From Collinsella aerofaciens ATCC 25986 (GTDB taxonomy: Bacteria > Actinomycetota > Coriobacteriia > Coriobacteriales > Coriobacteriaceae): DNA of 64,000 bases. How positions within the stretch are numbered: position 1 is the stretch's first letter; each line of letters starts with the position of its first letter. Both the position numbers and the translations under genes were made by a program. The notes beneath the pieces are model-generated. The model was not told the origin of the DNA and did no database searches. It saw only the letters and a list, made by a program, of their open reading frames with translations. The stretch covers positions 496,001-560,000 of the forward strand of contig NZ_CP048433.1 of the NCBI RefSeq assembly GCF_010509075.1, read 5' to 3'. This document shows positions 1 to 64,000 of the stretch, one piece after another.

Positions 1-1
1 G

Positions 2-73
2 TATTTCTACATTACGCAGGACGAGGAGTACTTCTCGCAAACCTACGAAGAGCATCAACAGTCTTGGAATTAG
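2..73 (+). CDS. mltG: 3' end of a probable endolytic transglycosylase (MltG family)
   Basis: Only the last 23 codons are in the window; the frame is open to the left edge and ends in TAG at 71-73. The visible tail (YFYITQDEEYFSQTYEEH, then QQSWN) resembles the usual MltG C-terminus, in which an aromatic YFY strand is followed by a 'F-S-x-T-x-E-E-H' motif. MltG cuts nascent peptidoglycan strands at the membrane. The next gene starts 1 nt after the stop, so this is probably the upstream member of the yqeG-aroK-aroB operon. The assignment rests on a short motif only. Confidence 0.5.
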   Translation, partial: YFYITQDEEYFSQTYEEHQQSWN

Positions 74-74
74 C

Positions 75-572
75 ATGAGGATTTTTAGCCCCAAACGTTA
101 CGTTGCCTCGGTCGATCGCATCGACCTTAATACCCTGTGGGCCGACGGCAAGCGCGCCATTCTGCTCGATCGCGATAACACCTTGGTGCCGCGCGACACC
201 GAGCAGGTTCCCGCCGGGGTTTCCGCTTGGCTCGACGCCGCCCGCGCCAAAGGCTTTAAGCTGTGCATGGTGTCCAACAACTGGCATCGCGACCAGGTCA
301 TGAGCTCTGCACGTGAGCTGGGACTCGAGGCCATCAGCCACGCCATGAAGCCGGCGCCGTTTGCCCTCAAGGCGGGTCTTAAGCGCCTCGGCGCCACGGC
401 CGAAGAGGCGGTGCTGATCGGTGATCAGCTCTACACTGACGTGTGGAGCGGTAATTTCGCCGGCGTCGATACCATCCTGGTAAAGCCGCAGGCGACGCAG
501 GACCTGTGGTATACGCAGATCTTCCGTATCTTTGAGCGCCGGGCCCTGCGCGACCTTCCCTGCGAGGAATAG
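75..572 (+). CDS. yqeG: YqeG family HAD-type phosphatase
   Basis: 165-residue HAD superfamily hydrolase of subclass IIIA. The nucleophile motif is LLDRDNTL (Asp32 and Asp34). Motif II is the Ser in MVSNN, a conserved Lys sits in MKPAPFALK, and motif III is IGDQLYTD with the metal-binding aspartates. This matches the YqeG family in size and motif order. The physiological substrate of YqeG is not established; in many Gram-positives the gene sits with aro and translation genes, as here. It starts 1 nt after the previous stop and is followed 8 nt later by aroK, so it is co-transcribed. No signal peptide is seen, so it is cytoplasmic. Confidence 0.85.
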   Translation: MRIFSPKRYVASVDRIDLNTLWADGKRAILLDRDNTLVPRDTEQVPAGVSAWLDAARAKGFKLCMVSNNWHRDQVMSSARELGLEAISHAMKPAPFALKAGLKRLGATAEEAVLIGDQLYTDVWSGNFAGVDTILVKPQATQDLWYTQIFRIFERRALRDLPCEE

Positions 573-580
573 GTCTCGCT

Positions 581-1114
581 ATGTCCCAGCACACCAAACA
601 CGGCTGCGACCATATCTTCTTTATCGGCTTTTTGGGCGCGGGCAAGTCGACGCTCGCGCGCAACGTCGGCACCATGTTCAAGCGGCGTTTTATCGATACC
701 GACCGCCTGGTCGTGCGCCGTTGCGGCAAGTCGGTAACCGAGATTTTTGAGACCGAGGGCGAGGATCGTTTTCGCGAGCTCGAGACCTCGGCGCTCCGTT
801 CGCTCCAAAGTGAGCGCAGCCTGTTGGTTTCGTGCGGGGGCGGTATCGTCGAGACGCCGGTGAATATTGAGCTGATGCACGAAATGGGTACGTGCGTGTA
901 CCTCGAGGGCGACTTCGAGGATTCGATTCGCCAGATTCGTCGGTCCGACACGCGCCCCGATTTCCGCTCGCCCGAGCATGCCGCGCGCCTGTTTGAGCAT
1001 CGCCGTCCGCTGTATCGACAGGCCGCCGACCTTACCCTTGATATTCGCAACAAGTCCTTCGAGGACGTTTCCTACCTTTGTGCCGAGATGCTTTTGGAGC
1101 GTGGACTGCTATGA
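581..1114 (+). CDS. aroK: Shikimate kinase
   Basis: 177 residues, the usual size for AroK, which phosphorylates shikimate with ATP in the chorismate pathway. Walker A is GFLGAGKST (about residues 16-24). The shikimate-binding aspartate lies in FIDTDRLVV, the glycine-rich SCGGGIVE loop follows, and the lid arginines are in RRSDTRPDF. All expected motifs are intact, unlike the neighbouring AroB. The stop overlaps the ATG of the next gene (ATGA at 1111-1114), indicating translational coupling. Confidence 0.93.
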   Translation: MSQHTKHGCDHIFFIGFLGAGKSTLARNVGTMFKRRFIDTDRLVVRRCGKSVTEIFETEGEDRFRELETSALRSLQSERSLLVSCGGGIVETPVNIELMHEMGTCVYLEGDFEDSIRQIRRSDTRPDFRSPEHAARLFEHRRPLYRQAADLTLDIRNKSFEDVSYLCAEMLLERGLL

Positions 1115-2220
1115 TTCGCCGTCAACTGATCAATTTCCAAAACCGCAGTGTCGATGTCCGTGTCGGATTGGGCGCGTTCGATGAGCTGTCGCGCATGTTT
1201 GCCTCGGCTGTGGGCAAGCCTAAGCGCGCGATGGTCGTTTGGAGCACTGCCACGTCAGAGCGTTTTGATGAGGTCGTCGGGCATGCGCTGGTCGACGCCG
1301 GTTTTGCCGTGTCGCTGTTTGTCCTCGAGGTTTCGCCTGCTGGTGCCACGCTGGCCGATGCTGATGCTATCTTTGGCGCCCTGTCTGCCAACGGCGTTAC
1401 CTGCGACGATCTGGTTGTCGCCGTTGGCGATGCCGCAACCTGCTCGGTTGTTAGCTGGTGCGCAAACCAGTGGTGCGGCCGAACCGAGTGCGCGCTGTTG
1501 CCGACGACCTTCGACGCCATGCTCACGGTCGCGACGACCATGAAGCCGCTCGTCGCCTCGTCGGCCAATGCACTTCCCGCTATCGCGTTCCGTCCCGAAC
1601 CGGGCTTGGTCGTGTGTGACCTCGACCTTGTTCGCGAGGCGGACCCCGAGGACCTCAAGCTCGGCTTTGTGGTACTTGTTGGCACCATGCTTTCGAGCAG
1701 TAAGTCCCGCTGGAATCAGTTTACTGAGACCGTCCCCGAGATTCTCGCGGGCGAGGAGGTTGCGCTCGTCAATGCCGTTCAATGGTCTCAGACTGCCCGT
1801 AAGGACGTACTGATGGCCACGAACCCGAGCGCTCGCCATGCGCTCGATTTTGGCAAGACGGGGGGGCGTACCCTGCGCGCCTGCTTGGGCGATGCCGCTT
1901 CACAGGTCCCTGCCTACCAGCTGTTGTCCGAGGGCATGCGCTTTGAGGCGCGCCTAGCACATGATGCCTGTGACTTCGATATCGATTACGTCTTTGAGGT
2001 CGATGACTGCTTGGAGGACTTTGGTATCGAGGAGCTTGCCTTCGATCTGGAGCCTGCCGCATATATCGAGGAGTTCCGCAGGCAGCAGTTTGTCCGCTCG
2101 AACCGCAGTATGTTGCCGCTGCCCGCGGCACTCGGCGCTATTCGTCTAACGTGCGTTGAGGACGAGGTTCTTGAGCGCCATGCTCACGCCTACTTGGCTT
2201 CTCGCAAAGAACTTCTCTAA
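1111..2220 (+). CDS. aroB: AroB-like protein with a degenerate 3-dehydroquinate synthase active site
   Basis: 369 residues from the ATG that overlaps the aroK stop. The whole length aligns with AroB: an N-terminal nucleotide-binding half, PTTFDAML (AroB PTTLLxQV), DLDLV, and a C-terminal helical half. Key residues have changed. The NAD-binding GGG motif reads AVGDAAT (about 104-110). The zinc-site FGHTxGH reads FGKTGGR, so both histidines are Lys249 and Arg253. The HGExVAxGM segment reads AYQLLSEGM, losing the third histidine at Ala268. The Glu and Lys of AEVIK survive as Glu180 and Lys183. The frame is open throughout, with no frameshift. It is either a pseudoenzyme or an unusual synthase. 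AroK next door suggests an origin as the normal aroB. Confidence 0.75.
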   Translation: MIRRQLINFQNRSVDVRVGLGAFDELSRMFASAVGKPKRAMVVWSTATSERFDEVVGHALVDAGFAVSLFVLEVSPAGATLADADAIFGALSANGVTCDDLVVAVGDAATCSVVSWCANQWCGRTECALLPTTFDAMLTVATTMKPLVASSANALPAIAFRPEPGLVVCDLDLVREADPEDLKLGFVVLVGTMLSSSKSRWNQFTETVPEILAGEEVALVNAVQWSQTARKDVLMATNPSARHALDFGKTGGRTLRACLGDAASQVPAYQLLSEGMRFEARLAHDACDFDIDYVFEVDDCLEDFGIEELAFDLEPAAYIEEFRRQQFVRSNRSMLPLPAALGAIRLTCVEDEVLERHAHAYLASRKELL

Positions 2221-2257
2221 GTTTTATTGACATCCATCGTCTTTCGTATCATGTTGA

Positions 2258-2327
2258 GGGACGGGTTTCCAATCGGTTGCGGATCGCATGCGATTCCGTC
2301 GTTCGGTTGAGACCCGTCCCGTCTTTA
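2258..2327 (+). terminator. Stem-loop between aroB and the aminopeptidase gene
   Basis: A 9-bp perfect stem (GGGACGGGT at 2258-2266, ACCCGTCCC at 2312-2320) encloses a 45-nt loop and is followed by a short T-rich stretch (GTCTTTAT). It may terminate the aro operon or form the leader of the next gene. Just upstream, TTGACA (2227-2232) and TATCAT (2247-2252) resemble promoter boxes, but the 14-bp spacing is short. Confidence 0.4.
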
Positions 2328-2352
2328 TAGAGACAACAAGAAAGGAATCTGC

Positions 2353-3483
2353 ATGTCTGAGTTTGCTGCCGGTCCTGCCGGTCGTATCGAGCGTGTCCGT
2401 GCCCTGATGGCCGGGCGTGGCTACGACGCCATCGTGGTGCGCGACGAGGCCAACCTTCGTTGGCTTACGGGCGTGAAGGGCGTTTTCGATTACACCTTTG
2501 AATTCCCGCACGCGGCGTTTATTACGGCCGACCAGTGCCTGTTCCATACCGACTCGCGCTACCTCAACAGCTTTGAGGAGAACACGCCCGCCGGCAGCCC
2601 CTGGGTCTACGACATGGACGAGGGCACCATCCCCGGTTGGGTCGCCGGTAAGATTTCGGCCAACAAGTGCCGCGTCTGCGCTGTCGAGGACGACATGCAG
2701 ATCAACTTCTACCAGGGTATTCAGCGTGGTCTGGAGGATCGTTCCGTCGCCTGCGTGCTGCCGCTGATGCACGACGACATCCGCAAGATGCGCGCCATCA
2801 AGGATGCCGAGGAGATCGAGCTTATGCGCCACGCACAGTCGATCACCGACGCCGCCTTCCAGCATATGCTCGGCTTTATTAAGCCCGGTATGACCGAGAA
2901 GCAGGTTCGCAACGAGCTCGAGAACTTTATGTTCGCCAACGGCGCCGATAGCCTTGCCTTCGGCTCCATTGTGGCGAGCGGCCCCAACACCGCCAACCCG
3001 CATGCCGTGCCGAGCGACCGCGTGATCGAGAAGGGCGATTTCGTTCTCATGGATTATGGCGCGGGCTATTGCGATTACCGCTCCGACATGACGCGCACTG
3101 TCGTGATGGGCGAGCCCACGCAGGAGCAGCTCGACCTGTACGCACTCGTGCGCCGCACGCACGAGGAATGCGTCGCCGCCATCCATCCGGGCGTCGAGGG
3201 CAACGACATCTTCAAGCTCTCCAAGAAGATCATCGGCGATGCCGGTTATGGCGATTACTACAACCATGGCCTGGGCCACGGCGTTGGTATCGACATCCAC
3301 GAGCTGCCCAACTTCAACCGTAGCAAGAACATCATTGAGGTCGGCTCGGTTATTACCATGGAGCCCGGCGTCTACCTGCCCGGTGTGGGCGGCGTGCGCC
3401 TTGAGGACTACGGCGTCGTCGCCGAGAACGGATATGAGCCCTTCACCAAGACCCCGCACGACCTGCACGTCATCGATTGCTAG
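2353..3483 (+). CDS. M24 family Xaa-Pro aminopeptidase
   Basis: 376-residue metallopeptidase of the creatinase/aminopeptidase P fold that removes N-terminal residues preceding proline. The N-terminal creatinase-like domain spans about residues 10-135. The catalytic pita-bread domain shows all five metal ligands: two Asp in DYGAGYCDYRSDMTRT, His in GLGHGVGID, Glu in TMEPGVYLPG and Glu in GVRLEDYG. The ATG is preceded by AAGAAAGGA. In many Gram-positives such a peptidase sits just upstream of efp, as here. Cytoplasmic, with no signal peptide. Confidence 0.92.
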   Translation: MSEFAAGPAGRIERVRALMAGRGYDAIVVRDEANLRWLTGVKGVFDYTFEFPHAAFITADQCLFHTDSRYLNSFEENTPAGSPWVYDMDEGTIPGWVAGKISANKCRVCAVEDDMQINFYQGIQRGLEDRSVACVLPLMHDDIRKMRAIKDAEEIELMRHAQSITDAAFQHMLGFIKPGMTEKQVRNELENFMFANGADSLAFGSIVASGPNTANPHAVPSDRVIEKGDFVLMDYGAGYCDYRSDMTRTVVMGEPTQEQLDLYALVRRTHEECVAAIHPGVEGNDIFKLSKKIIGDAGYGDYYNHGLGHGVGIDIHELPNFNRSKNIIEVGSVITMEPGVYLPGVGGVRLEDYGVVAENGYEPFTKTPHDLHVIDC

Positions 3484-3505
3484 CCCATTTCGATAGATTT
3501 TTGGG

Positions 3506-3550
3506 GCGGGGCGTCCGGATCGATTCGGACGCCCCGCGTTCTCTTTTTAT
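3506..3550 (+). terminator. Rho-independent terminator after the aminopeptidase gene
   Basis: A 12-bp GC stem (GCGGGGCGTCCG with CGGACGCCCCGC, 8-nt loop) is followed by GTTCTCTTTTT. It separates the peptidase gene from efp, which has its own -10 box downstream. Confidence 0.85.
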
Positions 3551-3556
3551 GCGCTC

Positions 3557-3585
3557 GCTGCAGCAGCCGTCTGCAAGTGTATAAT
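3557..3585 (+). promoter_or_regulatory. Candidate efp promoter
   Basis: A perfect TATAAT -10 hexamer lies at 3580-3585, directly after the upstream terminator and about 58 bp before the efp ATG. No good -35 box is visible 17 bp upstream (GCTGCA), so only the -10 element is well supported. Confidence 0.45.
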
Positions 3586-3642
3586 TTCGGTCGTATGTAA
3601 TTTGGACGCTTGTGCGTTCTGCCCATAACAAGAAAGGTCGCT

Positions 3643-4206
3643 ATGCCTACCATTTCTACCGCCGACTTCAAGAACGGCCTCGGTCTCCGCATTAAGGACA
3701 AGGTCTACACCATCGTCGAGTTCCAGCATGTCAAGCCGGGCAAGGGCGGCGCGTTTGTGCGCTACAAGACCCGCGACATCAAGAGCGGCCGCGTCGTCGA
3801 GAACACCTGCAACGCCGGCACCAAGTTCGAGAGCGTCATGCTCACCACCCGTGAGTTCCAGTACCTCTACAACGATGGCACCGACTACATCTTCATGGAC
3901 AACGAGTCCTATGAGCAGGTTCCCGTTCCCGAGGACATGGTGGGCGAGAACTCCAAGTGGCTGCGCGAGAACGACATCTGCCAGCTGCTCTTCGCCGACG
4001 ATGAGCTCATGGGCGTGACTCCGCCGATGTTCATCGAGACCACCATCGTCCAGACCGACCCGGGCTTTAAGGGCGATACCGTCCAGGGTTCCACCAAGCC
4101 GGCCACGATCGACACCGGCGCTGTCATCCAGGTCCCCATGTACCTCAACGAGGGCGAGGTCATCAAGGTTGACACCCGCGACGGCAAGTTCGTCTCCCGC
4201 GTCTAG
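3643..4206 (+). CDS. efp: Translation elongation factor P
   Basis: 187 residues, the normal EF-P length. EF-P binds ribosomes stalled at polyproline and promotes peptide bond formation. The N-terminal KOW-like domain starts MPTISTADF. The loop that reaches the peptidyl centre reads KPGKGGAFVR with a lysine at position 34, the residue modified by beta-lysylation in E. coli; no modification enzyme is in this window. Two OB domains follow, ending in the signature region around TVIVKVDTRDGKFVSRV-like residues. The start ATG has AAGAAAGG upstream; an in-frame TTG 33 nt earlier would add residues absent from the family. It heads the efp-asp23-nusB-xseB run. Confidence 0.95.
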   Translation: MPTISTADFKNGLGLRIKDKVYTIVEFQHVKPGKGGAFVRYKTRDIKSGRVVENTCNAGTKFESVMLTTREFQYLYNDGTDYIFMDNESYEQVPVPEDMVGENSKWLRENDICQLLFADDELMGVTPPMFIETTIVQTDPGFKGDTVQGSTKPATIDTGAVIQVPMYLNEGEVIKVDTRDGKFVSRV

Positions 4207-4230
4207 CAACCAACTCTTCTAGGAGGACTC

Positions 4231-4593
4231 ATGCCCCAGGAAATCAAGATTGACGGCATCGGCATTTCGCCCGATGTTCTGACCGCCATCGTCTCGCGCG
4301 CCGTGTCCGATGTCGAGGGCATCGCCTCCGTTGGCGTCAAGGACCTTGCCACCAACCTTGTCTCCATGATGCTCTCGTCCAAGGCCCCGGCTTCTGAGCC
4401 GGCGGTCGAGGCCGAGGTCGTCGGCGACAAGCTCGCACTCACCGTGCGTGTCGTGGTGTTCTTTGGCTATCCGTTCAAGAAACTCGCCGAGGCCGTTCGC
4501 GCCGCCGTGGTCGCCGCCATCGATGCTCAGGTGGGCGTCGAGGTCGAGCGCGTTGACGTTTGCATCGACGGTCTCGTTTTCCCCAAGGAGTAA
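4231..4593 (+). CDS. Asp23/Gls24 family envelope stress response protein
   Basis: 120 residues with the Asp23 fold: an N-terminal ISPDVLTAIVSRAVSDVEGIASVG segment (shown here as a short alpha-beta region, residues about 9-32), a central beta strand rich in Val, and VAAIDAQVGVEVERVDVCIDGLVF at the end. Family members are linked to cell-envelope homeostasis and alkaline stress in Gram-positives; the molecular function is not settled. A strong AGGAGG lies upstream of the ATG. The position between efp and nusB is common in Gram-positive genomes. Confidence 0.88.
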   Translation: MPQEIKIDGIGISPDVLTAIVSRAVSDVEGIASVGVKDLATNLVSMMLSSKAPASEPAVEAEVVGDKLALTVRVVVFFGYPFKKLAEAVRAAVVAAIDAQVGVEVERVDVCIDGLVFPKE

Positions 4594-4596
4594 CCT

Positions 4597-5181
4597 TTGA
4601 GCCTTAAGGTTTATCGCGGGCGCACGCTTGCCCGCAGTCAGGCGCTGCAGCTGCTGTTCCAGGCCGAGGCCACGGACAGTCCGCTCGAGCGCGTCCTCGA
4701 GGGCGATTTCCTGATCTCGAAGGGTCCCCTCGACCCCTATGCGCTGGAGCTTTGCCGCGGTGCCTACGAGCATATCGACCGCATCGACTGCGCTCTGCGC
4801 TCCGTTGCCAAGAACTGGGATCTTATGCGCATGCCCGGCGCCGACCGCAATCTGCTGCGTATCGCCGTTTACGAGATGCGTTTCCTCACCGACGAGGAGG
4901 TCTCGGACGCCATCGTGATCAACGAGGCTGTCGAGCTTGCCAAGGCCTATGGCACCGACCAGTCCGCGTCGTTCGTCAACGGCGTGCTGGGCAAGATCGC
5001 TCGCAGCGAGGAGCTGCCGGGTGAGGACCTGTACCAGGAGCTGCTGGCCGAAGATCGCGCCCGCGAGGAGGCCCAGGCTGCCGAGGCTGCCGCAAAGGTT
5101 GCGGTTGCTCAGGCTGAGGCTGGCGTGCTGGCCAAGGATGCGGATGCCGCCGGGGCTGACATCGACTCCGTCGAGGAGTAG
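4597..5181 (+). CDS. nusB: Transcription antitermination factor NusB
   Basis: NusB binds boxA RNA with NusE (ribosomal protein S10) to suppress termination in rRNA operons. The helical domain begins GRTLARSQALQLLFQAE (about residues 7-23) and contains the typical DRNLLRIAVYEM and VINEAVELAKAYG motifs near residues 88-125. It is 194 residues, longer than usual because of an Ala/Glu-rich tail after about residue 150. The start is TTG at 4597, six nucleotides after AAGGAG; there is no nearby ATG. It follows asp23 by 3 nt and precedes xseB by 2 nt. Confidence 0.93.
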   Translation: MSLKVYRGRTLARSQALQLLFQAEATDSPLERVLEGDFLISKGPLDPYALELCRGAYEHIDRIDCALRSVAKNWDLMRMPGADRNLLRIAVYEMRFLTDEEVSDAIVINEAVELAKAYGTDQSASFVNGVLGKIARSEELPGEDLYQELLAEDRAREEAQAAEAAAKVAVAQAEAGVLAKDADAAGADIDSVEE

Positions 5182-5183
5182 TC

Positions 5184-5423
5184 ATGCCAGAGGGTTCTGT
5201 CCGTAACTTCGACGAGATCTCGGACCGCTTGGACCAGATTATCGCTACCGTTCGCTCCAAGGATACCTCCTTGGAGCGTTCGCTCGATTTGTTTGACGAG
5301 GCGATTGAGCTGGGCTCCCGCGCGGTCGATATGGTCGACAAGTTTGAGTTGACGCCGCGTGAGGCCGACAAGCTCGAGCAGGAATACGATGAGGATGCGG
5401 CAAACGAATCCCAGGATAGCTAG
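5184..5423 (+). CDS. xseB: Exodeoxyribonuclease VII small subunit
   Basis: 79 residues. The family pattern is clear: an N-terminal FDEISDRLDQIIATVRS helix, LERSLDLFDEAIELGS, and a second helix with acidic tail. XseB pairs with the large catalytic subunit XseA to degrade single-stranded DNA from both ends. XseA is usually the adjacent gene but is absent from this window, so it must be encoded elsewhere if the enzyme is functional. Confidence 0.9.
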   Translation: MPEGSVRNFDEISDRLDQIIATVRSKDTSLERSLDLFDEAIELGSRAVDMVDKFELTPREADKLEQEYDEDAANESQDS

Positions 5424-5449
5424 GCCGCATTTCCGGATACGAATGGTTG

Positions 5450-6262
5450 ATGGCATTCATGAAACGCGTGCGTCTTGATGACGAACTGATTTCACAGGGC
5501 ATCTGCGCCGATCGCGCGGATGCCCTTCGCACTCTTATGGCCGGCTTGGTCTCGAGTGGCGGCGAGCGCTTGACTTCGCCGGGCCTTAAGGTGATCCCAG
5601 GCCTGCCGCTGCACGTGAAGGGGCGCATTCCCTATGTTGGCCGCGGCGGTCTTAAGCTCGAAGGTGCGCTTGATGCTTTTGGCATCAATCCGACGGGCCT
5701 TGCCTGTCTGGATGTGGGCTGCTCTACCGGCGGCTTTACCGATTGTCTGCTCAAGCGCGGAGCTGCGGCCGTTGTCTCGGTGGACGTGGGTCGCGCCCAA
5801 TTCGATTGGTCGTTGCGTCAGGACGATCGCGTGACGCTGCATGAGCGCACCAACGTGACGCAGCTGCCCGAGCTTGGCTATGCCGGTGCCATCGACCTGG
5901 CTGTGTGTGATGTCTCGTTTACCAGCATCGCGAACATTATCGATGCGGTGCTGGCGTGCCTGGCGCCTACAGGTTCTTTTTGCACGCTCGTAAAGCCCCA
6001 GTTTGAGGCGCCTGCTGCGCTGGTGGGCGAGGGCGGCATCGTGACCGACCCCGCCGTCCGCCGTGATACGCTTGTGGCGGCGATTGAACTCTTTGCAGCC
6101 AAGGGCCTGTTCCCGGTCGATGTGTGCGTTTCACCCATCCATGGTGCCAAGGGCAACGTCGAGTTTTTCCTGTACGGCACGAGGTTTGCCCCCGGCGACC
6201 GCACCGACGACGAGCTTCAATCCCAGGTATCGGTTTTGAGCGAGAAAGCTGCAGCGCTATGA
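5450..6262 (+). CDS. tlyA: TlyA family rRNA (cytidine-2'-O)-methyltransferase
   Basis: About 270 residues. An N-terminal S4 RNA-binding domain (KRVRLDDELISQG, residues about 4-65) is followed by an FtsJ/RrmJ-like SAM-dependent methyltransferase domain with motif I in LDVGCSTGGFTDC and conserved KPQFE and SPIHGAKGNVEFF regions. Mycobacterial TlyA 2'-O-methylates 16S and 23S rRNA cytidines and is needed for capreomycin sensitivity. The start is uncertain: ATG at 5450 or at 5459, both with poor ribosome sites. The stop overlaps the nadK ATG (ATGA). Confidence 0.92.
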   Translation: MAFMKRVRLDDELISQGICADRADALRTLMAGLVSSGGERLTSPGLKVIPGLPLHVKGRIPYVGRGGLKLEGALDAFGINPTGLACLDVGCSTGGFTDCLLKRGAAAVVSVDVGRAQFDWSLRQDDRVTLHERTNVTQLPELGYAGAIDLAVCDVSFTSIANIIDAVLACLAPTGSFCTLVKPQFEAPAALVGEGGIVTDPAVRRDTLVAAIELFAAKGLFPVDVCVSPIHGAKGNVEFFLYGTRFAPGDRTDDELQSQVSVLSEKAAAL

Positions 6263-7119
6263 AGGTCTTTCTGGTTCCCAATTACTACAAGCAAGAGGCG
6301 GTCGAGAGCGGTCTGATGCTCGAGCTTTGGCTGACGCGCCAGGGCTATGAGGTCGCATGGGCTGCCGACCAGCGATCGAAGATTCAAAGCACGCCTGATA
6401 TTGACGGCTCCGATCTGGTCATTACGCTCGGCGGTGACGGTACGTTGCTGCGCGCTGCCCGCATCCTCAACCATCGCGAGATTCCTATCCTCGGTCTTTC
6501 CTATGGACACCTGGGCTTTTTAACTGCTGCGAGCCCCGAGGAGCGCGACATCCTGCAGGTCGTGAGCGACGCCCTGTCCGGCGAGCTGCACGTGAGCCGT
6601 CGCGCCACCATCGCCGCGGATATCGTGTCCGTGCGCGAAGACGGTACGAAGGATGTCGTGCGCACCTTCGCACTCAACGACATGGCGCTTACCCGCGGTC
6701 CGCTGTCCGATATGGTCGAGTTCGACATCACGGTGTCCGGCCATCATATCGATCGACTGCGTGGCGACGGCGTGGTCGTGTCCACGGCGACTGGTTCTAC
6801 GGGTTACGCGCTCAGTGCCGGTGGCCCCATCGTGAGCCCCGACTATACGGGCATGGTCTGCGTACCCATTGCGCCGCACACCATTCAGGCCCGTGCCTTC
6901 TTGACTTCGCCGAGTGATGTCGTCGAGATCTTTATGTCTGATGACCGTCCGAGTGTTCCGGCGATCGCTATCGACGGACAGTTTATTACCTGCGATGGCA
7001 CTGTTGACAGCGTGGCCGTGCGCCGCGGGCCCGGAGATGTGCTGCTCCTCGATTACGGCCCCGAGAGCTTCTATAACTCGGTGAGTCGCGTTTTCTACGG
7101 AGTCCGTCATGATCGATGA
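6259..7119 (+). CDS. nadK: NAD kinase
   Basis: 286 residues from the ATG that overlaps the tlyA stop. It phosphorylates NAD+ to NADP+. The family signature GGDGT is in ITLGGDGTLLRAAR (about residues 56-69), followed by GHLGFLTA, the conserved NDMALTRG region, and DGVVVSTATGSTGYALSAGG. No signal sequence; cytoplasmic. The 3' end overlaps recN by 11 bp. The tlyA-nadK-recN order is widespread in Actinobacteria and Firmicutes. Confidence 0.95.
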   Translation: MKVFLVPNYYKQEAVESGLMLELWLTRQGYEVAWAADQRSKIQSTPDIDGSDLVITLGGDGTLLRAARILNHREIPILGLSYGHLGFLTAASPEERDILQVVSDALSGELHVSRRATIAADIVSVREDGTKDVVRTFALNDMALTRGPLSDMVEFDITVSGHHIDRLRGDGVVVSTATGSTGYALSAGGPIVSPDYTGMVCVPIAPHTIQARAFLTSPSDVVEIFMSDDRPSVPAIAIDGQFITCDGTVDSVAVRRGPGDVLLLDYGPESFYNSVSRVFYGVRHDR

Positions 7120-8737
7120 GCTGCAGGTTTCTAACATTGCACTCATTCGCGAGGCGACGTTGGTGCCGAGTGCCGGCCTGACTGTCCTGACCGGCGAGAC
7201 CGGCGCTGGCAAGACCGCGCTGCTCTCGGCTCTTAAGCTTATTTTGGGCGAGCGCGCGGATTCGTCGACGGTGCGCGAGGGCGAGGCGCTCGCGAGCGTC
7301 GAGGCACGACTCTTCGACGGGCCGCACGACACGGAAGGGTTCACCGTACAGCGCAGCCTTTCCGCCGAGGGCCGCAGCCGTGTGAAGATTGACGGGCGCA
7401 TCGCCAGTGTGCGCGAGCTTTCGGAGCGCGTTGGTGTGATGATGGATCTGTGCGGCCAACACGAGCACCAGCGCTTGCTCGATTCGGCACATCACGTTGC
7501 GATGGTCGATGCGTGGGCGGGACGCTCTGCGCTCGAGGCGCTGGATGCGTACCGCGCCTGCTTTAAGGCATCGCGTGCTGCCGCCAAGGAGGTTCGACGT
7601 GTTGAAGAGGCCTCGCGTGCGCAGGGGAGCCGCGTCGAGGAGGCGCGCTTTGCGCTCGAGCGCATCGGCGAGGTCGACCCTAAACCGGGCGAGTATGAGG
7701 AACTCGAGGAACTGCTGCCGCGCTCCGAACATGCCGAGGTACTGGTTGCCACGGCCAATGATGCCCATGCATCGCTTGCTGCCGAAGGGGGAGCGCTCGA
7801 TGCCGTGAACAGTGCCGTGGCAGAGCTTTCCCGTATGGCTGCCGTCGATCGCAAGCTGGGCGACATTGCCGATGCGCTTTCGGATGCCTGTATCTCCCTT
7901 GAGGATTGCGCGAACGAACTTCGTTCCTATCGCGATGGCGTCGCCTTCGACCCGCGCGAGCTCGCTCGCATGCGTGAGCGGTATTCCGACCTCAAGGGTC
8001 TATTGCGTCAGTGGGGTCCCACTATGGACGATGTTTTTGCCACGCGCGATCGCTCGCAAGAACTGCTGTCCCTGGTCGATGATGGCGATGAACAGATCAA
8101 AAAGGCGCGTGAGGCACTCGGGAGCGCCGAGCGCGAGCTGTTCGCTGCTGCCAGGGCACTTAAGCGCGCTCGCAATACGGCGGCCCCGCGCTTCTGCCAC
8201 GAGGTCGGCCGCCAGATGGCTCGCTTGGAGATGGGCGGTGCCGAGCTCGTCTGGGAGTCGCGCGATCTTCCCCGTGCTGAGTGGACGCCCGTTGGTCCTT
8301 CGAGCTACGAGCTGCTATACCGCAGCGGTGCCGGCTTGACGCCACGTCCCCTGCGCCGCATTGCGTCGGGCGGCGAGCTCAGCCGCGTCATGCTGGCAAG
8401 CAAGGTCGTCCTCGGTAACGCGGACGGTGTTGATACGCTGGTGTTTGACGAGGTCGATGCTGGTGTCGGTGGCTCCACGGCGCGTGCGCTCGCGGGCGTG
8501 CTGGCAGATCTCGCCGCTACGCATCAGGTGATTGTCGTAACCCACTTGGCGCAGGTCGCCGTCATGGCTGACAAGCATTATGTCGTCAGCAAGGAACCGG
8601 GCGATGTTCCCCAGACGCATTTGGACGAGGTAACCGGCGAAACGCGTACCGCCGAGATCGCCCGCATGTTGAGCGGCGATCAGTCCGAGGCAAGCTTGGC
8701 CCACGCAAAGCAGATGCTCGAAGAAGCTCGAGGTTAG
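7109..8737 (+). CDS. recN: DNA repair protein RecN
   Basis: 542-residue SMC-like ATPase acting early in double-strand break repair. It starts IDELQVSNIALI, typical of RecN. Walker A is GETGAGKTALLSAL (about residues 29-42). A central coiled-coil-rich region (about 150-370) carries many charged heptads. The C-terminal half shows the ABC signature ASGGELSRVMLA and Walker B LVFDEVDAGVGG. The length matches the family. Translation is probably coupled to nadK by the 11-bp overlap. The gene faces the rpiR-type gene and ends in a hairpin. Confidence 0.95.
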   Translation: MIDELQVSNIALIREATLVPSAGLTVLTGETGAGKTALLSALKLILGERADSSTVREGEALASVEARLFDGPHDTEGFTVQRSLSAEGRSRVKIDGRIASVRELSERVGVMMDLCGQHEHQRLLDSAHHVAMVDAWAGRSALEALDAYRACFKASRAAAKEVRRVEEASRAQGSRVEEARFALERIGEVDPKPGEYEELEELLPRSEHAEVLVATANDAHASLAAEGGALDAVNSAVAELSRMAAVDRKLGDIADALSDACISLEDCANELRSYRDGVAFDPRELARMRERYSDLKGLLRQWGPTMDDVFATRDRSQELLSLVDDGDEQIKKAREALGSAERELFAAARALKRARNTAAPRFCHEVGRQMARLEMGGAELVWESRDLPRAEWTPVGPSSYELLYRSGAGLTPRPLRRIASGGELSRVMLASKVVLGNADGVDTLVFDEVDAGVGGSTARALAGVLADLAATHQVIVVTHLAQVAVMADKHYVVSKEPGDVPQTHLDEVTGETRTAEIARMLSGDQSEASLAHAKQMLEEARG

Positions 8738-8755
8738 GTCGTATCAGCGGTGTTG

Positions 8756-8788
8756 GTGGGACAAAATAGACTGAAATTTTTGTCCCAC
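8756..8788. terminator. Hairpin between convergent recN and rpiR-type gene
   Basis: GTGGGACAAAAT and ATTTTTGTCCCAC form a nearly perfect stem with A/T-rich flanks on both strands, suited to a bidirectional terminator. The GTGGGACA/TGTCCCAC stem recurs at 48254-48275. Confidence 0.65.
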
Positions 8789-8796
8789 TACGCGTT

Positions 8797-9654
8797 TTAC
8801 TCCACAACCTTATCCGGCTGGATGAGCTCCTCGTAGTAGCTGATATGCTCACGCGCGTCTTTAATCTCGGGCAGCAGGAAGTTGTAGATGACTTCGATGA
8901 TCATCGTGGCGCTGATCTTGGAGAACGCGAAGTCACCCGTTGTCAGCAACGCTTCGTGATTGACGGTATTAAAGGTGTAGTCGGCGAGGCGCGCAAGTGG
9001 GGATTTGCTGTCACTGCTGATGACGACTACGGTTGCGCCGCAGTTGCGAGCCGCTTTTGCCATGCGATTCAGTCGGCGCGATTTGCCAGAGTTTGAGATT
9101 AGCACGATGACGTCACCCGGGCGTAACGTGAGCGCAAAGCCGATTGATGTCTCGCTAATGGTGCTCGCCATGCAGCGCAGGCCCAGCTGCGAAAACTTAA
9201 ACGTCGCATCGAGCGCGACCGCGTTCGTATTGCCCACAGCTGCAAACTCAATAACCCCTGCATGCTTAAGGGCATGCACAACAGCCGCCAGCGTATCGTG
9301 GTCGATCCCGTCGATGGTCGCATTAAGCTCGCTCACCTTGGCAGCCAGGATGTTCTTGAGGCTCTGCTCCATATTGTCGAGCGAGACCTCGTCGGTCAGG
9401 CCCTCGTTGCGCTGGCTTTCCAAATCCCTCGCCAACGAAAACTGAAAGCTGCGGAAGCTGCCAAACCCAAGCTTGCGGCAGAAGCGCGAAACGGTCGCCT
9501 CGGACGTGGCAGCGGCGCGCGAGAGCTGAGCGGCCGTGAGGCGCGGCGCCTCGGACTGGTGCTCCAATATATAGTCGACAATGCGCTGCTCGGACTCGCT
9601 GTATCCCTGATGGGTGCTAATGAGGGAAAGTGCGCTCTTGCTACTATCGGTCAT
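8797..9654 (-). CDS. MurR/RpiR family transcriptional regulator
   Basis: 285 residues. The N-terminal HTH_6 domain (residues about 5-80) has LTAAQLSRAAATSEATVSRFCRKLG, a typical RpiR helix-turn-helix. A C-terminal SIS sugar-phosphate-binding domain (about 115-250) includes AAVGNTNAVALDA and VIVLISNSGKSR, whose Ser residues normally bind the phosphosugar. The start is the ATG at 9654 with AGGAG upstream; an in-frame upstream ATG lacks a ribosome site. Divergent orientation to the fructose PTS gene, with inverted repeats between them, suggests it regulates that operon in response to a sugar phosphate (inference). Confidence 0.9.
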   Translation of the reverse strand: MTDSSKSALSLISTHQGYSESEQRIVDYILEHQSEAPRLTAAQLSRAAATSEATVSRFCRKLGFGSFRSFQFSLARDLESQRNEGLTDEVSLDNMEQSLKNILAAKVSELNATIDGIDHDTLAAVVHALKHAGVIEFAAVGNTNAVALDATFKFSQLGLRCMASTISETSIGFALTLRPGDVIVLISNSGKSRRLNRMAKAARNCGATVVVISSDSKSPLARLADYTFNTVNHEALLTTGDFAFSKISATMIIEVIYNFLLPEIKDAREHISYYEELIQPDKVVE

Positions 9655-9926
9655 GGATGGCTCCTGGTTGGCATGAAAATCTAGCTTGATTTGCAATGCC
9701 ATAGTATACGGGCATTTTCAATTACAAGATACACCTTGCCGTTTCAAGTGTTGATGGTAAACTTTCACTTACCGTTTACGGTTATGAAAGAACCTTTCAC
9801 CGGAGATTTGCACCTTAGCTCTTCTCACGCGGACGGTAGGTTGGTATCTTTCAGTTGTGGAAAAACGCGCATCGAAGCGCGTGTAGGGGAGCGCCCGCGG
9901 GCGCTGTACTCAAGAAGGAGGGACAC
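9655..9926 (+). promoter_or_regulatory. Divergent control region of the fructose PTS genes
   Basis: This 272-bp gap separates the RpiR-type gene from the PTS permease. It holds two candidate operators: TGAAAG-AAC-CTTTCA (9785-9799), a perfect 6-bp inverted repeat, and GTAAAC/GTTTAC arms at 9757-9762 and 9774-9779. TTTCA occurs repeatedly across 9720-9800. The second half has no gene. Promoter hexamers could not be fixed with confidence. Confidence 0.4.
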
Positions 9927-11930
9927 ATGGCTAAGTTTGACATCATCGCCGCGACCGGTTGCCCGACCGGCATTGCGCACACCTTCATGGCGAAGGAGGC
10001 GCTGGAGAAGGCTGCTGCCGAGCGAGGTCTGACCATTAAGGTCGAGACTCATGGCCAGGTCGGCGTCGAGAACGAGCTCACCAAGAGCGAGATCGCCGGT
10101 GCCAAGGCCGTCGTCGTCGCAGCCGATAAGGATGTCCAGGCTGAGCGTTTCGCCGGTAAGCCCATGGTTTCCGTTGGTGTTTCCAAGGCCCTGTCTGTCG
10201 AGGCTGCTGGTAAGCTGATCGACCGCGCGCTCGCCGCCAAGGGCGACGACACGGTTGCCGCTGCCGCCGATGTCGAGGACGAGGTCGAGGAGAAGGAGTC
10301 CATCGGTCACGTCATCTACAAGCACCTCATGAACGGCGTCAGCCACATGCTGGTCTTCGTCGTTGCCGGTGGTGTTCTGACCGCCATTTCGTTCCTGTGG
10401 GGCATCACGTCCTTTGATTCGACGGCTGCCGACTACAACAGCTTTGCCGCGATGCTCAAGATTATCGGCGGTATCGCCATGAACCTCATGGTTCCGGTGC
10501 TCTCCGCTTACATCGCCGAGTCCATCGGCAAGCGCCCAGCGCTCGTCCCCGGTTTTGTTGCCGGTATGATTGCCATCCAGGGCTTGCCTGTTAACGCCGA
10601 TACCGGCATGATCGACGCCGGTGGCGCAGGTGTGGGCTTTGGCTTCCTAGGCGGCATCGTCGGCGGCTTCCTCGCTGGCTATGTCATCCTGCTGCTCGAG
10701 AAGGTTTTCTCTAAAATTCCCGCGAGCCTTAATGGCCTGAAGGCAATCTTCCTGTATCCGCTGTGCTCTACCGCCATCGTCGGCCTGGTCATGCTCGGTA
10801 TTTCCGGCCCCATGGCTGCCATTAACCAGGGTATGATGGATTTCCTGCAGAGCCTCGGTAACTCCGGTCCGGTGATCCTTGGCCTGGCCATCGGCTGCAT
10901 GTGCGCCTTTGATATGGGCGGCCCGGTCAACAAGGCTGCTTACGCTACTGGCACCTTCCTGCTCGGTACCGCTCTCGAAGCTGGCGTCGGCACCGAGACC
11001 TACAACTTCGGCACCAACTTCATGGCTGCCGTCTCCGCCGCTTGCATCGTTCCGCCGCTGATCACCACCTTCGCCGTCGTTGTCGGTAAGAAGTACTTCA
11101 GCCAGGAGGATCATGACGCCGGTATCGTCAACCTCATCCTTGGTTGCACCCACATCACCGAGGGCGCCATTCCGTTCATGACCAAGAACATCTGGCCCGT
11201 CATGCCCATCATGATGCTCGGTTCTTCCATCGCTTCCATCTTGACCATCTTCTTCAACGTTCACGATCCGGCGCCTCACGGCGGCTTCCTGGTCCTGCCT
11301 GTTGTCGAGAACGGTCCGCTGTGGGTCCTCGCGATCCTCATCGGCGCTGTGGTCGGTGGCATCCTGTTCGTGGCCTTCAAGAAGTACGACTTCGAGAAGA
11401 ATCAGAAGGCCGCTCCTGTAGCCAAGCCCGTTGAGGCCCCCAAGGCCGCTGCCGTCGAGGCCCCCAAGGCCGAGGCTGCCGACTTCGTGAAGGTCGAGAA
11501 TGTCTTTGTCGCCGAGGACTTCGCTTCTCGTGACGAGGCTCTGAGCTTCGTTTCCAACCAGGCCGTCAAGGCAGGTATCGCCAGCGACGCCGACGCCGTG
11601 ATGAACGCCTTCCTGGCTCGCGAGGCCGAGGGCACCACGGGCATGATGGAGGGCTTCGCCATCCCGCATGCCAAGTCCGACGCCATTACCGAGGCTGCCG
11701 TCATCGTCGTTAAGGACGAGTCCGGCGTGACCGGTTGGGACACCATGGACGGCGCTCCCGTTAACGTGGCTATCGCCCTGCTCATCCCGGGTGCCCAGGC
11801 TGGCACCACGCACCTCAAGATCCTGTCCAAGGTCGCCGAGGCGCTCATGGACGAGGACTTCCGTGCCACCGTCAAGGGTTCCACCGACGCCGCCGAGATC
11901 GCCAAGACGATCAACGCCCGCCTGGTCTAA
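9927..11930 (+). CDS. fruA: PTS fructose transporter, IIB-IIC-IIA fusion
   Basis: 667-residue membrane permease that imports and phosphorylates fructose (product fructose 1-phosphate by family precedent). IIB comes first (residues about 1-100) with phosphocysteine in AATGCPTGIAHTFMA. The IIC membrane domain spans about 125-490 with many hydrophobic helices and GGPVNKAAYATG. An Ala/Pro/Lys linker leads to a C-terminal IIA domain (about 520-667) with the phosphohistidine in GFAIPHAKSD. Domain order B-C-A differs from the common A-B-C order. The start is the ATG after AAGAAGGAGG. Downstream HPr and Enzyme I supply phosphate from PEP. Confidence 0.93.
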   Translation: MAKFDIIAATGCPTGIAHTFMAKEALEKAAAERGLTIKVETHGQVGVENELTKSEIAGAKAVVVAADKDVQAERFAGKPMVSVGVSKALSVEAAGKLIDRALAAKGDDTVAAAADVEDEVEEKESIGHVIYKHLMNGVSHMLVFVVAGGVLTAISFLWGITSFDSTAADYNSFAAMLKIIGGIAMNLMVPVLSAYIAESIGKRPALVPGFVAGMIAIQGLPVNADTGMIDAGGAGVGFGFLGGIVGGFLAGYVILLLEKVFSKIPASLNGLKAIFLYPLCSTAIVGLVMLGISGPMAAINQGMMDFLQSLGNSGPVILGLAIGCMCAFDMGGPVNKAAYATGTFLLGTALEAGVGTETYNFGTNFMAAVSAACIVPPLITTFAVVVGKKYFSQEDHDAGIVNLILGCTHITEGAIPFMTKNIWPVMPIMMLGSSIASILTIFFNVHDPAPHGGFLVLPVVENGPLWVLAILIGAVVGGILFVAFKKYDFEKNQKAAPVAKPVEAPKAAAVEAPKAEAADFVKVENVFVAEDFASRDEALSFVSNQAVKAGIASDADAVMNAFLAREAEGTTGMMEGFAIPHAKSDAITEAAVIVVKDESGVTGWDTMDGAPVNVAIALLIPGAQAGTTHLKILSKVAEALMDEDFRATVKGSTDAAEIAKTINARLV

Positions 11931-11964
11931 TCCAGCAGTTAGCGAATAATATCGCCCCTGTAAC

Positions 11965-12003
11965 AAAGGCGGAGTCCCTCTCCAGGGCCTCCGCCCTTTT
12001 TCT
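11965..12003 (+). terminator. Rho-independent terminator after the PTS permease
   Basis: AAGGCGGAG pairs with CTCCGCCCTT around a 14-nt loop that can itself pair (CCCTctccAGGG), followed by a run of T. It ends the permease transcript. Confidence 0.85.
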
Positions 12004-12012
12004 ATCCCTCCC

Positions 12013-12085
12013 ATAAGTTGCGGTGAAATAGGGACTGTTTAAACGATTCAACCCCAAATTCAGTCCCTATTTCACCGCAACTTAT
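12013..12085. repeat. Palindromic repeat, 25-bp arms with 23-nt loop (copy 1)
   Basis: Perfect inverted arms (12013-12037 and 12061-12085; arm begins ATAAGTTGCGGTGAAATAGG) enclose a 23-nt loop. The same arms with a different 23-nt loop occur at 42778-42848 and 58971-59042. It lies just after the permease terminator. There is no poly-T tail typical of a terminator. Confidence 0.85.
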
Positions 12086-12188
12086 AAAAGGGTATAGAGG
12101 GGGCTACCTATCGAGTCTTTATCGCGAACAGTTCATCAGCCAGAATTCCGTTCGCACGATATTACTTTGGACCGACCGAGTTTCCGCA

Positions 12189-12340
12189 GCTTGCTCGCCC
12201 ACAGGGGCCCGTGCGCGGCCTGTGAGATTTATCGCGAGTTCCGCACGAGCCGAAGAGCACTTAATGTGCTCTTCGTGCGAGCAGGACTGTAGAGCAGGAA
12301 ATCTCACAGGCCGCGCACGGGCCCCTGTGGGCGAGCAAGC
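12189..12340. repeat. Long palindrome with conserved core (copy A)
   Basis: Two perfect 42-bp inverted arms (12189-12230 and 12299-12340) flank a 68-bp core that is itself a nested palindrome (AGAGCACTTAATGTGCTCT at its centre). The core is almost identical to the reverse complement of 49953-50021, while the arms are unrelated. Weaker inverted similarity extends outside the arms to about 12145 and 12385. It fills most of the 392-bp gap between the copy 1 repeat and ptsH. Confidence 0.9.
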
Positions 12341-12477
12341 GGACGACAAACACATCTGTCCAATAATTCGTCTGAAACATAATGAAAAACCGTTTGATGT
12401 GAGTTAATATAAAGAACGTCGTGAATCTGACTCCTGCCACATGCATGACAGGGGTTAAACACAAAAAGGAGTCAATT

Positions 12478-12741
12478 ATGGTTTCTGAGAAGGCTACCCT
12501 CGTTAATCCTCAGGGTCTGCACATGCGTCCGGCTGGTCTGTTCGCCTCCACCATGGGCAAGTACGCCTGTGACGTGACGGTCGTCACCCCCGAGAAGGAG
12601 GTCAACGGCAAGTCCCCGATGGCCCTCATGGCTGCTGGTATCCCCTGCGGTACCGAGGTCGAGGTCAAGTGCGACGGCGCCGACGAGGCCGAGGCTCTGG
12701 CTGCTGCCATCGAGCTCATCAAGAGCGGTCTTGGCGAGTAG
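12478..12741 (+). CDS. ptsH: Phosphocarrier protein HPr
   Basis: 87 residues. HPr passes phosphate from Enzyme I to the EIIA domains of PTS permeases. The active His15 is in NPQGLHMRPAG, and Ser46, the regulatory HPr-kinase site in Gram-positives, is in NGKSPMALMA. The start ATG is preceded by AAAAAGGAG; an in-frame upstream start lacks a ribosome site. It is followed by a terminator-like hairpin before ptsI, so HPr is probably made in excess over Enzyme I. Confidence 0.95.
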   Translation: MVSEKATLVNPQGLHMRPAGLFASTMGKYACDVTVVTPEKEVNGKSPMALMAAGIPCGTEVEVKCDGADEAEALAAAIELIKSGLGE

Positions 12742-12786
12742 AACTCAAACGGGTCGCATGTTGAACAACTAAGTTCATATTTGGGG

Positions 12787-12824
12787 GCGCAGTGACCTGT
12801 TGTAAGGTAACTGCGCTCTTTTGT
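12787..12824 (+). terminator. Attenuator or partial terminator between ptsH and ptsI
   Basis: GCGCAGTGACC pairs with GGTAACTGCGC (one bulge), followed by TCTTTTG. The arms and T-run fit a Rho-independent terminator. As ptsI has no obvious promoter of its own, it may act as a partial terminator. Confidence 0.65.
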
Positions 12825-12874
12825 CATGGATATGGCAAAACGCTTTATCACATGACACGGAGAGAGGAATGGGA

Positions 12875-14578
12875 ATGTATCAGGGAGTCAACGCTTCCGA
12901 GGGCATCGGTATCGGCACCGTCATGGTCGCCGTCGATCCCGACTTGACGTTTGAGCCGCACGAGGTTGCTGATTCGGCAGCAGAGAAGGAGCGCTATCAG
13001 TCCGCTCTTTCGGTCTTCTGCGAGAAGACCCAGGCTCAGGCCGACCACATGAAGGAGACGGTGGGCGAGGCCGAGGCCGAGATCATGAGCGGACACATTG
13101 TTCTGGCTCAGGATCCGGGTATGACCGACGCCATCAACGCCGCCATTGACGGCGGTACCTGCGCCGAGCAGGCGCTCATGGACACCTCGACCATGTTCGA
13201 GAACATGTTCCTGTCCATGGACGACGAGATGTTCCGTCTTCGCGCGGCTGACATCGCCGACATCCGCACCGGTATTCTGGCCGAGCTGCTGGGCAAGGAG
13301 GTCGTCGACCTCTCCGTCCTGCCCGAGAACACTGTCGTTGTCGTGCACGACCTCACGCCGTCCATGACCGCCACGATCGATAAGGCCCACGTTGCCGGTA
13401 TCGTCACCGAGACCGGTGGCCGCACGTCGCACTCCGCGATCATTGCGCGCGCCCTCGAGATCCCGGCTGTCCTTTCGGTCTCCAACAGCTGCACCGCACT
13501 GCGCAACGGCATGACCGTTGTCGTCGACGGCGGCAAGGGTATCGTCGAGGCCGATCCCGACGAGGAGACGCTCGCTGCCTACACCGCCAAGGCCGAGGCC
13601 TTCGCTGCCGAGAAGGCAGCCCTCGAGGCCTTCCGTGGCAAGCCGTCCGTGACTGCTGATGGCATCAAGAAGATCATCGCCTGCAACATCGGTAACCCCG
13701 ATGACGTGCCCAACGCGCTCGATCACGACGCCGAGGCTATCGGTCTGTTCCGCTCCGAGTTCCTGTTCATGGACTCTGCTGAGCTTCCTTCCGAGGAGGA
13801 GCAGTTCAACGCCTACCGTAAGGTCGCCAGCGCGCTCAAGGGTGCTCCGGTCATCATCCGCACGCTCGATGTGGGTGGCGACAAGGAGATTCCGTATCTG
13901 CATATGGTCAAGGAAGACAACCCCTTCATGGGCTTCCGCGCCGTGCGTTACTGCTTGGCCAATCCCGACCAGTACAAGGTCCAGCTCCGCGCTCTGCTGC
14001 GCGCTAGCGCCTTCGGTGACGTCAAGATCATGATCCCGCTCGTCACCTGCGTCGAGGAGGTCTTGGCTGTCAAGGAGCTCGTCGAGCAGTGCAAGGCCGA
14101 GCTGACCGAAGAGGGGCGCAAGTTCAACGAGAACATCGAGGTCGGCATCATGGTCGAGACGCCCGCCGCTTCGCTGCTCGCAGACCGTCTTGCCGAGGTC
14201 GCCGACTTCTTCTCCATCGGCACCAACGACCTGATCGGCTACACCATGTGCGCCGACCGTGGCAACGACACCATCTCCAACCTGTACCAGGTTTACTATC
14301 CCGCCGTGCTCCGCTCGCTCAAGAACATCATCGAGAGCGGCGTGAAGGCCGGCATCATGGTCGGTATGTGCGGCGAGGCCGCTGCCGATCCGCTGCTCGA
14401 GCCGCTGCTGATCAGCTGGGGCCTGGAGGAGTTCTCGATGAGTGCTCCGTCGATCCTGCGCGCCCGTAAGACCATCAGCCAGTGGACCAAGGCCGAGTGC
14501 GACGAGCTCACCGAGAAGGCGCTCGCCTGCAACACCGCCGCCGAGGTCAAGGCACTGCTCGAGTCCGCAGCTCGCTAA
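12875..14578 (+). CDS. ptsI: PTS Enzyme I (phosphoenolpyruvate-protein phosphotransferase)
   Basis: 567 residues, the usual size. Enzyme I autophosphorylates with PEP and donates phosphate to HPr. The N-terminal domain starts MYQGVNASEGIGIG. The phosphohistidine is in TGGRTSHSAIIARA (about residue 187). The PEP-binding TIM-barrel domain has LFRSEFLFM, RTLDVGGDKEIPYL, GIMVETPAA, SIGTNDL and VGMCGEAAADP. ATG 12875 is favoured over ATG 12869 because GAGAGG then has normal spacing. It acts with the ptsH and fruA-type products. Confidence 0.95.
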   Translation: MYQGVNASEGIGIGTVMVAVDPDLTFEPHEVADSAAEKERYQSALSVFCEKTQAQADHMKETVGEAEAEIMSGHIVLAQDPGMTDAINAAIDGGTCAEQALMDTSTMFENMFLSMDDEMFRLRAADIADIRTGILAELLGKEVVDLSVLPENTVVVVHDLTPSMTATIDKAHVAGIVTETGGRTSHSAIIARALEIPAVLSVSNSCTALRNGMTVVVDGGKGIVEADPDEETLAAYTAKAEAFAAEKAALEAFRGKPSVTADGIKKIIACNIGNPDDVPNALDHDAEAIGLFRSEFLFMDSAELPSEEEQFNAYRKVASALKGAPVIIRTLDVGGDKEIPYLHMVKEDNPFMGFRAVRYCLANPDQYKVQLRALLRASAFGDVKIMIPLVTCVEEVLAVKELVEQCKAELTEEGRKFNENIEVGIMVETPAASLLADRLAEVADFFSIGTNDLIGYTMCADRGNDTISNLYQVYYPAVLRSLKNIIESGVKAGIMVGMCGEAAADPLLEPLLISWGLEEFSMSAPSILRARKTISQWTKAECDELTEKALACNTAAEVKALLESAAR

Positions 14579-14595
14579 TTTGGTATCAGAGGTAA

Positions 14596-14625
14596 CCGCG
14601 TGGTTGGAATGGGCCGGCCACGCGG
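14596..14625 (+). other. Stem-loop between ptsI and the first PfkB gene
   Basis: CCGCGTGG pairs with CCACGCGG around a 14-nt loop. There is no T-run, so it is more likely an mRNA stability or processing element than a terminator. Confidence 0.45.
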
Positions 14626-14652
14626 CCCTCACATATACAGGGGGTACTGTAA

Positions 14653-15585
14653 ATGTTCTACACGCTAACCGCTAACCCGGCTGTCGACATGACGGTTTCG
14701 AGCTCTCCGCTCGAGCCCGACGAGAACGTCCGCACCGGTTCGGCCAGCTACACGGCTAACGGCAAGGGCCTCGACGTGTCCTTCGCCTTTAAGAAGATGG
14801 GCGTCGACACCGTCGCGCTCGGCTTCTTCGCTGGCTTCACGGGCAAGTTCATCGTCGAGGAGGTCATGAACCTGGGTTGCCTCTGCCGCCCGGTCTGGAC
14901 CGACGGTATCACGCGCATTAACACCTACGTCAACGATGGCCAGCACGAGTACGGCATCCTGAACCCCGGCGCCCCGATCACGCCGCAGCACCAGGAGGAG
15001 CTCTACAACATCCTGGACACCGCGGGCGATCTCGAGTGCCTGATCGTCTCCGGCTCCGTGCCTCCCAAAGCTACGCCCGACTTCCTGGCTCAGGTCATGG
15101 AGCACGCTCAGGCTCGTGGCGCTGACGTCGTCCTGGACCTGTCCTCCGACAAGCTCAAGGAGCTCGCTCACAAGAAGCCGCTGCTCATCAAGCCGAACCA
15201 TCACGAGATGAAGGCCATCTTCGGCGTGCCGGTCGACACCGACGACGAGGTTCGTGTCGCCATGAAGATGGCTCACGACGCTGGCGTTCAGAACGTGCTG
15301 CTCACCCGTGGTAGCCGCGGCGACGCTTACTTCTCCAACGGCGAGGACATCTGGTACGCCAAGCGTGAGTTCAACATCAAGCTGGTCTCTTCCGTCTGCG
15401 CCGGCGACTGCACCCTCGCTGCGTTCCTGCACAAGTGGTACAGGGATCGCGACAACGTCGAGGAGGCCATGAAGCTCGCTATGGCCACCGGCGCCAACGT
15501 TGCCGAGTCCGTCGGCATTGGTGACTTCGGTCACGTCGACGAGTACAGCAAGCGCGTTGCTGTCCGCAAGCTCGATCGTCAGTAA
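14653..15585 (+). CDS. PfkB family sugar-phosphate kinase, probable 1-phosphofructokinase (copy 1)
   Basis: 310-residue ribokinase-fold kinase. It starts MFYTLTANPAVDMTV, typical of the FruK/LacC branch, and has NGKGLDVSFAF (about residues 36-46), SGSVPP, KPNHHEMK and the catalytic loop CAGDCTLAAF near residue 255. In the context of a fructose PTS it probably phosphorylates fructose 1-phosphate to fructose 1,6-bisphosphate. It differs from its tandem paralogue at two usually conserved sites: NGKGLD (normally N) and CAGDC (normally S). Tagatose-6-phosphate kinase activity is an alternative. Confidence 0.85.
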   Translation: MFYTLTANPAVDMTVSSSPLEPDENVRTGSASYTANGKGLDVSFAFKKMGVDTVALGFFAGFTGKFIVEEVMNLGCLCRPVWTDGITRINTYVNDGQHEYGILNPGAPITPQHQEELYNILDTAGDLECLIVSGSVPPKATPDFLAQVMEHAQARGADVVLDLSSDKLKELAHKKPLLIKPNHHEMKAIFGVPVDTDDEVRVAMKMAHDAGVQNVLLTRGSRGDAYFSNGEDIWYAKREFNIKLVSSVCAGDCTLAAFLHKWYRDRDNVEEAMKLAMATGANVAESVGIGDFGHVDEYSKRVAVRKLDRQ

Positions 15586-15611
15586 TCGAAACGCGACATA
15601 TTCGTGCGCAT

Positions 15612-15646
15612 GCGGCGCCCCGGTTTCGGCCGGGGCGCCTTTTTTG
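15612..15646 (+). terminator. Rho-independent terminator
   Basis: GGCGCCCCGG pairs with CCGGGGCGCC (short loop) followed by seven T residues. It ends the ptsI-PfkB transcript before the second kinase gene. Confidence 0.92.
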
Positions 15647-15774
15647 TTCCGCCATGGGGGAGAGGTGTCCTGCCGTACTTCATCGCTTCCACACCGTTCA
15701 CCGAGTTGTCCTAGCCTTTTACCGATGCGTGGAATATACTTTCATTAACACGTTGCTTCGTGAAAGGAACATTC

Positions 15775-16707
15775 ATGATTTACACGCTCACTGCTAATCC
15801 CGCCATTGATTACAACATCGCCTGCGACGGCCTTACTGCCAATACCGTCACGCGTACCCGCAATGCCGTCTACACGCCCAACGGCAAAGGCCTCAACGTC
15901 TCGTTTACGCTTGACCACTATGGTGTCGACACCACGATCCTGGGTTTCTTCGCCGGCTTCTCGGGTGAGTTTATCGTTAAGGGCGCCGAGGCCCTGGGCG
16001 TGCCCGTCAAGCCCGTGTGGACCGACGGTATTACGCGCGTCAATGTGTTCCTCAACGCCGGTCCCGACACCGAGTACAACATGGTCAATGCCGGTGCCGC
16101 CATCAATGAGGCCAACGAGCAGGAGATGTTTGAACTTATCGATTCGCTCGATGACATGACCTGCCTGGTCATCAGCGGCTCGCTGCCTCCCAACACTTCC
16201 GAGGGCTTCTTGGCCGAGGTCCTGCGCCGTGTCAAGGCCAAGGGGGCCGAGTTCGTCCTCGACATCTCGAGCCATCAGCTGGCAGACCTCATTGCTCTGG
16301 AGCCACTGCTGATCAAGCCCAATGACGACGAGCTGCTTGACATCTTTGGCATCAAGGTGAGCGGTGGCGACGACGAGTCCGTCAAGGGCGCTATGGCCGA
16401 GCTGCACGCCAAGGGCGCCAAGAACGTGCTGCTGACCCTTGGTGGCGCCGGTGCGTACTTCTCCAACGGCGAGCATATCTGGTTTGCCAACCGCACCTTC
16501 GACGTCAAGCTGCTGTCGACTGTGTGCGCCGGCGATTCCTCGCTCGCTGCCTTCCTGTCCGTGTGGCACGACGCCCCCGAGCGCGTCGAGGACGCCCTGC
16601 GCCTTTCGATGGCCACTGGCGCCAACGTGGTCGAGTGCCCCGGTCTGGGTGATTTTGCCAAGGTGGACGAATATAAGAAGCACATCGAGGTTCGCCAGGT
16701 CTGCTAG
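15775..16707 (+). CDS. PfkB family sugar-phosphate kinase, probable 1-phosphofructokinase (copy 2)
   Basis: 310 residues, same length as the preceding kinase and similar throughout, so the pair is a tandem duplication. It keeps the consensus residues: NGKGLNVSFTL, SGSLPP, KPNDDELLD and the catalytic CAGDSSLAAF. The ATG at 15775 has GAAAGGA upstream. A terminator precedes it, so it has its own promoter (not located) in the 125 bp upstream. Likely role as for copy 1. Confidence 0.86.
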   Translation: MIYTLTANPAIDYNIACDGLTANTVTRTRNAVYTPNGKGLNVSFTLDHYGVDTTILGFFAGFSGEFIVKGAEALGVPVKPVWTDGITRVNVFLNAGPDTEYNMVNAGAAINEANEQEMFELIDSLDDMTCLVISGSLPPNTSEGFLAEVLRRVKAKGAEFVLDISSHQLADLIALEPLLIKPNDDELLDIFGIKVSGGDDESVKGAMAELHAKGAKNVLLTLGGAGAYFSNGEHIWFANRTFDVKLLSTVCAGDSSLAAFLSVWHDAPERVEDALRLSMATGANVVECPGLGDFAKVDEYKKHIEVRQVC

Positions 16708-16740
16708 TTCCGGCACCTTGTCTGAATAGTTTGATTATTT

Positions 16741-16776
16741 CGCATCCGTCTTAGACTAGGACGGATGCGTTTTTGT
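16741..16776 (+). terminator. Rho-independent terminator
   Basis: Perfect 10-bp stem CGCATCCGTC/GACGGATGCG around an 11-nt loop followed by TTTTTG. Confidence 0.9.
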
Positions 16777-16871
16777 TTATCGGACTTGCGTGTGCAGTGG
16801 AGGCTGTTTCTTGCTAGACTTCTTGCAGACGCAATCGATAGCCAATTTGATAGTCGCAGGAGGCCATAGGC

Positions 16872-18266
16872 ATGTGCAATGTTTCGCTCAACGGTACTCA
16901 ACCGTCCGATGCGTCCCTGCGCGTCCTGCGTGCGCTTGAGGCGGCTGGTCTTGAGGCTTGGTACGTGGGCGGTTGGGTGCGCGACGCCCTGATGGGGTAC
17001 CCCAGCCACGATGTTGATATGTGCTGTAGCGGCCTGTGGCAGGAGTCCAAAGCGGCGCTCGAGGCCGCTGGTATCGCGGTCGTGGAGTCGGGCATTAAAT
17101 TTGGCGGAATCACGGCTATTTCCGATGGCGAGCGTATCGAGGTCACCACGTACCGTCTGGATGGCTTTTACACCGATGGTCGCCATCCCCAGAGTGTGGA
17201 ACGTGCCGCCTCGCTTGAGGACGATCTGGCGCGCCGCGACTTTACCGTCAACGCTATGGCCTGGCATCCCGAGCGCGGGCTTGTCGACCGCTACGACGGC
17301 CAGGGTGACTTGGAGCGCAAGCTGATTCGCGCTGTCGGCGATCCCAAGCGTCGCTTTAACGAGGACGCCCTGCGCATGTTGCGTGCGGTGCGCTTTGCCT
17401 GCCGCCTGGACTTTATGATTGAGCCCGAGACTAAGCGCGCGCTTGCCGAGTGCGCGCCGCTGCTCGACGCCGTGGCGCGCGAGCGTGTGGGTATTGAGCT
17501 TGAGGGCATTCTTTCGACCGGTCATGGGGGAGACGCGATGCTGCGCTACCCCGAGCTCATCTGTGCCTCTGTGCCTGAGCTGGCAGCGGGTCGCGGCTTT
17601 GATCAGCGAAGTGTCTATCATGCGTTTAACGTTTACGAGCATATCGCCCGTGTGCTGACGGTGGCAGGGGAGCTTGCGCTGTGCGACGGCGTCGCGCCCT
17701 CGTCGAGCCTTATGTGGGCGGCGTTTTTGCACGATGTGTCCAAGCCCGAGTGTTTCACGGTCGATCACGCCGGCAGCGGACACTTCTACGGTCATCCCGA
17801 GCTCGGCGCCAAGAAAGCGCGCGTCATTATGGATCGCCTGGCGCTCTCGCACGACCTGGTGCGCGACGTGTGCCTGCTCATCAAATATCACGACAAGCCG
17901 CTGCGCCCCGAGCGCTCCTGCCTGCTCAATATGATGCGCGCGCTTTCGGGTGAGGGCGTCGACACGGCCCGCCTGATTGACGAGCTCATGGACCTTAAGC
18001 GTGCCGACACACTTGGCAAGGCCCCGTCGTGCTTCTATTATGTTGAGACGATTGAGGAGATGCGCGCGCTGGCGCACGAGCTGCTGAAGGCAGGGGAGCC
18101 CTATACGCTCAAGATGCTCGCCATCAACGGCGGCGACCTGATCCGTGCCGGAGTCAAGCCCGGGCCGGAACTGGGTCAGCTTCTCAACTCCGCCCTCGAC
18201 GCCGTGATCGAAGACGATATTCCCAACGAGCGCGAAGCTCTTTTGGTTCATCTCAACTTGAATTAG
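16872..18266 (+). CDS. cca: CCA tRNA nucleotidyltransferase
   Basis: 464 residues. Adds or repairs the 3' CCA of tRNAs. The class II nucleotidyltransferase head has WYVGGWVRDALMG and the catalytic DVDMCC (about residues 36-58), followed by RRDFTVNAM and the RNA-binding RFNEDALRMLRAVRFA region. A C-terminal HD-type domain contains FLHDVSKPE and KYHDKP. GGAGG lies upstream of the ATG. Two tRNA genes that already encode CCA follow directly, so the enzyme is probably mainly for repair or for other tRNAs. Confidence 0.93.
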   Translation: MCNVSLNGTQPSDASLRVLRALEAAGLEAWYVGGWVRDALMGYPSHDVDMCCSGLWQESKAALEAAGIAVVESGIKFGGITAISDGERIEVTTYRLDGFYTDGRHPQSVERAASLEDDLARRDFTVNAMAWHPERGLVDRYDGQGDLERKLIRAVGDPKRRFNEDALRMLRAVRFACRLDFMIEPETKRALAECAPLLDAVARERVGIELEGILSTGHGGDAMLRYPELICASVPELAAGRGFDQRSVYHAFNVYEHIARVLTVAGELALCDGVAPSSSLMWAAFLHDVSKPECFTVDHAGSGHFYGHPELGAKKARVIMDRLALSHDLVRDVCLLIKYHDKPLRPERSCLLNMMRALSGEGVDTARLIDELMDLKRADTLGKAPSCFYYVETIEEMRALAHELLKAGEPYTLKMLAINGGDLIRAGVKPGPELGQLLNSALDAVIEDDIPNEREALLVHLNLN

Positions 18267-18330
18267 CTACCAAGTTTACCTGCGTATTCCATAACCTGCC
18301 GACAATTTTTCGGCAATTTGGAATTTCTTC

Positions 18331-18359
18331 TTGCGCTGACGTTTTTTGTCCCGTAATAT
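18331..18359 (+). promoter_or_regulatory. Promoter of the tRNA-Glu pair
   Basis: TTGCGC (-35, 18331-18336) and TAATAT (-10, 18354-18359) are spaced 17 bp apart, and the first tRNA begins 34 bp downstream of the -10 box. Confidence 0.7.
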
Positions 18360-18393
18360 ATTTCCTCGCAGCACGGCAGTGCAGATGTCATGT

Positions 18394-18470
18394 GGCCCGT
18401 TCGTCTAGCGGTTTAGGACGCCGCCCTCTCAAGGCGGAGATCACCAGTTCGAATCTGGTACGGGCTACCA
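18394..18470 (+). tRNA. tRNA-Glu (anticodon CUC), copy 1
   Basis: 77-nt cloverleaf with encoded CCA. The anticodon stem CCGCC/GGCGG encloses the loop CTCTCAA, giving anticodon CUC. The T arm has GTTCGAATC. The acceptor stem GGCCCGT pairs with ACGGGCT with a G-U first pair. It is identical to the second copy. Confidence 0.97.
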
Positions 18471-18492
18471 CTTCTTTTCTGCTGAGGCTTAT

Positions 18493-18569
18493 GGCCCGTT
18501 CGTCTAGCGGTTTAGGACGCCGCCCTCTCAAGGCGGAGATCACCAGTTCGAATCTGGTACGGGCTACCA
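18493..18569 (+). tRNA. tRNA-Glu (anticodon CUC), copy 2
   Basis: Identical in sequence to copy 1 and 22 nt downstream of it, with CCA encoded. Both are probably processed from one transcript ending at the terminator just after. Confidence 0.97.
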
Positions 18570-18579
18570 CGCATCTGAT

Positions 18580-18613
18580 ACCCGGTCTTCCTATGGAAGG
18601 CCGGGTTTTTTTA
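18580..18613 (+). terminator. Terminator of the tRNA transcript
   Basis: ACCCGGTCTTCC pairs with GGAAGGCCGGGT (one mismatch), 4-nt loop, followed by a run of T. Confidence 0.9.
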
Positions 18614-18720
18614 TTTTCAAACAACCGTCTGCAATTCCCGTTTGAACCAGAGCTTTGCGTTCTGCCTATGGCCCTTACGGGTACAATATCCTAGATATTT
18701 TGACTGTTAGAAGGAGTCTC

Positions 18721-20028
18721 ATGACGGAGTCCTCTCAGCATACGTCTAAGCCCCAGGTCGAGGTTGAGGCCTCGGGCGGAGATGACAATAAGAGCGCACG
18801 CCGCGGCGCCATCTTTATCGGCGTCGTGCTGGTAGGTTATATCGTCTATCTGGTGGTAACCGGGCAGATGGGGCAGTTCTGGGCCGCTATGTCGAGCGTC
18901 CAGGCGTCATGGCTCGTTGTCGCGTGTCTTTGCATGTTCATGTACCTGTTCTTTGGCATTGTGGCCTATGCGATCGCCGTCTGGCTCGATCCCAATTCGC
19001 CCGTCGGCATCCGCGACCTGATCTCGGTCGAGGCGAGTGGCATCTTCTTTGGTAACCTGACGCCCATGATGATGGGCTCCACCCCGGCTCAAATCTATCG
19101 CCTGACCAAGGCCGGCCAAAACGTGGGCGAGGCCGGCGCCACGCAATTCACGCGTTTTATCGTGTACCAGTTTGGCCTCGTTGCCTGGGGCGCTATCCTA
19201 CTGCTTGCTCGCATGCCGTTTTTTGCCGAGCGCTATGGCGACATGACGCTGCTGTGCGTCTTTAGCTTTGGTGGGCACTGCTGCATCTTGCTTGGCATCT
19301 TCGCCGTCGCGCTCATGCCTAAGACCGTCACGCGCGTCGCCCATTGCATCATCAATTGGCTGGAGCGCATAGGTGTCTCGGCCACTAAGATCGAGGGATG
19401 GCGCACGTTTGTCGATGGCGAGATCTACTCCTTCTCCGAGAAGTTCAAGCTTTCGGCCGGACATTTTTCTTCCATGCTGCTCACCGTGTTTATCACCATG
19501 CTGCAACTCGCGTTTTTCTATCTGGTTCCGTATTTCCTGATGCTTGCCTTTGGCCACCACGAGGTCGACTTTTTCTCGGTCATGGCCGCGAGCGCCTTTG
19601 TCCAGCTGTTAAGCTCTGCGGTTCCCTTGCCCGGTGGAACTGGTGGCGCTGAGGGCGGCTTTGCATTGTTCTTGGGTCATTTCTTCGGTTCGGCTTCGAC
19701 CGCCGGCTATCTGCTGTGGCGTCTCATTACGTTTATTGCGCCTACCATTTTGGCTGCGCCCCTGCTGGGACTTAAGAGCGCCCACAACGAGAGCATCCAT
19801 GCGCGCTGGGATCGCGTGATGCGCAAGCTCGGCCGCACGCCTCAGACGCCCTCTGCGCCCACTAAGCCGCACCCCACGAATGCTGTTACCGTTGATCCCA
19901 AGAAGCACGCTCAGAAGGCTTCTGGGACCGCAAAGCCGGCTCATAAGGCCTATGTGCGTCAGACAGGAGACGGTATTCGCGTATCTCCGTCGGCACTCAA
20001 TAAGAAGAAGCACCCTAAGTCGCAGTAG
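18721..20028 (+). CDS. YbhN/UPF0104 (lysylphosphatidylglycerol synthase TM region) family membrane protein
   Basis: 435 residues with about eight hydrophobic segments between residues 25 and 360, matching the flippase-like TM domain of MprF/AglD/YbhN proteins. Recognisable family features are NLTPMMMGSTPAQIYRL and PLPGGTGGAEGGF. N- and C-terminal tails are polar, the latter Lys/Pro-rich. Family members are linked to lipid modification or translocation; the substrate here is unknown and the catalytic MprF domain is absent. The ATG at 18721 has AAGGAG upstream. Confidence 0.82.
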   Translation: MTESSQHTSKPQVEVEASGGDDNKSARRGAIFIGVVLVGYIVYLVVTGQMGQFWAAMSSVQASWLVVACLCMFMYLFFGIVAYAIAVWLDPNSPVGIRDLISVEASGIFFGNLTPMMMGSTPAQIYRLTKAGQNVGEAGATQFTRFIVYQFGLVAWGAILLLARMPFFAERYGDMTLLCVFSFGGHCCILLGIFAVALMPKTVTRVAHCIINWLERIGVSATKIEGWRTFVDGEIYSFSEKFKLSAGHFSSMLLTVFITMLQLAFFYLVPYFLMLAFGHHEVDFFSVMAASAFVQLLSSAVPLPGGTGGAEGGFALFLGHFFGSASTAGYLLWRLITFIAPTILAAPLLGLKSAHNESIHARWDRVMRKLGRTPQTPSAPTKPHPTNAVTVDPKKHAQKASGTAKPAHKAYVRQTGDGIRVSPSALNKKKHPKSQ

Positions 20029-20144
20029 GGCAGTCGTGCGTTCTTCATGATGCGAGGCATATTTGTGCTGTATGGGGGATAATCCTCTTACGTAGATTAT
20101 CTCTCATCTGTTGATGAATGCTCGCATATCGAAGGGACACGCCC

Positions 20145-20756
20145 ATGGCAACCAGCAAACCGCGTCTTGATCGTCGCATCGTTCGCAGCCGTAATGCCAT
20201 CCTTTCGGCTTTCGAGCGCCTGCTCATGGAAAAGCCGCTGGCAGACATTACGGTGAGTGCCATCGCGCGCGAGGCCAATGTCGACCGCAAAACCTTCTAC
20301 GTGCACTTTGGCACGGTTGACGGCCTGCTCGATGCCATTGCCGTCGATGTGGTGGAGATGATTGTCGACTCGGTCGAGAAAACGCTTGCTTCAATGGACG
20401 GCGACACCAACGAGCGCGCTCTTGGCGCGGCGGCGACCTTCTTTAAAACCGTTAACGAGGCACTGTGCAACAACTTGGTGCTCAATCGTCAGCTGATCGA
20501 GAACATTCCGCTCGATGATTTTATGGCTCGTCTTCGTGCGCCGCTCGAGCACGAGATTGCCGAACGCGATCTGCTGCCCCAAGGTCTCAAGGACGAGATG
20601 TTCGACTACTATCTGGCGTTTTTGCTGTCGGGTATTATCGGTATCTATCGCACGTGGGCGCTGTCTGACGGCTCGGTTCCTATCGAGCGCGTCTCTGGGG
20701 TCGCCAACGACCTGACTCTTAATGGCCTGTCGAGTCTGGAATCTCGCTTGGATTAG
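20145..20756 (+). CDS. TetR/AcrR family transcriptional regulator
   Basis: 203 residues. The N-terminal TetR helix-turn-helix (about residues 10-60) reads ILSAFERLLMEKPLADITVSA then REANVDRKTFYVHFG. The C-terminal helical domain resembles TetR_C groups that bind hydrophobic ligands. It starts at ATG 20145 with GAAGGGA upstream. No divergent partner is present, so its target is unclear; the upstream membrane protein is a possible one. It is the last backbone gene before the cobalamin island. Confidence 0.85.
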   Translation: MATSKPRLDRRIVRSRNAILSAFERLLMEKPLADITVSAIAREANVDRKTFYVHFGTVDGLLDAIAVDVVEMIVDSVEKTLASMDGDTNERALGAAATFFKTVNEALCNNLVLNRQLIENIPLDDFMARLRAPLEHEIAERDLLPQGLKDEMFDYYLAFLLSGIIGIYRTWALSDGSVPIERVSGVANDLTLNGLSSLESRLD

Positions 20757-20758
20757 GC

Positions 20759-20851
20759 CTAGTTGGGCTCGTCGGCGTGGAAATTCCTGTTCACGAGGTT
20801 CTCCGGCGCCTTGGAGACCTCGCCGGCGTAGGAGCTGTAGCCTGAGGATCC
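20759..20851 (-). pseudogene. Remnant of an IS3-family transposase (OrfB)
   Basis: Reading the minus strand from 20851, 30 codons contain YSSYAGEVSKAPENLVNRNF then HADEPN and a stop. This matches the segment just before the DDE core of IS3/IS150-type OrfB, which usually reads YSSY-x-G-x-x-x-x-x-x-N-L-x-x-R-x-F-x-A-x-x-P-N-x-x-W. The rest of the gene is missing and a stop lies in frame upstream. It marks the left edge of the island. Confidence 0.65.
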
Positions 20852-20866
20852 TTAAAAAAGTCCAGT

Positions 20867-22183
20867 TTATCCTTCCCACTCCAATTGGGAATCCTCCGAT
20901 GCGCCTTCGCACGCTCGCATGACCTCGATACCATGCGAGCGTGCGAACTCGACGAGCTCTGCGTTGCGGGCGTTTATGGTGCCGAAGGCGGCGGGGCACA
21001 CGATAAGGCGCGCACAGTGGACGAGGAGCTCTTTGGCGTGGGCTATGGTTTTATCCCCGATAGGCTCGAAGGCGCGCTCGGCCACGCATTCCGCCGCCAG
21101 GTCGCGCGCGAGCTCACAGTCGATGTCCCCTTCGTGCAGAACGCCCGCGTAGAACGCCTTGCCCTGCCGGATGAGCTGGCGAAACACGGCCGACCCCGTA
21201 CCCGCGCCGGCGATGACGAACGTGTGCGCATCGCCGTGCGGGCGCCCAATTTCCACGCTGCCGAAGCGCTCGTTGAAGGTGCCATGTTGAAGGCCGTAGA
21301 GCTCGCCAATCGTCTCGCGCGTGAATATGTCCTCGGGTGCGCCGGCGCGGAAGACCCGACCGTCCTTCACGCAAATCACCTTGTCGGCGCTTTTCTGCGC
21401 GAGCTCGAGTTCGTGGATGGACATGATGACAGCCACATTCTGCGATTTCGCAAGGTGGCGAAGTATTCGCAGCAGGTCGATCTGGTAGCGGATATCGAGA
21501 TACGATGTGGGCTCGTCGAGCACGAGCACACGCGGATCCTGCGCGATGGCGCGTGCGAGCATGACGCGCTGGCGTTGCCCGTCGCTTATCTGCATGAAGT
21601 CGCGCTCGGCGAGCTCTTCCACATGTGCGGTTTTCATGGCCTCGTCGACCCGACTATGGTCGTCGGGCAAGAGTGTGCCCATTCGCCCGGTGTAGGGATG
21701 CCTTCCTGCCTCTACGATATCGCGGCAGGTGAGGAGCTCGGTCCGGGGGCGATCTGTCAGCATAACGGCAAGGTTCCTTGCGAACTCCGCCGTCTTCCAT
21801 CGGGAAATCTCCCGCCCGTCGAGCTCGACCGCGCCGGCAAGCGGTGCCAGATGGCGTGTGATGGTTTTCAAGATGGTCGACTTGCCCGAGCCGTTCGGCC
21901 CGATGAGCGCCACGACGTCGCCCGCGCGAACCTCCAGATCGACGCCTTCGACTACGACCTTCTTGTCGTAGCCCGCCGACAGGTCGCTTATGCGGAAAAG
22001 CGGTGCTCCGTCAGCCTGCGTTTCGACCGGGGTTTCGAGGTTCGACTCCGCTCGGAGGAGGCGTTCCGCGCGCAGTCCCGCACGAGCCGAAAGTGCCTTC
22101 TGGCGCTTTCGCGCGAGCTCAGGACTGTCTAAGCATGGAATGCCCCCTCCGAGCGTTTTGGGCCGCGGCATGAATTCCCCCAT
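20867..22183 (-). CDS. ABC transporter ATP-binding protein with C-terminal extra domain (FecE/BtuD type)
   Basis: 438 residues. The ATPase core (about 62-300) has Walker A GPNGSGKST, the signature as ISDGQRQRVMLARA, Walker B VLVLDEPTSYLD and a switch His in SIHELE. A second domain of about 125 residues follows, with VIAGAGTGSAVFRQLIRQG and FYAGVLHEGDIDCELAR, seen in some metal-chelate/B12 importers of anaerobes. The first 60 residues are unusual: codons about 10-45 lie inside a palindromic repeat (22050-22154). The ATG follows the permease stop directly. Likely substrate: a corrinoid, porphyrin or metal chelate. Confidence 0.85.
   Translation of the reverse strand: MGEFMPRPKTLGGGIPCLDSPELARKRQKALSARAGLRAERLLRAESNLETPVETQADGAPLFRISDLSAGYDKKVVVEGVDLEVRAGDVVALIGPNGSGKSTILKTITRHLAPLAGAVELDGREISRWKTAEFARNLAVMLTDRPRTELLTCRDIVEAGRHPYTGRMGTLLPDDHSRVDEAMKTAHVEELAERDFMQISDGQRQRVMLARAIAQDPRVLVLDEPTSYLDIRYQIDLLRILRHLAKSQNVAVIMSIHELELAQKSADKVICVKDGRVFRAGAPEDIFTRETIGELYGLQHGTFNERFGSVEIGRPHGDAHTFVIAGAGTGSAVFRQLIRQGKAFYAGVLHEGDIDCELARDLAAECVAERAFEPIGDKTIAHAKELLVHCARLIVCPAAFGTINARNAELVEFARSHGIEVMRACEGASEDSQLEWEG
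22050..22154. repeat. Diverged long palindrome with core (copy C), inside a coding region
   Basis: Arms GCTCGGAGGAGGCGTTCC (22050-22067) and GGAATGCCCCCTCCGAGC (22137-22154) pair with two mismatches. The enclosed core aligns with the conserved core of copies A and B, sharing CCGCACGAGCCGAA and CAGGACTGT. It is translated as part of the ATPase N-terminus. Confidence 0.75.
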
Positions 22184-23224
22184 CTACCTCACTCGTTTCT
22201 TCAACATGAGCGCGATAACCACCGGCGCGCCGAAGATGGCGGTGACGGCGCTGATGGAAAGCTCGACGGGAGAGAACAGCGTGCGCGCGATCAAATCGCA
22301 GCCCGCGCAGAAGATGGCGCCTCCCAAGAAGCACGCAGGAATCACGCGGATGGGCTTCGACGACTTCAGCGCCGACTTCACGAGATGCGGAACTGCGATG
22401 CCTACGAACGACACCGGACCAGCGAACGCGGTCACGCAGGCGGAGAGCATGCTCGCTAGAAGGACGAGCACCACGCGGAAGCGTGCGACGTTCACGCCGA
22501 CGCTTTTCGCGTAGGCTTCTCCCAGCTGGAAGGCGGAAAGGGGCTTCGATATCGCGAATACGCATGCGCTCACGGTGATCACCACGACCGCGATGACCGC
22601 GACGTCGTCCCAGCTCGAACCCGAGAAGCTACCCAAAGACCAGTTGTGCAGGTTCACGATGGACTGGTCGTCGGCGAAGGCGATGAGGAAGTTCGTCGCC
22701 GCTGAGCAGATGTATCCCACCATGACGCCTGCCACGATGAGCATGGCCATGGAACTTATGCGCCGTGCGATGAGGAGCACGAAGCTGATGGTGATAAGCG
22801 AGCCCAGAAACGCTGCGGCCACCATGGCCGGGGAGGACATGGCCTGGTTCGCGCCCAGAAGTACAATCATCGTAAGCGCGACGACGAACTTTGCGCCCGA
22901 GGAGACGCCCAAGATGAACGGGTCGGCGATGGGGTTGTTGAAAAACGTCTGCAGCAGGAACCCGGAGAGCGAAAGTGCCCCGCCGAGAAGCACGGCTGAA
23001 AGCACGCGCGGCAGGCGAATCTCCCAGATGACTTGGCTTTCCATGGAATTGGCCGCGCCGCCCGAAAGGATGCCGGGGATGTGGTCTGCGGGCACGAGCA
23101 CGCTCCCGATGCACAGGTTGGCCCCGACGAGCACGATGAGGACAACAGCGAGCTGCGCCGTCACGACGCGACACCGCGCGGCGCGCCCCGATTCGTCATA
23201 TGCCATGGAAAGCCGGCTTCTCAT
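22184..23224 (-). CDS. FecCD family ABC transporter permease
   Basis: 346 residues with about nine or ten hydrophobic segments. Family motifs include IRLPRVLSAVLLGGALSLSG, FFNNPIADPFILGVSSGA and AGPVSFVGIAVPHLVK, all typical of BtuC/FecCD permeases that import vitamin B12, siderophores and haem. It starts 4 nt after the lipoprotein stop and abuts the ATPase gene, so the transporter genes form one transcriptional unit. The cobalamin riboswitch upstream of the operon favours a corrinoid or cobalt/tetrapyrrole substrate. Confidence 0.92.
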   Translation of the reverse strand: MRSRLSMAYDESGRAARCRVVTAQLAVVLIVLVGANLCIGSVLVPADHIPGILSGGAANSMESQVIWEIRLPRVLSAVLLGGALSLSGFLLQTFFNNPIADPFILGVSSGAKFVVALTMIVLLGANQAMSSPAMVAAAFLGSLITISFVLLIARRISSMAMLIVAGVMVGYICSAATNFLIAFADDQSIVNLHNWSLGSFSGSSWDDVAVIAVVVITVSACVFAISKPLSAFQLGEAYAKSVGVNVARFRVVLVLLASMLSACVTAFAGPVSFVGIAVPHLVKSALKSSKPIRVIPACFLGGAIFCAGCDLIARTLFSPVELSISAVTAIFGAPVVIALMLKKRVR

Positions 23225-23228
23225 GGCG

Positions 23229-24800
23229 CTAGCAGAGCTTTCTCAGATAATGGAAGTCGCTCGCGTCATCGCCGGTGAACGCCCCGTGCAGCTCGTCGAT
23301 AATGTCGGCGGTAGAAGTCATCTGCTGGTACATGTCGGCGCTTGTGACCCAGACGTTGCCGTTCTTCACGGCTTTGAACTGCGACAATAGCGCGTTTTTG
23401 CCTACGAAGTCGTTCAAGGTGACAACCGATTCGTCGATGGTGCCGTTGTAGACGATGATGTCGGCATCCTTCGCCGTCGCGTAGAAGCGCTCCATTTCGA
23501 GCGTTACTGACGAGCCTGACGTCGACGCCGTCTGCGCGTCATCGAGCGCGTAGTTGCCGCCTGCAAGCTCGATCATCTGCGCCACGTAGTCGCCCGCCCG
23601 CCGCGTGACGGCGGCCCCGTTTGAGTTAATGTAGAAATACGCCACGGTTTTACCTGACGACGCGAGCCCCGACGTTTGCTCGACGCGGGCCTTCTGCTCG
23701 TTGAACAGGTGCGCGGCCTCGTCTTCCTTGTCGAACAGGATGCCGAAAAGCTTAATCCACTCGACGCGCCCGAGTGCTTCGGGCTCGCTCGACGACTGTT
23801 CGGTGAGCACGACGAGCCCGAGTTTCTGCAGCTTTTCCTTCACATCGGGTGTGTGGTTGATCATGGTGTTCTCGATGGCGAGCGTGCAGCCCGAGGCCGA
23901 TATTCGCTCGTAGTCGGGCGCGCTGTACTTGCCGCCGTAGGCGATCGCCCCACTTTCGAGTGCGCTTTTGAAGCCCGCGACCGAGCAATCGTCGGCCTTC
24001 GTGCCCGACATGATGATATTGTCGTTCGCATCGAGTGCGTCGACCAGGCACATCGTCGCCGACGACACGAGGTACACCTTGTCGGCGGGGCGCCTTATGA
24101 CCGCGATGTCGGAGCTCAACCCATCAGGTACCTTCGCATCTTGCGGCACCACGAGGAAGCGCTCCCCGTTCGAAATGCAGATAAGCCGCAGGCCGCCTTC
24201 GAACTCGTCGACAGTGAAGTGCTCGGCGTATTCAAGCTGAAGCGTCCCCGTCGGCTTCCAGCCGCAGCCTAAATCGGCGTTGTGGAAGTCGGCCGCGGCG
24301 CTTGAGGCCGTTCCCGCAGGGGAGCCGCCGCTTGCTTCGTCGCCCGATTTCTCCTTCATGGTGGATGAGTCGAAGTAGAGCGTGTAGTCGATGGTGTGCG
24401 GCGTCGACATGGCGACGGTCTCGGCCGACACGGCGATGTCCTCGTCGAGCGTGACGGGTATCTCGAACGTGGAGTTGCCGCCGTCGTTTACGGGCGCGTA
24501 GTCCACGCCGTCGACGGTCATCTTGTCGTAGTTCGAACTCGACCAGGTGATGGTCGCGGTGTAGGTGTCGCCATCCTTCACAATTGTGGTTGGTGAGGCG
24601 ATGCTTGCGCGCCCTGACCCGCCGGAAAGCGAGACGCTCACAGTGTATTCCTGAGAGCCCGTCGTGGCACCGGTCGCGTTCGGGCTCGCACTGCACCCCG
24701 CGAAGGGAAGCGCGAGCAGGGCGACGAGAACGCAGGCGACCGCGCGCGCCGCGATGCTGTGGCGCTTCCTGTTTTCCCCCTTGGGAAGAATCGACCGCAT
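23229..24800 (-). CDS. ABC transporter substrate-binding lipoprotein with N-terminal NEAT-like domain
   Basis: 523 residues. A type II signal peptide ends in LPFAGC, giving lipidated Cys36. Residues about 45-150 form a beta-rich domain (TYTATITWSSSNYDKMTVDG, then FEIPVTLDEDIAVSAET) that resembles NEAT-type iron-transport-associated domains. The rest (about 180-523) is a class III (BtuF/FhuD-like) binding protein with ERISASGCTLAIENTM, KLGLVVLTEQSS and FLDIID-type helices. It would capture the chelate at the membrane outer face for the FecCD permease. The ligand is inferred from the riboswitch and CbiK neighbour. Confidence 0.82.
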   Translation of the reverse strand: MRSILPKGENRKRHSIAARAVACVLVALLALPFAGCSASPNATGATTGSQEYTVSVSLSGGSGRASIASPTTIVKDGDTYTATITWSSSNYDKMTVDGVDYAPVNDGGNSTFEIPVTLDEDIAVSAETVAMSTPHTIDYTLYFDSSTMKEKSGDEASGGSPAGTASSAAADFHNADLGCGWKPTGTLQLEYAEHFTVDEFEGGLRLICISNGERFLVVPQDAKVPDGLSSDIAVIRRPADKVYLVSSATMCLVDALDANDNIIMSGTKADDCSVAGFKSALESGAIAYGGKYSAPDYERISASGCTLAIENTMINHTPDVKEKLQKLGLVVLTEQSSSEPEALGRVEWIKLFGILFDKEDEAAHLFNEQKARVEQTSGLASSGKTVAYFYINSNGAAVTRRAGDYVAQMIELAGGNYALDDAQTASTSGSSVTLEMERFYATAKDADIIVYNGTIDESVVTLNDFVGKNALLSQFKAVKNGNVWVTSADMYQQMTSTADIIDELHGAFTGDDASDFHYLRKLC

Positions 24801-24804
24801 GGCG

Positions 24805-25338
24805 TTACTTCAGTGCGTCGGCGCGCAGATCGACGCCGGCGGATTCGAACACGAGCGTGCGGTCGTACCACTGCTCTTTTCTAATACTCCACGCGGCGCA
24901 GGCGGTGTCCTCGTCGAGCGCTTTAACGGGCACGTCGTAGGTGTACTTGCCTTCCGCGTTTTCCACATAGGGGATGAAGTCGGCCTCGCTCGCGGCGGCA
25001 GCCTCGTCGCCCGTGCCCATGAAGAGCTTGCCGTAGCCCGTGCCGGAAAGCGTCATCACGCAGTGCATGGAGCCGTTTTCCACGATGAGCTGGGCGTCCA
25101 CAATCCTGAACATGTTCGAGCTGGAATCTACGGTGATCGGATAGGTGCCGTCGGCCACCTTGTCGGCGGTGATGGGGGCAGCGCTTGCGCCCTCGGGCGC
25201 ATCGGCCGCCTGTTCGGTCTTTTCCTGGGAATCGGCATCGCTTGCCTTTGCGCTGTCGATTGAATTTCCGCCGCAGCCGGCGAGCGAGAACGCGAAAAGC
25301 GCCGCTGACAGGGCGAAGGCGAGGGTTTTCTTCAACAT
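24805..25338 (-). CDS. Small lipoprotein with a beta-rich domain, uptake-associated
   Basis: 177 residues from the ATG at 25338. The signal peptide ends AFSLAGC (lipidated Cys22), followed by an acidic linker and a beta-rich domain (about 60-177) containing DGTYPITVDSSSNMFRIVDA, FIPYVENAEGKYTY and VPVKALDEDTACAAWS. Its pattern of VPV then LDED then A-x-S resembles the N-terminal domain of the next protein. It may bind haem, a corrinoid or another tetrapyrrole outside the cell (inference). It lies 4 nt upstream of the binding-protein gene. Confidence 0.7.
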   Translation of the reverse strand: MLKKTLAFALSAALFAFSLAGCGGNSIDSAKASDADSQEKTEQAADAPEGASAAPITADKVADGTYPITVDSSSNMFRIVDAQLIVENGSMHCVMTLSGTGYGKLFMGTGDEAAAASEADFIPYVENAEGKYTYDVPVKALDEDTACAAWSIRKEQWYDRTLVFESAGVDLRADALK

Positions 25339-25402
25339 GGAGGGGGTTCCTTTCAATCGCTTCGACCGCCCGCGCCGTGCGGTGGGCGGGCGGGATGCGA
25401 AT

Positions 25403-25447
25403 GCAACGGGCATGCGCCGTCGGTCGGGGAAGGCGCATGCCCGTTGC
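25403..25447. repeat. 16-bp perfect inverted repeat between cbiK and the small lipoprotein gene
   Basis: GCAACGGGCATGCGCC (25403-25418) and GGCGCATGCCCGTTGC (25432-25447) form a strong hairpin with a 13-nt loop. There is no T-run on the minus strand. It may limit read-through or protect the upstream cbiK mRNA segment. A second smaller hairpin (GCACGGGG/CCCCGTGC) lies beside it nearer cbiK. Confidence 0.65.
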
Positions 25448-25483
25448 ACGGGGACGCGACCGGCGCCCCCGTGCGCGGCGAGT

Positions 25484-26410
25484 TTACAGCTTGGCGATGG
25501 CGTCGTCCACGTGCGAGACGTAGATGTCGTCGACCGCGGCGTTCTGTCCCAGACCCTGGAGCAGGCACGTCACTTCGAAGCCAGCGGCCACGAACTTTGC
25601 AGCCCAGCTGTCGGGGTCGGTCTCGTCTGCCATGTCGTTGTTCGCGTGGTCGCCCGCGACCACCATGAACGGCGCGAGCACGGCCTTCTTGTACCCTGCG
25701 GCGCTCGCGGCGGCGATAACATCCTCGCAGGTCGGCTCAGCCTCGACGGTGCCGACGAAGAACTGCGTCAAGCCCTCGTTCTTGAACACTTCCTGCATCT
25801 TGGCATAGTCGGCGTTGGAATCGGCTTCGGTGCCGTGGCCCATGAGGCACAGCGCCGTCTTGCCGTCGTCGAAGGACGCCATGTTCTCCTTAATGGCTGC
25901 GGCCACCTTCTTGTAGTCGTCGTCGGAGGTGAGCAGCGGGTCGCCGAGCGAGATCTTGTCGAACTTGTCGGCGTACTTGTCGAGCTCGTCTTTCACGTCG
26001 GCGTATTCCAGGCCAGCCATGAGATGCGTCGGCTGCACGACAATTTCCTTCACGCCGTCTTCCACGCAGCGGTCGAGCGCCTCGGTCATGTTGTCGATCG
26101 TGATGCCGTCGCGCTTCTTCAGCTTGTCGATGATGATCTGCGCGGTGAAGGCGCGGCGGATGTCGTAGTCCTGCCAGTACTTCTCGCGGATAGCGTCTTC
26201 GATGGCGCCGATGGTGATGTGGCGCGAGTCGTTGTAGCTCGTGCCGAAGCTCGTGACGAGGATGACCGGCTTCACGGCCTTCTCCTTTTCGCTCGATTTC
26301 TCGGAACTCGCGGAGGTGCTGGAGCAGCCCGCGAGCGCGAATCCGGCGAGCGCGACGGCTCCGGTTGCTGCGGCGCCCATGAAGCCGCGGCGTGACATCT
26401 GGTCGGACAT
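25484..26410 (-). CDS. cbiK: Exported lipoprotein sirohydrochlorin cobaltochelatase (CbiK type)
   Basis: 308 residues. CbiK inserts Co2+ (or Fe2+) into sirohydrochlorin. The chelatase core starts at about residue 47 (VKPVILVTSFGTSYNDSR) and keeps the family histidines in QPTHLMAG, MGHGTE and VAGDHANND. The N-terminus is not cytoplasmic: a twin-arginine-like MSRRGFMGAAATG is followed by a hydrophobic stretch and the lipobox ALAGC (Cys29). So the enzyme should be folded, exported and lipid-anchored. Start ATG 26410 has AGGAAA upstream. It is first in the operon under the cobalamin riboswitch and leads into the uptake genes. Confidence 0.88.
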   Translation of the reverse strand: MSDQMSRRGFMGAAATGAVALAGFALAGCSSTSASSEKSSEKEKAVKPVILVTSFGTSYNDSRHITIGAIEDAIREKYWQDYDIRRAFTAQIIIDKLKKRDGITIDNMTEALDRCVEDGVKEIVVQPTHLMAGLEYADVKDELDKYADKFDKISLGDPLLTSDDDYKKVAAAIKENMASFDDGKTALCLMGHGTEADSNADYAKMQEVFKNEGLTQFFVGTVEAEPTCEDVIAAASAAGYKKAVLAPFMVVAGDHANNDMADETDPDSWAAKFVAAGFEVTCLLQGLGQNAAVDDIYVSHVDDAIAKL

Positions 26411-26529
26411 GGTTTTTCCTTTCCTCGGTTTGCCGGTCCCCCGGCGACAGTTGCTTGTCGGCACAAGCGAAAGAAAAGCGCACCCCTCGGGGTTCACAAG
26501 GAGCTAACGCCACGGCGATGCCGTGAGGA

Positions 26530-26665
26530 AAAGGCGAAGCAGTCTGGCTTGGGGCGCGAGGCAGTTCGCCCGCGCGTCCTATACAGTAATGTCCCTTGCC
26601 CAGGATTCCCACCTGGTTCCCTCCGCAAGCCAGCGCGGGCTGTGCGGGCGCCGCGCCGGTCATTT
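26530..26665 (-). promoter_or_regulatory. Cobalamin riboswitch
   Basis: Read on the minus strand, the leader contains GGAGGGAACCAGGTGGGAAT, then CCTGGGCAAGGGAC, TTACTGTATAGGAC, and a B12-box-like CCAAGCCAGACTGCTTCGCC. These match the order and core of the B12 aptamer (GGGAA-x-x-x-GGTG-x-x-AATCC, CACTGT-type loop, AAGCCAG box). Downstream CACGGCATCGCCGTG and CCCCGAGGGG hairpins may form the expression platform. It should repress cbiK and the transporter when adenosylcobalamin is plentiful. Confidence 0.87.
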
Positions 26666-26708
26666 CCTTTTATCCGATTGTCATATGCTCGTTGCCGAAA
26701 CTTTTACT

Positions 26709-26737
26709 ATGATAGTGGGCACTTGTGAACGTGTCAA
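26709..26737 (-). promoter_or_regulatory. Sigma70-type promoter of the riboswitch-cbiK operon
   Basis: On the minus strand TTGACA (26732-26737) and TATCAT (26709-26714) are separated by exactly 17 bp. Transcription would start near 26702, just before the aptamer. No comparable promoter was found for the + strand operon in this region. Confidence 0.8.
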
Positions 26738-26868
26738 AGCCAGGGCGGGCGGCATTGCGCCTCCTGCCTGCGTATTTGCGCCGATTGCCGCTGCGGGCGC
26801 CGTGTTTTGCCCGCTGTGCGAAGGGCGGCGTAAACGGTTGCGATGAGAAACGGGAAGGGAAGGCTCGG

Positions 26869-27660
26869 ATGATTCATATCGTTGGCGCAGGCTCGGGCGC
26901 CGCCGACCTTATCACGCTGCGCGGGGCGCGCCTTCTGCGCGCGGCGGACGTGGTCGTTTGGGCGGGGAGCCTTGTGAACCCCGAGCTGCTCGCCGATTGC
27001 AAGGAATCCTGCGTCGTCTACGACAGCGCGCACATGACCTTGGAGGAAGTGCTCGACGTGATGTGTGCGGCGGATGCGCGGGGCGAGGAAGTGGTGCGCC
27101 TGCACACGGGTGACCCGTGCCTATACGGCGCCATCCAGGAGCAGATGGACGCACTCGACGCGCGCGGCGTGGACTACGAGGTGGTGCCCGGCGTGTCGAG
27201 CTTTTGCGGTGCCGCGGCGGCGCTTCGCCAGGAATACACGCTGCCGGGAATCAGCCAGTCTGTCGTGATCACGCGGCTTTCCGGGCGCACCCCCATGCCC
27301 GCGGGCGAGGGCATGCGCACCATGGCGGAAAGCGGCTCGACTATGGTCATCTTCCTGAGCTCGGGTATGCTCGCCGAGCTTTCCGCCGAGCTTTTGGCCG
27401 CGGGCCGCAGCTCCGACGAGCCGGCGGCGCTCGTGTACAAGGCGACCTGGCCTGAGGAGCGCGTGGTGCGCTGCACAGTGGGCACGCTCGCCGATGCGGG
27501 TGCGCGAGTGGGCATCGACCGCACGGCGCTCGTGGTGGTGGGCCGCGTGCTCGGAGCTCGCGGCGGGCTTGCGCACGACGGCGCGCAAGCGGAGTCGTAC
27601 GAGCGCAGCAAGCTTTACGACCCTTCGTTTGCCACGGGGTATCGGAAGGCGAGCAGCTAG
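26869..27660 (+). CDS. cbiF: Cobalt-precorrin-4 C11-methyltransferase
   Basis: 263 residues from the ATG after GGGAAGGGAAGG. SAM-dependent tetrapyrrole methylase of the anaerobic B12 pathway. It shows the class pattern IHIVGAGSGAADLITLRGAR at the N-terminus, VRLHTGDPCLYGAI in the middle and VVPGVSSFCGAAAAL. First gene of the + strand run of B12 genes, divergent from cbiK. CbiF normally acts on the product of CbiH. The gap of 130 bp upstream has no aptamer on this strand. Confidence 0.93.
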   Translation: MIHIVGAGSGAADLITLRGARLLRAADVVVWAGSLVNPELLADCKESCVVYDSAHMTLEEVLDVMCAADARGEEVVRLHTGDPCLYGAIQEQMDALDARGVDYEVVPGVSSFCGAAAALRQEYTLPGISQSVVITRLSGRTPMPAGEGMRTMAESGSTMVIFLSSGMLAELSAELLAAGRSSDEPAALVYKATWPEERVVRCTVGTLADAGARVGIDRTALVVVGRVLGARGGLAHDGAQAESYERSKLYDPSFATGYRKASS

Positions 27661-27661
27661 C

Positions 27662-28846
27662 GTGGCCTTCGAGCACTACATATATACCGGGACGACCCGC
27701 CTGCGCTGCGGCTATACCACGGGGAGCTGCGCCGCGCTCGCGGCGAAGGCGGCCTGCGAGATGCTCTTGTCACGAAAGCCCGTCGGCCACGTGTCGATCG
27801 TCACCCCCGGCGGGCTGCCCGTCGAGACGGACGTGGTCGATGCATGCATCGGCGAGGGGTGCGCCCAGTGCGCCGTGCGAAAGGACGCAGGCGACGACGC
27901 CGATGTGACCGACGGCGTGCTCGTGTACGCGCGTGTGGAACATGCGGGGTCGGGCACGGGTACTGCGGGCAGCAAGGACGTGCCCGCGCACGAATCGGAA
28001 GTTTCCGTCGATGGCGGCGTGGGCGTGGGGCGCGTGACGTTGCCCGGGCTCGAGCAGCCGGTGGGGGCGGCCGCCATCAACGCGACGCCGCGCGCGATGA
28101 TTACTTCGGCGGTGCGTGAGGTGTGCGCCGCGCACGGCTTTTCTGGAAACATTGCTGTGACGATTTCGGTACCCGAGGGTGTGGCCCTTGCCGAAAAGAC
28201 CTTCAACCCGCACCTGGGGATAGAGGACGGCATCTCCATCCTGGGAACGACGGGCATCGTCGAGCCGCGCAGCCTCGCTGCCTTGCGCGACAGCATCGAG
28301 CTCGAGATTCGGCAGCATGCGGCTATGGGGCGGCGCGGAGTCGTGCTCACGCCCGGCAACTACGGCGGGCAGTTCATCTCGGGGCATTTCCACCTAAACG
28401 GTGCGCCGGTGGTCTTCATCTCCAACTTTGTGGGCGATGCGATTGATTGCTGCGTTCGCGAGGGATTCACCAATGTCCTTCTTGTGGGACACATCGGCAA
28501 GCTGGTGAAGGTCGCTGGCGGCATCATGGACACCCATTCGCGTACCGCCGACTGCCGCGCGGAGATTCTGGCCGCCCACGCGGCCTTGGCCGGCGCGGGC
28601 GCGAAGACCGTGCGCGAGATCATGTCGTCGGTCACGACCACGGCGGCGCTCGAGGTAATCGAGGCCGCCGGCGTGGGGGACGCTGCGCGCGCTTCGCTCG
28701 CTGCGGCAATCGAGGACAGGTTGCGCCGCCGCGCGGCGGGCGCATGCGACATCGCCGCGGTCGTGTTCGACGCCGAGCGCCGCGAGCTTTTCCGCACGTC
28801 GGGCGCCGATGCAGTTATCGGGGAATTGGGGGCGACGTATGAGTAA
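27662..28846 (+). CDS. cbiD: Cobalt-precorrin-5B (C1)-methyltransferase
   Basis: 394 residues from GTG at 27662, one nucleotide after the cbiF stop. CbiD methylates C1 during ring contraction in the anaerobic pathway. Family motifs are LRCGYTTGSCAALAAKAA near the N-terminus, INATPRAMI, TTGIVEPRS and NVLLVGHIGKLVKVAGGI. The ATG further upstream is inside cbiF and is unlikely. The 3' end overlaps the next reading frame by 8 bp. Confidence 0.93.
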   Translation: MAFEHYIYTGTTRLRCGYTTGSCAALAAKAACEMLLSRKPVGHVSIVTPGGLPVETDVVDACIGEGCAQCAVRKDAGDDADVTDGVLVYARVEHAGSGTGTAGSKDVPAHESEVSVDGGVGVGRVTLPGLEQPVGAAAINATPRAMITSAVREVCAAHGFSGNIAVTISVPEGVALAEKTFNPHLGIEDGISILGTTGIVEPRSLAALRDSIELEIRQHAAMGRRGVVLTPGNYGGQFISGHFHLNGAPVVFISNFVGDAIDCCVREGFTNVLLVGHIGKLVKVAGGIMDTHSRTADCRAEILAAHAALAGAGAKTVREIMSSVTTTAALEVIEAAGVGDAARASLAAAIEDRLRRRAAGACDIAAVVFDAERRELFRTSGADAVIGELGATYE

Positions 28847-29072
28847 AGGCGTGCTGTACGGGGTGGGCCGCGCAATCGGCTGGCCGGGGACGAAGGTGGT
28901 CATGAAGGCGCGCCGCTCGCTTGCGGACACGAAGCGCATCCTTCGCGAGGAGGGCGCCTTCGACGGTGCCGAGCTCGTAGAGGACTGTGGGCTTCCGGGC
29001 GAGCGCGTGTACCGTTCGCTCGACGATGTGCCCGATCGGAGCAGCTACTTCTCGACGATGGTGGTGCGCTAG
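28839..29072 (+). pseudogene. cbiL: Internally deleted cbiL (cobalt-factor II C20-methyltransferase remnant)
   Basis: 77 codons remain where about 230 are expected. The first ten residues (MSKGVLYGVG) match the start of CbiL/CobI methylases. From about residue 19 the sequence jumps to the CbiL C-terminus: KVVMKARRSLADTKRILREE, then LPGERVYRSLDDV and YFSTMVVR, which align with Salmonella CbiL (VLMK, LPGE, YFST). The SAM- and substrate-binding middle is gone, but the frame and the overlaps with cbiD and cbiG persist. It cannot be an active methylase. An intact cbiL elsewhere, or an assembly artefact, cannot be excluded. Confidence 0.85.
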
Positions 29073-30206
29073 ATGAGGGTTTCCTGCATAGCGTTCACTG
29101 AGAGGGGGTATGCGTTGGCGGAGCGCACCGCACGCGCGCTTTCCGATTGCGCGCAGACAGGTGAAGACGACCCTGGCTGGGACGTTTCCGTTTCGCGCGG
29201 GTTCGGCGAGGGGAAGGCCGACCTGCGCGCATGGACGGCGCTCGCGTGGGAAGCGTCGGACGCGCTTCTGTTCGTGGGCGCGGCGGGCATCGCCGTGCGG
29301 GCGATCGCGCCGCATGTCGCCTCGAAGGCAACCGATTCCGCGGTTGTGGCGATCGACGAGGCGGGGCGCTTTGCCGTCCCGCTTTTGTCGGGGCATTTGG
29401 GCGGTGCGAACGAGCTTGCGCAAACTGTGGCACGCGCGGCAGGGGCCATCCCCGTCATCACCACGGCGACCGACGTCCGCGGCGTGTGGGCGGTGGATAC
29501 GTGGGCGCGCTGTGCGGGGCTCGCCGTTTCGAATCCCGAGGCCATCAAGCGAGTGTCGGCGCGGCTGCTTTCGGGCGGGCGCGTGGCGCTCTATTCCGAC
29601 ATGCCGATTTCGGGACAGCCGCCTGAGGGGGTTGACCTTGCGTCCGACCGCGCTCGGGCCGATATCGTCGTGTCGCCGTTCGCTGGCGCGAATGCAGGTG
29701 CGTCCGTTCGTGCGGCGGAGACAACGGGCGAGGTCGTGCCCGCCGGTGAGACGGGGAAGCCGGCGGGCGTGCGGGCGCAGGCGCCTGCGCCCGAGCCGCT
29801 TCGCCTTGTCGTGCCCTGCATCGTTGCGGGCATAGGATGCCGTCGCGGTGCGTGCGCCGAAGCGATCGAGGAGGCGTTTCTTCTCGCGTGCGGGCAGGTG
29901 GGTATCTCGCCTTCGGCCGTGCGCGAGGCGGCGACGATCGACGTGAAGGCGCACGAGGAGGGTCTGCTCGCCTTCTGCTGCGCGCGCAATATCCCGCTTG
30001 CGACGTATTCCGCAGAGGAGTTGTCGCAGGTCGAAGGCAGCGTTTCGCCATCTGATTTTGTGCGCGCGACGGTGGGGGTCGACAACGTGTGCGAGCGGGC
30101 AGCGCTCGCGGAGGGGGGCAAACTTATCTTCCCGAAGCTCGCTCACGGCGGCGTGACCGTCGCGTTTTCCAAGGTAACTATCGATCTTTCGTTTAAGGAG
30201 CGGTGA
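29073..30206 (+). CDS. cbiG: Cobalt-precorrin-5A hydrolase
   Basis: 377 residues, starting directly after the cbiL-remnant stop. CbiG opens the delta-lactone and releases the C2 fragment as acetaldehyde. N-terminal domain (about 1-115) has LLFVGAAGIAVRAIAPHV and PLLSGHLGGANELA; a linker of low complexity (Ala/Gly/Pro) spans about 205-245; the C-terminal domain has VAGIGCRRGACAEAIEEAF and FSEEEL-type motifs (YSAEEL, VGVDNVCE). One-base overlap with cbiH. Confidence 0.92.
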   Translation: MRVSCIAFTERGYALAERTARALSDCAQTGEDDPGWDVSVSRGFGEGKADLRAWTALAWEASDALLFVGAAGIAVRAIAPHVASKATDSAVVAIDEAGRFAVPLLSGHLGGANELAQTVARAAGAIPVITTATDVRGVWAVDTWARCAGLAVSNPEAIKRVSARLLSGGRVALYSDMPISGQPPEGVDLASDRARADIVVSPFAGANAGASVRAAETTGEVVPAGETGKPAGVRAQAPAPEPLRLVVPCIVAGIGCRRGACAEAIEEAFLLACGQVGISPSAVREAATIDVKAHEEGLLAFCCARNIPLATYSAEELSQVEGSVSPSDFVRATVGVDNVCERAALAEGGKLIFPKLAHGGVTVAFSKVTIDLSFKER

Positions 30207-30949
30207 TGGGAAAGCTCTTCGTGGTGGGGATCGGCCCGGGCGGCCCCGACGGCATGACGATTGCGGCCCGGCGCGCGCTCGAGGCGGCCGACATCGTTGT
30301 GGGGTACACGAAATACGTGGAGCTCGCGCTCGCCGCCGTGCCCGACGCGGCGCATCTCGCGACCCCGATGATGCACGAGGTCGAACGGTGCAGCCTTGCG
30401 CTTTCGCGCGCGCAGAGCGGAGAAGCCGTGGCGCTCGTGTGCAGCGGTGACGCGGGCGTGTACGGCATGGCGAGCCCCGTGCTGGAGCTTGCGGAGGACT
30501 ACCCCGATGTAGACGTGGAAGTTATCGCCGGGGCCACCGCGGCTCAGAGCGGGTCGGCGGTGCTCGGCGCCCCGCTTGCCCACGACTTCGCGGTCGTGTC
30601 GCTCTCCGACCTGCTCACGCCATGGGAGGTCATCGAGCGCAGGCTCGCCGCCGTCGCGAGTGCCGACTTCTGCATCTGTTTGTACAACCCGCGCAGCAGA
30701 AAGCGCGCCGACAGGCTCTCACGCGCGGCGAAGATTATGCTCGAATGGAAGGCCCCCGACACGCTCTGCGGCTGGGTACGCAACATCGGGCGCGAGGGGC
30801 AGCAGTCGGGCATGTGCAGGCTCTCCGAGCTGGGGGAGATCGACGCCGACATGTTCACCACCGTGTTCGTCGGCAACGCGGACACGAAGCTCGTAGGCGG
30901 CCGTATGGTCACGCCGCGCGGGTATCGGGAGATTCCATGCGAAAGGTAA
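30206..30949 (+). CDS. cbiH: Cobalt-factor III C17-methyltransferase
   Basis: 247 residues from the ATG that overlaps the cbiG stop (TGATG). Tetrapyrrole methylase with KLFVVGIGPGGPDGMTIAAR at the N-terminus, VALVCSGDAGVYGMA and VIAGATAAQSGSAVLGAPL, then FCICLYNPRSRKR, all characteristic of CbiH/CobJ. It performs ring contraction using factor III made by CbiL, whose gene is broken just upstream. Its 3' end overlaps cbiET by 13 bp. Confidence 0.93.
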   Translation: MGKLFVVGIGPGGPDGMTIAARRALEAADIVVGYTKYVELALAAVPDAAHLATPMMHEVERCSLALSRAQSGEAVALVCSGDAGVYGMASPVLELAEDYPDVDVEVIAGATAAQSGSAVLGAPLAHDFAVVSLSDLLTPWEVIERRLAAVASADFCICLYNPRSRKRADRLSRAAKIMLEWKAPDTLCGWVRNIGREGQQSGMCRLSELGEIDADMFTTVFVGNADTKLVGGRMVTPRGYREIPCER

Positions 30950-32217
30950 CGATCATCGGGGCGGGGCCCGGAAACCCCGACTTGCTCTCGCGCGCGGCGC
31001 TCGACGCGATCGACATCGCCGACGTGGTCATCGGTGCTCATCGCGCGCTTGCCGGCATCGACGTGCCGCCCGACGTGGTGAGATGCGAGCTCGTGAAGAC
31101 GGCGGACATCGTAGCCGCGCTCACCGATGCGGCGTCGTGGCAGCGCGCCGTGGTCGTGATGACGGGCGATGTGGGGCTGTTCAGCGGCGCGCGCCGCCTG
31201 GTGGAGGCGCTCTCCGGCGACGCGCAGGTGGACGTGCGCGTTGTTCCCGGCATAAGCTCAGCGTCGTATCTCGCCGCGCGTCTCGCGCGTCCATGGCAGG
31301 ATTGGCGCTTCGCGAGCGCTCACGGCGTGGCGTGCGACATCGTGGCCGAGGCCGAGCGCGCAGGTGAGCTCTTCCTCGCCACGTCGGGCGGGGAAGACCC
31401 CTCGCGGCTTTCGGGCGAGCTTGTGCAGGCGGGCTTCGGGGACGCGCGCGTGACGGTGGCCGAGCGCCTGTCGTACCCCGACGAGCGCATCACCTGCGCG
31501 ACCGCAAGTGAAATCGCAGGTCAGACGTTCGACGACTTGAACGTGATGCTTATCGAGTTCGCAGGCGGCGCCGGGTCGCCTGTGGGCTTTAGCGCATCCC
31601 GCGCCGCGAGCTCCCGCTGGCCGTACGCTTCCTCGGGCATTCCCGACGAGCTCTTTATCCGCGGCGACGTTCCCATGACCAAGCAGGAGGTGCGCGCCGT
31701 CGCGCTCGCGAAGCTGCGCCTTACCGCGACCGACACCGTGTGGGACGTCGGCGCCGGCACGGGGAGCGTATCGATCGAGGCGGCGCTCGTCGCGCGAGCG
31801 GGGTCGGTATGGGCGGTCGAGCGCAACGCGACCGGCGTGCGGCTCATCCGAGAGAACGCGGATGCATTCGGGTGCGGCAACGTGCATGCGGTCCCCGGCG
31901 TCGCCCCCGAAGCGCTCGCGAAACTGCCCGTCCCCGACGCCGTGTTCGTCGGCGGGAGCGCGGGCGAGCTTCCCTCCATCTTGGAGGCGGCGCTCGAGAA
32001 GAACTCGCAGGTTCGCTTGTGCGTGCCATGCGTCACCGTTGAGACGCTCACCGAGGCGTGCGCGCTCCTCTCGGGTTCGCGCTTTAAGGGGTTCGAGGCG
32101 TGCCAGGTGTCGGCCGCCCGCGCCGAGGCTGTAGGCTCGCACCATCTCATGAAGGCGCAAAACCCCGTGTTCCTCGTCAGCGCGCGTGGTGCAGGTGGGG
32201 AAGGCGGCGCCCGGTGA
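30937..32217 (+). CDS. cbiET: Cobalt-precorrin-7 C5-methyltransferase / C15-methyltransferase decarboxylase fusion
   Basis: 426 residues. N-terminal CbiE (about 1-205) starts KVTIIGAGPGNPDLLSRAAL and has VVMTGDVGLFSGARRL. C-terminal CbiT (about 245-420) begins DVPMTKQEVRAVALAKL, with SAM motif I WDVGAGTGSVSIEAAL. The two are separate in Salmonella but fused in CobL-type enzymes, as here. The ATG lies inside the end of cbiH. The stop overlaps the GTG of cbiA. Confidence 0.92.
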   Translation: MRKVTIIGAGPGNPDLLSRAALDAIDIADVVIGAHRALAGIDVPPDVVRCELVKTADIVAALTDAASWQRAVVVMTGDVGLFSGARRLVEALSGDAQVDVRVVPGISSASYLAARLARPWQDWRFASAHGVACDIVAEAERAGELFLATSGGEDPSRLSGELVQAGFGDARVTVAERLSYPDERITCATASEIAGQTFDDLNVMLIEFAGGAGSPVGFSASRAASSRWPYASSGIPDELFIRGDVPMTKQEVRAVALAKLRLTATDTVWDVGAGTGSVSIEAALVARAGSVWAVERNATGVRLIRENADAFGCGNVHAVPGVAPEALAKLPVPDAVFVGGSAGELPSILEAALEKNSQVRLCVPCVTVETLTEACALLSGSRFKGFEACQVSAARAEAVGSHHLMKAQNPVFLVSARGAGGEGGAR

Positions 32218-33596
32218 GCACGTCCATCCCGCGCTTCATGGTCGCTGCGCCCTCGAGCGGGAGCGGCAAGACGGTCGTAACGTGCGCGCTCCTGCGCGCG
32301 CTCGCGCGCCGCGGCCTTGCATGCGCGGCCTTCAAATGCGGCCCCGACTACATTGACCCGCTCTTTCATCGCCGCGTCGTGGGTGCGCGCTCGGGCAACT
32401 TAGACGGCTTCTTCACCGACGCCCCGACGCTGCGCGCCCTGCTCGCACGCGGCGCCGCGGGCGCGGATGTCGCGGTGCTCGAGGGGGTCATGGGCTTCTA
32501 CGACGGCATGGCGCCCGGCGTGTCCGATGCGAGCAGCTACCAGGTTGCGCGCGACACGGAAACGCCGGTCGTTTTAGTGGTGAACGGGCGCGGGGCGTCT
32601 TTATCGCTCGCCGCCGTAATCCGCGGCATCGCCGAGTTCCTGCCTTGTGCGAACGTGCGCGGCGTCGTGCTGAACAAGACGAGCGCCGCTGCCTGCGCCT
32701 ATGCGGCGCCTTCGATCGAGAAGCACACGGGCGTCGCGGTTTTGGGGAATATCCCCGCCGACGAGGCGTTCTCGCTCGAAAGCCGGCATCTGGGGCTTGT
32801 GACCGCCGACGAGGTGGAGCAGCTCTCCGCGCGCATCGATAAGATGGCCGAGCTGGTGGAAAAGAGCGTCGACGTCGACCGCTTGCTCGAAATAGCGGCG
32901 ACGGCACCCGATATCTGCGAGGAACCTTACCGGTTTGAGCCGATCGCGGGAGCGCGGCCCATCATCGCCGTCGCGCGTGACGAGGCGTTCTCGTTCTACT
33001 ACGAGGAGAACCTGCGCGCGCTCGAGGACCTGGGTTGCGAGCTGGCCTTTTTCAGCCCCCTGTGTGATAGCGAGTTGCCCCGGGGGACAAGCGCCCTCTA
33101 TCTGGGAGGCGGCTACCCGGAGCTCCATGCGCGGCAGCTCTCCGAGAACGCGCCGATGCGCGAGGCGGTGCGGCGTGCGGTGGAATCCGGCATGCCGACG
33201 GTCGCCGAATGCGGTGGGTTTCTGTACCTGCAGCGCGAAATCGCCGATAGCGAGGGGCGGCGCTGGCCTGTTGCGGGCGCCCTTGAGGGCGCAAGCGAGA
33301 ACGGGGGAAGGCTGTCCCATTTCGGGTACGTGGAGCTCACTTCTCAACGCGACGGACTCTACGGGCCGCGCGGCACACGCATCCGCGCGCACGAGTTCCA
33401 CTACTGGCAGTCCACCTGCCCGGGCGGCGACTTCTGGGCGCAGAAGCCCCGGCGCGACAAGGGGTGGCCGTGCATGACGACCACCCCGTCCCTGGTTGCG
33501 GGCTTCCCGCATGTGTACTATCCTGCGAACCCCGACGTTGCGCGCGCGTTCGCGTCTGCCGCAGTGTCGTTCGCAGAGAGGAGACGGCATGGCTGA
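32214..33596 (+). CDS. cbiA: Cobyrinate a,c-diamide synthase
   Basis: 460 residues from GTG 32214, overlapping the cbiET stop by 4 bp; ATG 32238 is an alternative. It uses glutamine and ATP to amidate the a and c side chains. N-terminal P-loop VAAPSSGSGKTVVTCALL, then CGPDYIDPLFH and GVMGFYDG. The C-terminal class I amidotransferase domain has the nucleophile in VAECGGFLYL and a later His in AHEFHYW. It overlaps cobT by 8 bp. Confidence 0.93.
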   Translation: MSTSIPRFMVAAPSSGSGKTVVTCALLRALARRGLACAAFKCGPDYIDPLFHRRVVGARSGNLDGFFTDAPTLRALLARGAAGADVAVLEGVMGFYDGMAPGVSDASSYQVARDTETPVVLVVNGRGASLSLAAVIRGIAEFLPCANVRGVVLNKTSAAACAYAAPSIEKHTGVAVLGNIPADEAFSLESRHLGLVTADEVEQLSARIDKMAELVEKSVDVDRLLEIAATAPDICEEPYRFEPIAGARPIIAVARDEAFSFYYEENLRALEDLGCELAFFSPLCDSELPRGTSALYLGGGYPELHARQLSENAPMREAVRRAVESGMPTVAECGGFLYLQREIADSEGRRWPVAGALEGASENGGRLSHFGYVELTSQRDGLYGPRGTRIRAHEFHYWQSTCPGGDFWAQKPRRDKGWPCMTTTPSLVAGFPHVYYPANPDVARAFASAAVSFAERRRHG

Positions 33597-34731
33597 AGTA
33601 ACCGAAACCGCGCTTGCCTGTATCCGCGAGGAAGTCGAGCGCGCGTTCTCGTCGGCGCCGGGCGCCGTGCTCGAAGCCGCGCTCTCCCGGATCGCGCCCG
33701 CAGACGAGTGTGCCCGCGCCGCCGCGTACGCCGCGTGGGACTCCATCGCGCACCCTTTGGGGGGATTGGGCGACTTTGAAGACGCCGTCGCGTGTATCGC
33801 CGCGGCTCAGGGGAGCGCCGAGGTGGCCGAGTTTCCCCGTGCGCTTGCGGTATTCTTCTCCGACAACGGGGTCGTTGCCGAAGGCGTGTCGCAAAGCGGA
33901 CAAGACGTGACGCGAGCCGTCGCGCGCAACATGTGCGAGGGGGCCACGAGCGCCTGCCGCATGGCGGCGTTCGCGGGTGCCGAGGTCGTGCCCGTCGACG
34001 TGGGTATGGCCCGGGGCATAGAAGACGCGCGCATGGTGCGCGCGAACGTGCGGCGGGGGAGCGGCAATATCGCGCACGGCTCCGCTATGTCTCGCGATGG
34101 GGCCGTGCGCGCGATCGAGGTCGGAATCGCCGTCGCGTGCGGATTTGTCCGCGCCGGCGTGCGCCTTCTCGCCGCGGGCGAGATGGGCATTGGCAACACG
34201 ACCACCTCGGCGGCGGTGGCCGCAGTGCTCCTCCGGGCGGACGCGCGGAGCCTCGTCGGGCGCGGCGCGGGGCTCTCGGACGCCTCGTTCGCGCGCAAGC
34301 GCGACGTGGTCGAGCGCGCTATCGACGCGAACTCGCCCGATCCCGCCGACCCGATCGACGTGCTCTCGAAGGTGGGCGGCTTCGACATCGCGGCGATGTG
34401 CGGTTTCTACCTGGGGGCCGCGGTCTCGAAGGCGCCGGCGCTCCTCGACGGGGTCATATCCTGCACGGCGGCCCTGTGCGCGGCGCGCCTGTGTCCAAAC
34501 GCCTTGGGCTACCTCATGGGCACCCACGCATCAAGCGAACCCGCAAGCCAGGAGCTCCTTCGCGAGCTCGGCATAAAGGCACCCCTCGACGCAGGCATGC
34601 ACTTGGGCGAGGGCGCGGGCGCCATGGCGTATCTGCCCCTTCTGGATTCGGCGCTGCGCGTGTACCGGGATGGGAAGACGTTCACGGCGACTGGCATGGC
34701 TGCTTACGAGCATTTCGAGGCTGGGATATGA
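33589..34731 (+). CDS. cobT: Nicotinate-nucleotide-dimethylbenzimidazole phosphoribosyltransferase
   Basis: 380 residues. CobT activates the lower-ligand base as its alpha-riboside phosphate. Motifs: FFSDNGVVAEGVSQSGQDVT (usually GDHG, here SDNG), AGEMGIGNTTTSAAVAA and HLGEGAGAM near the C-terminus with the catalytic Glu. About 30 residues longer than Salmonella CobT. GAGAGGAGA precedes the ATG. The SDNG change concerns a normally conserved His and may reflect substrate preference. Overlaps cobU by 4 bp. Confidence 0.92.
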   Translation: MAEVTETALACIREEVERAFSSAPGAVLEAALSRIAPADECARAAAYAAWDSIAHPLGGLGDFEDAVACIAAAQGSAEVAEFPRALAVFFSDNGVVAEGVSQSGQDVTRAVARNMCEGATSACRMAAFAGAEVVPVDVGMARGIEDARMVRANVRRGSGNIAHGSAMSRDGAVRAIEVGIAVACGFVRAGVRLLAAGEMGIGNTTTSAAVAAVLLRADARSLVGRGAGLSDASFARKRDVVERAIDANSPDPADPIDVLSKVGGFDIAAMCGFYLGAAVSKAPALLDGVISCTAALCAARLCPNALGYLMGTHASSEPASQELLRELGIKAPLDAGMHLGEGAGAMAYLPLLDSALRVYRDGKTFTATGMAAYEHFEAGI

Positions 34732-35276
34732 CGGTGACGTTCGTTATCGGCGCCGCCGCGAGCGGCAAGAGCGCCTATGCCGAGTCCCTGTGCCTCGGGC
34801 ACGACGGCCCCCGCGTGTACCTGGCAACGATGGAGCCCTTCGGGGAAGAGGGCGCCCGCCGCATCGCGCGCCATCGGGCGCTGCGCGAGGGCAAGGGGTT
34901 TTCCACCCTCGAGCGCACGCGTGACGTGGGCGCCGCAGTGCCCGGGCTTCCTCGCGGCTGCACGCTTCTTTTGGAGGACGTGGGCAACCTGGTTGCAAAC
35001 GAGCTTTTCGCGGAAGGCGGCTTGTCCCCGCGTGACCCCGACGCTGTGGCGCGCGAGGTGCTCGGAGGCATTGAACGGCTCGCTCAGGCCGCTGCGTATA
35101 CGGTGGTGGTCTCCGTTGACGTGTTCGCCGATGGGATGCGCTACGATGAGGGGACCGAGGCATGGAGGCGCGCGCTCGCGCGCGTGAACGCGGGCGTGGC
35201 GGCGCTGGCCGACCGCGCAGTCGAAGTGGTATGCGGGATTCCCGTGTGGATGAAAGGCGAAGGACCTATAAGGTGA
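34728..35276 (+). CDS. cobU: Adenosylcobinamide kinase / guanylyltransferase
   Basis: 182 residues, normal for CobU. The P-loop is GAAASGKSAYAE (residues about 8-19), followed by YLATMEPFGEEGARRIARHR with the guanylylated-His region, LLEDVGNLVANELF, and CGIPVWMKG at the end. It phosphorylates adenosylcobinamide and transfers GMP to give AdoCbi-GDP for CobS. ATGA overlap with cobT and GTGA overlap with cobS. Confidence 0.93.
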   Translation: MTVTFVIGAAASGKSAYAESLCLGHDGPRVYLATMEPFGEEGARRIARHRALREGKGFSTLERTRDVGAAVPGLPRGCTLLLEDVGNLVANELFAEGGLSPRDPDAVAREVLGGIERLAQAAAYTVVVSVDVFADGMRYDEGTEAWRRALARVNAGVAALADRAVEVVCGIPVWMKGEGPIR

Positions 35277-36040
35277 AGATAGCAGAGGCAATCGGCGCGG
35301 CGTTCGGAACGTTCTCGCGCATCCCCGTCCCGAAATCGGCCTGGACCGATTTCGGATCAACCCATGCGCTTGCCGCGTTTCCCCTGGTGGGCCTTGCGGA
35401 AGGCTTCCTCATGACGGCGTGGGGGTACGTGGCGAACCTGCTCGGCGTACCTGCGACCATCGTCGCGGCCGTGCTCGCGGCGCTGCCTGTGGCGGTGACG
35501 GGAGGCATCCACCTAGACGGGCTCTGCGACACCTCCGATGCGCTTGCAAGTTGGGCCCCACGCGAGCGAAAGCTCGAGATCATGCACGACCCGCGGGCGG
35601 GCGCCTTCGGGGTCATCGGTGTTGTCGTGTACCTTATTCTGCAGTTTTCCCTGTTCACCGCGCTGCCGCTTACGGCGGGGACGTTCCTTGCGCTTCTGTG
35701 CTCGCTCGTGTTCTCCCGCGCGCTTTCGGGGCTCGCCGTTGAATGCTGGCCTGCCGCGCGGGCGGACGGCATGGCCGCGGGGCTCTCGCCTGCGAAGAAG
35801 CGCGCGGCGATCGTCGTGCCGCTTTGCGCTTTCGCTGCGGCTTCGGCTGCAGGGATGGTCGCGTGCGTTCAGGCCGTCGGCGCCCTTATGGCGGTGGCGG
35901 GGCTTTTGGCGCTCGCGTGGTACCGCCATGTTGCCCTGTCCCGCTTCGGCGGGGTGACGGGGGATTTGGCCGGATGGTTTCTGCAATGGGCCGAGCTCGC
36001 GATGCTTGCCATGTTGGTGGCGGGGGGCATGCTCCTATGA
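35273..36040 (+). CDS. cobS: Adenosylcobinamide-GDP ribazoletransferase (cobalamin synthase)
   Basis: 255 residues from GTG 35273. Polytopic membrane enzyme joining AdoCbi-GDP to alpha-ribazole (phosphate). Family motifs: FGTFSRIPVPKS near the N-terminus, GGIHLDGLCDTSDAL (metal-binding Asp residues), EIMHDPRAGAFGVIG. About six hydrophobic segments follow. Its product would be dephosphorylated by the phosphatase domain of the next gene. Confidence 0.93.
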   Translation: MKIAEAIGAAFGTFSRIPVPKSAWTDFGSTHALAAFPLVGLAEGFLMTAWGYVANLLGVPATIVAAVLAALPVAVTGGIHLDGLCDTSDALASWAPRERKLEIMHDPRAGAFGVIGVVVYLILQFSLFTALPLTAGTFLALLCSLVFSRALSGLAVECWPAARADGMAAGLSPAKKRAAIVVPLCAFAAASAAGMVACVQAVGALMAVAGLLALAWYRHVALSRFGGVTGDLAGWFLQWAELAMLAMLVAGGMLL

Positions 36041-37038
36041 TTCTCGTGGTAGGTGGTGCGCATTCGGGGAAGAGGACCTTCGTGCGCGAAAAGCTCGGGT
36101 TCGCGGCGGACGATTTCGTCGACGCGGCGCAGCAAGCGGAGGGCGGCGTGCCCGCGGCTTTTGCCGGCCGCATCGCGTACCGTGCTGAGGAACTCGTACG
36201 CGCGCTCGACGCTGACCGGGCGCTCGAGCGGCTGATCGGCTTCGACGCAGTGATTCTGTCCTTGGTCGGCTCGGGGGTCGTCCCCATGCGTGCGGAAGAC
36301 GCCCAATGGCGCGAGCGCGCGGGGCGCCTGGGATGCGCGCTCGCTGCGCGCGCCGACGTCGTCGTGCGCATGACGTGCGGGATTCCCCAGGTCATCAAAG
36401 GAAACCTTGCCGATGCGCCTCGAGGGACGCAGGGCGCGGGCGCGCCTTTGGAAGTCGTCTTCGTGCGCCATGGTGCCACGGCGGGCACGGAAGGCCATCG
36501 CTACAGCGGGGCGGGCACCGACGAGCCCCTGTCGAGCGCGGGCGAGCGCGCTTTGCGCGACCTCACGTGCAATCGTGACGTGTTCCGTGTTATCACGAGC
36601 GGCATGGCCCGCACCGACCAGACGGCGCGCATCCTCTTCCCGAACGCGGAGCTTATGGCGTGCCCCGGTCTGCGCGAGATGGATTTCGGCGACTTCGAGG
36701 GGCGAAGCGCCGCCGAGCTTAAAGAGGATGCGCGCTACCGCGCCTGGGTAGACTCCTGGTGCGAGACGCGCTGCCCGCATGGCGAGGGCAAGAGCGATTT
36801 CACCCGCCGCGTCGTCGCGGCGTTTCGGGAGGCGTGCGAATCGGAGTGTGCCCAGGGGAGCGGGCGCGCCGTCTTCGTCGTTCACGCGGGTACCGTGAAA
36901 GCGCTGCTCTCCGAGCTAGCTGTCCCGAAAATGGGATACTTCGACGTGCATACCGAGCCGGGCGGCGCATGGGCCGCCACCTGGGATGGGCGCTGCCTTC
37001 GCGACGTTCGCCCCGCTTCGGGGGGCGATGCTCGGTGA
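36037..37038 (+). CDS. CobU-like P-loop domain fused to CobC-like alpha-ribazole phosphatase
   Basis: 333 residues. Residues 1-130 look like a diverged CobU: VVGGAHSGKRTFV (Walker A 6-13), VVRMTCGIPQVIKG at the end of the domain, but the segment equivalent to YLATxxxxDxEMxxRIxxHR is lost. Residues about 138-333 are a histidine phosphatase: VVFVRHGATAG (RHG at 144-146), second His in FVVHAGTVK. The phosphatase half probably removes phosphate from alpha-ribazole phosphate or cobalamin phosphate (CobC). The role of the kinase-like half is unknown, as a complete CobU is two genes upstream. Confidence 0.82.
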   Translation: MILVVGGAHSGKRTFVREKLGFAADDFVDAAQQAEGGVPAAFAGRIAYRAEELVRALDADRALERLIGFDAVILSLVGSGVVPMRAEDAQWRERAGRLGCALAARADVVVRMTCGIPQVIKGNLADAPRGTQGAGAPLEVVFVRHGATAGTEGHRYSGAGTDEPLSSAGERALRDLTCNRDVFRVITSGMARTDQTARILFPNAELMACPGLREMDFGDFEGRSAAELKEDARYRAWVDSWCETRCPHGEGKSDFTRRVVAAFREACESECAQGSGRAVFVVHAGTVKALLSELAVPKMGYFDVHTEPGGAWAATWDGRCLRDVRPASGGDAR

Positions 37039-38012
37039 TGACGATTCTTGCCGTCGCCGCCGGGTTCGCGGCCGACCTTGCCTTCGGCGACCCGCGCTGG
37101 CTTCCCCATCCCGTCGTCGCCATGGGACGCGCGATCACGTGGGCCGAAGGCCGCCTGCGGGGCGCATTCCCGCAAACGTCCGCGGGCACGCGCGCCGCAG
37201 GGCTTGTGCTCGCCGTGGCGCTTCCGCTTGCGTGTTGGCTTTTGACCTGGGGAATCCTGCATCTTTGCGGCATGGTTCACCCCGGTTTGCGCTTTGTGGC
37301 CGAGGCATGGGCGAGCTATCAGATTCTCGCGGCATGCGAGCTGCGCCGCCAGAGCCTGGCCGTGGCCCGCGCGTTCTCGAAGGGCGGCCTTGTCGCGGCG
37401 CGCGAAGCCGTCGGGCTCATCGTGGGACGCGACACGTCTGTTCTCGACGAGCAGGGCGTTGCGCGCGCCGCCGTGGAAACGGTGGCGGAGAACGCGAGCG
37501 ACGGCGTCATCGCGCCGCTTTTCTACCTTATTATCGGGGGTGCGCCCTTGGGCATGGCGTACAAGGCGGTGAACACGCTCGACAGCATGGTGGGCTACAA
37601 AAACGAGCGCTACATCGACTTCGGCTGCGCCTCGGCGCGCCTCGACGATGCGGTGAACTGGATTCCCTCGCGCTTATCGGCCCTGCTCATGATCTCCGTG
37701 TGCCCGATCGTCGGGCTCGACGCGTGCGGGGCGGCGCGCATCTGGCGCCGCGACAGGCGTCGCCATGCGAGCCCGAACGCGGCGCAGACCGAGTCAGCGT
37801 GCGCGGGCGCGCTCGGGCTGCGCCTGGCAGGACCCGCGGTGTATTTCGGCAAGCTCGTTGAGAAACCGACGATAGGCGACGCGTCCCGCGAAATCGAGTG
37901 GGGCGACATCGCCCGGGCGACAAGGCTCATGCTCGCCGCGTCCGTATGCGCGCTCGTCGTCTTCGGTGCCGCACGCGCGGCGGTCGTGCTCGCCGTGGGG
38001 GCGATTGTATGA
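37038..38012 (+). CDS. cbiB: Adenosylcobinamide-phosphate synthase
   Basis: 324 residues; ATG 37038 overlaps the preceding stop by one base (GTG 37035 is an alternative). Membrane protein joining aminopropanol phosphate to adenosylcobyric acid. Motifs: FAADLAFGDPRWLPHPVVAMG, ETVAENASDGVIAPLFY, MVGYKNERYIDFG and PSPNAAQTESACAG-type residues (SPNAAQTESACAGAL). Works with CobD, which is next. Confidence 0.93.
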   Translation: MTILAVAAGFAADLAFGDPRWLPHPVVAMGRAITWAEGRLRGAFPQTSAGTRAAGLVLAVALPLACWLLTWGILHLCGMVHPGLRFVAEAWASYQILAACELRRQSLAVARAFSKGGLVAAREAVGLIVGRDTSVLDEQGVARAAVETVAENASDGVIAPLFYLIIGGAPLGMAYKAVNTLDSMVGYKNERYIDFGCASARLDDAVNWIPSRLSALLMISVCPIVGLDACGAARIWRRDRRRHASPNAAQTESACAGALGLRLAGPAVYFGKLVEKPTIGDASREIEWGDIARATRLMLAASVCALVVFGAARAAVVLAVGAIV

Positions 38013-39232
38013 GGGAAGACCACGCCGCGCCCCAGGCTGCCGGGGGAATCCTACGCGCCCGTACGCATGGGGGCAGCGCGCAATCGCTCGGCATCGCTTG
38101 CGAAGGGGGCGCCTCCGACCTCATTGACTTCTCGGTGAACGTGAATCCGGCAGGCCCTTCGCCGCGCGCCGTCGCCGCAGCTTGCAAGGCGCTTTCTCGA
38201 ATCGACGCCTACCCCGATAGGGAAAGTCTTGCCCTCGTTCGCGCCCTAGCGCGCGCCCAGGGCATTCCCGAAGATACTATCGTCTGCGGCGCGGGCGCGT
38301 CCGATATCATCTGGCGGCTCGCCGCGGCGGTGCGCCCGAAACGCCTCGTCGTGTGCGCGCCGACGTTCTCTGAATATGCGGAGGCGGCATCGTACTACGG
38401 CGCATGCGTGCAGGAGTTCCCGCTCTCCGAAGCGGACGACTTCGACGTGCCCGCCTCCTTCGCCCGCGAGATCGAGGGGCCGGGAGACGTGGCGTACCTC
38501 TGCAATCCGAACAACCCGACGGGGCGCCTCGTCGACCCCAGCGTGATCGATGCCGCGGCTTGCCGCTGCGAGCAGGTGGGCGCGCTGCTCGTCGTGGACG
38601 AGTGCTTCCTCGGATTTGCGCCCGACGCCCGCGAAAGGAGCGTGGCCGCACGCGCCGCGTGTTCGCACCATGTGGCCGTGCTCTCCGCGTTCACCAAGCT
38701 CTACGGAATGGCAGGGTTGCGGTTGGGGTATCTGATCAGCGGAAACGCCCAACTCATCGAGGGGATTCGCCGGGCGGGGCAGGCGTGGCCCGTCTCCTCG
38801 GTCGCCGAGGCCGCGGGCATCGCCGCCCTGGAAGACGTCGAATACGTCTCGCGTACGCGCGATGTATTGGCGGGCGAGCGAGCGTGGCTTTCCCTCAAGC
38901 TCTCCTCGCTCGGGCTTTCCGTCGTGCCGTCGGATGCGAACTTCCTTTTAGTCCGCACGCCGGCGAAAGACATTCCCGAGCGCCTGTATAAACAGGGGGT
39001 TTTGGTCCGCACGTGCGACTCGTTTTCGGTACTGTCCCGTTTCTGGTGCCGCGTCGCGGTGCGCACGCGCAAGGAGAACGCCCGGCTTGCGATGGCGTTC
39101 AGCCGCGCGCTTCGGGCGGAAGGCGCATCGGGCGAAGGCGAACCCGACGAACGGGGCGGCGCTTCTTGCAGCGGCGCTATGGCGGGCGCGGATGGCCGAG
39201 GCTCGGCGAAGGAGGTCGATACCCGTGGGTAG
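38009..39232 (+). CDS. cobD: L-threonine-O-3-phosphate decarboxylase
   Basis: 407 residues, fold type I PLP enzyme that makes aminopropanol phosphate for CbiB. The N-terminus has HGG and DFSVNVNPAGPSP; YLCNPNNPTGRL, VVDECFLGFA and the PLP lysine in SAFTKLYGMAGLRLGY follow. It is somewhat long, with about 45 extra Gly/Ala-rich residues at the C-terminus after FSRALRA. Overlaps cbiB by 4 bp and cbiP by 8 bp. Confidence 0.9.
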   Translation: MREDHAAPQAAGGILRARTHGGSAQSLGIACEGGASDLIDFSVNVNPAGPSPRAVAAACKALSRIDAYPDRESLALVRALARAQGIPEDTIVCGAGASDIIWRLAAAVRPKRLVVCAPTFSEYAEAASYYGACVQEFPLSEADDFDVPASFAREIEGPGDVAYLCNPNNPTGRLVDPSVIDAAACRCEQVGALLVVDECFLGFAPDARERSVAARAACSHHVAVLSAFTKLYGMAGLRLGYLISGNAQLIEGIRRAGQAWPVSSVAEAAGIAALEDVEYVSRTRDVLAGERAWLSLKLSSLGLSVVPSDANFLLVRTPAKDIPERLYKQGVLVRTCDSFSVLSRFWCRVAVRTRKENARLAMAFSRALRAEGASGEGEPDERGGASCSGAMAGADGRGSAKEVDTRG

Positions 39233-40724
39233 GGCGAAGCCCATCATGATCCAGGGCACCATGTCGAACGCGGGGAAGAGCCTGCTTGCGGCGGGGCTGT
39301 GCCGTGTGCTTTCGCAGGACGGCCTGCGCGTGGCTCCCTTCAAGAGCCAGAACATGGCGCTAAACAGCGGTGTCACGGCCGATGGGCTCGAGATGGGGCG
39401 CGCCCAGATCATGCAGGCCGAGGCGTGCGGCATCGCGCCCGACGTGCGCATGAACCCCATCCTGCTCAAGCCCGAAAGCGACCACCGAAGCCAGCTCATC
39501 GTGGCCGGCAAGGCGCAGGGAGCCTTCGCTGCGAGGGACTACTTCGCGCGAAAGAAGGCGCTCATGCCGCAGATTTTGGAGGCGTTCGATTCGCTCGCGG
39601 AGGAAAACGACGTCATCGTCATCGAGGGCGCCGGCAGCCCCGTCGAAATCAACCTTGCCGAAAACGACATCGTCAACATGGGGCTCGCGCGCGCCGTGTC
39701 CTCCCCCGTGCTGCTCGCGGGCGACATCGACCCAGGCGGGGTATTTGCCCAGCTCTACGGCACGGTCGCGCTCTTTGCGCCCGAGGATCGCGCTCTTTTG
39801 CGGGGGCTTGTGGTGAACAAGTTCCGCGGCGATGTGGAAATCCTCCGCCCGGGTTTGGCCCCGCTCGAGAAGATGTGCGGGGTTCCCGTGGTGGGGGTCG
39901 TGCCGTATCTTACGCTCGACCTGGACGACGAGGACTCGCTCGCGCCGCGCCTATCTGCCCGCGAGGCGCGCGGCGTCATCGACGTCGCCGTCGTGCGCCT
40001 TCCGCACCTGTCGAACTTCACCGACTTCGACCCGCTTTCGCGCGTGCCCGGCGTGGGCGTGCGCTACGTTTCCTCGACGACCGATCTGGGCCGGCCCGAC
40101 CTCGTGGTGCTCCCCGGCTCGAAGTCCACGCTCGACGACGCGCGCTGGCTTGCGGCTAGCGGCATCGGAGCCTGTGTACGCGCGCTTTCGGGCGCGGGCA
40201 CGCCGGTGCTCGGCATATGCGGAGGCTACCAGCTTTTGGGAGACGAGCTTTCCGATCCGCACGGCAGGGAAGGCGCTGGCACCGCGCGCGGGCTCGGGCT
40301 CATCCCTGCAAGTACGGTGTTCAAGGAGGAAAAGCGCCTCGCCCAGTCGGAGCTGCGCATCACGGGCGCCCAAGGCGCGTTTTCGGTGTGGAACGGCATG
40401 ACGGCGCGCGGGTACGAGATTCACGACGGCGAAACGACCGTCTCCTGCGCCCCTGCGGGCACGATTGGCGGCAACCTAGAAGGCGCGGCCTGCGGAAACG
40501 TGTTCGGAACCTATCTCCACGGCCTGTTCGACGAACCGGGGGTGGCACTCGCCCTCGCGCGCTCGCTCGCGCGCATGCGCGGCCTGCCCGAGAGCGTCGT
40601 GGGTGCTGAGGGCGCGGTGTCCGCGGCCGATCATCGTGCGCGCGAGTTCGACCGCCTGGCCGACTCCGTGCGCGGGGCGCTCGACATGGAGTATGTCTAC
40701 CGCATTATCGAGGAGGGCGTATGA
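39225..40724 (+). CDS. cbiP: Cobyric acid synthase
   Basis: 499 residues from GTG 39225, placed about 9 nt after AAGGAGG. It amidates side chains b, d, e and g with glutamine and ATP. N-terminal P-loop MIQGTMSNAGKSLLAAGLC, then FKSQNMALNS, MGRAQIMQAEA and RMNPILLKP. C-terminal class I amidotransferase domain with LGICGGYQLLG and HGLFDEP. Stop overlaps the next ATG. Confidence 0.94.
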   Translation: MGRAKPIMIQGTMSNAGKSLLAAGLCRVLSQDGLRVAPFKSQNMALNSGVTADGLEMGRAQIMQAEACGIAPDVRMNPILLKPESDHRSQLIVAGKAQGAFAARDYFARKKALMPQILEAFDSLAEENDVIVIEGAGSPVEINLAENDIVNMGLARAVSSPVLLAGDIDPGGVFAQLYGTVALFAPEDRALLRGLVVNKFRGDVEILRPGLAPLEKMCGVPVVGVVPYLTLDLDDEDSLAPRLSAREARGVIDVAVVRLPHLSNFTDFDPLSRVPGVGVRYVSSTTDLGRPDLVVLPGSKSTLDDARWLAASGIGACVRALSGAGTPVLGICGGYQLLGDELSDPHGREGAGTARGLGLIPASTVFKEEKRLAQSELRITGAQGAFSVWNGMTARGYEIHDGETTVSCAPAGTIGGNLEGAACGNVFGTYLHGLFDEPGVALALARSLARMRGLPESVVGAEGAVSAADHRAREFDRLADSVRGALDMEYVYRIIEEGV

Positions 40725-41236
40725 TCCACGTGTATCATGGCGACGGCAAAGGCAAGACCACGGCGGCGATGGGCCTCGCCCTTCGCATGCTCGCCGCAGG
40801 CCGCCGCGTCGTCGTCGTGCAGTTCCTGAAAGACGGCGAAAGCGGGGAGGTGCGCCTGCTCGCCGAGCATTTCGGCGTGCTCGTGTTCGCGGGGAAGGCG
40901 TCGGACAAGTTTACCTGGTCGATGACGTCGGAAGAACTTGCCGCGACGCGCGAGCTGCACGATGGGAACCTCGCTTTCGCGCTCGCCGAGCTCGAGGACG
41001 TGCAGGAGGGGCTGCTCGTGCTCGACGAGGCGCTCGACGCGCTTTCGAAGGGGCTTGTCGACGAGGCGCTCGTGGATCGCGCGCTCGATATGTCCGCGCG
41101 CGGCGTCGAAGTAGCGCTTACCGGGCGCGCGCCTTCCCGCAAGATCGTGGAGAAGGCCGACTACATAACCGAGATGCGGTGCGAGAAACACCCCTACGTG
41201 CAGGGGATATGTGCAAGGGAAGGAGTGGAGTACTAG
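40721..41236 (+). CDS. cobO: Corrinoid adenosyltransferase (CobA/CobO type)
   Basis: 171 residues. Transfers the adenosyl group from ATP to the corrinoid cobalt. The N-terminal P-loop reads YHGDGKGKTTAAMGLALR, followed by VVVVQFLKDG, VLDEALDALSKGLV and LTGRAPSRKIVEKADYIT, the usual CobO/BtuR pattern. Coupled to cbiP by an ATGA overlap. Confidence 0.93.
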   Translation: MIHVYHGDGKGKTTAAMGLALRMLAAGRRVVVVQFLKDGESGEVRLLAEHFGVLVFAGKASDKFTWSMTSEELAATRELHDGNLAFALAELEDVQEGLLVLDEALDALSKGLVDEALVDRALDMSARGVEVALTGRAPSRKIVEKADYITEMRCEKHPYVQGICAREGVEY

Positions 41237-41878
41237 ATGGATTCCAAGGAGATGGCGCCCGGCGACATCGAGCGGCGCAGCTTCGAGATCATTACCGAAG
41301 AGCTCGGCGGCCGCACGTTCCCGCCGCTCGAAGAGCCCGTCGTGAAGCGCGTCATCCACACCACTGCCGACTTCTCGTACGCCGATTCCCTCGTGTTCAC
41401 CCATGACGCCGCGCACTGTGCGCTCGACGCACTGCGCGCAGGGGCCACGGTGCTCACCGACACGAACATGGCGCTCGCAGGCATAAGCAAGCCCGCGCTC
41501 GCGAAGCTCGGCTGCAAGGCCGTGTGCTACATGGCCGACCCTGATGTCGCCGCGGCTGCGCGCGCCGCGGGCACGACTCGCGCCGTTGCGAGCATGGACA
41601 AAGCTTGCGGCATCGAGGGTCCGCTCATCGTGGCTGTCGGCAACGCTCCCACAGCACTTCTGCGCCTCGCCGAGCTCATGGACGCGGGGAAGATCGCGCC
41701 CGCGCTCGTCGTTGGGGTGCCGGTCGGGTTTGTGAACGTTGTCGAGGCGAAAGAGGAGCTACTCGCACGACGCGTGCCAGCCATCGTCGCGAGGGGTCGC
41801 AAGGGCGGCTCGACCGTGACGGCCGCCATTATGAACGCGCTGCTCTACCAGATCACGCGCCCAGGCGGCCCGAAGTGA
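41237..41878 (+). CDS. cbiC: Cobalt-precorrin-8 methylmutase
   Basis: 213 residues, starting at the base after the cobO stop. Moves the methyl group from C11 to C12 to give cobyrinate. Signature: GDIERRSFEIITEELG, VKRVIHTTADFSYADSLVF with the catalytic His, TDTNMALAGI and VGVPVGFVNVVEAKEEL, RGRKGGSTVTAAIMNALLY. Four-base overlap with cbiJ. Confidence 0.94.
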   Translation: MDSKEMAPGDIERRSFEIITEELGGRTFPPLEEPVVKRVIHTTADFSYADSLVFTHDAAHCALDALRAGATVLTDTNMALAGISKPALAKLGCKAVCYMADPDVAAAARAAGTTRAVASMDKACGIEGPLIVAVGNAPTALLRLAELMDAGKIAPALVVGVPVGFVNVVEAKEELLARRVPAIVARGRKGGSTVTAAIMNALLYQITRPGGPK

Positions 41879-42648
41879 CGGCGCCCGCATCCGCGCCGGC
41901 GCTGCGCATCTTCGCCGGCACCACCGAGGGCCGCCTTCTGTGCGAATGGGCGAGCGGGGCGGGCATCCCCGCCCGTGCCTACGCGGCAACCGAGTACGGA
42001 GGCGAGCTTTTGGGCGAGCTTCCGGGCATCGAGGTGCATGCGGGCAGGCTCGACGAGGCCGACATGGAGCGCGAGCTTTTCGGCGCGCGCATCGTCGTCG
42101 ACGCCACGCACCCCTTCGCTACGCTCGCAAGCGGCAACATCCGGGCCGCTTCGCTCGCCGTGGGTGCACGATGCCTGCGCCTTGCGCGCCCGGCCGAGGC
42201 GCTGCCCAAAGGCGTCGTGCCGGTCGCGTCGATTGCCTGCGCGGCGCGCTTTCTCTCCGAGAACCCGGGTCGCGCGCTTCTCACGACGGGGAGCAAGGAG
42301 CTTGCTCCCTACACGCGTGTCGCCGATTTCGCGGAGCGCTTCTTCGTGCGTGTGCTCCCGCTGCCCGGTGCTATAGCGAAGTGCATCGACGCGGGGTTTT
42401 CGCCGTCGCACGTCATCGGCATGCAGGGGCCCTTTACCCGCGAGCTCAACGAAGCAATGCTTCGGCAGGTGGGCGCCCAGTGGCTTGTGACCAAGGACTC
42501 GGGAACCGTAGGCGGCACGGCCGAGAAGCTCGCCGCCGCGCGCGACGCGGGAGCGCGCTGCATCGTGGTCACCCGTCCCGCCGAGGGAGGCGGGGCCCTT
42601 TCGCTTCGGGAAATGGAAGACGTGCTTTTACGGGAGTTCGCGCGCTAG
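41875..42648 (+). CDS. cbiJ: Cobalt-precorrin-6A reductase
   Basis: 257 residues from GTG 41875. NADH-dependent reductase of the corrin ring. Family features: IFAGTTEGRLLCEWA, VDATHPFA, MQGPFTRELNEAML and VTKDSGTVGGTAEKL then VVTRPAEGG. Last gene of the 15.8-kb B12 run; no clear terminator follows, only the IS21 remnant and a palindrome. Confidence 0.92.
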   Translation: MTAPASAPALRIFAGTTEGRLLCEWASGAGIPARAYAATEYGGELLGELPGIEVHAGRLDEADMERELFGARIVVDATHPFATLASGNIRAASLAVGARCLRLARPAEALPKGVVPVASIACAARFLSENPGRALLTTGSKELAPYTRVADFAERFFVRVLPLPGAIAKCIDAGFSPSHVIGMQGPFTRELNEAMLRQVGAQWLVTKDSGTVGGTAEKLAAARDAGARCIVVTRPAEGGGALSLREMEDVLLREFAR

Positions 42649-42689
42649 GCGCTCGTCGCGCCTAGCGCGCCCTCCCGCCCGCGAGGAGG

Positions 42690-42770
42690 AGCGCCTCGAG
42701 CAAGCTCGAACCGTACAAGACCGTCATCCGCCAATAGCTCGAGGACGACGCCCGGAACTGGCGCAAGCAG
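42690..42770 (+). pseudogene. Remnant of an IS21-family transposase (IstA)
   Basis: Translation gives SKLEPYKTVIRQ, a TAG stop, then LEDDARNWRKQ. IS21 IstA proteins have K-L-D-P-Y-K-x-x-I-D-x-W-L-x-x-D-x-x-x-x-x-K-Q at this point, so the stop probably replaced the Trp. Only about 27 codons remain; the fragment ends where the palindrome at 42778 begins. It marks the right edge of the cobalamin island. Confidence 0.6.
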
Positions 42771-42777
42771 CCCTTCA

Positions 42778-42848
42778 ATAAGTTGCGGTGAAATAGTGTC
42801 TGTTTTTGAAGCTAGATAGCATAATCAGTCCCTAATTCACCGCAACTT
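42778..42848. repeat. Palindromic repeat with 23-nt loop (copy 2)
   Basis: Arm 42778-42802 and arm 42826-42848 match copy 1 except for a few changes (TAGTGTCTG for TAGGGACTG; CTAATTC for CTATTTC). The 23-nt loop is unrelated in sequence to copy 1. It lies between the IS21 remnant and the exporter permease end. Confidence 0.85.
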
Positions 42849-42860
42849 GTTGGTGGTGGC

Positions 42861-44075
42861 TTACTGGTAGCGTAGGCACTCCACCGGGTCGAGCTTTGCT
42901 GCGCGGCGAGCGGGGTAGAAGCCAAAGATTACGCCGATGCCGACCGATACGGCAAACGCGATCAACACTGTCGTAATGGAGAAGCTTGGCGTGATCGTCC
43001 CGGTAGCTCCAAACTCGCTCATGATGCCCGAGCTTGCGGCAAAGAACGTGAGTCCCCATGCCAGTAGATAGCCAATCAGGACACCCAACAGTCCGCCGGT
43101 GACGCACAGCGCCGAGGACTCGGCCAAAAACTGCGCGGTGATATCGCGACGACTGGCGCCCAGAGCGCGGCGGATGCCGATCTCGCGAATGCGCTCAGTC
43201 ACGTTGGTGAGCATCATATTCATAATGCCGATACCGCCGACAAGCAGCGAGATGCTGGCGACAGCACCCATGATGAGCGAGAATGCGCCCATAAAGGAGT
43301 TGAGTGCATCGATAGCGCTTTTCATGGAGGTCGCCGATACACTGTCGTACTCATCATCCTCCGCGATGCCCTTCATCGCGCGCACCTTGGACTCGATGGT
43401 CTTACAAAGCTCATCCATGTCCGTGCCCTCGGCGGCAAGTGCCGTCACGCTGGGGAATGAAGGATTTTCGTCGCCAAACAGCCCGGAGATGGTCTCGCGT
43501 GGCATATACAGCGTGAGCGAGCCCATGGAGTCGCTGCCGCCATCAATCACGCCTACAATCTGCACCTCGCCGTTGGCCACCTTGATGGTTTTCCCCAGCG
43601 CATCCTGTTCGTTGCCGTAAAGCTGATCGGCGCCGCCGCGGCTGATGAGCGCCACGCGCGAGCCTGATTGAGACTCGGCCTGGGAATAGGTACGCCCCGC
43701 AACGAGCTTGCTGGCCCCCACGGCGTCGAGCATGTCGCTATCGACACCCTGTGCCATGACGGTATAGCTTTTATCGCCGGTCTTATACTCGGTATAGGCG
43801 CTGTCGACAATGCCGATCTGCTCTATCTGCGGCATCAGTTTTTGAAGCTTCTCGATGTCCGACTCGGTGAGTTCTTGCGACGAATAGATTTGCACCATGC
43901 GTGCCGCATTGAGGCCCAGACTGTTGACCAGGCTGTTTTGGATGCCGCCGATGAGCGAAGTCATGGCGATAACCGAGGCTATGCCAATGACGATGCCCAG
44001 GATGGTGAGCAGGCTGCGCCCCTTGTTGGCCTCGAGCGAGTGAAGGGCTTCCTGGATGAGATCGCGGGCGCTCAT
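42861..44075 (-). CDS. MacB-like ABC exporter permease (FtsX family)
   Basis: 404 residues. The N-terminal helix (SLLTILGIVIGIASVIAMTS, about 22-41) is followed by a large extracytoplasmic domain (about 50-275) and three C-terminal helices typical of MacB/FtsX. The ERIREIGIRRALGASRRDI coupling helix is clear. Four-base overlap with the ATPase gene upstream. Likely exports peptides, lipoproteins or antimicrobials; the substrate cannot be read from the sequence. Confidence 0.9.
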   Translation of the reverse strand: MSARDLIQEALHSLEANKGRSLLTILGIVIGIASVIAMTSLIGGIQNSLVNSLGLNAARMVQIYSSQELTESDIEKLQKLMPQIEQIGIVDSAYTEYKTGDKSYTVMAQGVDSDMLDAVGASKLVAGRTYSQAESQSGSRVALISRGGADQLYGNEQDALGKTIKVANGEVQIVGVIDGGSDSMGSLTLYMPRETISGLFGDENPSFPSVTALAAEGTDMDELCKTIESKVRAMKGIAEDDEYDSVSATSMKSAIDALNSFMGAFSLIMGAVASISLLVGGIGIMNMMLTNVTERIREIGIRRALGASRRDITAQFLAESSALCVTGGLLGVLIGYLLAWGLTFFAASSGIMSEFGATGTITPSFSITTVLIAFAVSVGIGVIFGFYPARRAAKLDPVECLRYQ

Positions 44076-44845
44076 GCCATCACTCCTTTCGGCGGGTTGA
44101 TGGAGGCGGAAATCATGGGCAGGCTATCTACGGCGCCACGCAGGGTCCGCGGTGCATGTGGAATATACGCGCCGTCGTGAATGCGACCGTCGCGGATGGT
44201 CACGGCACGGTCGGCCTCGGCGGCGATGCCGGGGTCGTGTGTGATGAGCACGATGGTTTTGCCGCGCTTCTGGAGCTTATGGAAGGTCTCCATTACAAGC
44301 GCTCCAGTGGCGGAGTCCAGGTTTCCCGTCGGTTCGTCAGCCAAAATGATGGGCGGGTCATTAACGAGGGCGCGCGCGATGGCGACACGCTGCATCTGGC
44401 CGCCCGAGAGCTCGGATATGCGGTGGTCCCAGTGGTCGACCGGTAGCGTGACGGCCTGCAGCGCGTGGACGGCGCGCATCTCGCGCTGGCTACGGGGCAC
44501 ATTGGTGTAGGCCAGCGGCAGCATCACGTTTTCGATGACCGTTAGGCGCGGCAGCAGGTTGAAGCTCTGAAAGACGAAGCCAATGCTCAGGGCGCGAACT
44601 TCGGTGAGCTCGTCATCATCGAGCTCGGCCACGTTGAGCCCTTGCAGGTAATAGTCGCCCGCCGTCGGCTTATCCAGGCAGCCCAGGATGTTCATGAGCG
44701 TTGATTTGCCCGAGCCCGAGGGGCCAGTGATAGCGACGAATTCGCCGGGATTTACCGCCAGGCTCACGTTGTGCAGGATGTGGGCGCAACCTGCCTCGCT
44801 CTCAAAGATGCGGTGCACGTTGCGAATGTCGATGACGGGGCGCAT
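44072..44845 (-). CDS. MacB/LolD-type ABC exporter ATP-binding protein
   Basis: 257 residues. Walker A ITGPSGSGKSTLMNILG, Q-loop FVFQSFNLLP, signature LSGGQMQRVAIARAL, Walker B IILADEPTGNLDS and switch ITHD. The C-terminal 30 residues are an unconserved tail. It overlaps the adaptor stop by one base and the permease start by four, forming an adaptor-ATPase-permease operon. Confidence 0.93.
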   Translation of the reverse strand: MRPVIDIRNVHRIFESEAGCAHILHNVSLAVNPGEFVAITGPSGSGKSTLMNILGCLDKPTAGDYYLQGLNVAELDDDELTEVRALSIGFVFQSFNLLPRLTVIENVMLPLAYTNVPRSQREMRAVHALQAVTLPVDHWDHRISELSGGQMQRVAIARALVNDPPIILADEPTGNLDSATGALVMETFHKLQKRGKTIVLITHDPGIAAEADRAVTIRDGRIHDGAYIPHAPRTLRGAVDSLPMISASINPPKGVMA

Positions 44846-46278
44846 TACATACCCTCGTCGGCAGACATGCTGCCCGAATCCGTGCTATAGCCGCCGTCAG
44901 CCGTTGCGTCCGCTCCGGTGTCCATGACGAGGGTGTCGCCATCGCGCAGCTTGGTAACCGGCACGTTGGGGTTAATCTCGTTGCCCTGGTCGTCGCGCTT
45001 GACCTGTGTCTTGCCGACTACGGCTTCGTTGTCGTTTTGCGTCACGACGGTCACCTTCACGCGGCGGGTCTGCTTGCCCTCGTCATCGGTTGCCACGTTG
45101 ACATAATAGTGTTCGCCGTCTTCGGTCATGAGCGCCATCGTCGGCACCATCACCACATCGTCGAGCTGCTCGGTCACCACCGAGACCTCGGCCGTCATGC
45201 CCGGCTTCAGGCGCGCGTCGGGCGCCTCGATGAGGATGTCGACGTTAAAGGTTACGCTGCTGCTGCCATAGTTGGAGTCGGAGTTTGCCACCGAGGCGAT
45301 GGCCGTGACCGTTCCCTGGCTCACGATATCCGGAAACGCGGGATACGTGACGTTGGCGTTCTGCCCAACGGCGATCTTGGCGATGTCCTTTTCGCCCACC
45401 TGCACGGTCACCTTCATCTTGGATAGGTCGGCGATCTGCATGCACTGCTTGCCGCCGCTCGTATCGCTTTCGCCCATGATCATGCCGCCTGTTACCGTGG
45501 CGCCTACCTTGGCGTTGAGCTCCACGATGCTGCCCGAGCTTGGGGCCGTGACCGTACGGCTGGCGGCCTTGGCGTTCGCCTGATCGAGGTTTGCCTGGGC
45601 CGATGCGAGGCTACGCTGCGCGGCCGATACGGCGTTCGTGTCCGCTGATGCTGCGGGGGAGCCAGCCGCTGCGGAAGCTCCATCGACGTCCGTCGTTGGG
45701 GTGGCCTGCGCGGCGGCTGCGGCTTTCTGCGCGTTGGCGAGGTCTTCTTGAGCGGCTGTAACTGCACGCTGCGCCTCGGCAACGTTGCGATCGAGCTCGT
45801 CGTTTTTAATGGTCATAAGCACGTCGCCCTCGTTGACGGATTGGCCTGCCTGCACGTTGATTGAATCGACCGTGCCGTCGACAGAAGGGGAGACCACTGA
45901 GGACGAAATGGGTTTGAGCTGGCCTTTCGCCTCGACCGTTGTGGTAAATGTGCCCTCGGTCACCATGTCGGTCACAGGCCCGCTAGCGCCCTGTGGCTGC
46001 GCATTGATAACAAGGGTTGCGACAATGGCAATGAGCGCGATGGCGCCCACGACGCCGGCGGCAATAACGCGTCGAATCAGCTTTTTGCGTCGACGTTCGG
46101 CACGTTTTGCCTTGAGCTTGGCATATGCCTCTTCATCGGAAATCTCGGCCGCATCGTTCGTGCGTCCGTTCTGCTTGTCGGCATGTACGTGTGTAATCAG
46201 AGGAATCGTTTCGGTGGCACCTTCGGGCGTGTTCTCGGTATCATCCGGGCCCGGTGTGATCGTGGGGACATTCGGCAT
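44845..46278 (-). CDS. HlyD/MacA-type membrane fusion protein of the exporter
   Basis: 477 residues. A cytoplasmic N-terminus rich in charged residues (KAKRAERRRKKLIRR) precedes one transmembrane helix (about residues 70-92). Outside are two biotinyl-lipoyl-like halves (VVSPSVDGTVDSINVQAGQS; VTAPSSGSIVELNAKVGA) separated by an Ala-rich coiled coil with a Thr/Ala insert, then beta-barrel domains. ATG 46278 follows AAAGGAG. First gene of the operon; it bridges the permease to the cell wall space. Confidence 0.88.
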   Translation of the reverse strand: MPNVPTITPGPDDTENTPEGATETIPLITHVHADKQNGRTNDAAEISDEEAYAKLKAKRAERRRKKLIRRVIAAGVVGAIALIAIVATLVINAQPQGASGPVTDMVTEGTFTTTVEAKGQLKPISSSVVSPSVDGTVDSINVQAGQSVNEGDVLMTIKNDELDRNVAEAQRAVTAAQEDLANAQKAAAAAQATPTTDVDGASAAAGSPAASADTNAVSAAQRSLASAQANLDQANAKAASRTVTAPSSGSIVELNAKVGATVTGGMIMGESDTSGGKQCMQIADLSKMKVTVQVGEKDIAKIAVGQNANVTYPAFPDIVSQGTVTAIASVANSDSNYGSSSVTFNVDILIEAPDARLKPGMTAEVSVVTEQLDDVVMVPTMALMTEDGEHYYVNVATDDEGKQTRRVKVTVVTQNDNEAVVGKTQVKRDDQGNEINPNVPVTKLRDGDTLVMDTGADATADGGYSTDSGSMSADEGM

Positions 46279-46410
46279 AGCGTCTCCTTTATAGAAAGAA
46301 CCTCGATAAGTATATACGCCCACCGGTTGGGGCGGGCGCATGGGACGGTTTCTTTCGGAACTGTTAGATTGGTCGCAGCGGTTCCACGTTGTAGGAACGC
46401 GCGCGTTGCA

Positions 46411-48144
46411 CTACGAGTGGACAACCACGCACAGACCGACTTTGATGCAGTCGTGAAGTGCCTTGGCGTCTGCCAGGCGCAGGTTGATGCAACCGTGGCT
46501 GCCGCACCACTTATAGGACTCGGCATTATCGAAGCTCTTGTCGTTTTGCCATGTAGCGTCGTGGAAGCCGATCATGTTGCCCTCAAACGGCATCCAGTAG
46601 CTCACCGGGCTCTCGTATTTGGGCTTACCGGTCTCGGGGTCCTTGGCTCCGATCAAGGTACTGCCGCCGTCGTTGCTGTTGATTTGCCACACGCCCTCGG
46701 GGGTGGCGTCTTCGCCCGGTTTGCCGGAAATAAAGTTGGCCTCCCAAACGATATTACCGTTCTCGTCATAGTAGCGCGCGTGCTGCTCGGACAGGTCGAC
46801 GTCGACATACGCCTTCCAGTCGGGCTCTCCCTTTGCGGTAAAGGTGTCGGCCTTCTGGGAGTACTTGATCTCGATTTCGCCGGTCTGCTTGTTGTTAATG
46901 GCGTCTTCGACCTGCTTGGCGAGCGAACTGCTGTCGATGGACCAACCAAAGTCGCCGCCTTCGACGGCGCACTGCTTGCCATCGGCTCGCGTCCACCAGC
47001 GAGTGGAGCCCACGGTATTAAAGCCGTTGGCGAGCTCGGCTGCCCAGCTACTGATCTGCGACGTATCGAGCGTGGGGTTGGCCGGATCGGCAAAGCTGAT
47101 CCACTGCAACACGGAGCTGCCATCAACCTTGCCGGCATCCTCGCCGTTGAGCTTGAGGGTCACGTTGACGCCCAGGAAGTTGTTGGCGGCATTGCATGCG
47201 GCCTGAATCTGATCATCGGTCAGCGTTCCATTGAGCGGCTCATAGGCATCGTTGCCGAGCTTGGAAAGATCTACGGTCTCGGCCAGCGAGGCAAGCTCGA
47301 GCTCGGCATACTTAATGACATGCTCGCGGTTGAGTTTTTCGTTGGAGCGCGCCTTCTCGACGGTAAACTTGCCCGCTTGCTCGTCATAAGAGCTATTGGC
47401 CTCGAACGTGCCCGAACGCCCCTCGTTAAACTCGTCGATGGCGGCGCCCAGATCCTTCTCAAACTTCTTTTGGTCAAAGGTGTCGGAAAGCATGGACAGG
47501 TCGACGTCTTGATCAAGATCGACTTCGTTGGAGGTAGCGGTTGTTTTGGTTTTGCCGCTTAAGGATTCCACAAGGCGGACCGGCCATACAAAGGCTTCGT
47601 TGTGGCTGATGATCTCTTTTGCGGCAGCCTCTCCGTCGACGATGGGTTCATTGGACTCGGGCTGATAGGTCCAGCTAAAGTCATCGCCTGTCACGGTGAG
47701 CTTATAGTGCTTCCAAGCCGAGTTGACCTTGGTGGCGGCAGACGAAGCGTTAGAGAACGAGACGTCGACGCCGGCGATGATGGTGTTGGGGTAGGCTACC
47801 TGCGAAAATGCTACGACGCCAACGATATAGACAATGACGATTAGACCCAGGACGACAAAGAGCGTCGTCTTTTTGCCCGACTTATTGTTGCCGGCGGACT
47901 TGCGCGCGGGGCCGCGATCGCCTCGAGCGTGCGTGGGGGGCTGCTTGGGCGCATTGCCGTTTGCCTGGTGCTGCTGTCGTTGTTGACGCTGCTGTCGCTG
48001 TTGGTTCGGGCGTTGAGAAGCGTTTGCCGCATCACGCTGCTGACCGTGGCTCGGCGCGATAGGGCGCGGCGACTGAACGCCGGCGGCGTGCCTGCTCGGC
48101 TGCTGCGGATCGGGAATCAGTTGAGTTCGATCGTTTTGCGACAT
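46411..48144 (-). CDS. L,D-transpeptidase with peptidoglycan-binding-like domains
   Basis: 577 residues. A Gln/Pro-rich cytoplasmic N-terminus (1-75) leads to one membrane helix (TLFVVLGLIVIVYIVGVVAF, about 91-110). Two PG_binding_4-type repeats occupy about 120-430. The C-terminal YkuD domain has the catalytic SHGCINLRL (Cys about 548) with an upstream His in IGFHDATW. It makes 3-3 cross-links in peptidoglycan. ATG 48144 has AAGGA at good spacing; ATG 48153 does not. Stands alone between intergenic hairpins. Confidence 0.9.
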   Translation of the reverse strand: MSQNDRTQLIPDPQQPSRHAAGVQSPRPIAPSHGQQRDAANASQRPNQQRQQRQQRQQHQANGNAPKQPPTHARGDRGPARKSAGNNKSGKKTTLFVVLGLIVIVYIVGVVAFSQVAYPNTIIAGVDVSFSNASSAATKVNSAWKHYKLTVTGDDFSWTYQPESNEPIVDGEAAAKEIISHNEAFVWPVRLVESLSGKTKTTATSNEVDLDQDVDLSMLSDTFDQKKFEKDLGAAIDEFNEGRSGTFEANSSYDEQAGKFTVEKARSNEKLNREHVIKYAELELASLAETVDLSKLGNDAYEPLNGTLTDDQIQAACNAANNFLGVNVTLKLNGEDAGKVDGSSVLQWISFADPANPTLDTSQISSWAAELANGFNTVGSTRWWTRADGKQCAVEGGDFGWSIDSSSLAKQVEDAINNKQTGEIEIKYSQKADTFTAKGEPDWKAYVDVDLSEQHARYYDENGNIVWEANFISGKPGEDATPEGVWQINSNDGGSTLIGAKDPETGKPKYESPVSYWMPFEGNMIGFHDATWQNDKSFDNAESYKWCGSHGCINLRLADAKALHDCIKVGLCVVVHS

Positions 48145-48253
48145 CGTATGCATATCCTTCGATTTTCGCCTTGCGGTTCATCGTGTTTTTACTGGGCTTG
48201 CATTATAGCGATTGCCCCGCTTTTTGTGGTACGGAAACGGTGGCATTCAAAAG

Positions 48254-48275
48254 AGGTGGGACATTTGTCCCACCT
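48254..48275. repeat. Short perfect palindrome with GTGGGACA stem
   Basis: AGGTGGGACA-TT-TGTCCCACCT, perfect 10-bp arms with a two-base loop. It lies between the L-serine dehydratase stop and the transpeptidase start and shares GTGGGACA/TGTCCCAC with the hairpin at 8756-8788. It may terminate the sdaA transcript. Confidence 0.65.
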
Positions 48276-48293
48276 TTGAGTCGTTCTTTGCCG

Positions 48294-49901
48294 CTATCCG
48301 CACACACCGCATTTTGCACAGGCCGAAAGTGCGGCCGGAGCCTGCGCGATGCCACCCTTTGCCGTCTCGCGCAGCGTGGCCGGCAACGCGTGGCCCACCG
48401 AAAGCATGACATGTGCCATCTGGTCAAACGGCACCAAGCTCTTAATGCCTGCGAGGGCGAGTTGTGCCGAGCTAAAGGCCGCTGCCACGCCAATGGCGTT
48501 GCGGTTTTGGCAGGGCACCTCCACGAGGCCACCGACGGGGTCGCAAACGAGGCCCAGCAGGTTACTCAGCGCGATGGAACTGGCGTCGAGCGCCTGCTCG
48601 GGCGTGCCGCCGAGCATCTGCACCAACGCGGCCGCTGCCATGGCAGCGGCGCTTCCCACCTCGGCTTGGCAGCCGCCCTCGGCGCCGGCAACACAGGAGC
48701 TTGTGGTGAGGTTGAGGCCGATTGCGGCTGCGCAGTAGAGCGCGTCCATGACCTGCTCGTCGTCGAGCTGCAGGTGATCGGCGAGCGCCAGCACGCAGCC
48801 GGGCACAACACCCGCGGAGCCTGCCGTGGGGGCGGCGACAATCACGCCCATGGTAGCGGAGCGCTCGAGCACGGCCATGGCGCGGGCAACGGCGTCGGTC
48901 TGGACGGCGCCCATCAGGCTTGCACTCAAATCGTTGCAGCGGGTTGCTTCGACGAGCTTGGCCTCGCCGCCGATAAGCCCGCCGAGCGAGCGTTGCGGAT
49001 TGGCGATGGGGGCCGTGGTCTCCTCGCGCATGACGTCGAGCACGCGGCGCATGGCGGCGACGGTGTGGGCCTCGCCGGTCAGACGCGCCTCGCGAACGGC
49101 CATGACGGCGCCGATGCTGAGCCCCAGTTCCTCGCACGCATCGAGCAGCTGCTCGCCGTCGTCGAAGATTTCCTTGGCCGAGACGCCGGGGGAGAGCGAC
49201 GAGGCAGAACCGGGGAGCTCGATAAAGGTCGCGTAATCGACATTGTCGAGCTTGCGGAGCATGGGGACGACGGTGTCGTCGGGCGCACCGTCGGTCTCAA
49301 AGACGGAGTAGGCCTGGCCGCCCACTTCGGTGCGGTAGGTGCGGCAGAAGGCGATGTTTACATGGGCGTAGGCGAGCAGGTTGGTGAGCGCGGCGAGTAC
49401 ACCGGGGACGTCCTTGTGCGCCACGAAGAGCGTGGAATACATGCCCGAGATGTCGACGCCGACGCCGTTAATGCGGCTGATGCGCATCTTGCCGCCGCCC
49501 AGGCTCTCGCCGCGGACCTGTGCCGTGGCGCCCGTGTCGTCGACCATGTCAATGTCGACGGTGTTGGGGTGGATGGACGCGTCGTCGCCCTTGATGTCAA
49601 AGTGATATTCGAGGCCCTGCTCGTGCGCGAGGTCGAAGGCCTGCTTGATGTTCTCGTCATCGGTGTCGAGGCCCAGGATGCCCGCGACGAGCGCACGATC
49701 GGTGCCGTGGCCGCGGTAAGTGTGGGCGAAGGAGTTCCACAGGCCAAAGGTGACCTTGGTAATGCGGCCTTCTAGCAGGCTGGCGGCAACTTGGGCGCAG
49801 CGCAGGGCGCCGGCGGTGTGCGATGAGCTGGGGCCGACCATGACGGGGCCCAAGATCTCGAATGCCGAGGTCGTAGCTAGTGTTTGCGGCTTGCCTGCCA
49901 T
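48294..49901 (-). CDS. sdaA: L-serine dehydratase, iron-sulfur type, single chain
   Basis: 535 residues. Converts L-serine to pyruvate and ammonia using a 4Fe-4S cluster. The N-terminal beta domain has FEILGPVMVGPSSSHTAGALR, an ACT-like segment follows (about 140-220), and the C-terminal alpha domain carries cluster cysteines in TTSSCVAGAEGGC and LVCDPVGGLVEVPCQNRNA. In two-chain enzymes these are separate. The start at 49901 follows AAAGGAG; the longer frame upstream runs through a palindrome and is not coding. Serine is a major fuel in gut anaerobes. Confidence 0.93.
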   Translation of the reverse strand: MAGKPQTLATTSAFEILGPVMVGPSSSHTAGALRCAQVAASLLEGRITKVTFGLWNSFAHTYRGHGTDRALVAGILGLDTDDENIKQAFDLAHEQGLEYHFDIKGDDASIHPNTVDIDMVDDTGATAQVRGESLGGGKMRISRINGVGVDISGMYSTLFVAHKDVPGVLAALTNLLAYAHVNIAFCRTYRTEVGGQAYSVFETDGAPDDTVVPMLRKLDNVDYATFIELPGSASSLSPGVSAKEIFDDGEQLLDACEELGLSIGAVMAVREARLTGEAHTVAAMRRVLDVMREETTAPIANPQRSLGGLIGGEAKLVEATRCNDLSASLMGAVQTDAVARAMAVLERSATMGVIVAAPTAGSAGVVPGCVLALADHLQLDDEQVMDALYCAAAIGLNLTTSSCVAGAEGGCQAEVGSAAAMAAAALVQMLGGTPEQALDASSIALSNLLGLVCDPVGGLVEVPCQNRNAIGVAAAFSSAQLALAGIKSLVPFDQMAHVMLSVGHALPATLRETAKGGIAQAPAALSACAKCGVCG

Positions 49902-49926
49902 GGGTGCTCCTTTAATCTGTCCCGTC

Positions 49927-50047
49927 GTCCCGAGGGGCGGGGTATAAGGTCGCCTGCTCGGACAGTCCTGCTCGCACGGAGAGCACATTAAGTGCTCTCC
50001 GGCTCGTGCGGAACTCGCGATCGACCTTATGCCCCGCCCCTCGGGAC
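49927..50047. repeat. Long palindrome with conserved core (copy B)
   Basis: 26-bp arms (49927-49952, 50022-50047; 25 of 26 paired) flank a 69-bp core nearly identical to the reverse complement of copy A's core. The arms share nothing with copy A. Core differences include a paired change (G-C versus A-T) at the base of the AGAGCACATTAAGTGCTCT stem. It lies upstream of sdaA. Confidence 0.9.
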
Positions 50048-50141
50048 TAAGGATACATGGTAGAAGGGCGCGTGCTGCAAAATTCATTAGCTGGTGACGC
50101 AGCGTAGGCTCATATCGAAGCATCTTCACCACCGTTTAAAT

Positions 50142-50178
50142 AAAAAAGAAGTACCGGTTGGGGCCGGTACTTCTTTTG
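50142..50178 (-). terminator. Terminator of metK
   Basis: AAAAGAAGTACCGG and CCGGTACTTCTTTT form a perfect 14-bp stem with a 6-nt loop; both sides carry A/T runs, so it can work in either direction. It lies 36 bp past the metK stop. Confidence 0.9.
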
Positions 50179-50213
50179 GTGCGTTGTTTTTGGCTGTAGC
50201 TTTTCGGGTTAGC

Positions 50214-51494
50214 TTACAGGCCGCAGGCTGCTTTGAGTTCTTCGACTCGGTCGGTCTTCTCCCAGGTGAAGTCGGCGTCTTCTCGGCCAAAGTGACCGTA
50301 GGCTGCCGTCTTTTCGTAGATGGGGCGACGCAGATCTAGGTCGCGGATGATTGCGCCCGGGCGCAGGTCGAAGGTCTTCTCTACGGCCTCGACGATCTTG
50401 TCCTCGGCAACATTCGCGGTACCGAAGGTGTCGACCATGATTGAGAGGGGCTTGGAAACGCCGATGGCGTAGGCAAGTTCGACTTCGCAGCGGTCGGCAA
50501 GGCCGGCGGCGACCACGTTCTTGGCGACCCAGCGCGCGGCATACGCGGCGGAGCGGTCAACCTTGGTGCAGTCCTTGCCGCTAAAGGCACCGCCGCCGTG
50601 ACGGCCGTAGCCGCCGTAGGTGTCGACAATGATCTTGCGGCCGGTGAGGCCCGTGTCGCCCATGGGGCCGCCCACGACAAAGCGACCGGTGGGGTTCACG
50701 TAGATGTCTGCGTTGTCCCACGGCATGTTCTCGGCGTCCATGACCGGGGTGATGACGTGCTCGATGAGGTCGGCCTTGATCTTGCCCATGTCCTCGATCT
50801 CGGCGGCGTGCTGTGTGGAGATGACGATGGTCGTTACCTCGACGGGCTTGCCGTCTTCGTAGCGCACGGTGACCTGGGTCTTGCCGTCGGGACGCAGATA
50901 GGCGAGGGTACCGTCGTGACGCACGGCGGCCAGGCGCTCAGCCAGACGGCTTGCCAGGTAGTGCGGCATGGGCATGAGGGTCTTGGTCTCGTTGGAGGCA
51001 TAACCGAACATCATGCCCTGGTCGCCGGCACCGATCAGGTCGATCGGGTCGGTGGTAGCGCCGGTCTGGGTCTCGAAGGACTCGTCGACGCCCTGGGCGA
51101 TATCGGGCGACTGCTCGTGGATGAGGCTCATAACGCCGCAGGTGTCGCAGTCAAAACCGAATTTGGCACGGTTGTAGCCAATGCGGCGGATAACGCCGCG
51201 GGCGATTTCCTGCACGTCGACGTAGGCCTGGGTGCGGATCTCGCCGGCGACGATGACGGTGCCGGTGGTCACGAGGGTCTCGCAAGCGCAGCGGACGTTC
51301 TCCACGTTGGCAGGCACGCCGTTGGGGGCGATGTAGCCCTGCTCCTGGAGCTCTATTTCTTTGGCGAGGATTGCGTCGAGGACGGCGTCGCTGATCTGGT
51401 CAGCGATCTTATCGGGATGACCTTCGGTCACCGACTCCGACGTAAATACGAAGGACCCGTGTTGGGGTGGGATGGAACGAAGTTCTTCTGACAT
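50214..51494 (-). CDS. metK: S-adenosylmethionine synthetase
   Basis: 426 residues, slightly longer than E. coli MetK. Motifs: [21 protein letters not shown] at the N-terminus (His and Asp of the active site), [12 protein letters not shown], the GGxAFSGKD phosphate loop as [16 protein letters not shown], and the C-terminal GHFGRED. Makes SAM from methionine and ATP, the methyl donor for the many methylases in this window. AAAGGA precedes the ATG. No SAM riboswitch was seen in its leader. Confidence 0.96.
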
Positions 51495-51605
51495 GATTGT
51501 CCTTTCAAAAACGTGTCCCGGCGACCGTTACCATTCCGCCGGGCTCTCTATGCAAGGGCTCATCATAGCGCGTAAATCAAACATTCACACCCTTTCCGCA
51601 CCTAC

Positions 51606-51690
51606 TCATTGGGGACAGACTTAAATGACCAGCCTTACCTAAATGCCAACAGGTTGCCAAAGACTGGTCATTTAAGTCTGTCCCCAATGA
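51606..51690. repeat. Palindromic repeat, 27-bp perfect arms
   Basis: TCATTGGGGACAGACTTAAA (start of the arm, 51606-51632) and its exact reverse complement (51664-51690) enclose a 31-nt loop. It sits between divergent metK and gltX, upstream of both promoters. No copy of the arm was found elsewhere in the window. Confidence 0.85.
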
Positions 51691-51776
51691 GTGAGTCGGT
51701 GCCCTTTGTGCGGAGGTTGCTTTGATGCTTTATACTGGTGCGGTTAGACATCCATCCTGCAATCGAGGAGATATCC

Positions 51777-53252
51777 ATGGCATCAGACGTTCGCGTCCGC
51801 TTTGCACCCTCACCGACGGGCAAGCTGCACATCGGCGGCGCTCGCACCGCTATCTATAACTGGGCTTTCGCCCGCGCAAACGGCGGCACGTTCATCCTGC
51901 GCATCGACGACACCGACCCCACCCGCTCCACCGATGAGAACACGCAGATCATCCTGCGCGCCATGCGTTGGCTTGGCCTGGACTGGGATGAGGGCCCCGA
52001 GGTAGGCGGCGACTTTGGCCCCTACGCCCAGACTGAGCGCTTGGACCTGTACAAGCAGGCCGCCCAGAAGCTTTGGGACGAGGGCAAGGCCTATCCCTGC
52101 TTCTGCACCAAGGAGCAGCTCGACGCCGACCGCAAGGCCGCGCAGGAGCGCAAGGACCCCTTCCAGGGCTATCAGCGCCGTTGCCGCGATCTTGATCCCG
52201 AGGAGGCCCGCCGTCGCATCGAGGCCGGCGAGTCCTACGTCCTGCGTATTAAGGTGCCCGAGGACCGCGGCGACGTCGTCATCCACGACGCCGTCCACGG
52301 CGAGGTGACCTTCGACGCCAAGGAGCTCGACGACTTTGTCATCTTCCGCTCCGATGGCACGCCCACGTATAACTTCGCGACCGTCGTCGACGACGCCATG
52401 ATGAAGATCACCCATGTCATCCGCGGCGACGACCACCTGTCCAACACCCCGCGTCAGGTCATGGTCTACGAGGCCCTCGGCGCTCCCGTGCCCACGTTCG
52501 CTCACATCTCCATGATCCTGGGCGCCGACGGCAAGAAGCTCTCCAAGCGCCACGGCGCCACCTCGGTGGAGGAGTACCGCGACGCCGGTTACCTGTCCGA
52601 CGCCTTCGTCAACTACCTGGCGCTGCTCGGCTGGTCGCTCGACGGCGAGACCACGATCATCCCGCGCGATGTCCTGGCCAACAAGTTCTCACTCGACCGC
52701 ATCTCCAAGAACCCGGCGACCTTCGATCCCAAGAAGCTCGATTGGGTCAATGCCGAGTACATCAACGGCATGTCCGATGCTCAGTTTGCCGACGAGATCA
52801 TGGTCCCCGAGCTGCACGAGGCGGGTCTCATCGAGGGCAATGTCGAGTACGGCGAGGATTGGATCGACGCGCTTGCCGCCATCGTCAAGCCGCGCACCAA
52901 GATGCCGGCCGACGCCGTGACCGTCGCCGCTCCCATCTTCGCTACGGCCGAGACGCTCGAGTATGACGAGAAGTCCGTCAACAAGGGCCTGGCCAAGGAG
53001 GGCATGGGTGCCATTCTGGATGCCGCCAAGGCCGCTCTCGAGGGCGTGAACGAGTGGACGGCTGCCAACATCGACGCCGCGCTTGAGCCGCTGCCCGAGC
53101 AGATGGACCTTAAGAAGCGCGTGGTGTTCCAGGCCGTGCGCGTCGCCGTCTGCGGCAACATGGTGAGCCCCCCGCTGGGCGAGACCATGGCGCTCGTCGG
53201 CCGCGACGACTGCCTGGCGCGTATCGACCGCGCCCGCACGATGGCGCTGTAG
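51777..53252 (+). CDS. gltX: Glutamyl-tRNA synthetase
   Basis: 491 residues, class I aminoacyl-tRNA synthetase. RFAPSPTGKLHIGGARTA holds the HIGH-type motif and KLSKRHGATSV the KMSKS-type motif. FILRIDDTDPTRS and RGDDHLSNTPRQ are also typical. The ATG follows CGAGGAG. A TATACT -10 box lies at 51731-51736. It charges the tRNA-Glu genes seen at 18.4 kb. If tRNA-Gln is made by the GatCAB route the enzyme could be non-discriminating; no glnS is in the window. Confidence 0.96.
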   Translation: MASDVRVRFAPSPTGKLHIGGARTAIYNWAFARANGGTFILRIDDTDPTRSTDENTQIILRAMRWLGLDWDEGPEVGGDFGPYAQTERLDLYKQAAQKLWDEGKAYPCFCTKEQLDADRKAAQERKDPFQGYQRRCRDLDPEEARRRIEAGESYVLRIKVPEDRGDVVIHDAVHGEVTFDAKELDDFVIFRSDGTPTYNFATVVDDAMMKITHVIRGDDHLSNTPRQVMVYEALGAPVPTFAHISMILGADGKKLSKRHGATSVEEYRDAGYLSDAFVNYLALLGWSLDGETTIIPRDVLANKFSLDRISKNPATFDPKKLDWVNAEYINGMSDAQFADEIMVPELHEAGLIEGNVEYGEDWIDALAAIVKPRTKMPADAVTVAAPIFATAETLEYDEKSVNKGLAKEGMGAILDAAKAALEGVNEWTAANIDAALEPLPEQMDLKKRVVFQAVRVAVCGNMVSPPLGETMALVGRDDCLARIDRARTMAL

Positions 53253-53274
53253 CAGCCGCGTAAACGCATGTATC

Positions 53275-53306
53275 CGAGCCCCGTTCACCCGAGCGGGGCT
53301 CTTGTT
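53275..53306 (+). terminator. Rho-independent terminator of gltX
   Basis: GAGCCCCGTTC pairs with GAGCGGGGCTC (loop ACCC region) followed by TTGTTT. Confidence 0.85.
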
Positions 53307-53340
53307 TCTGAAGACGCATGGGATGGGAGGTATAGGGGCC

Positions 53341-55767
53341 ATGGCCGAGCAACTGTCGCTGTTTGGTTCGCCGGAACCGGAGGAGACTCCGGCCAAGCCT
53401 GAGTTCGCGCCTGAACCCGTCGCCGCCTATGCGAGCGTAGTCCTCGACATTCCCACCCGTGCGCTGTCCGAGCCGTTTGCTTATGGCATTCCCCGGTCCA
53501 TTGCCAACGAGGCGCAAATCGGATCCACGGTCCTGGTCCACTTTGGTAACCGTGCCGCCGCGGGCTATATCGTCGACATTGCGCCTGAGCTGGGTGACCT
53601 GCAAGGCATCAACGCCCTCGACCCAGCCCGCATTAAAGCCATCGAGGCTATCCTCAGCAAACCGCTCTTTACCGCCGAGGCTGCCCGTATCGCACGCTGG
53701 ATGAGCCGCGAGTACGTCGCAACGCTTTCCGAGTGCCTGCGTTTGTTCTTGCCCCCGGGTGGAAGCCCGCGCGTGGTCAAAGGTGACGACGGCGTGTGGG
53801 CCGTTGAGCGCCCCGCCGTCAAACCCATCCAAAACCGCTGGGTCATGCTCACGCCCGAGGGCTTCGACTATACGCCGCCCAAGACCGCGGTCCGCCAGCG
53901 TCAGCTCATCGAGGCGCTCCAGTGCGGCCCGGTCACGACGCGTGACCTCAACCTGCTCTACAACAGTATGTCGGCGACCATCAAGGCACTCGAAAAACGC
54001 GGCGTCGTGGTGGTGGAGGAGCGCCGCGCCTGGCGCGGTTGCAGCGAGCAGACCACGCTGTCCTCGGCAACCGGTAAGGCTCCGGTCGCGCTCACGAACG
54101 GCCAGAAGCAGGCGCTCGCGCAGATTGAGCGCGCCCGCCTTGACGCCCACGGCGACGTGGTGCTCGTGGACGGTGTTACGGGCTCCGGCAAAACCGAGGT
54201 TTACCTCTCTGCTATCGAGCGCGTGCTCGCGGCCGGCCGCTCGGCCTGCGTGCTGGTGCCCGAGATCTCTCTGACGGCCCAGACCGTCGGCCGCTTTCGC
54301 TCGCGCTTTGGCGAGACGGTCGCCGTGTTCCATTCGCGTCTTTCGGCCGGCGAGCGCCTGGACCAGTGGGATATGGTCGCCAGCGGTGCGGCCCGCGTGG
54401 TCGTCGGCGCCCGCTCGGCGCTCTTTTGCCCGCTTGACGACCCGGGCCTCATCATCATCGACGAGGAGCACGAGACCAGTTACAAGCAGGGCTCCAGTCC
54501 GCGCTACCACGCGCGCGAGGTGGCGGCCGAGATGGCGCGACGCTACCGCTGCCCGCTCGTGTTGGGCTCCGCCACGCCTTCAGCTGAGGCCCTCGATCGT
54601 TGCCGCCGTGGCACGTATAACGGTGCCACATGGACGCGCGTTGAGATGCCCGAGCGCCCGGGACATGCTGTTCTGCCTACGGTTCGCATTGCCGACCTGC
54701 GTCGCGAGTTCTCGCACGGTAGCCGCTCAATGTTCTCAAAACCGCTCATGGAAGGCCTGGAGCGTGTGGTCGAGCGCCGTGAGAAGGCCGTGCTGTTGCA
54801 TAACCGCCGCGGTTTTGCACCGTTCCTGATGTGCCGCGAGTGCGGCTGCGTCCCCACCTGCAACCACTGCTCCACCGCGCTTACGTATCACGAGCGCACG
54901 CACACGCTGCAGTGTCACACCTGCGGTTCGTCTTGGCGCGTGCAGCCGTATCCCGCGCCCACGAGTCGCTGCCCCAAGTGCGGCAGCCGTTACCTGGCAA
55001 AAATGGGCCTTGGCACGCAACAGATCGAGGACGCGCTGCACCAGATGCTGCCCGAGGACGTCGCCATCATTCGCATGGACGCCGATTCCACGCGCGGAAA
55101 GGACGCGCATAAAAAGTTGCTCGAGCGGTTCGATGCCGCCGATTGCGCGGTGCTGCTAGGTACCCAGATGATCGCCAAGGGTCTCGACTTTCCCGAGGTT
55201 ACGCTCGTGGGCGTGGTCAATGCCGACTTTGCGTTAAAGCTCCCCGATTTTAGAGCGGGGGAGCGCGCCTACGATTTGCTGGAGCAGGTCGCGGGCCGTG
55301 CCGGACGCGGTGATCGCCCCGGTGAGGTCATCATCCAGACCTATCTGCCCGAGGACCCGGTCATTCGCGCCGTTGCCGAGCATGATCGCTCGATCTTTAC
55401 CGACTACGACCTAGACCAGCGCCGAGACGCGCTATATCCGCCCTTCGTGCGCCTGGTCAACATTTTGGTGTGGTCGACGAAGGCGGATGATGCGCAGGAC
55501 TACATCGGTCGCATCGCAAAGCTGCTCAAGCGCCGCTGGCATGCCGCCGCGCCCGACTTTTTGCGGGCGGGCCGCGCGGTGCCCCAGGTGCTTGGTCCGG
55601 CTTCGTGTGTAATCGAGAGAGCCAAGGACCGTTATCGCTTCCACCTGCTTGTGAAGTCGCCCGTGGGGTACCATGTCTCTGATGATATTGACGCCTGCCT
55701 TAAAGAGGTGGGCTCTGTGCGCGGCGTGAGCGTGAGCGTTGACGTCGATGCCTATGATTTGATGTAA
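53341..55767 (+). CDS. priA: Primosomal protein N' (replication restart helicase PriA)
   Basis: 808 residues. The N-terminal DNA-binding domain (about 25-130) has VPxxL-type residues, followed by the superfamily 2 helicase: Walker A VDGVTGSGKTEVYL, DEEH box IIIDEEHETSYKQ and GSATPSAEAL. The zinc-binding insert has CRECGCVPTCNHC and CHTCGSS, CPKCGSRY. Helicase motif VI region: QVAGRAGRGDRPGEVIIQTY. Restarts stalled replication forks. ATG 53341 is preceded by GGGAGG; two earlier ATGs lack family similarity. Confidence 0.95.
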   Translation: MAEQLSLFGSPEPEETPAKPEFAPEPVAAYASVVLDIPTRALSEPFAYGIPRSIANEAQIGSTVLVHFGNRAAAGYIVDIAPELGDLQGINALDPARIKAIEAILSKPLFTAEAARIARWMSREYVATLSECLRLFLPPGGSPRVVKGDDGVWAVERPAVKPIQNRWVMLTPEGFDYTPPKTAVRQRQLIEALQCGPVTTRDLNLLYNSMSATIKALEKRGVVVVEERRAWRGCSEQTTLSSATGKAPVALTNGQKQALAQIERARLDAHGDVVLVDGVTGSGKTEVYLSAIERVLAAGRSACVLVPEISLTAQTVGRFRSRFGETVAVFHSRLSAGERLDQWDMVASGAARVVVGARSALFCPLDDPGLIIIDEEHETSYKQGSSPRYHAREVAAEMARRYRCPLVLGSATPSAEALDRCRRGTYNGATWTRVEMPERPGHAVLPTVRIADLRREFSHGSRSMFSKPLMEGLERVVERREKAVLLHNRRGFAPFLMCRECGCVPTCNHCSTALTYHERTHTLQCHTCGSSWRVQPYPAPTSRCPKCGSRYLAKMGLGTQQIEDALHQMLPEDVAIIRMDADSTRGKDAHKKLLERFDAADCAVLLGTQMIAKGLDFPEVTLVGVVNADFALKLPDFRAGERAYDLLEQVAGRAGRGDRPGEVIIQTYLPEDPVIRAVAEHDRSIFTDYDLDQRRDALYPPFVRLVNILVWSTKADDAQDYIGRIAKLLKRRWHAAAPDFLRAGRAVPQVLGPASCVIERAKDRYRFHLLVKSPVGYHVSDDIDACLKEVGSVRGVSVSVDVDAYDLM

Positions 55768-55785
55768 CAACCCGAAAGGATGGCC

Positions 55786-56322
55786 ATGGAAGCCAACGGA
55801 ATCGTACTTTCGCCCGACCCTCGTTTGCGCCAGGAGTGCGCCGTCATCGAGGAGATTACCCCGGCGATCGAGGCGCTTGCCGAGAAGATGAAGAAGATAA
55901 TGTTCGAGAACGGTGGCTGCGGCCTGGCTGCTCCGCAGATCGGCGAGCTTATTCAGCTCGTCACCATCGACTGCGATTACAGCGACAAGAACGACTACGA
56001 CCCGTACGTGCTCATCAATCCCGTTATTGTTGAGCAGAGCGACCATCTGGTGCCCTTTAGCGAGGGCTGCCTTTCCATCCCTGGTATTAGCTGCGAGATT
56101 GAGCGTCCCGACCATGTCGTCGTCGAGGCGTATGACTTGGATGCCAACCTTATTCGCTATGAGGCCACGGGCGATCTGTTCTGCGTGTGCCTGCAGCACG
56201 AGATCGATCACCTGCACGGTAACACCATGTTCGAGCGACTGAAGCCGATGCAGAGGATCAAGGCCGTCAAGGAGTACCAGGACGCCCTGGCCCGCGGCGC
56301 TCGACCGGGCGAGACGGAGTAG
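55786..56322 (+). CDS. def: Peptide deformylase
   Basis: 178 residues. Removes the N-formyl group from new proteins. All three motifs are present: GCGLAAPQIG, EGCLSIPG with the metal Cys, and QHEIDHLHG with the HExxH-type metal histidines and catalytic Glu. ATG 55786 has AAAGGA at correct spacing; ATG 55780 overlaps it. Followed by fmt, its functional partner, after a 326-bp gap with a palindrome. Confidence 0.95.
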   Translation: MEANGIVLSPDPRLRQECAVIEEITPAIEALAEKMKKIMFENGGCGLAAPQIGELIQLVTIDCDYSDKNDYDPYVLINPVIVEQSDHLVPFSEGCLSIPGISCEIERPDHVVVEAYDLDANLIRYEATGDLFCVCLQHEIDHLHGNTMFERLKPMQRIKAVKEYQDALARGARPGETE

Positions 56323-56331
56323 ACCCCACCA

Positions 56332-56431
56332 TCCCCGGTGCTGAGCGCCCACATATCATCCCGTGCTCAAACATTCTCGCTTTGCTGCGAAACTGCGCGC
56401 GGGACGATATGTGGGCGCTCAGCACCGGGGA
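56332..56431. repeat. Long palindrome with a short core (copy D, possibly related)
   Basis: 32-bp arms (56332-56363 and 56400-56431; 31 of 32 paired) flank a 36-nt core. On the minus strand the core begins CGCGCAGTTTCGCAGC, resembling the CGCGCAGTCCCGCACG of copy C. The rest of the 326-bp gap (56432-56648) is T-rich with no gene; AGAGCTGC/GCGGCTCTT near 56510-56535 may be a weak terminator of def. Confidence 0.75.
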
Positions 56432-56648
56432 CTGCGTTGTTCTGGCTCGGTTCGCCCGGGTGCCGTTGGGTCAGGGAGGGGCGTCTTCTCTGATAATTGC
56501 TTTGTTGGAAGAGCTGCTTTTATTGCGGCTCTTTCTTTGGTTTTGGGTATATTTGTTCTTGTTGATTGTTCTTGCGGATGGGCTGGGTACTTGGCTTTCC
56601 GCTGTTATTTGTAGCCGTCTCGGCTTTGGTTGAGGGGAGACGTCCTTT

Positions 56649-57569
56649 ATGCGTATTGTGTTTATGGGTACGCCTGATTTTGCTGTGCCTTCGCTGACTT
56701 CGCTTGTCGAGGCCGGGAATGAGATTGCGCTTGTTGTTACTCGTCCTGATGCTGTTCGTGGACGTGGTAAGAAGCTAGAGCCGTCTCCTGTTAAGGCTAA
56801 GGCGCTTGAGCTGGGGTTGCGGGTTATTGAGGCTAATCGTATGACGCCGGAGGTCGTTGAGGCGCTTCAAGCTGCTCGGGCAGATATTTTCTGCGTGGCT
56901 GCCTATGGCTGCATTTTGCCCGATGAGGTGCTGCATATGGCGCCGCTCGGTATCGTAAATGTTCATGCGTCCTTGCTGCCTCGTTGGCGTGGGGCTGCTC
57001 CCATTCAGCGCGCCATTCTTGCTGGTGATGAGGTTGCTGGCGTTTCTATCATGCGCATCGGGCATGGCGTGGATACTGGTGCTTATTGTGCTCAGGCTTC
57101 CACGTCGGTTGCCGGTAAGCATGCCGAGGCGCTCACGATGGAGCTTGGTGAGCTTGGCGGCAAACTGCTTGCCGATACGCTTCCTTCTCTTGCCGATGGC
57201 ACCGCCGTGTGGACTGAACAGGATGAGGCGCTCGTTACCCATGCTGCCAAGATTTCCAAGCTGGAGATGCGTCTGGATCCGCAGATGGCTGCGCTTGATT
57301 GCGTGCGCCATGTGCTGGCCTCGTCCGATACCGCGCCTGCCCGATGCGTGATTGCCGGCAAGACCGTGCGCGTGCTCGATGCTGCACCGGCCGATGTCTC
57401 GCTTGGCGAGGGCGCTGTTGACGTTAAGAACAAGCGTGTTTACCTGGGTCTTTCCGATGGCTCGGTTGAGTTGCTCGAGGTTAAGCCCGATGGTAAGCGT
57501 GCTATGGCCGCTTCTGCTTGGGCTGCTGGCCTGCAGGGCGCTGATCTTTCGTGGGGTGTTTTGTCATGA
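56649..57569 (+). CDS. fmt: Methionyl-tRNA formyltransferase
   Basis: 306 residues. Formylates initiator Met-tRNA. The N-terminal Rossmann domain has RIVFMGTPDFAVPSL, RPDAVRGRGKKLEPSPVK, and NVHASLLPRWRGAAPIQRAI with the catalytic Asn/His; GVSIMRIGHGVDTG follows. The first part uses many T-ending codons (GTT, GCT, CGT), unlike the neighbours. GGGGAG lies upstream. Overlaps rsmB by 4 bp. Confidence 0.94.
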   Translation: MRIVFMGTPDFAVPSLTSLVEAGNEIALVVTRPDAVRGRGKKLEPSPVKAKALELGLRVIEANRMTPEVVEALQAARADIFCVAAYGCILPDEVLHMAPLGIVNVHASLLPRWRGAAPIQRAILAGDEVAGVSIMRIGHGVDTGAYCAQASTSVAGKHAEALTMELGELGGKLLADTLPSLADGTAVWTEQDEALVTHAAKISKLEMRLDPQMAALDCVRHVLASSDTAPARCVIAGKTVRVLDAAPADVSLGEGAVDVKNKRVYLGLSDGSVELLEVKPDGKRAMAASAWAAGLQGADLSWGVLS

Positions 57570-58966
57570 GCAAGTTGTCTCCCGCGCGCAAGCTTGCGCT
57601 CGATGTGCTGATGGAGGCCGATCGCCGCGGCATGTATGCGCGCGACGTGCTGTCCTCTCGCGCATCGGCCAAGGCTATTGATCAGCGCGATTCCGCTTTT
57701 GCCGCCCGCTTGGCGCTTGGTGTGGCCGCCACGCAGGGTATTTTGGACGAGCTGCTCGACCAGTTTCTTGATAAGCCTAAAAAGGTCGCGCCGCGTGTTC
57801 GCATGGCGCTTCGTATCTCGGCCTTCGAGATGCTCTATCTGCATACGCCTGGCCGCGTTGCGGTGAGTCAGGGCGTTGAGCTGGTGCGCAGCGGAGCTAA
57901 GTCTGCCGCCGGTTTGGCCAATGCCGTGCTGCATAAGGTCGCGGACAACGTTGAGGACTTTGCCGCTGCGTCCGATGTAGACGAGTCTGAGCGACGCTTG
58001 GTTCGTCTGTCGCGCCTGATGGGTCTGCCGCGTTGGCTGTGCGCTCGTATTATGGCTTCGTTTGACACACCGGAGGGCGCGCTTAGCTTTGCCGGTAATC
58101 TGGCCCCCGCGCCGCTGGCCCTGCATGAGAACGCCTTTGCGACCAAGCCCGATCCGTATATCTCGCAGCTCATCGCGCCTGTCTTCCCGGGCTGCCATGC
58201 CCCGGTTGATGCCCAGGTTACCGTTGCTTCGGGTGTGTTTGAGCGTGCTGCCGCGGTGGCATCTGATCTCAATGCGCAGCTTATCGCCACAGCTGCCACG
58301 CGCCCTGGTAGCTGCCTTGAGATTGGTGCCGGTCGTGGCACCAAGACCTATGTGATGATGTGCCAGGCCAAGCGTGCGGGCTATGAGCGTCAGCATACGG
58401 CGCTCGATCTGCATGATCGCAAGTGCGATCTGAATCTCGCTCGCCTGCATAAGGCGGGTATTCGGGGCGTTCGTACGGTTTCGGGTGATGCCTGCGAGCT
58501 TGATGAGGTGCTCACATCGTTTGATGCCATGCTTGGCGAGACGGTTAAGTTCGACACGGTCTTTATCGATGCGCCGTGCTCAGGCACCGGAACCATGCGC
58601 CGTCATCCTGAGATCCCGTGGCGCCTAACCGAGAATGATGTGACGGCCGAGTTACCCAAGCTTCAGCTGACGATGCTCAAAGAGGCTGCCACGCGCGTGG
58701 CAGCCGGCGGCGAGCTCATTTATGCGACGTGCTCGGTCTTCGACGAGGAGAGCACACAGTTGGTGGACGCGTTCCTTGCTTCTCCCGAGGGTGCCGGCTT
58801 TAGCGTGGCGCCGCTTTCCAAAGCACAGATTCTGCAACTCCCCGAGTTCGATCAGGCCAAGAAACTCGTATCCGTACGCCAGAACGATCGTGGCCTCTTC
58901 CAAAGCGTCCCCGTAAACGCCGATTCCTACGACGGCCACTTCTGCGCCAGACTGGTCCACAAGTAA
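57566..58966 (+). CDS. rsmB: 16S rRNA m5C967 methyltransferase (RsmB/Sun family)
   Basis: 466 residues. The N-terminal NusB-like RNA-binding domain (about 1-145) has DSAFAARLALGVAATQGILD and RISAFEMLYL. The SAM domain has CLEIGAGRGTKT, and the catalytic cysteines are in DAPCSGTGTMRRHPEIPW and IYATCSVFDEE. ATG 57566 overlaps the fmt stop. The def-fmt-rsmB order is common in bacteria. Confidence 0.94.
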   Translation: MSKLSPARKLALDVLMEADRRGMYARDVLSSRASAKAIDQRDSAFAARLALGVAATQGILDELLDQFLDKPKKVAPRVRMALRISAFEMLYLHTPGRVAVSQGVELVRSGAKSAAGLANAVLHKVADNVEDFAAASDVDESERRLVRLSRLMGLPRWLCARIMASFDTPEGALSFAGNLAPAPLALHENAFATKPDPYISQLIAPVFPGCHAPVDAQVTVASGVFERAAAVASDLNAQLIATAATRPGSCLEIGAGRGTKTYVMMCQAKRAGYERQHTALDLHDRKCDLNLARLHKAGIRGVRTVSGDACELDEVLTSFDAMLGETVKFDTVFIDAPCSGTGTMRRHPEIPWRLTENDVTAELPKLQLTMLKEAATRVAAGGELIYATCSVFDEESTQLVDAFLASPEGAGFSVAPLSKAQILQLPEFDQAKKLVSVRQNDRGLFQSVPVNADSYDGHFCARLVHK

Positions 58967-58970
58967 CGAC

Positions 58971-59042
58971 TAAGTTGCGGTGAAATAGGGATTGAAAAGC
59001 CGCTTCTGCCCGCCAAACAGTCCTTATTTCACCGTAACTCAT
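58971..59042. repeat. Palindromic repeat with 23-nt loop (copy 3)
   Basis: Arm 58971-58994 and arm 59018-59042 match copies 1 and 2 with a few substitutions (ATTG for ACTG; CCTTATTTC; GTAACTC). The loop (58995-59017) is again 23 nt and unrelated to the other loops. It lies just after the rsmB stop. Confidence 0.85.
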
Positions 59043-59065
59043 AAGGAAACCTGGGTAGCTAAAGA

Positions 59066-59104
59066 AACAGCCCCGCGATCGGCGTTGATCGCGGGGCTGT
59101 TTGG
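59066..59104. terminator. Bidirectional terminator between rsmB and the FmdB gene
   Basis: AAACAGCCCCGCGATC and GATCGCGGGGCTGTTT form a perfect 16-bp stem with a 6-nt loop, with A and T runs at opposite ends, so it serves both convergent genes. Confidence 0.93.
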
Positions 59105-59107
59105 TTT

Positions 59108-59344
59108 CTAGTGGCTATGCGGGCAATTGGCGCAGCAGCCGCTCGTGGCGTTGGTGCTGGAGCCGCCGCTTCGTTGATCGGTGTTGTAGAAACCGCTGCC
59201 CTCAAATTTAATGCCGCTGGCCGAGAACGTCTTGGCCGCCGGGGCACCGCAGCTGGGGCACACGACCTCGGGAGTCTCGGACATGGGATGCTCAACCTCA
59301 AACACGTTGCCGCAGCTCGAGCACTTGTAATCGTAGCGCGCCAT
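59108..59344 (-). CDS. FmdB family zinc ribbon protein
   Basis: 78 residues. The N-terminal zinc ribbon is ARYDYKCSSCGNVFEVEH followed by VVCPSCGAPAAKTFS, giving four Cys ligands. The C-terminal part has a Ser/Thr/Gly linker and extra cysteines and histidines (GCCANCPHSH) that could bind metal. The family is regulatory by annotation only; function unknown. Ends at the shared terminator. Confidence 0.88.
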   Translation of the reverse strand: MARYDYKCSSCGNVFEVEHPMSETPEVVCPSCGAPAAKTFSASGIKFEGSGFYNTDQRSGGSSTNATSGCCANCPHSH

Positions 59345-59432
59345 AATACTTCCTTTTCAGCACAAAGCGGGCAGATTACTCTGCCCGCAAAAATTCAAAC
59401 GTCTGTAACTGTACCCTATATCGGGGGTTTTA

Positions 59433-62400
59433 TCACGCTTCGCCCCAGAATCTATGGTTGTTGCGCAGGAGCTGTGCGGTTTTGTTCTCGGCGGCTGCAA
59501 TGTCTACCTCGTCAGCCTGCCAGGTCCAGTTGCCCGTGGCCACGCCCGGAACGTTCATGCGCGCGTCGTCGCCAAGCCCCAGGACATCCTGCAGCGGCAT
59601 CATCACTAGGGGAGCGTCGCTTGCCAGCGCGTCGCCCATCAGCTTGGCCGCCACCTCAACACCGCTCGGTTCATCGCCGCCCGCAAAGGAACGCGTGCAC
59701 CAGCCGGCAAGCGTCGACGTATCGTGCGTCGAGGTGTACAGGATCTTGCCGGGCGTGGGATGCACGCCGCAACGAACGCCGTAGTCGCTAAACTCCAGCA
59801 CGTCCATGCCGGGGAAACCACAGGTCGAGGCCATGGCGCGAACACCGGGCGTCAAATAGCCCAGGTCCTCGGCGATAAAGTTGAGCGGACCAAGCTCGTC
59901 GTAGGCGGTCTGGAACAGGTCCTTGCCCGGGCCCGCTAGCCAGCGACCGTCGGCGCATGCCTTGCCCGCGGGAATGCTGTAATAGCTGTGGAATCCCAGG
60001 AAGTGATCCAGACGCACGCGGTCGTAGAGCGAGAACGCGCGGCGCAGGCGATCCATCCACCAGGTATAGCCGTTCTGCTTCATGTGGTCCCAGCGGAATG
60101 TCGGGTTGCCCCACACCTGGCCCTCGGGCGCAAAGTTGTCGGGTGGCGCGCCGGAAATCTCGATTGCTTTGCCGGTATCGGACAGCCAGAAGTTCTCGGG
60201 TTCGCTCCACGCGTCTGCCGAATCGTCGGACACGTACATAGGAATATCGCCGATGACCTCGATTCCCTTCTTGTGCGCATAGTTCATGAGCTCGCACCAA
60301 GCTAGGTCAAAGCGGTACTGCATGTACGCCTGAAGCTCGGCCTCGTTGTGGAAGCGCTTGTCGTCGATCAGATGCTCGTTGTAGCGCGCGACATCTGCCG
60401 GCCAATCGTGGCGCGACTCGCCCTCAAAGTACTTCTTAACGGCCATATAGACACAGTACTTCTCGAGCCAATCGGCATTGCGATGCTTAAACGCGGTGTA
60501 CAGCGGATCGGCATCCTCGCCTCCGCGGGCCTTCCAGGTCTCAAAGTCGGCTGCCAGCTCCTCGTGGCTCTCGGGCAGCAGGTCGATATTGCCTGCAAAG
60601 GCCGAAGGACCGGCGTAAGGGGAGCGGAAGAAGTCCGTGGGGTTGACGGGGAGAACCTGCCAGTAGCGCATGCCCATGGCGGCCAGATGGTCGATAAAAC
60701 GACGCGTGGGCGCGCCGATCGTACCCGGCTTGCCGTCGTCGGTCGGCACCGATGTGATATGGCACACAACACCCGCACCGTGATCGAGCGGCTCCTGCAG
60801 GCGCTGCTCGGCATGGTGATAGATGATCGACGAGCCCAGCGGGTACAGGTCGAGCGTGACCGTTCCGTTGTGGATCTCGCACTCGTGACCGCTGATCACA
60901 TCGCTCGCGCATTCGCCGAGCGCCGGAATCGTCACCCGGTGTGAATTGCGCAGGCTGCGGTTGATGATGACGGTCGCGGACTCGCCGTCTTTACCGGTAC
61001 GGTTGTAGGCCAGCACCTCGTCATTGAGCGCGAAGGCCTTGATCTCACCGTCGATCATAAACGGCAGCGCGCGGCGCACAGCAGATGCGTTTTTGACGAT
61101 CGCGAACGTATCGAAGTCGTGCAGGTTTTCCTTGGTCGGCATGGTGCGGCGATTGCCCGGATCGGTGAGTCCCTCCAAGCCGTACTCGTCACCGTAATAG
61201 ATTGAGGGAACGCCCGGGAAGGTCATCTGCATGAGCGTCGCGAGCCAAAAACGGCTCTTGGCCAGGCCCATCGCGTTCTCGTCCAGACGCCATTTGCTTC
61301 GCTCGCATTCAGGCAGCTGTGACTCGTCAGGGCCGCCGCCGAGCACCGAGATGATGCGAGGACGGTCGTGGCTCGAAAGCAGATTAAGTGCGCAAGACAG
61401 GGCCTCACGCGGATAGTTCTCGCGTAAGGTCTCGATATCCTCGGCAGCTTGGTAGGCGTTTTTGTAGCCCATCAAAAAGCCGATGACCATGTCGCGGAAG
61501 GGGTAATCCATGGCTGAGTCGAGCTCGGAGCCTTGCAGATAGCGACGCAGATGGCCGTAGCTGATCTTGTTGGAGGCGTCTTCCCAGACTTCGCCGAGCA
61601 ACAGAGCATCGGGCTTTTCGGCGAGCACGGCCTTCTTGATTTCGGCCAAGAAGTCATCGGAAAGCTCGTCGGCCACATCCAGGCGCCAGCCATGGGCTCC
61701 AGCGCGCAGCCATTTGCGTATGATACCGTACTTGCCCAGGATCCGCTCGCGCACCAGCTCGGAACTCTCATTGATGGCGGGCATATTGCCCACGCCCCAC
61801 CAGCAGTCATACGAGCCGTCCTCGTGGAAATAAAACGCATCGCGCCACGGCGAATCCTCGCTCTGCCACGCGCCCACGCCGGGGTAGTTGCCGTAGCGGT
61901 TGAAGTAGATCGAATCGTCGCCCGTGTGGTTGAACGCACCGTCCAGAATGATGGAAATGCCCAGCTTCTCGGCCGCCTCGCACAGCTCAGTAAAGTCCTG
62001 CTCGGTGCCCAGAATCGGATCGATCTTGGTGTAATCGGCGGTGTCGTAGCGGTGGTTGCTCGCGGCTTCAAAAATGGGGTTGAGGTAGATGGCTGTAAAG
62101 CCCAGCTCGGCGATGCGAGGCAGGTCTTCCTGGATACCCTTGAGCGATCCGCCGTAGAAGTCCCAGGTCTTGATGGAGCCGTCCTCGGCGCGCTCGTACA
62201 CAGGCGGCTCATTCCAGTCCTCGACCATGCGGCGCTGAATGCCCTTACGCGGTTTTTCGACCTCGGCCAGCGTGCGCTCGCGCCAGTGCTCGTCGCGGGC
62301 ATAGCGATCGGGGAAGATCTGGTAGACCATACCGCGCTCGTACCACTCGGGTCGAACTTCACGGTGTTTGTAAACGGTGACCTGGAATGACGGCACCTCG

Positions 62401-62729
62401 GCGTAGTCGTAGGTTACGCCTTCGCCGCCGGTACGTCCTTGCGGTGCACCCAAGCGGACCTCGGGCTGGCCTTCGATATTGCAGATAAAGCTGTACCAGA
62501 TAAGACAGGGCTCGGTGCACTCAAGCTCTACAGTAAATATGCCGTCGCCCTCGTGCGTCATGGGATACCGAGACTCACCGATCTCATCGACCCAGGTGCG
62601 CAGCGTAAGCGTTGCCTGCGCGGGATCGGCATCCTCCAGAATCACGGAGAGCGAAAGGGTAGTTCCTGTGGTCACAGCGCCAAACGGAGTGCGAAACTGC
62701 GGCAGACGGCTGTTGTGTATCAATCTCAT
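59433..62729 (-). CDS. Fusion of GH13 alpha-amylase/neopullulanase and GH77 4-alpha-glucanotransferase
   Basis: 1098 residues, two enzymes in one chain. Residues about 1-115 form a beta-sandwich N-domain; the GH13 barrel (about 125-600) has DGAFNHTGDDS, GWRLDVADE (nucleophile Asp), LLGEVWED (acid Glu) and LLSSHDRPR. The GH77 part (about 630-1090) has YMQYRFDLAW, EVIGDIPMYVSDDSAD, VRLDHFLGFHSYY (Asp) and FIAEDLGYLTPGV (Glu). Together they could cleave branched or linear glucans and disproportionate the oligosaccharides. No signal peptide, so it is cytoplasmic, acting on glycogen or imported maltodextrins. Confidence 0.9.
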   Translation of the reverse strand: MRLIHNSRLPQFRTPFGAVTTGTTLSLSVILEDADPAQATLTLRTWVDEIGESRYPMTHEGDGIFTVELECTEPCLIWYSFICNIEGQPEVRLGAPQGRTGGEGVTYDYAEVPSFQVTVYKHREVRPEWYERGMVYQIFPDRYARDEHWRERTLAEVEKPRKGIQRRMVEDWNEPPVYERAEDGSIKTWDFYGGSLKGIQEDLPRIAELGFTAIYLNPIFEAASNHRYDTADYTKIDPILGTEQDFTELCEAAEKLGISIILDGAFNHTGDDSIYFNRYGNYPGVGAWQSEDSPWRDAFYFHEDGSYDCWWGVGNMPAINESSELVRERILGKYGIIRKWLRAGAHGWRLDVADELSDDFLAEIKKAVLAEKPDALLLGEVWEDASNKISYGHLRRYLQGSELDSAMDYPFRDMVIGFLMGYKNAYQAAEDIETLRENYPREALSCALNLLSSHDRPRIISVLGGGPDESQLPECERSKWRLDENAMGLAKSRFWLATLMQMTFPGVPSIYYGDEYGLEGLTDPGNRRTMPTKENLHDFDTFAIVKNASAVRRALPFMIDGEIKAFALNDEVLAYNRTGKDGESATVIINRSLRNSHRVTIPALGECASDVISGHECEIHNGTVTLDLYPLGSSIIYHHAEQRLQEPLDHGAGVVCHITSVPTDDGKPGTIGAPTRRFIDHLAAMGMRYWQVLPVNPTDFFRSPYAGPSAFAGNIDLLPESHEELAADFETWKARGGEDADPLYTAFKHRNADWLEKYCVYMAVKKYFEGESRHDWPADVARYNEHLIDDKRFHNEAELQAYMQYRFDLAWCELMNYAHKKGIEVIGDIPMYVSDDSADAWSEPENFWLSDTGKAIEISGAPPDNFAPEGQVWGNPTFRWDHMKQNGYTWWMDRLRRAFSLYDRVRLDHFLGFHSYYSIPAGKACADGRWLAGPGKDLFQTAYDELGPLNFIAEDLGYLTPGVRAMASTCGFPGMDVLEFSDYGVRCGVHPTPGKILYTSTHDTSTLAGWCTRSFAGGDEPSGVEVAAKLMGDALASDAPLVMMPLQDVLGLGDDARMNVPGVATGNWTWQADEVDIAAAENKTAQLLRNNHRFWGEA

Positions 62730-62936
62730 AGTACGGTCCAGTTCGATAGAATCATGGCCTGCTGGCCATGGGCTTTACGCACAGGATGTAAGTATATCTG
62801 TTGTACACAGGCTGTATAAACAACATCCGTTTACCATCGGCGAACGGTTGTCCTAGAAAATCGTTTTACCATCCAAATTATAGCGATATTCATAATCGCC
62901 TATACCGATACTGTTTGTAGCCAAACAAAAGTACTT

Positions 62937-63068
62937 CGGTTTACTACGACGAATTGAATGATCTCAACCACAGGCATTTTGGTGATATTAAAACCGCAGG
63001 TAAAAGCGTTGCCAATTTCGTAGATTACTTGCCGTGGTCAGCTGGAGCCATTTTGTCGTAGTAAACCG
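62937..63068. repeat. 132-bp element with 14-bp terminal inverted repeats
   Basis: CGGTTTACTACGAC (62937-62950) and GTCGTAGTAAACCG (63055-63068) are exact inverted repeats 104 bp apart. The interior has no reading frame. The size and perfect ends resemble a miniature element or a small structured RNA. The surrounding gap (62730-63097) is AT-rich and has no gene; it contains the upstream region of the GH13-GH77 gene. Confidence 0.65.
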
Positions 63069-63097
63069 GCCTCTTATTAATGCAGAAGTTCAACCAA

Positions 63098-63130
63098 GAA
63101 GAGGGCGCCTGGTGGGGGCGCCCTCTTTTG
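63098..63130 (-). terminator. Terminator of the glycogen synthase gene
   Basis: AAGAGGGCGCC pairs with GGCGCCCTCTT around a short loop. On the minus strand the stem is followed by TTCTTGG, on the plus strand by TTGCG. It lies 30 bp past the minus-strand stop. Confidence 0.75.
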
Positions 63131-63159
63131 CGTTGAGGATTAAGTTTTAATCGTCCGGA

Positions 63160-64000
63160 TTAGCGGCGCTTGCGGGTGGCCGTTGCCTTGCGGACGGACG
63201 TCTTCTTGGACGGGGCCTTTTTCTCTGCCGGAGCGGCGGGGGAGACCGGGGTCTCCTTGGCAGGCTCGGGCTTAGCCTCTGCCTTCCGGGTAGCCTTGGT
63301 CTCGGCCTTGACCTCGGCGGCCTTCGGAGCCGGCTCAGCCTTTACTGCAGGCTTTTCCTCGACCTTGGCCTCTGCCTTGGGAGTGGCTGTCTTGGTTGTG
63401 TCCTTTTTGGCCTTCGTCGTAGAGCGCTTGCGCGTGGTGGTCTTGGCGGCCGGCTTTGCGGCTGCCTTGGTCGTGGCTGCTTTCGTGGTCGTCTTCTTGG
63501 CAGCGGTCTTTGCCGGAGCCTTGGCGGCCGGCTTGGCCTCGGCGACCTCGGCCTTTACCTCAGGAGCACCCTCGGCTTCGGCGGCCTTCTTGGCAGCGGC
63601 GGTCGTGCGCTTGCGCGTGGTCGTTGCCTTGGCAGCAGTCGTCTTTGCTGCGGCAGCCTTGGTTGTCGTAGCCTTCTTGGCCGTCGTCTTACGAGTCGTA
63701 GTCTTCTTAGCTGCGGGCTTTGCAGCGGGCTTGACCTCGGCCTCTGCCTTAGGAACAACCTCAGCCTTCACCTCAGGCTCGGCCTTTGCGGGCTCAGGCT
63801 CAACCGGCTTCTCCTCGGCTTTGGGCACATCAGCGGCAGCGGGCTCATTAAGGGGCGCCGCAGGCTCGGCCTCAGCGGCCACCGGCTCAGCAACAGCCTC
63901 AGGCTCGTCGACAACAGCCGCCGGGCGCTCAATCTCCGGGTGCATAAAGAAGTACAGGTCCAGATACTTATCGGCCGAGCGCGTCCAGCTAAAGTCCTGG
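63160..64000 (-). CDS. glgA: C-terminal part of probable glycogen synthase with a Lys/Ala/Pro-rich tail
   Basis: The frame is open to the right edge, so the start lies outside the window. The first visible residues, DFSWTRSADKYLDLYFF, match the C-terminal helix of GT5 glycogen/starch synthases (W-x-x-S-A-x-x-Y-x-x-L-Y). About 260 further residues follow: an acidic Ala/Pro/Glu stretch, then histone H1-like blocks such as KKTTTRKTTAKKATTTKAAA, ending KATATRKRR. The tail is strongly basic and could bind nucleic acid, polyphosphate or glycogen (unknown). The adjacent GH13-GH77 gene supports a glycogen role. The methionine at 63945 is probably internal. Confidence 0.65.
   Translation of the reverse strand, partial: QDFSWTRSADKYLDLYFFMHPEIERPAAVVDEPEAVAEPVAAEAEPAAPLNEPAAADVPKAEEKPVEPEPAKAEPEVKAEVVPKAEAEVKPAAKPAAKKTTTRKTTAKKATTTKAAAAKTTAAKATTTRKRTTAAAKKAAEAEGAPEVKAEVAEAKPAAKAPAKTAAKKTTTKAATTKAAAKPAAKTTTRKRSTTKAKKDTTKTATPKAEAKVEEKPAVKAEPAPKAAEVKAETKATRKAEAKPEPAKETPVSPAAPAEKKAPSKKTSVRKATATRKRR

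Follow-up and report, generated by a model that had tools for sequence, protein, structure and literature searches.

An operon on the minus strand of Collinsella aerofaciens ATCC 25986, divergent from a cbi/cob cluster and encoding a Tat-type lipoprotein CbiK, two further lipoproteins, a FecCD permease, and an ATPase, may well provide the way into a truncated B12 pathway, in which an external ring at the level of sirohydrochlorin would be metallated outside the cell and then imported; we lean toward this reading, if only slightly. The operon lies in a 64,000 nt window, the whole stretch of DNA analyzed (GCF_010509075.1, NZ_CP048433.1, positions 496,001 to 560,000, forward strand), and consists of i) cbiK (25484..26410), encoding a 308 aa Tat-type lipoprotein of the class II cobalt chelatase family; ii) a 177 aa lipoprotein with a NEAT-like domain A (24805..25338); iii) a 523 aa binding lipoprotein with a NEAT-like domain B and a Peripla_BP_2 core (23229..24800); iv) a FecCD/BtuC-type permease (22184..23224; PF01032, 273 bits); and v) an ABC ATPase (20867..22183; ABC_tran, 109 bits) with a C-terminal extension of about 130 aa in which a search for Pfam families found none (best E 0.17). 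Successive genes from cbiK to the ATPase are separated by 0 to 145 bases. Gene order and Pfam matches bear out the original prediction of an operon joining CbiK to two more lipoproteins and a FecCD-type importer, and its central idea, a secreted, lipid-anchored CbiK coupled to a dedicated importer, agrees with the export signal described below; the NEAT-like domains, the spread of the operon, and the undetected HemC, SUMT, SirC, and other CbiK/CbiX were absent from it.

The CbiK N-terminus, MSDQMSRRGFMGAAATGAVALAGFALAGC, contains an RR motif and a lipobox. CbiK orthologs from two other genomes (67% and 57% identical) retain both arginines and the Cys of the lipobox, and TatC is found in the window's genome, as expected for the twin-arginine-like lipoprotein signal previously proposed; with TatC in 62/65 genomes of the family, we reject missing Tat machinery as an objection to export. 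We also dropped an internal translation start yielding a cytosolic CbiK, as the orthologous proteins of genomes G042 and G063, inspected by eye at the protein level, lack the linker start. The window cbiK linker has an SD-like AAGGAG ahead of a GTG. Related loci were found with two patterns derived from exported CbiK copies, the best 80 of at least 544 relatives being kept; because the scan was seeded in this way, the fit of the lipobox pattern to 71/80 relatives is not a frequency. The other 9 appear signal-like at the N-terminus by eye, and the count of Tat motifs (9/80) is unreliable, since start-picking cut some signals.

PF06180 covers the whole domain of the window CbiK (3-261 of 262, 267 bits), which scores 227 bits against the NCBIfam SiroCoChCbiK equivalog, under the cut-off of 400; its PDB relatives are 1qgo, 9b86 (FetB, second best, E 9e-38), and 2xvx (E 6e-33). 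His129, His192, Glu223, and His255, which belong to the metal site or the pocket, are retained by 80/80 exported relatives, and residues aligning with Salmonella CbiK His145, Glu175, and His207, which we take to be metal-site residues, are likewise conserved in 80/80. The CbiK family binds Co2+. The window CbiK is a putative Co2+-inserting chelatase for sirohydrochlorin.

This CbiK is the sole CbiK/CbiX-type match in its genome, where HemC, SUMT (uroporphyrinogen methyltransferase), SirC, and a second CbiK/CbiX were not detected. Among 65 family genomes, the 18 with CbiD are the same 18 with an exported CbiK, and each is without another CbiK/CbiX match; profile searches found no HemC in any of the 18 (3/65 family genomes have one), no SUMT above cut-off in any of the 18 (6/65 have one), and no SirC-grade match in 17/18, the exception being G063. 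The 18/18 agreement does not represent 18 independent cases, because the genomes are kin sharing one inherited cluster. With HemC, SUMT, and SirC undetected, sirohydrochlorin could not be made by known enzymes, and the assumption of normal cytoplasmic sirohydrochlorin metallation alongside the exported chelatase is not borne out, no other CbiK/CbiX, HemC, SUMT, or SirC-grade match having been detected to sustain it. Other CbiK-like matches in the family (about 30% identity) were rejected as exported copies, since those read over the complete ORF are signal-less, mostly CbiK-SirC fusions. The binding protein of G063, the genome that has diverged furthest among the 18, is followed by neither a permease nor an ATPase in the DNA examined. 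In genome G059, an importer pair whose binding protein and permease are 50% and 67% identical to the window's adjoins a CbiK lacking a signal and a gene with sulfite/nitrite reductase domains (siroheme-enzyme family), and no HemC, SUMT, CbiD, or SirC-grade match was found in that genome; this context suggests that the shared need is sirohydrochlorin.

The divergent plus-strand cluster comprises cbiF (26869..27660; TIGR01465, 308 bits), cbiD (27494..28846 as the ORF is listed, the true start being later; TIGR00312, 390 bits), a cbiL remnant (28839..29072), cbiG (29073..30206), cbiH (30203..30949; TIGR01466, 293 bits), a cbiE-cbiT fusion (listed as 30622..32217, true start later; TIGR02467, TIGR02469), cbiA (listed as 32100..33596), cobT, cobU, and cobS (33496..36040), and cobC, cbiB, cobD, cbiP, btuR/cobA, and cbiC (35743..41878, the first listed ORF overlapping cobS). 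All the steps found lie beyond cobalt insertion, and no cbiJ was seen among the cluster ORFs scanned. An in-frame internal deletion leaves the cbiL remnant 77 aa, versus 229 in intact copies; cbiL is internally deleted in 12/16 close genomes, the window included, and Ellagibacter cbiL has a different deletion. The ring-building half of the pathway may therefore be dead in these strains, and the case for salvage is weaker for ATCC 25986 itself. In cbiL-deleted strains, cbiD, cbiG, and cbiH are free of stops with dN/dS of 0.09-0.36; splitting dN/dS by cbiL state reveals no clear relaxation, with a hint in cbiH alone (0.094 vs 0.028).

The earlier claim of riboswitch control stands as probable. 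A degenerate cobalamin riboswitch lies 5′ of cbiK (26543..26670, minus strand), where the RF00174 match (16.2 bits, E 0.073) is below the gathering score of 31.5; the core, however, is conserved in the two diverged genomes G042 and G063, and RF00174 scores above gathering (59-118 bits) upstream of homologous operons at 17/21 loci scanned. Of the two diverged copies, L035 scores 24 bits, and an Rfam search for RF00174 up to E = 1 found nothing in L034, nor in L005 and L009, both close copies.

By homology, both operon lipoproteins carry NEAT-like domains. The 177 aa lipoprotein shares 61% identity (110 aa aligned) with domain A of the L082 lipoprotein, and the N-terminal part of the binding lipoprotein shares 52% (98 aa aligned) with domain B of the same protein. 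Against Pfam NEAT (PF05031, cut-off 32.8), the window domain A scores 13 bits (E 0.15), L082 domain B scores 25.5 bits, and no match was found in the window domain B; in alignment A3, 35/42 members match NEAT at E <=0.05 (best 3.2e-11), and the predicted model of the L082 homolog is nearly all strand (pLDDT 93). The Peripla_BP_2 match of the binding lipoprotein (residues 245-488, 107 bits) forms a core whose profile has Lmo2184 (5joq), presumably a heme-uptake protein, as best PDB match (E 3e-8). In L086 and L121, CbiK and both NEAT-like domains are fused in one exported ORF, and in L074 and L123 both NEAT-like domains are fused with the binding protein; Pfam detects CbiK plus NEAT in L086, CbiK only in L121, and Peripla_BP_2 only in L074. 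Together, the NEAT matches and these fusions argue for ring hand-over. In Isd systems, a NEAT chain delivers to a Peripla_BP_2 lipoprotein, and this to a FecCD permease and ATPase. The window operon has the same kinds of parts, but unlike Isd its NEAT scores are weak, a chelatase is coupled, and its relatives are under B12 control.

The pairing of CbiK with an importer, thought notable in a Gram-positive, is no one-off: across Coriobacteriia and Clostridia, the operon is complete in 56/60 related loci that have more than 6 kb downstream, and in 62/80 of all loci, 56 of these in the window's gene order. As in G063, partner genes are missing in L063, L094, and L099. Ring-forming cbi genes are nearby in 28/54 loci longer than 15 kb. 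HemC and a second CbiK were sought in the genomes of 50/80 loci, among them MAGs of unstated completeness; HemC is absent in 31 and present in 19, so salvage would not be obligatory everywhere. HemC loss was not significantly associated with nearby ring genes (19/25 vs 12/25 loci, Fisher 0.08). A second PF06180 match occurs in 10/19 genomes with HemC vs 2/31 without (Fisher 3.7e-4), and a signal-less second CbiK in 9/19 vs 0/31 (3.7e-5), a grouping made post hoc and a zero that excludes two distant CbiK relatives in genomes without HemC; leaving out L140, the comparison is 8/19 vs 0/31 (1.4e-4). The remaining 10/19 genomes with HemC have no signal-less second CbiK, and Gordonibacter has HemA, HemB, and HemC yet one CbiK only. 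In a CbiK tree whose root and many forks are unsure, six signal-less copies cluster (support 81/98), and the long branch of signal-less L140 arises among the exported copies; the tree leaves out L135 and L141, whose open frames of 277 and 268 aa are too short for a signal ahead of the domain.

Of the roles suggested for CbiK, loading metal onto scavenged tetrapyrroles survives best, and for the whole salvage route we would put belief a little ahead of disbelief. The export signals, metal-site residues, fusions, riboswitches of relatives, and undetected HemC, SUMT, SirC, and second CbiK are read from the sequences; from them we infer the cargo, metallation before import, and the CbiK activity, in a route where i) other organisms would release an isobacteriochlorin at the sirohydrochlorin level; ii) CbiK on the outer side of the membrane would insert Co2+ into it or exchange its metal; iii) the NEAT-like domains would take the ring, and the binding lipoprotein would pass it to the FecCD/ATPase importer; iv) the divergent cbi/cob cluster would turn the imported ring into a cobamide; and v) cobalamin would repress the route via the riboswitch. 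In the available part of PMC6593275, C. aerofaciens is reported to require B12 despite a complete B12 gene set and is suggested to be a precorrin-2 auxotroph, which we count for the salvage reading.

The ABC system could instead take cobamides or cobinamide like BtuFCD, with CbiK as an accessory that reloads cobalt or binds corrinoids and with the cbi genes as a decaying remnant, an alternative we consider unlikely though worth keeping in sight. The best NCBIfam matches of the permease and ATPase are BtuC (212 bits) and the corrinoid ABC ATPase PRK09536 (249 bits), but both miss the BtuCD corrinoid importer equivalog cut-offs (334 and 537). The cobalamin riboswitch, weak in the window and present in relatives, the cbiL deletions, the listing of C. 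aerofaciens as B12-requiring (in the part of PMC6593275 available), and the G059 importer without an exported CbiK would all fit; left unexplained are the chelatase site kept in 80/80, the CbiK-NEAT fusions, the finding of no signal-less CbiK in any of the 31 genomes without HemC (two of which have distant relatives), and three ring genes with dN/dS under 0.4.

More doubtful still is an Isd/Iht-like system in which CbiK strips or exchanges heme iron at the surface and the importer takes heme, porphyrin, or iron. Heme uptake is the setting in which NEAT and Lmo2184-like parts are best known, and the NEAT matches, the Lmo2184-like profile, a weak IsdE match of the binding lipoprotein (21 bits), and FetB as second best PDB relative, removal or exchange of heme iron having been proposed for P. 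gingivalis FetB/IhtB, point this way; against it stand the cobalamin riboswitches at 17/21 loci and the ring-forming cbi genes near about half of the longer loci. The suggestion that CbiK binds metal or heme and feeds the importer is weakened in its heme version by these riboswitches and cob clusters. A role in cobalt uptake, with Co2+ or a cobalt complex captured externally by CbiK and the lipoproteins and the metal passed on to the importer, is very improbable, for all the Co2+ binding generally known of the CbiK family and the B12-type regulation, as NEAT-like domains, a FecCD permease, and a Peripla_BP_2 protein suit macrocycles or chelates, and the missing sirohydrochlorin supply would stay unrepaired.

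The proposed route has partial parallels. Desulfovibrio differs in carrying an additional CbiK in the cytoplasm and in making its own tetrapyrroles, and 2xvx is presumably the exported D. vulgaris CbiK, product of the cbiK of a B12-element operon. FetB/IhtB (9b86), unlike the window CbiK, has been studied as a heme/Mn-porphyrin system, and we know of no cobalamin riboswitch or NEAT partner for it. The available part of PMC545781 places a B12-element over cbiK-cbiL and btuCDF in Desulfovibrio, so that the periplasmic D. vulgaris protein resembles ours as a CbiK relative with a B12 element and a linked Btu/Fec-type ABC importer, but that text mentions no NEAT lipoprotein for its operon. FetB/IhtB is described, in the accessible text of PMC13402209, as a chelatase exchanging porphyrin metals; it belongs to the same family as the window CbiK, and a further resemblance is that P. 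gingivalis is reported to be without the steps leading to precorrin-2 (PMC6461909, as far as available). The tetrapyrrole-precursor or precorrin-2 salvagers described in that paper combine corrin and nucleotide-loop genes with an absence of precursor genes (class sizes in PMC8123684, as excerpted); the window's genome likewise has corrin and nucleotide-loop genes, though with cbiL deleted and no cbiJ seen in the ORFs scanned, and HemC and SUMT were not detected in it; among salvager classes, the available portions of PMC6461909, PMC8123684, and PMC6593275 give ALA salvage alone as verified by experiment.

CbiK relatives at the cell surface and precorrin-2 auxotrophs have each been described on their own; in the portions of the literature available to us we found no link between them, nor a named uptake system for the predicted precorrin-2 auxotrophs of the gut, and the B12 need of C. 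aerofaciens despite complete B12 genes has so far an explanation that is only suggested (PMC6593275, in part). A named operon under cobalamin control would make the question of precorrin-2 uptake directly testable. More tentatively, and with rather less conviction than for the salvage route of the operon, we propose that broad groups of gut anaerobes may have moved cobalt insertion outside the cell, where a surface chelatase would metallate an isobacteriochlorin drawn from the community, a NEAT relay and ABC importer then delivering cobalt-sirohydrochlorin to a pathway whose earlier steps are gone. Sirohydrochlorin or siroheme would then be a public good shared in the gut, and cobalt insertion a committed step that takes place extracellularly. 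If the salvage reading is right, genome-based B12-producer calls that count CbiK as cytoplasmic would be wrong for many Coriobacteriia and Clostridia of the gut, whose inhabitants would be trading a ring intermediate that lies between siroheme and B12.

Five minus-strand genes between 26410 and 20867 make up the operon. The first encodes CbiK (PF06180, 267 bits), followed by a lipoprotein of 177 aa and a binding lipoprotein of 523 aa built around a Peripla_BP_2 core; by family match, the last two genes encode a FecCD permease and an ABC ATPase extended at its C-terminus. The original prediction of a CbiK lipoprotein with a twin-arginine-like signal, leading an operon with two further lipoproteins and a FecCD importer, is right, and the observation is larger than claimed: the CbiK N-terminus reads MSDQMSRRGFMGAAATGAVALAGFALAGC, its RR pair and lipobox Cys are invariant in orthologues with 67% and 57% identity, TatC is found in the window's genome (G000, 2.46 Mb, given as 99.9% complete; window, G000:C1:496001-560000), and the complete gene set is widespread. 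The window CbiK is 99% identical to the copy in a Collinsella aerofaciens record. The ATPase extension (20870-21280, minus strand; about 130 aa) lies partly within a corrinoid ABC ATPase model and matched no Pfam family. Divergent from the operon, a cbi/cob cluster identified by family matches runs on the plus strand from cbiF (26869) to cbiC (41878) in the order cbiF, D, L remnant, G, H, ET, A, cobT, U, S, C, cbiB, cobD, cbiP, btuR, cbiC, with no match to CbiJ (precorrin-6A reductase) among its scanned ORFs. Two tRNA genes of equal score (62.3 bits), 99 bases apart, lie at 18394-18566 on the plus strand.

A search of the contig collection found at least 544 relatives, and the following counts concern the best 80. 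Most of their hosts belong to the Coriobacteriia, the Lachnospiraceae, or the Oscillospiraceae, and one is a Treponema MAG. The complete partner set (lipoprotein, binding protein, permease, ATPase) is present in 56 of the 60 loci with more than 6 kb downstream; L061 (from genome G063) and L094 are without permease and ATPase, L063 without these and the binding protein, and L099 without the lipoprotein. Among 54 loci longer than 15 kb, the fetched flanks hold ring-forming cbi genes in 28 and any cob gene in 34. The lipobox pattern fits 71/80 CbiK copies, and the remaining 9 have signal-like N-termini by eye. His129, His192, Glu223, and His255 are kept in all 80, which suggests that the exported protein is likely maintained as a catalyst; three of the four align with Salmonella His145, Glu175, and His207, which we take to be functional residues. 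In the Eggerthellaceae loci of Ellagibacter (L053) and Gordonibacter (L054) the cluster proteins are 90-100% identical to those of Collinsella, which suggests recent horizontal transfer.

CbiD occurs in 18 of 65 family genomes, and the same 18 carry a close CbiK (at least 58% identity). Specifically, i) the CbiX matches of these genomes all fall inside the close CbiK, which in G000 is the sole match both to PF06180 and to CbiX-type models; ii) HemC was detected in none of the 18 (3/65 in the family), in a search that matched 11 of 14 control genomes; iii) SUMT above cut-off is likewise absent from all 18 (6/65 in the family), their weaker matches falling in the cob cluster (coordinates checked singly for G000 alone); and iv) SirC-grade matches (85-106 bits) are missing from 17 of the 18, where the best reaches 23 bits, unlike G063, which has one. 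With no HemC, SUMT, or (in 17) SirC, these genomes are predicted to be unable to make uroporphyrinogen III, precorrin-2, or (in 17) sirohydrochlorin by known enzymes; they nonetheless retain the genes acting after cobalt insertion. Since the 18 are kin, with a cluster syntenic wherever compared, they represent one or a few events rather than 18.

Whole genomes were searched for 50 of the best 80 loci (of at least 544 relatives); HemC is present in 19 and was not detected in 31. A second PF06180 match occurs in 12, ten of them HemC-positive, and we classed these copies by reading N-termini and open frames. Nine are signal-less, every one in a HemC-positive genome and four within 6 kb of hemC, those of G084 and G111 being so called from open frames alone (277 and 268 aa); G104 has an exported 589-aa ORF with two tandem chelatase domains (L139); and the second copies of the HemC-negative G071 and G099 are distant (24-29% identical). 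A signal-less second CbiK is thus found in 9/19 HemC-positive versus 0/31 HemC-negative genomes (Fisher 3.7e-5), in 8/19 versus 0/31 (1.4e-4) without L140 of G107, which the CbiK tree places among exported copies, and any second match, N-termini not considered, in 10/19 versus 2/31 (3.7e-4), all uncorrected for kinship and MAG completeness. Where the ring can be produced internally, an inside chelatase is often retained; where it cannot, the outside chelatase is the only one, two distant relatives aside.

The two lipoproteins that accompany CbiK are candidate ring binders. A two-domain lipoprotein family of Clostridia, 35 of 42 members of which match NEAT (PF05031) at E <=0.05 (best 3.2e-11), corresponds in its domain A to the window lipoprotein and in its domain B to the N-terminal portion of the window binding protein; of the window copies, domain A scores 13 bits and domain B gives no match. 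An invariant W-Y pair stands at the site of the NEAT tyrosine motif, and the structure predicted for the L082 homologue consists almost wholly of strands (pLDDT 93.4). The binding-protein profile matches Lmo2184. Fusions were seen by tblastn, each in one frame: L086 and L121 have exported ORFs (624 and 579 aa) that join CbiK to both NEAT-like domains, and L074 and L123 have ORFs (700 and 688 aa) that join both NEAT-like domains to the binding protein; Pfam detects CbiK plus a below-cut-off NEAT in L086, CbiK only in L121, and Peripla_BP_2 only in L074. Together, the NEAT and Lmo2184 matches and the fusions would trace a relay that runs from the chelatase to the importer.

That CbiK loads metal onto scavenged tetrapyrroles, one of the roles originally proposed, is the most likely reading, given the undetected front-end enzymes, the NEAT-like partners, and the importer. 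Most likely, an external ring at the sirohydrochlorin level would be metallated by CbiK, with or without prior iron removal from siroheme and with cobalt inserted before or during uptake, then passed over the NEAT-like domains to the importer and completed inside the cell. In a second context, G059 (L045), the binding protein (50% identity) and permease (67%) adjoin a gene for a CbiK-like protein lacking a signal and one for an 879-aa protein that carries sulfite/nitrite reductase domains, with no exported CbiK or NEAT lipoprotein alongside, and HemC, SUMT, CbiD, and a SirC-grade match are all undetected in the genome. Siroheme and B12 both draw on sirohydrochlorin, and its import would supply either pathway; a general corrinoid or haem importer would account for the G059 arrangement as well. 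Signal-less CbiK-SirC fusions occur in L036, L038, L039, and L041-L044, some adjoining an 860-880-aa disulfide reductase/sulfite reductase fusion, and HemC and SUMT are both undetected in 5 of their 7 genomes.

Counting against external metallation followed by import is cbiL, of which the window keeps only a remnant (28839-29072, plus strand; 77 of 229 aa). This in-frame deletion of 152 codons is common to 12 of 16 close genomes, the window's genome included, and Ellagibacter (L053) has a separate in-frame deletion of 95 codons; cbiL is intact in G005, G006, G015, G022, G042, and G063 and in records L054, L055, and L057. The deleted strains have either given up ring building or work from a ring already C20-methylated. 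In both the cbiL-deleted and the cbiL-intact group, the neighbouring cbiD, cbiG, and cbiH are free of stops, at dN/dS values of 0.03-0.36.

The proposed riboswitch control by B12 is well supported for the system: of the 21 homologous loci scanned, 17 have a cobalamin riboswitch (59-118 bits) ahead of the operon; none above threshold was found in L053, L058, L062, and L113, and in L117, where importer genes stand first in the operon, the riboswitch precedes them. The window copy (RF00174, 26670-26543, minus strand) scores 16.2 bits in Rfam, half of the gathering score, and its control by B12 would follow by descent only. Its core, GGGAA-CAGGTG-GAATCCTG-GCAAGGG-CATTACTGT ... AGCCAG, is kept in G042 and G063; the G063 copy (L035) scores 24 bits, and L034 (G042), L005, and L009 give no Rfam match to RF00174 up to E = 1.

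Excerpts of Rodionov 2019 (PMC6593275) list C. aerofaciens among B12-requiring strains despite a complete B12 gene set, suggest precorrin-2 auxotrophy for it, and call B12-precursor transport an open problem; those of Shelton 2018 (PMC6461909) define tetrapyrrole-precursor salvagers, with ALA salvage verified, and describe P. gingivalis as without precorrin-2 synthesis. In Desulfovibrio, cbiK-cbiL and btuCDF are reported to lie under a B12 element (Rodionov 2004, PMC545781), and FetB/IhtB is handled as a porphyrin chelatase (PMC13402209, PMC13227078). The titles and abstract openings listed from the non-subscription literature gave no link between exported CbiK with an importer and precursor salvage. 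Exported CbiK with an importer is already known as a kind; feeding a headless B12 pathway, which we found nowhere described, is the likely role of the operon, and one open to testing.
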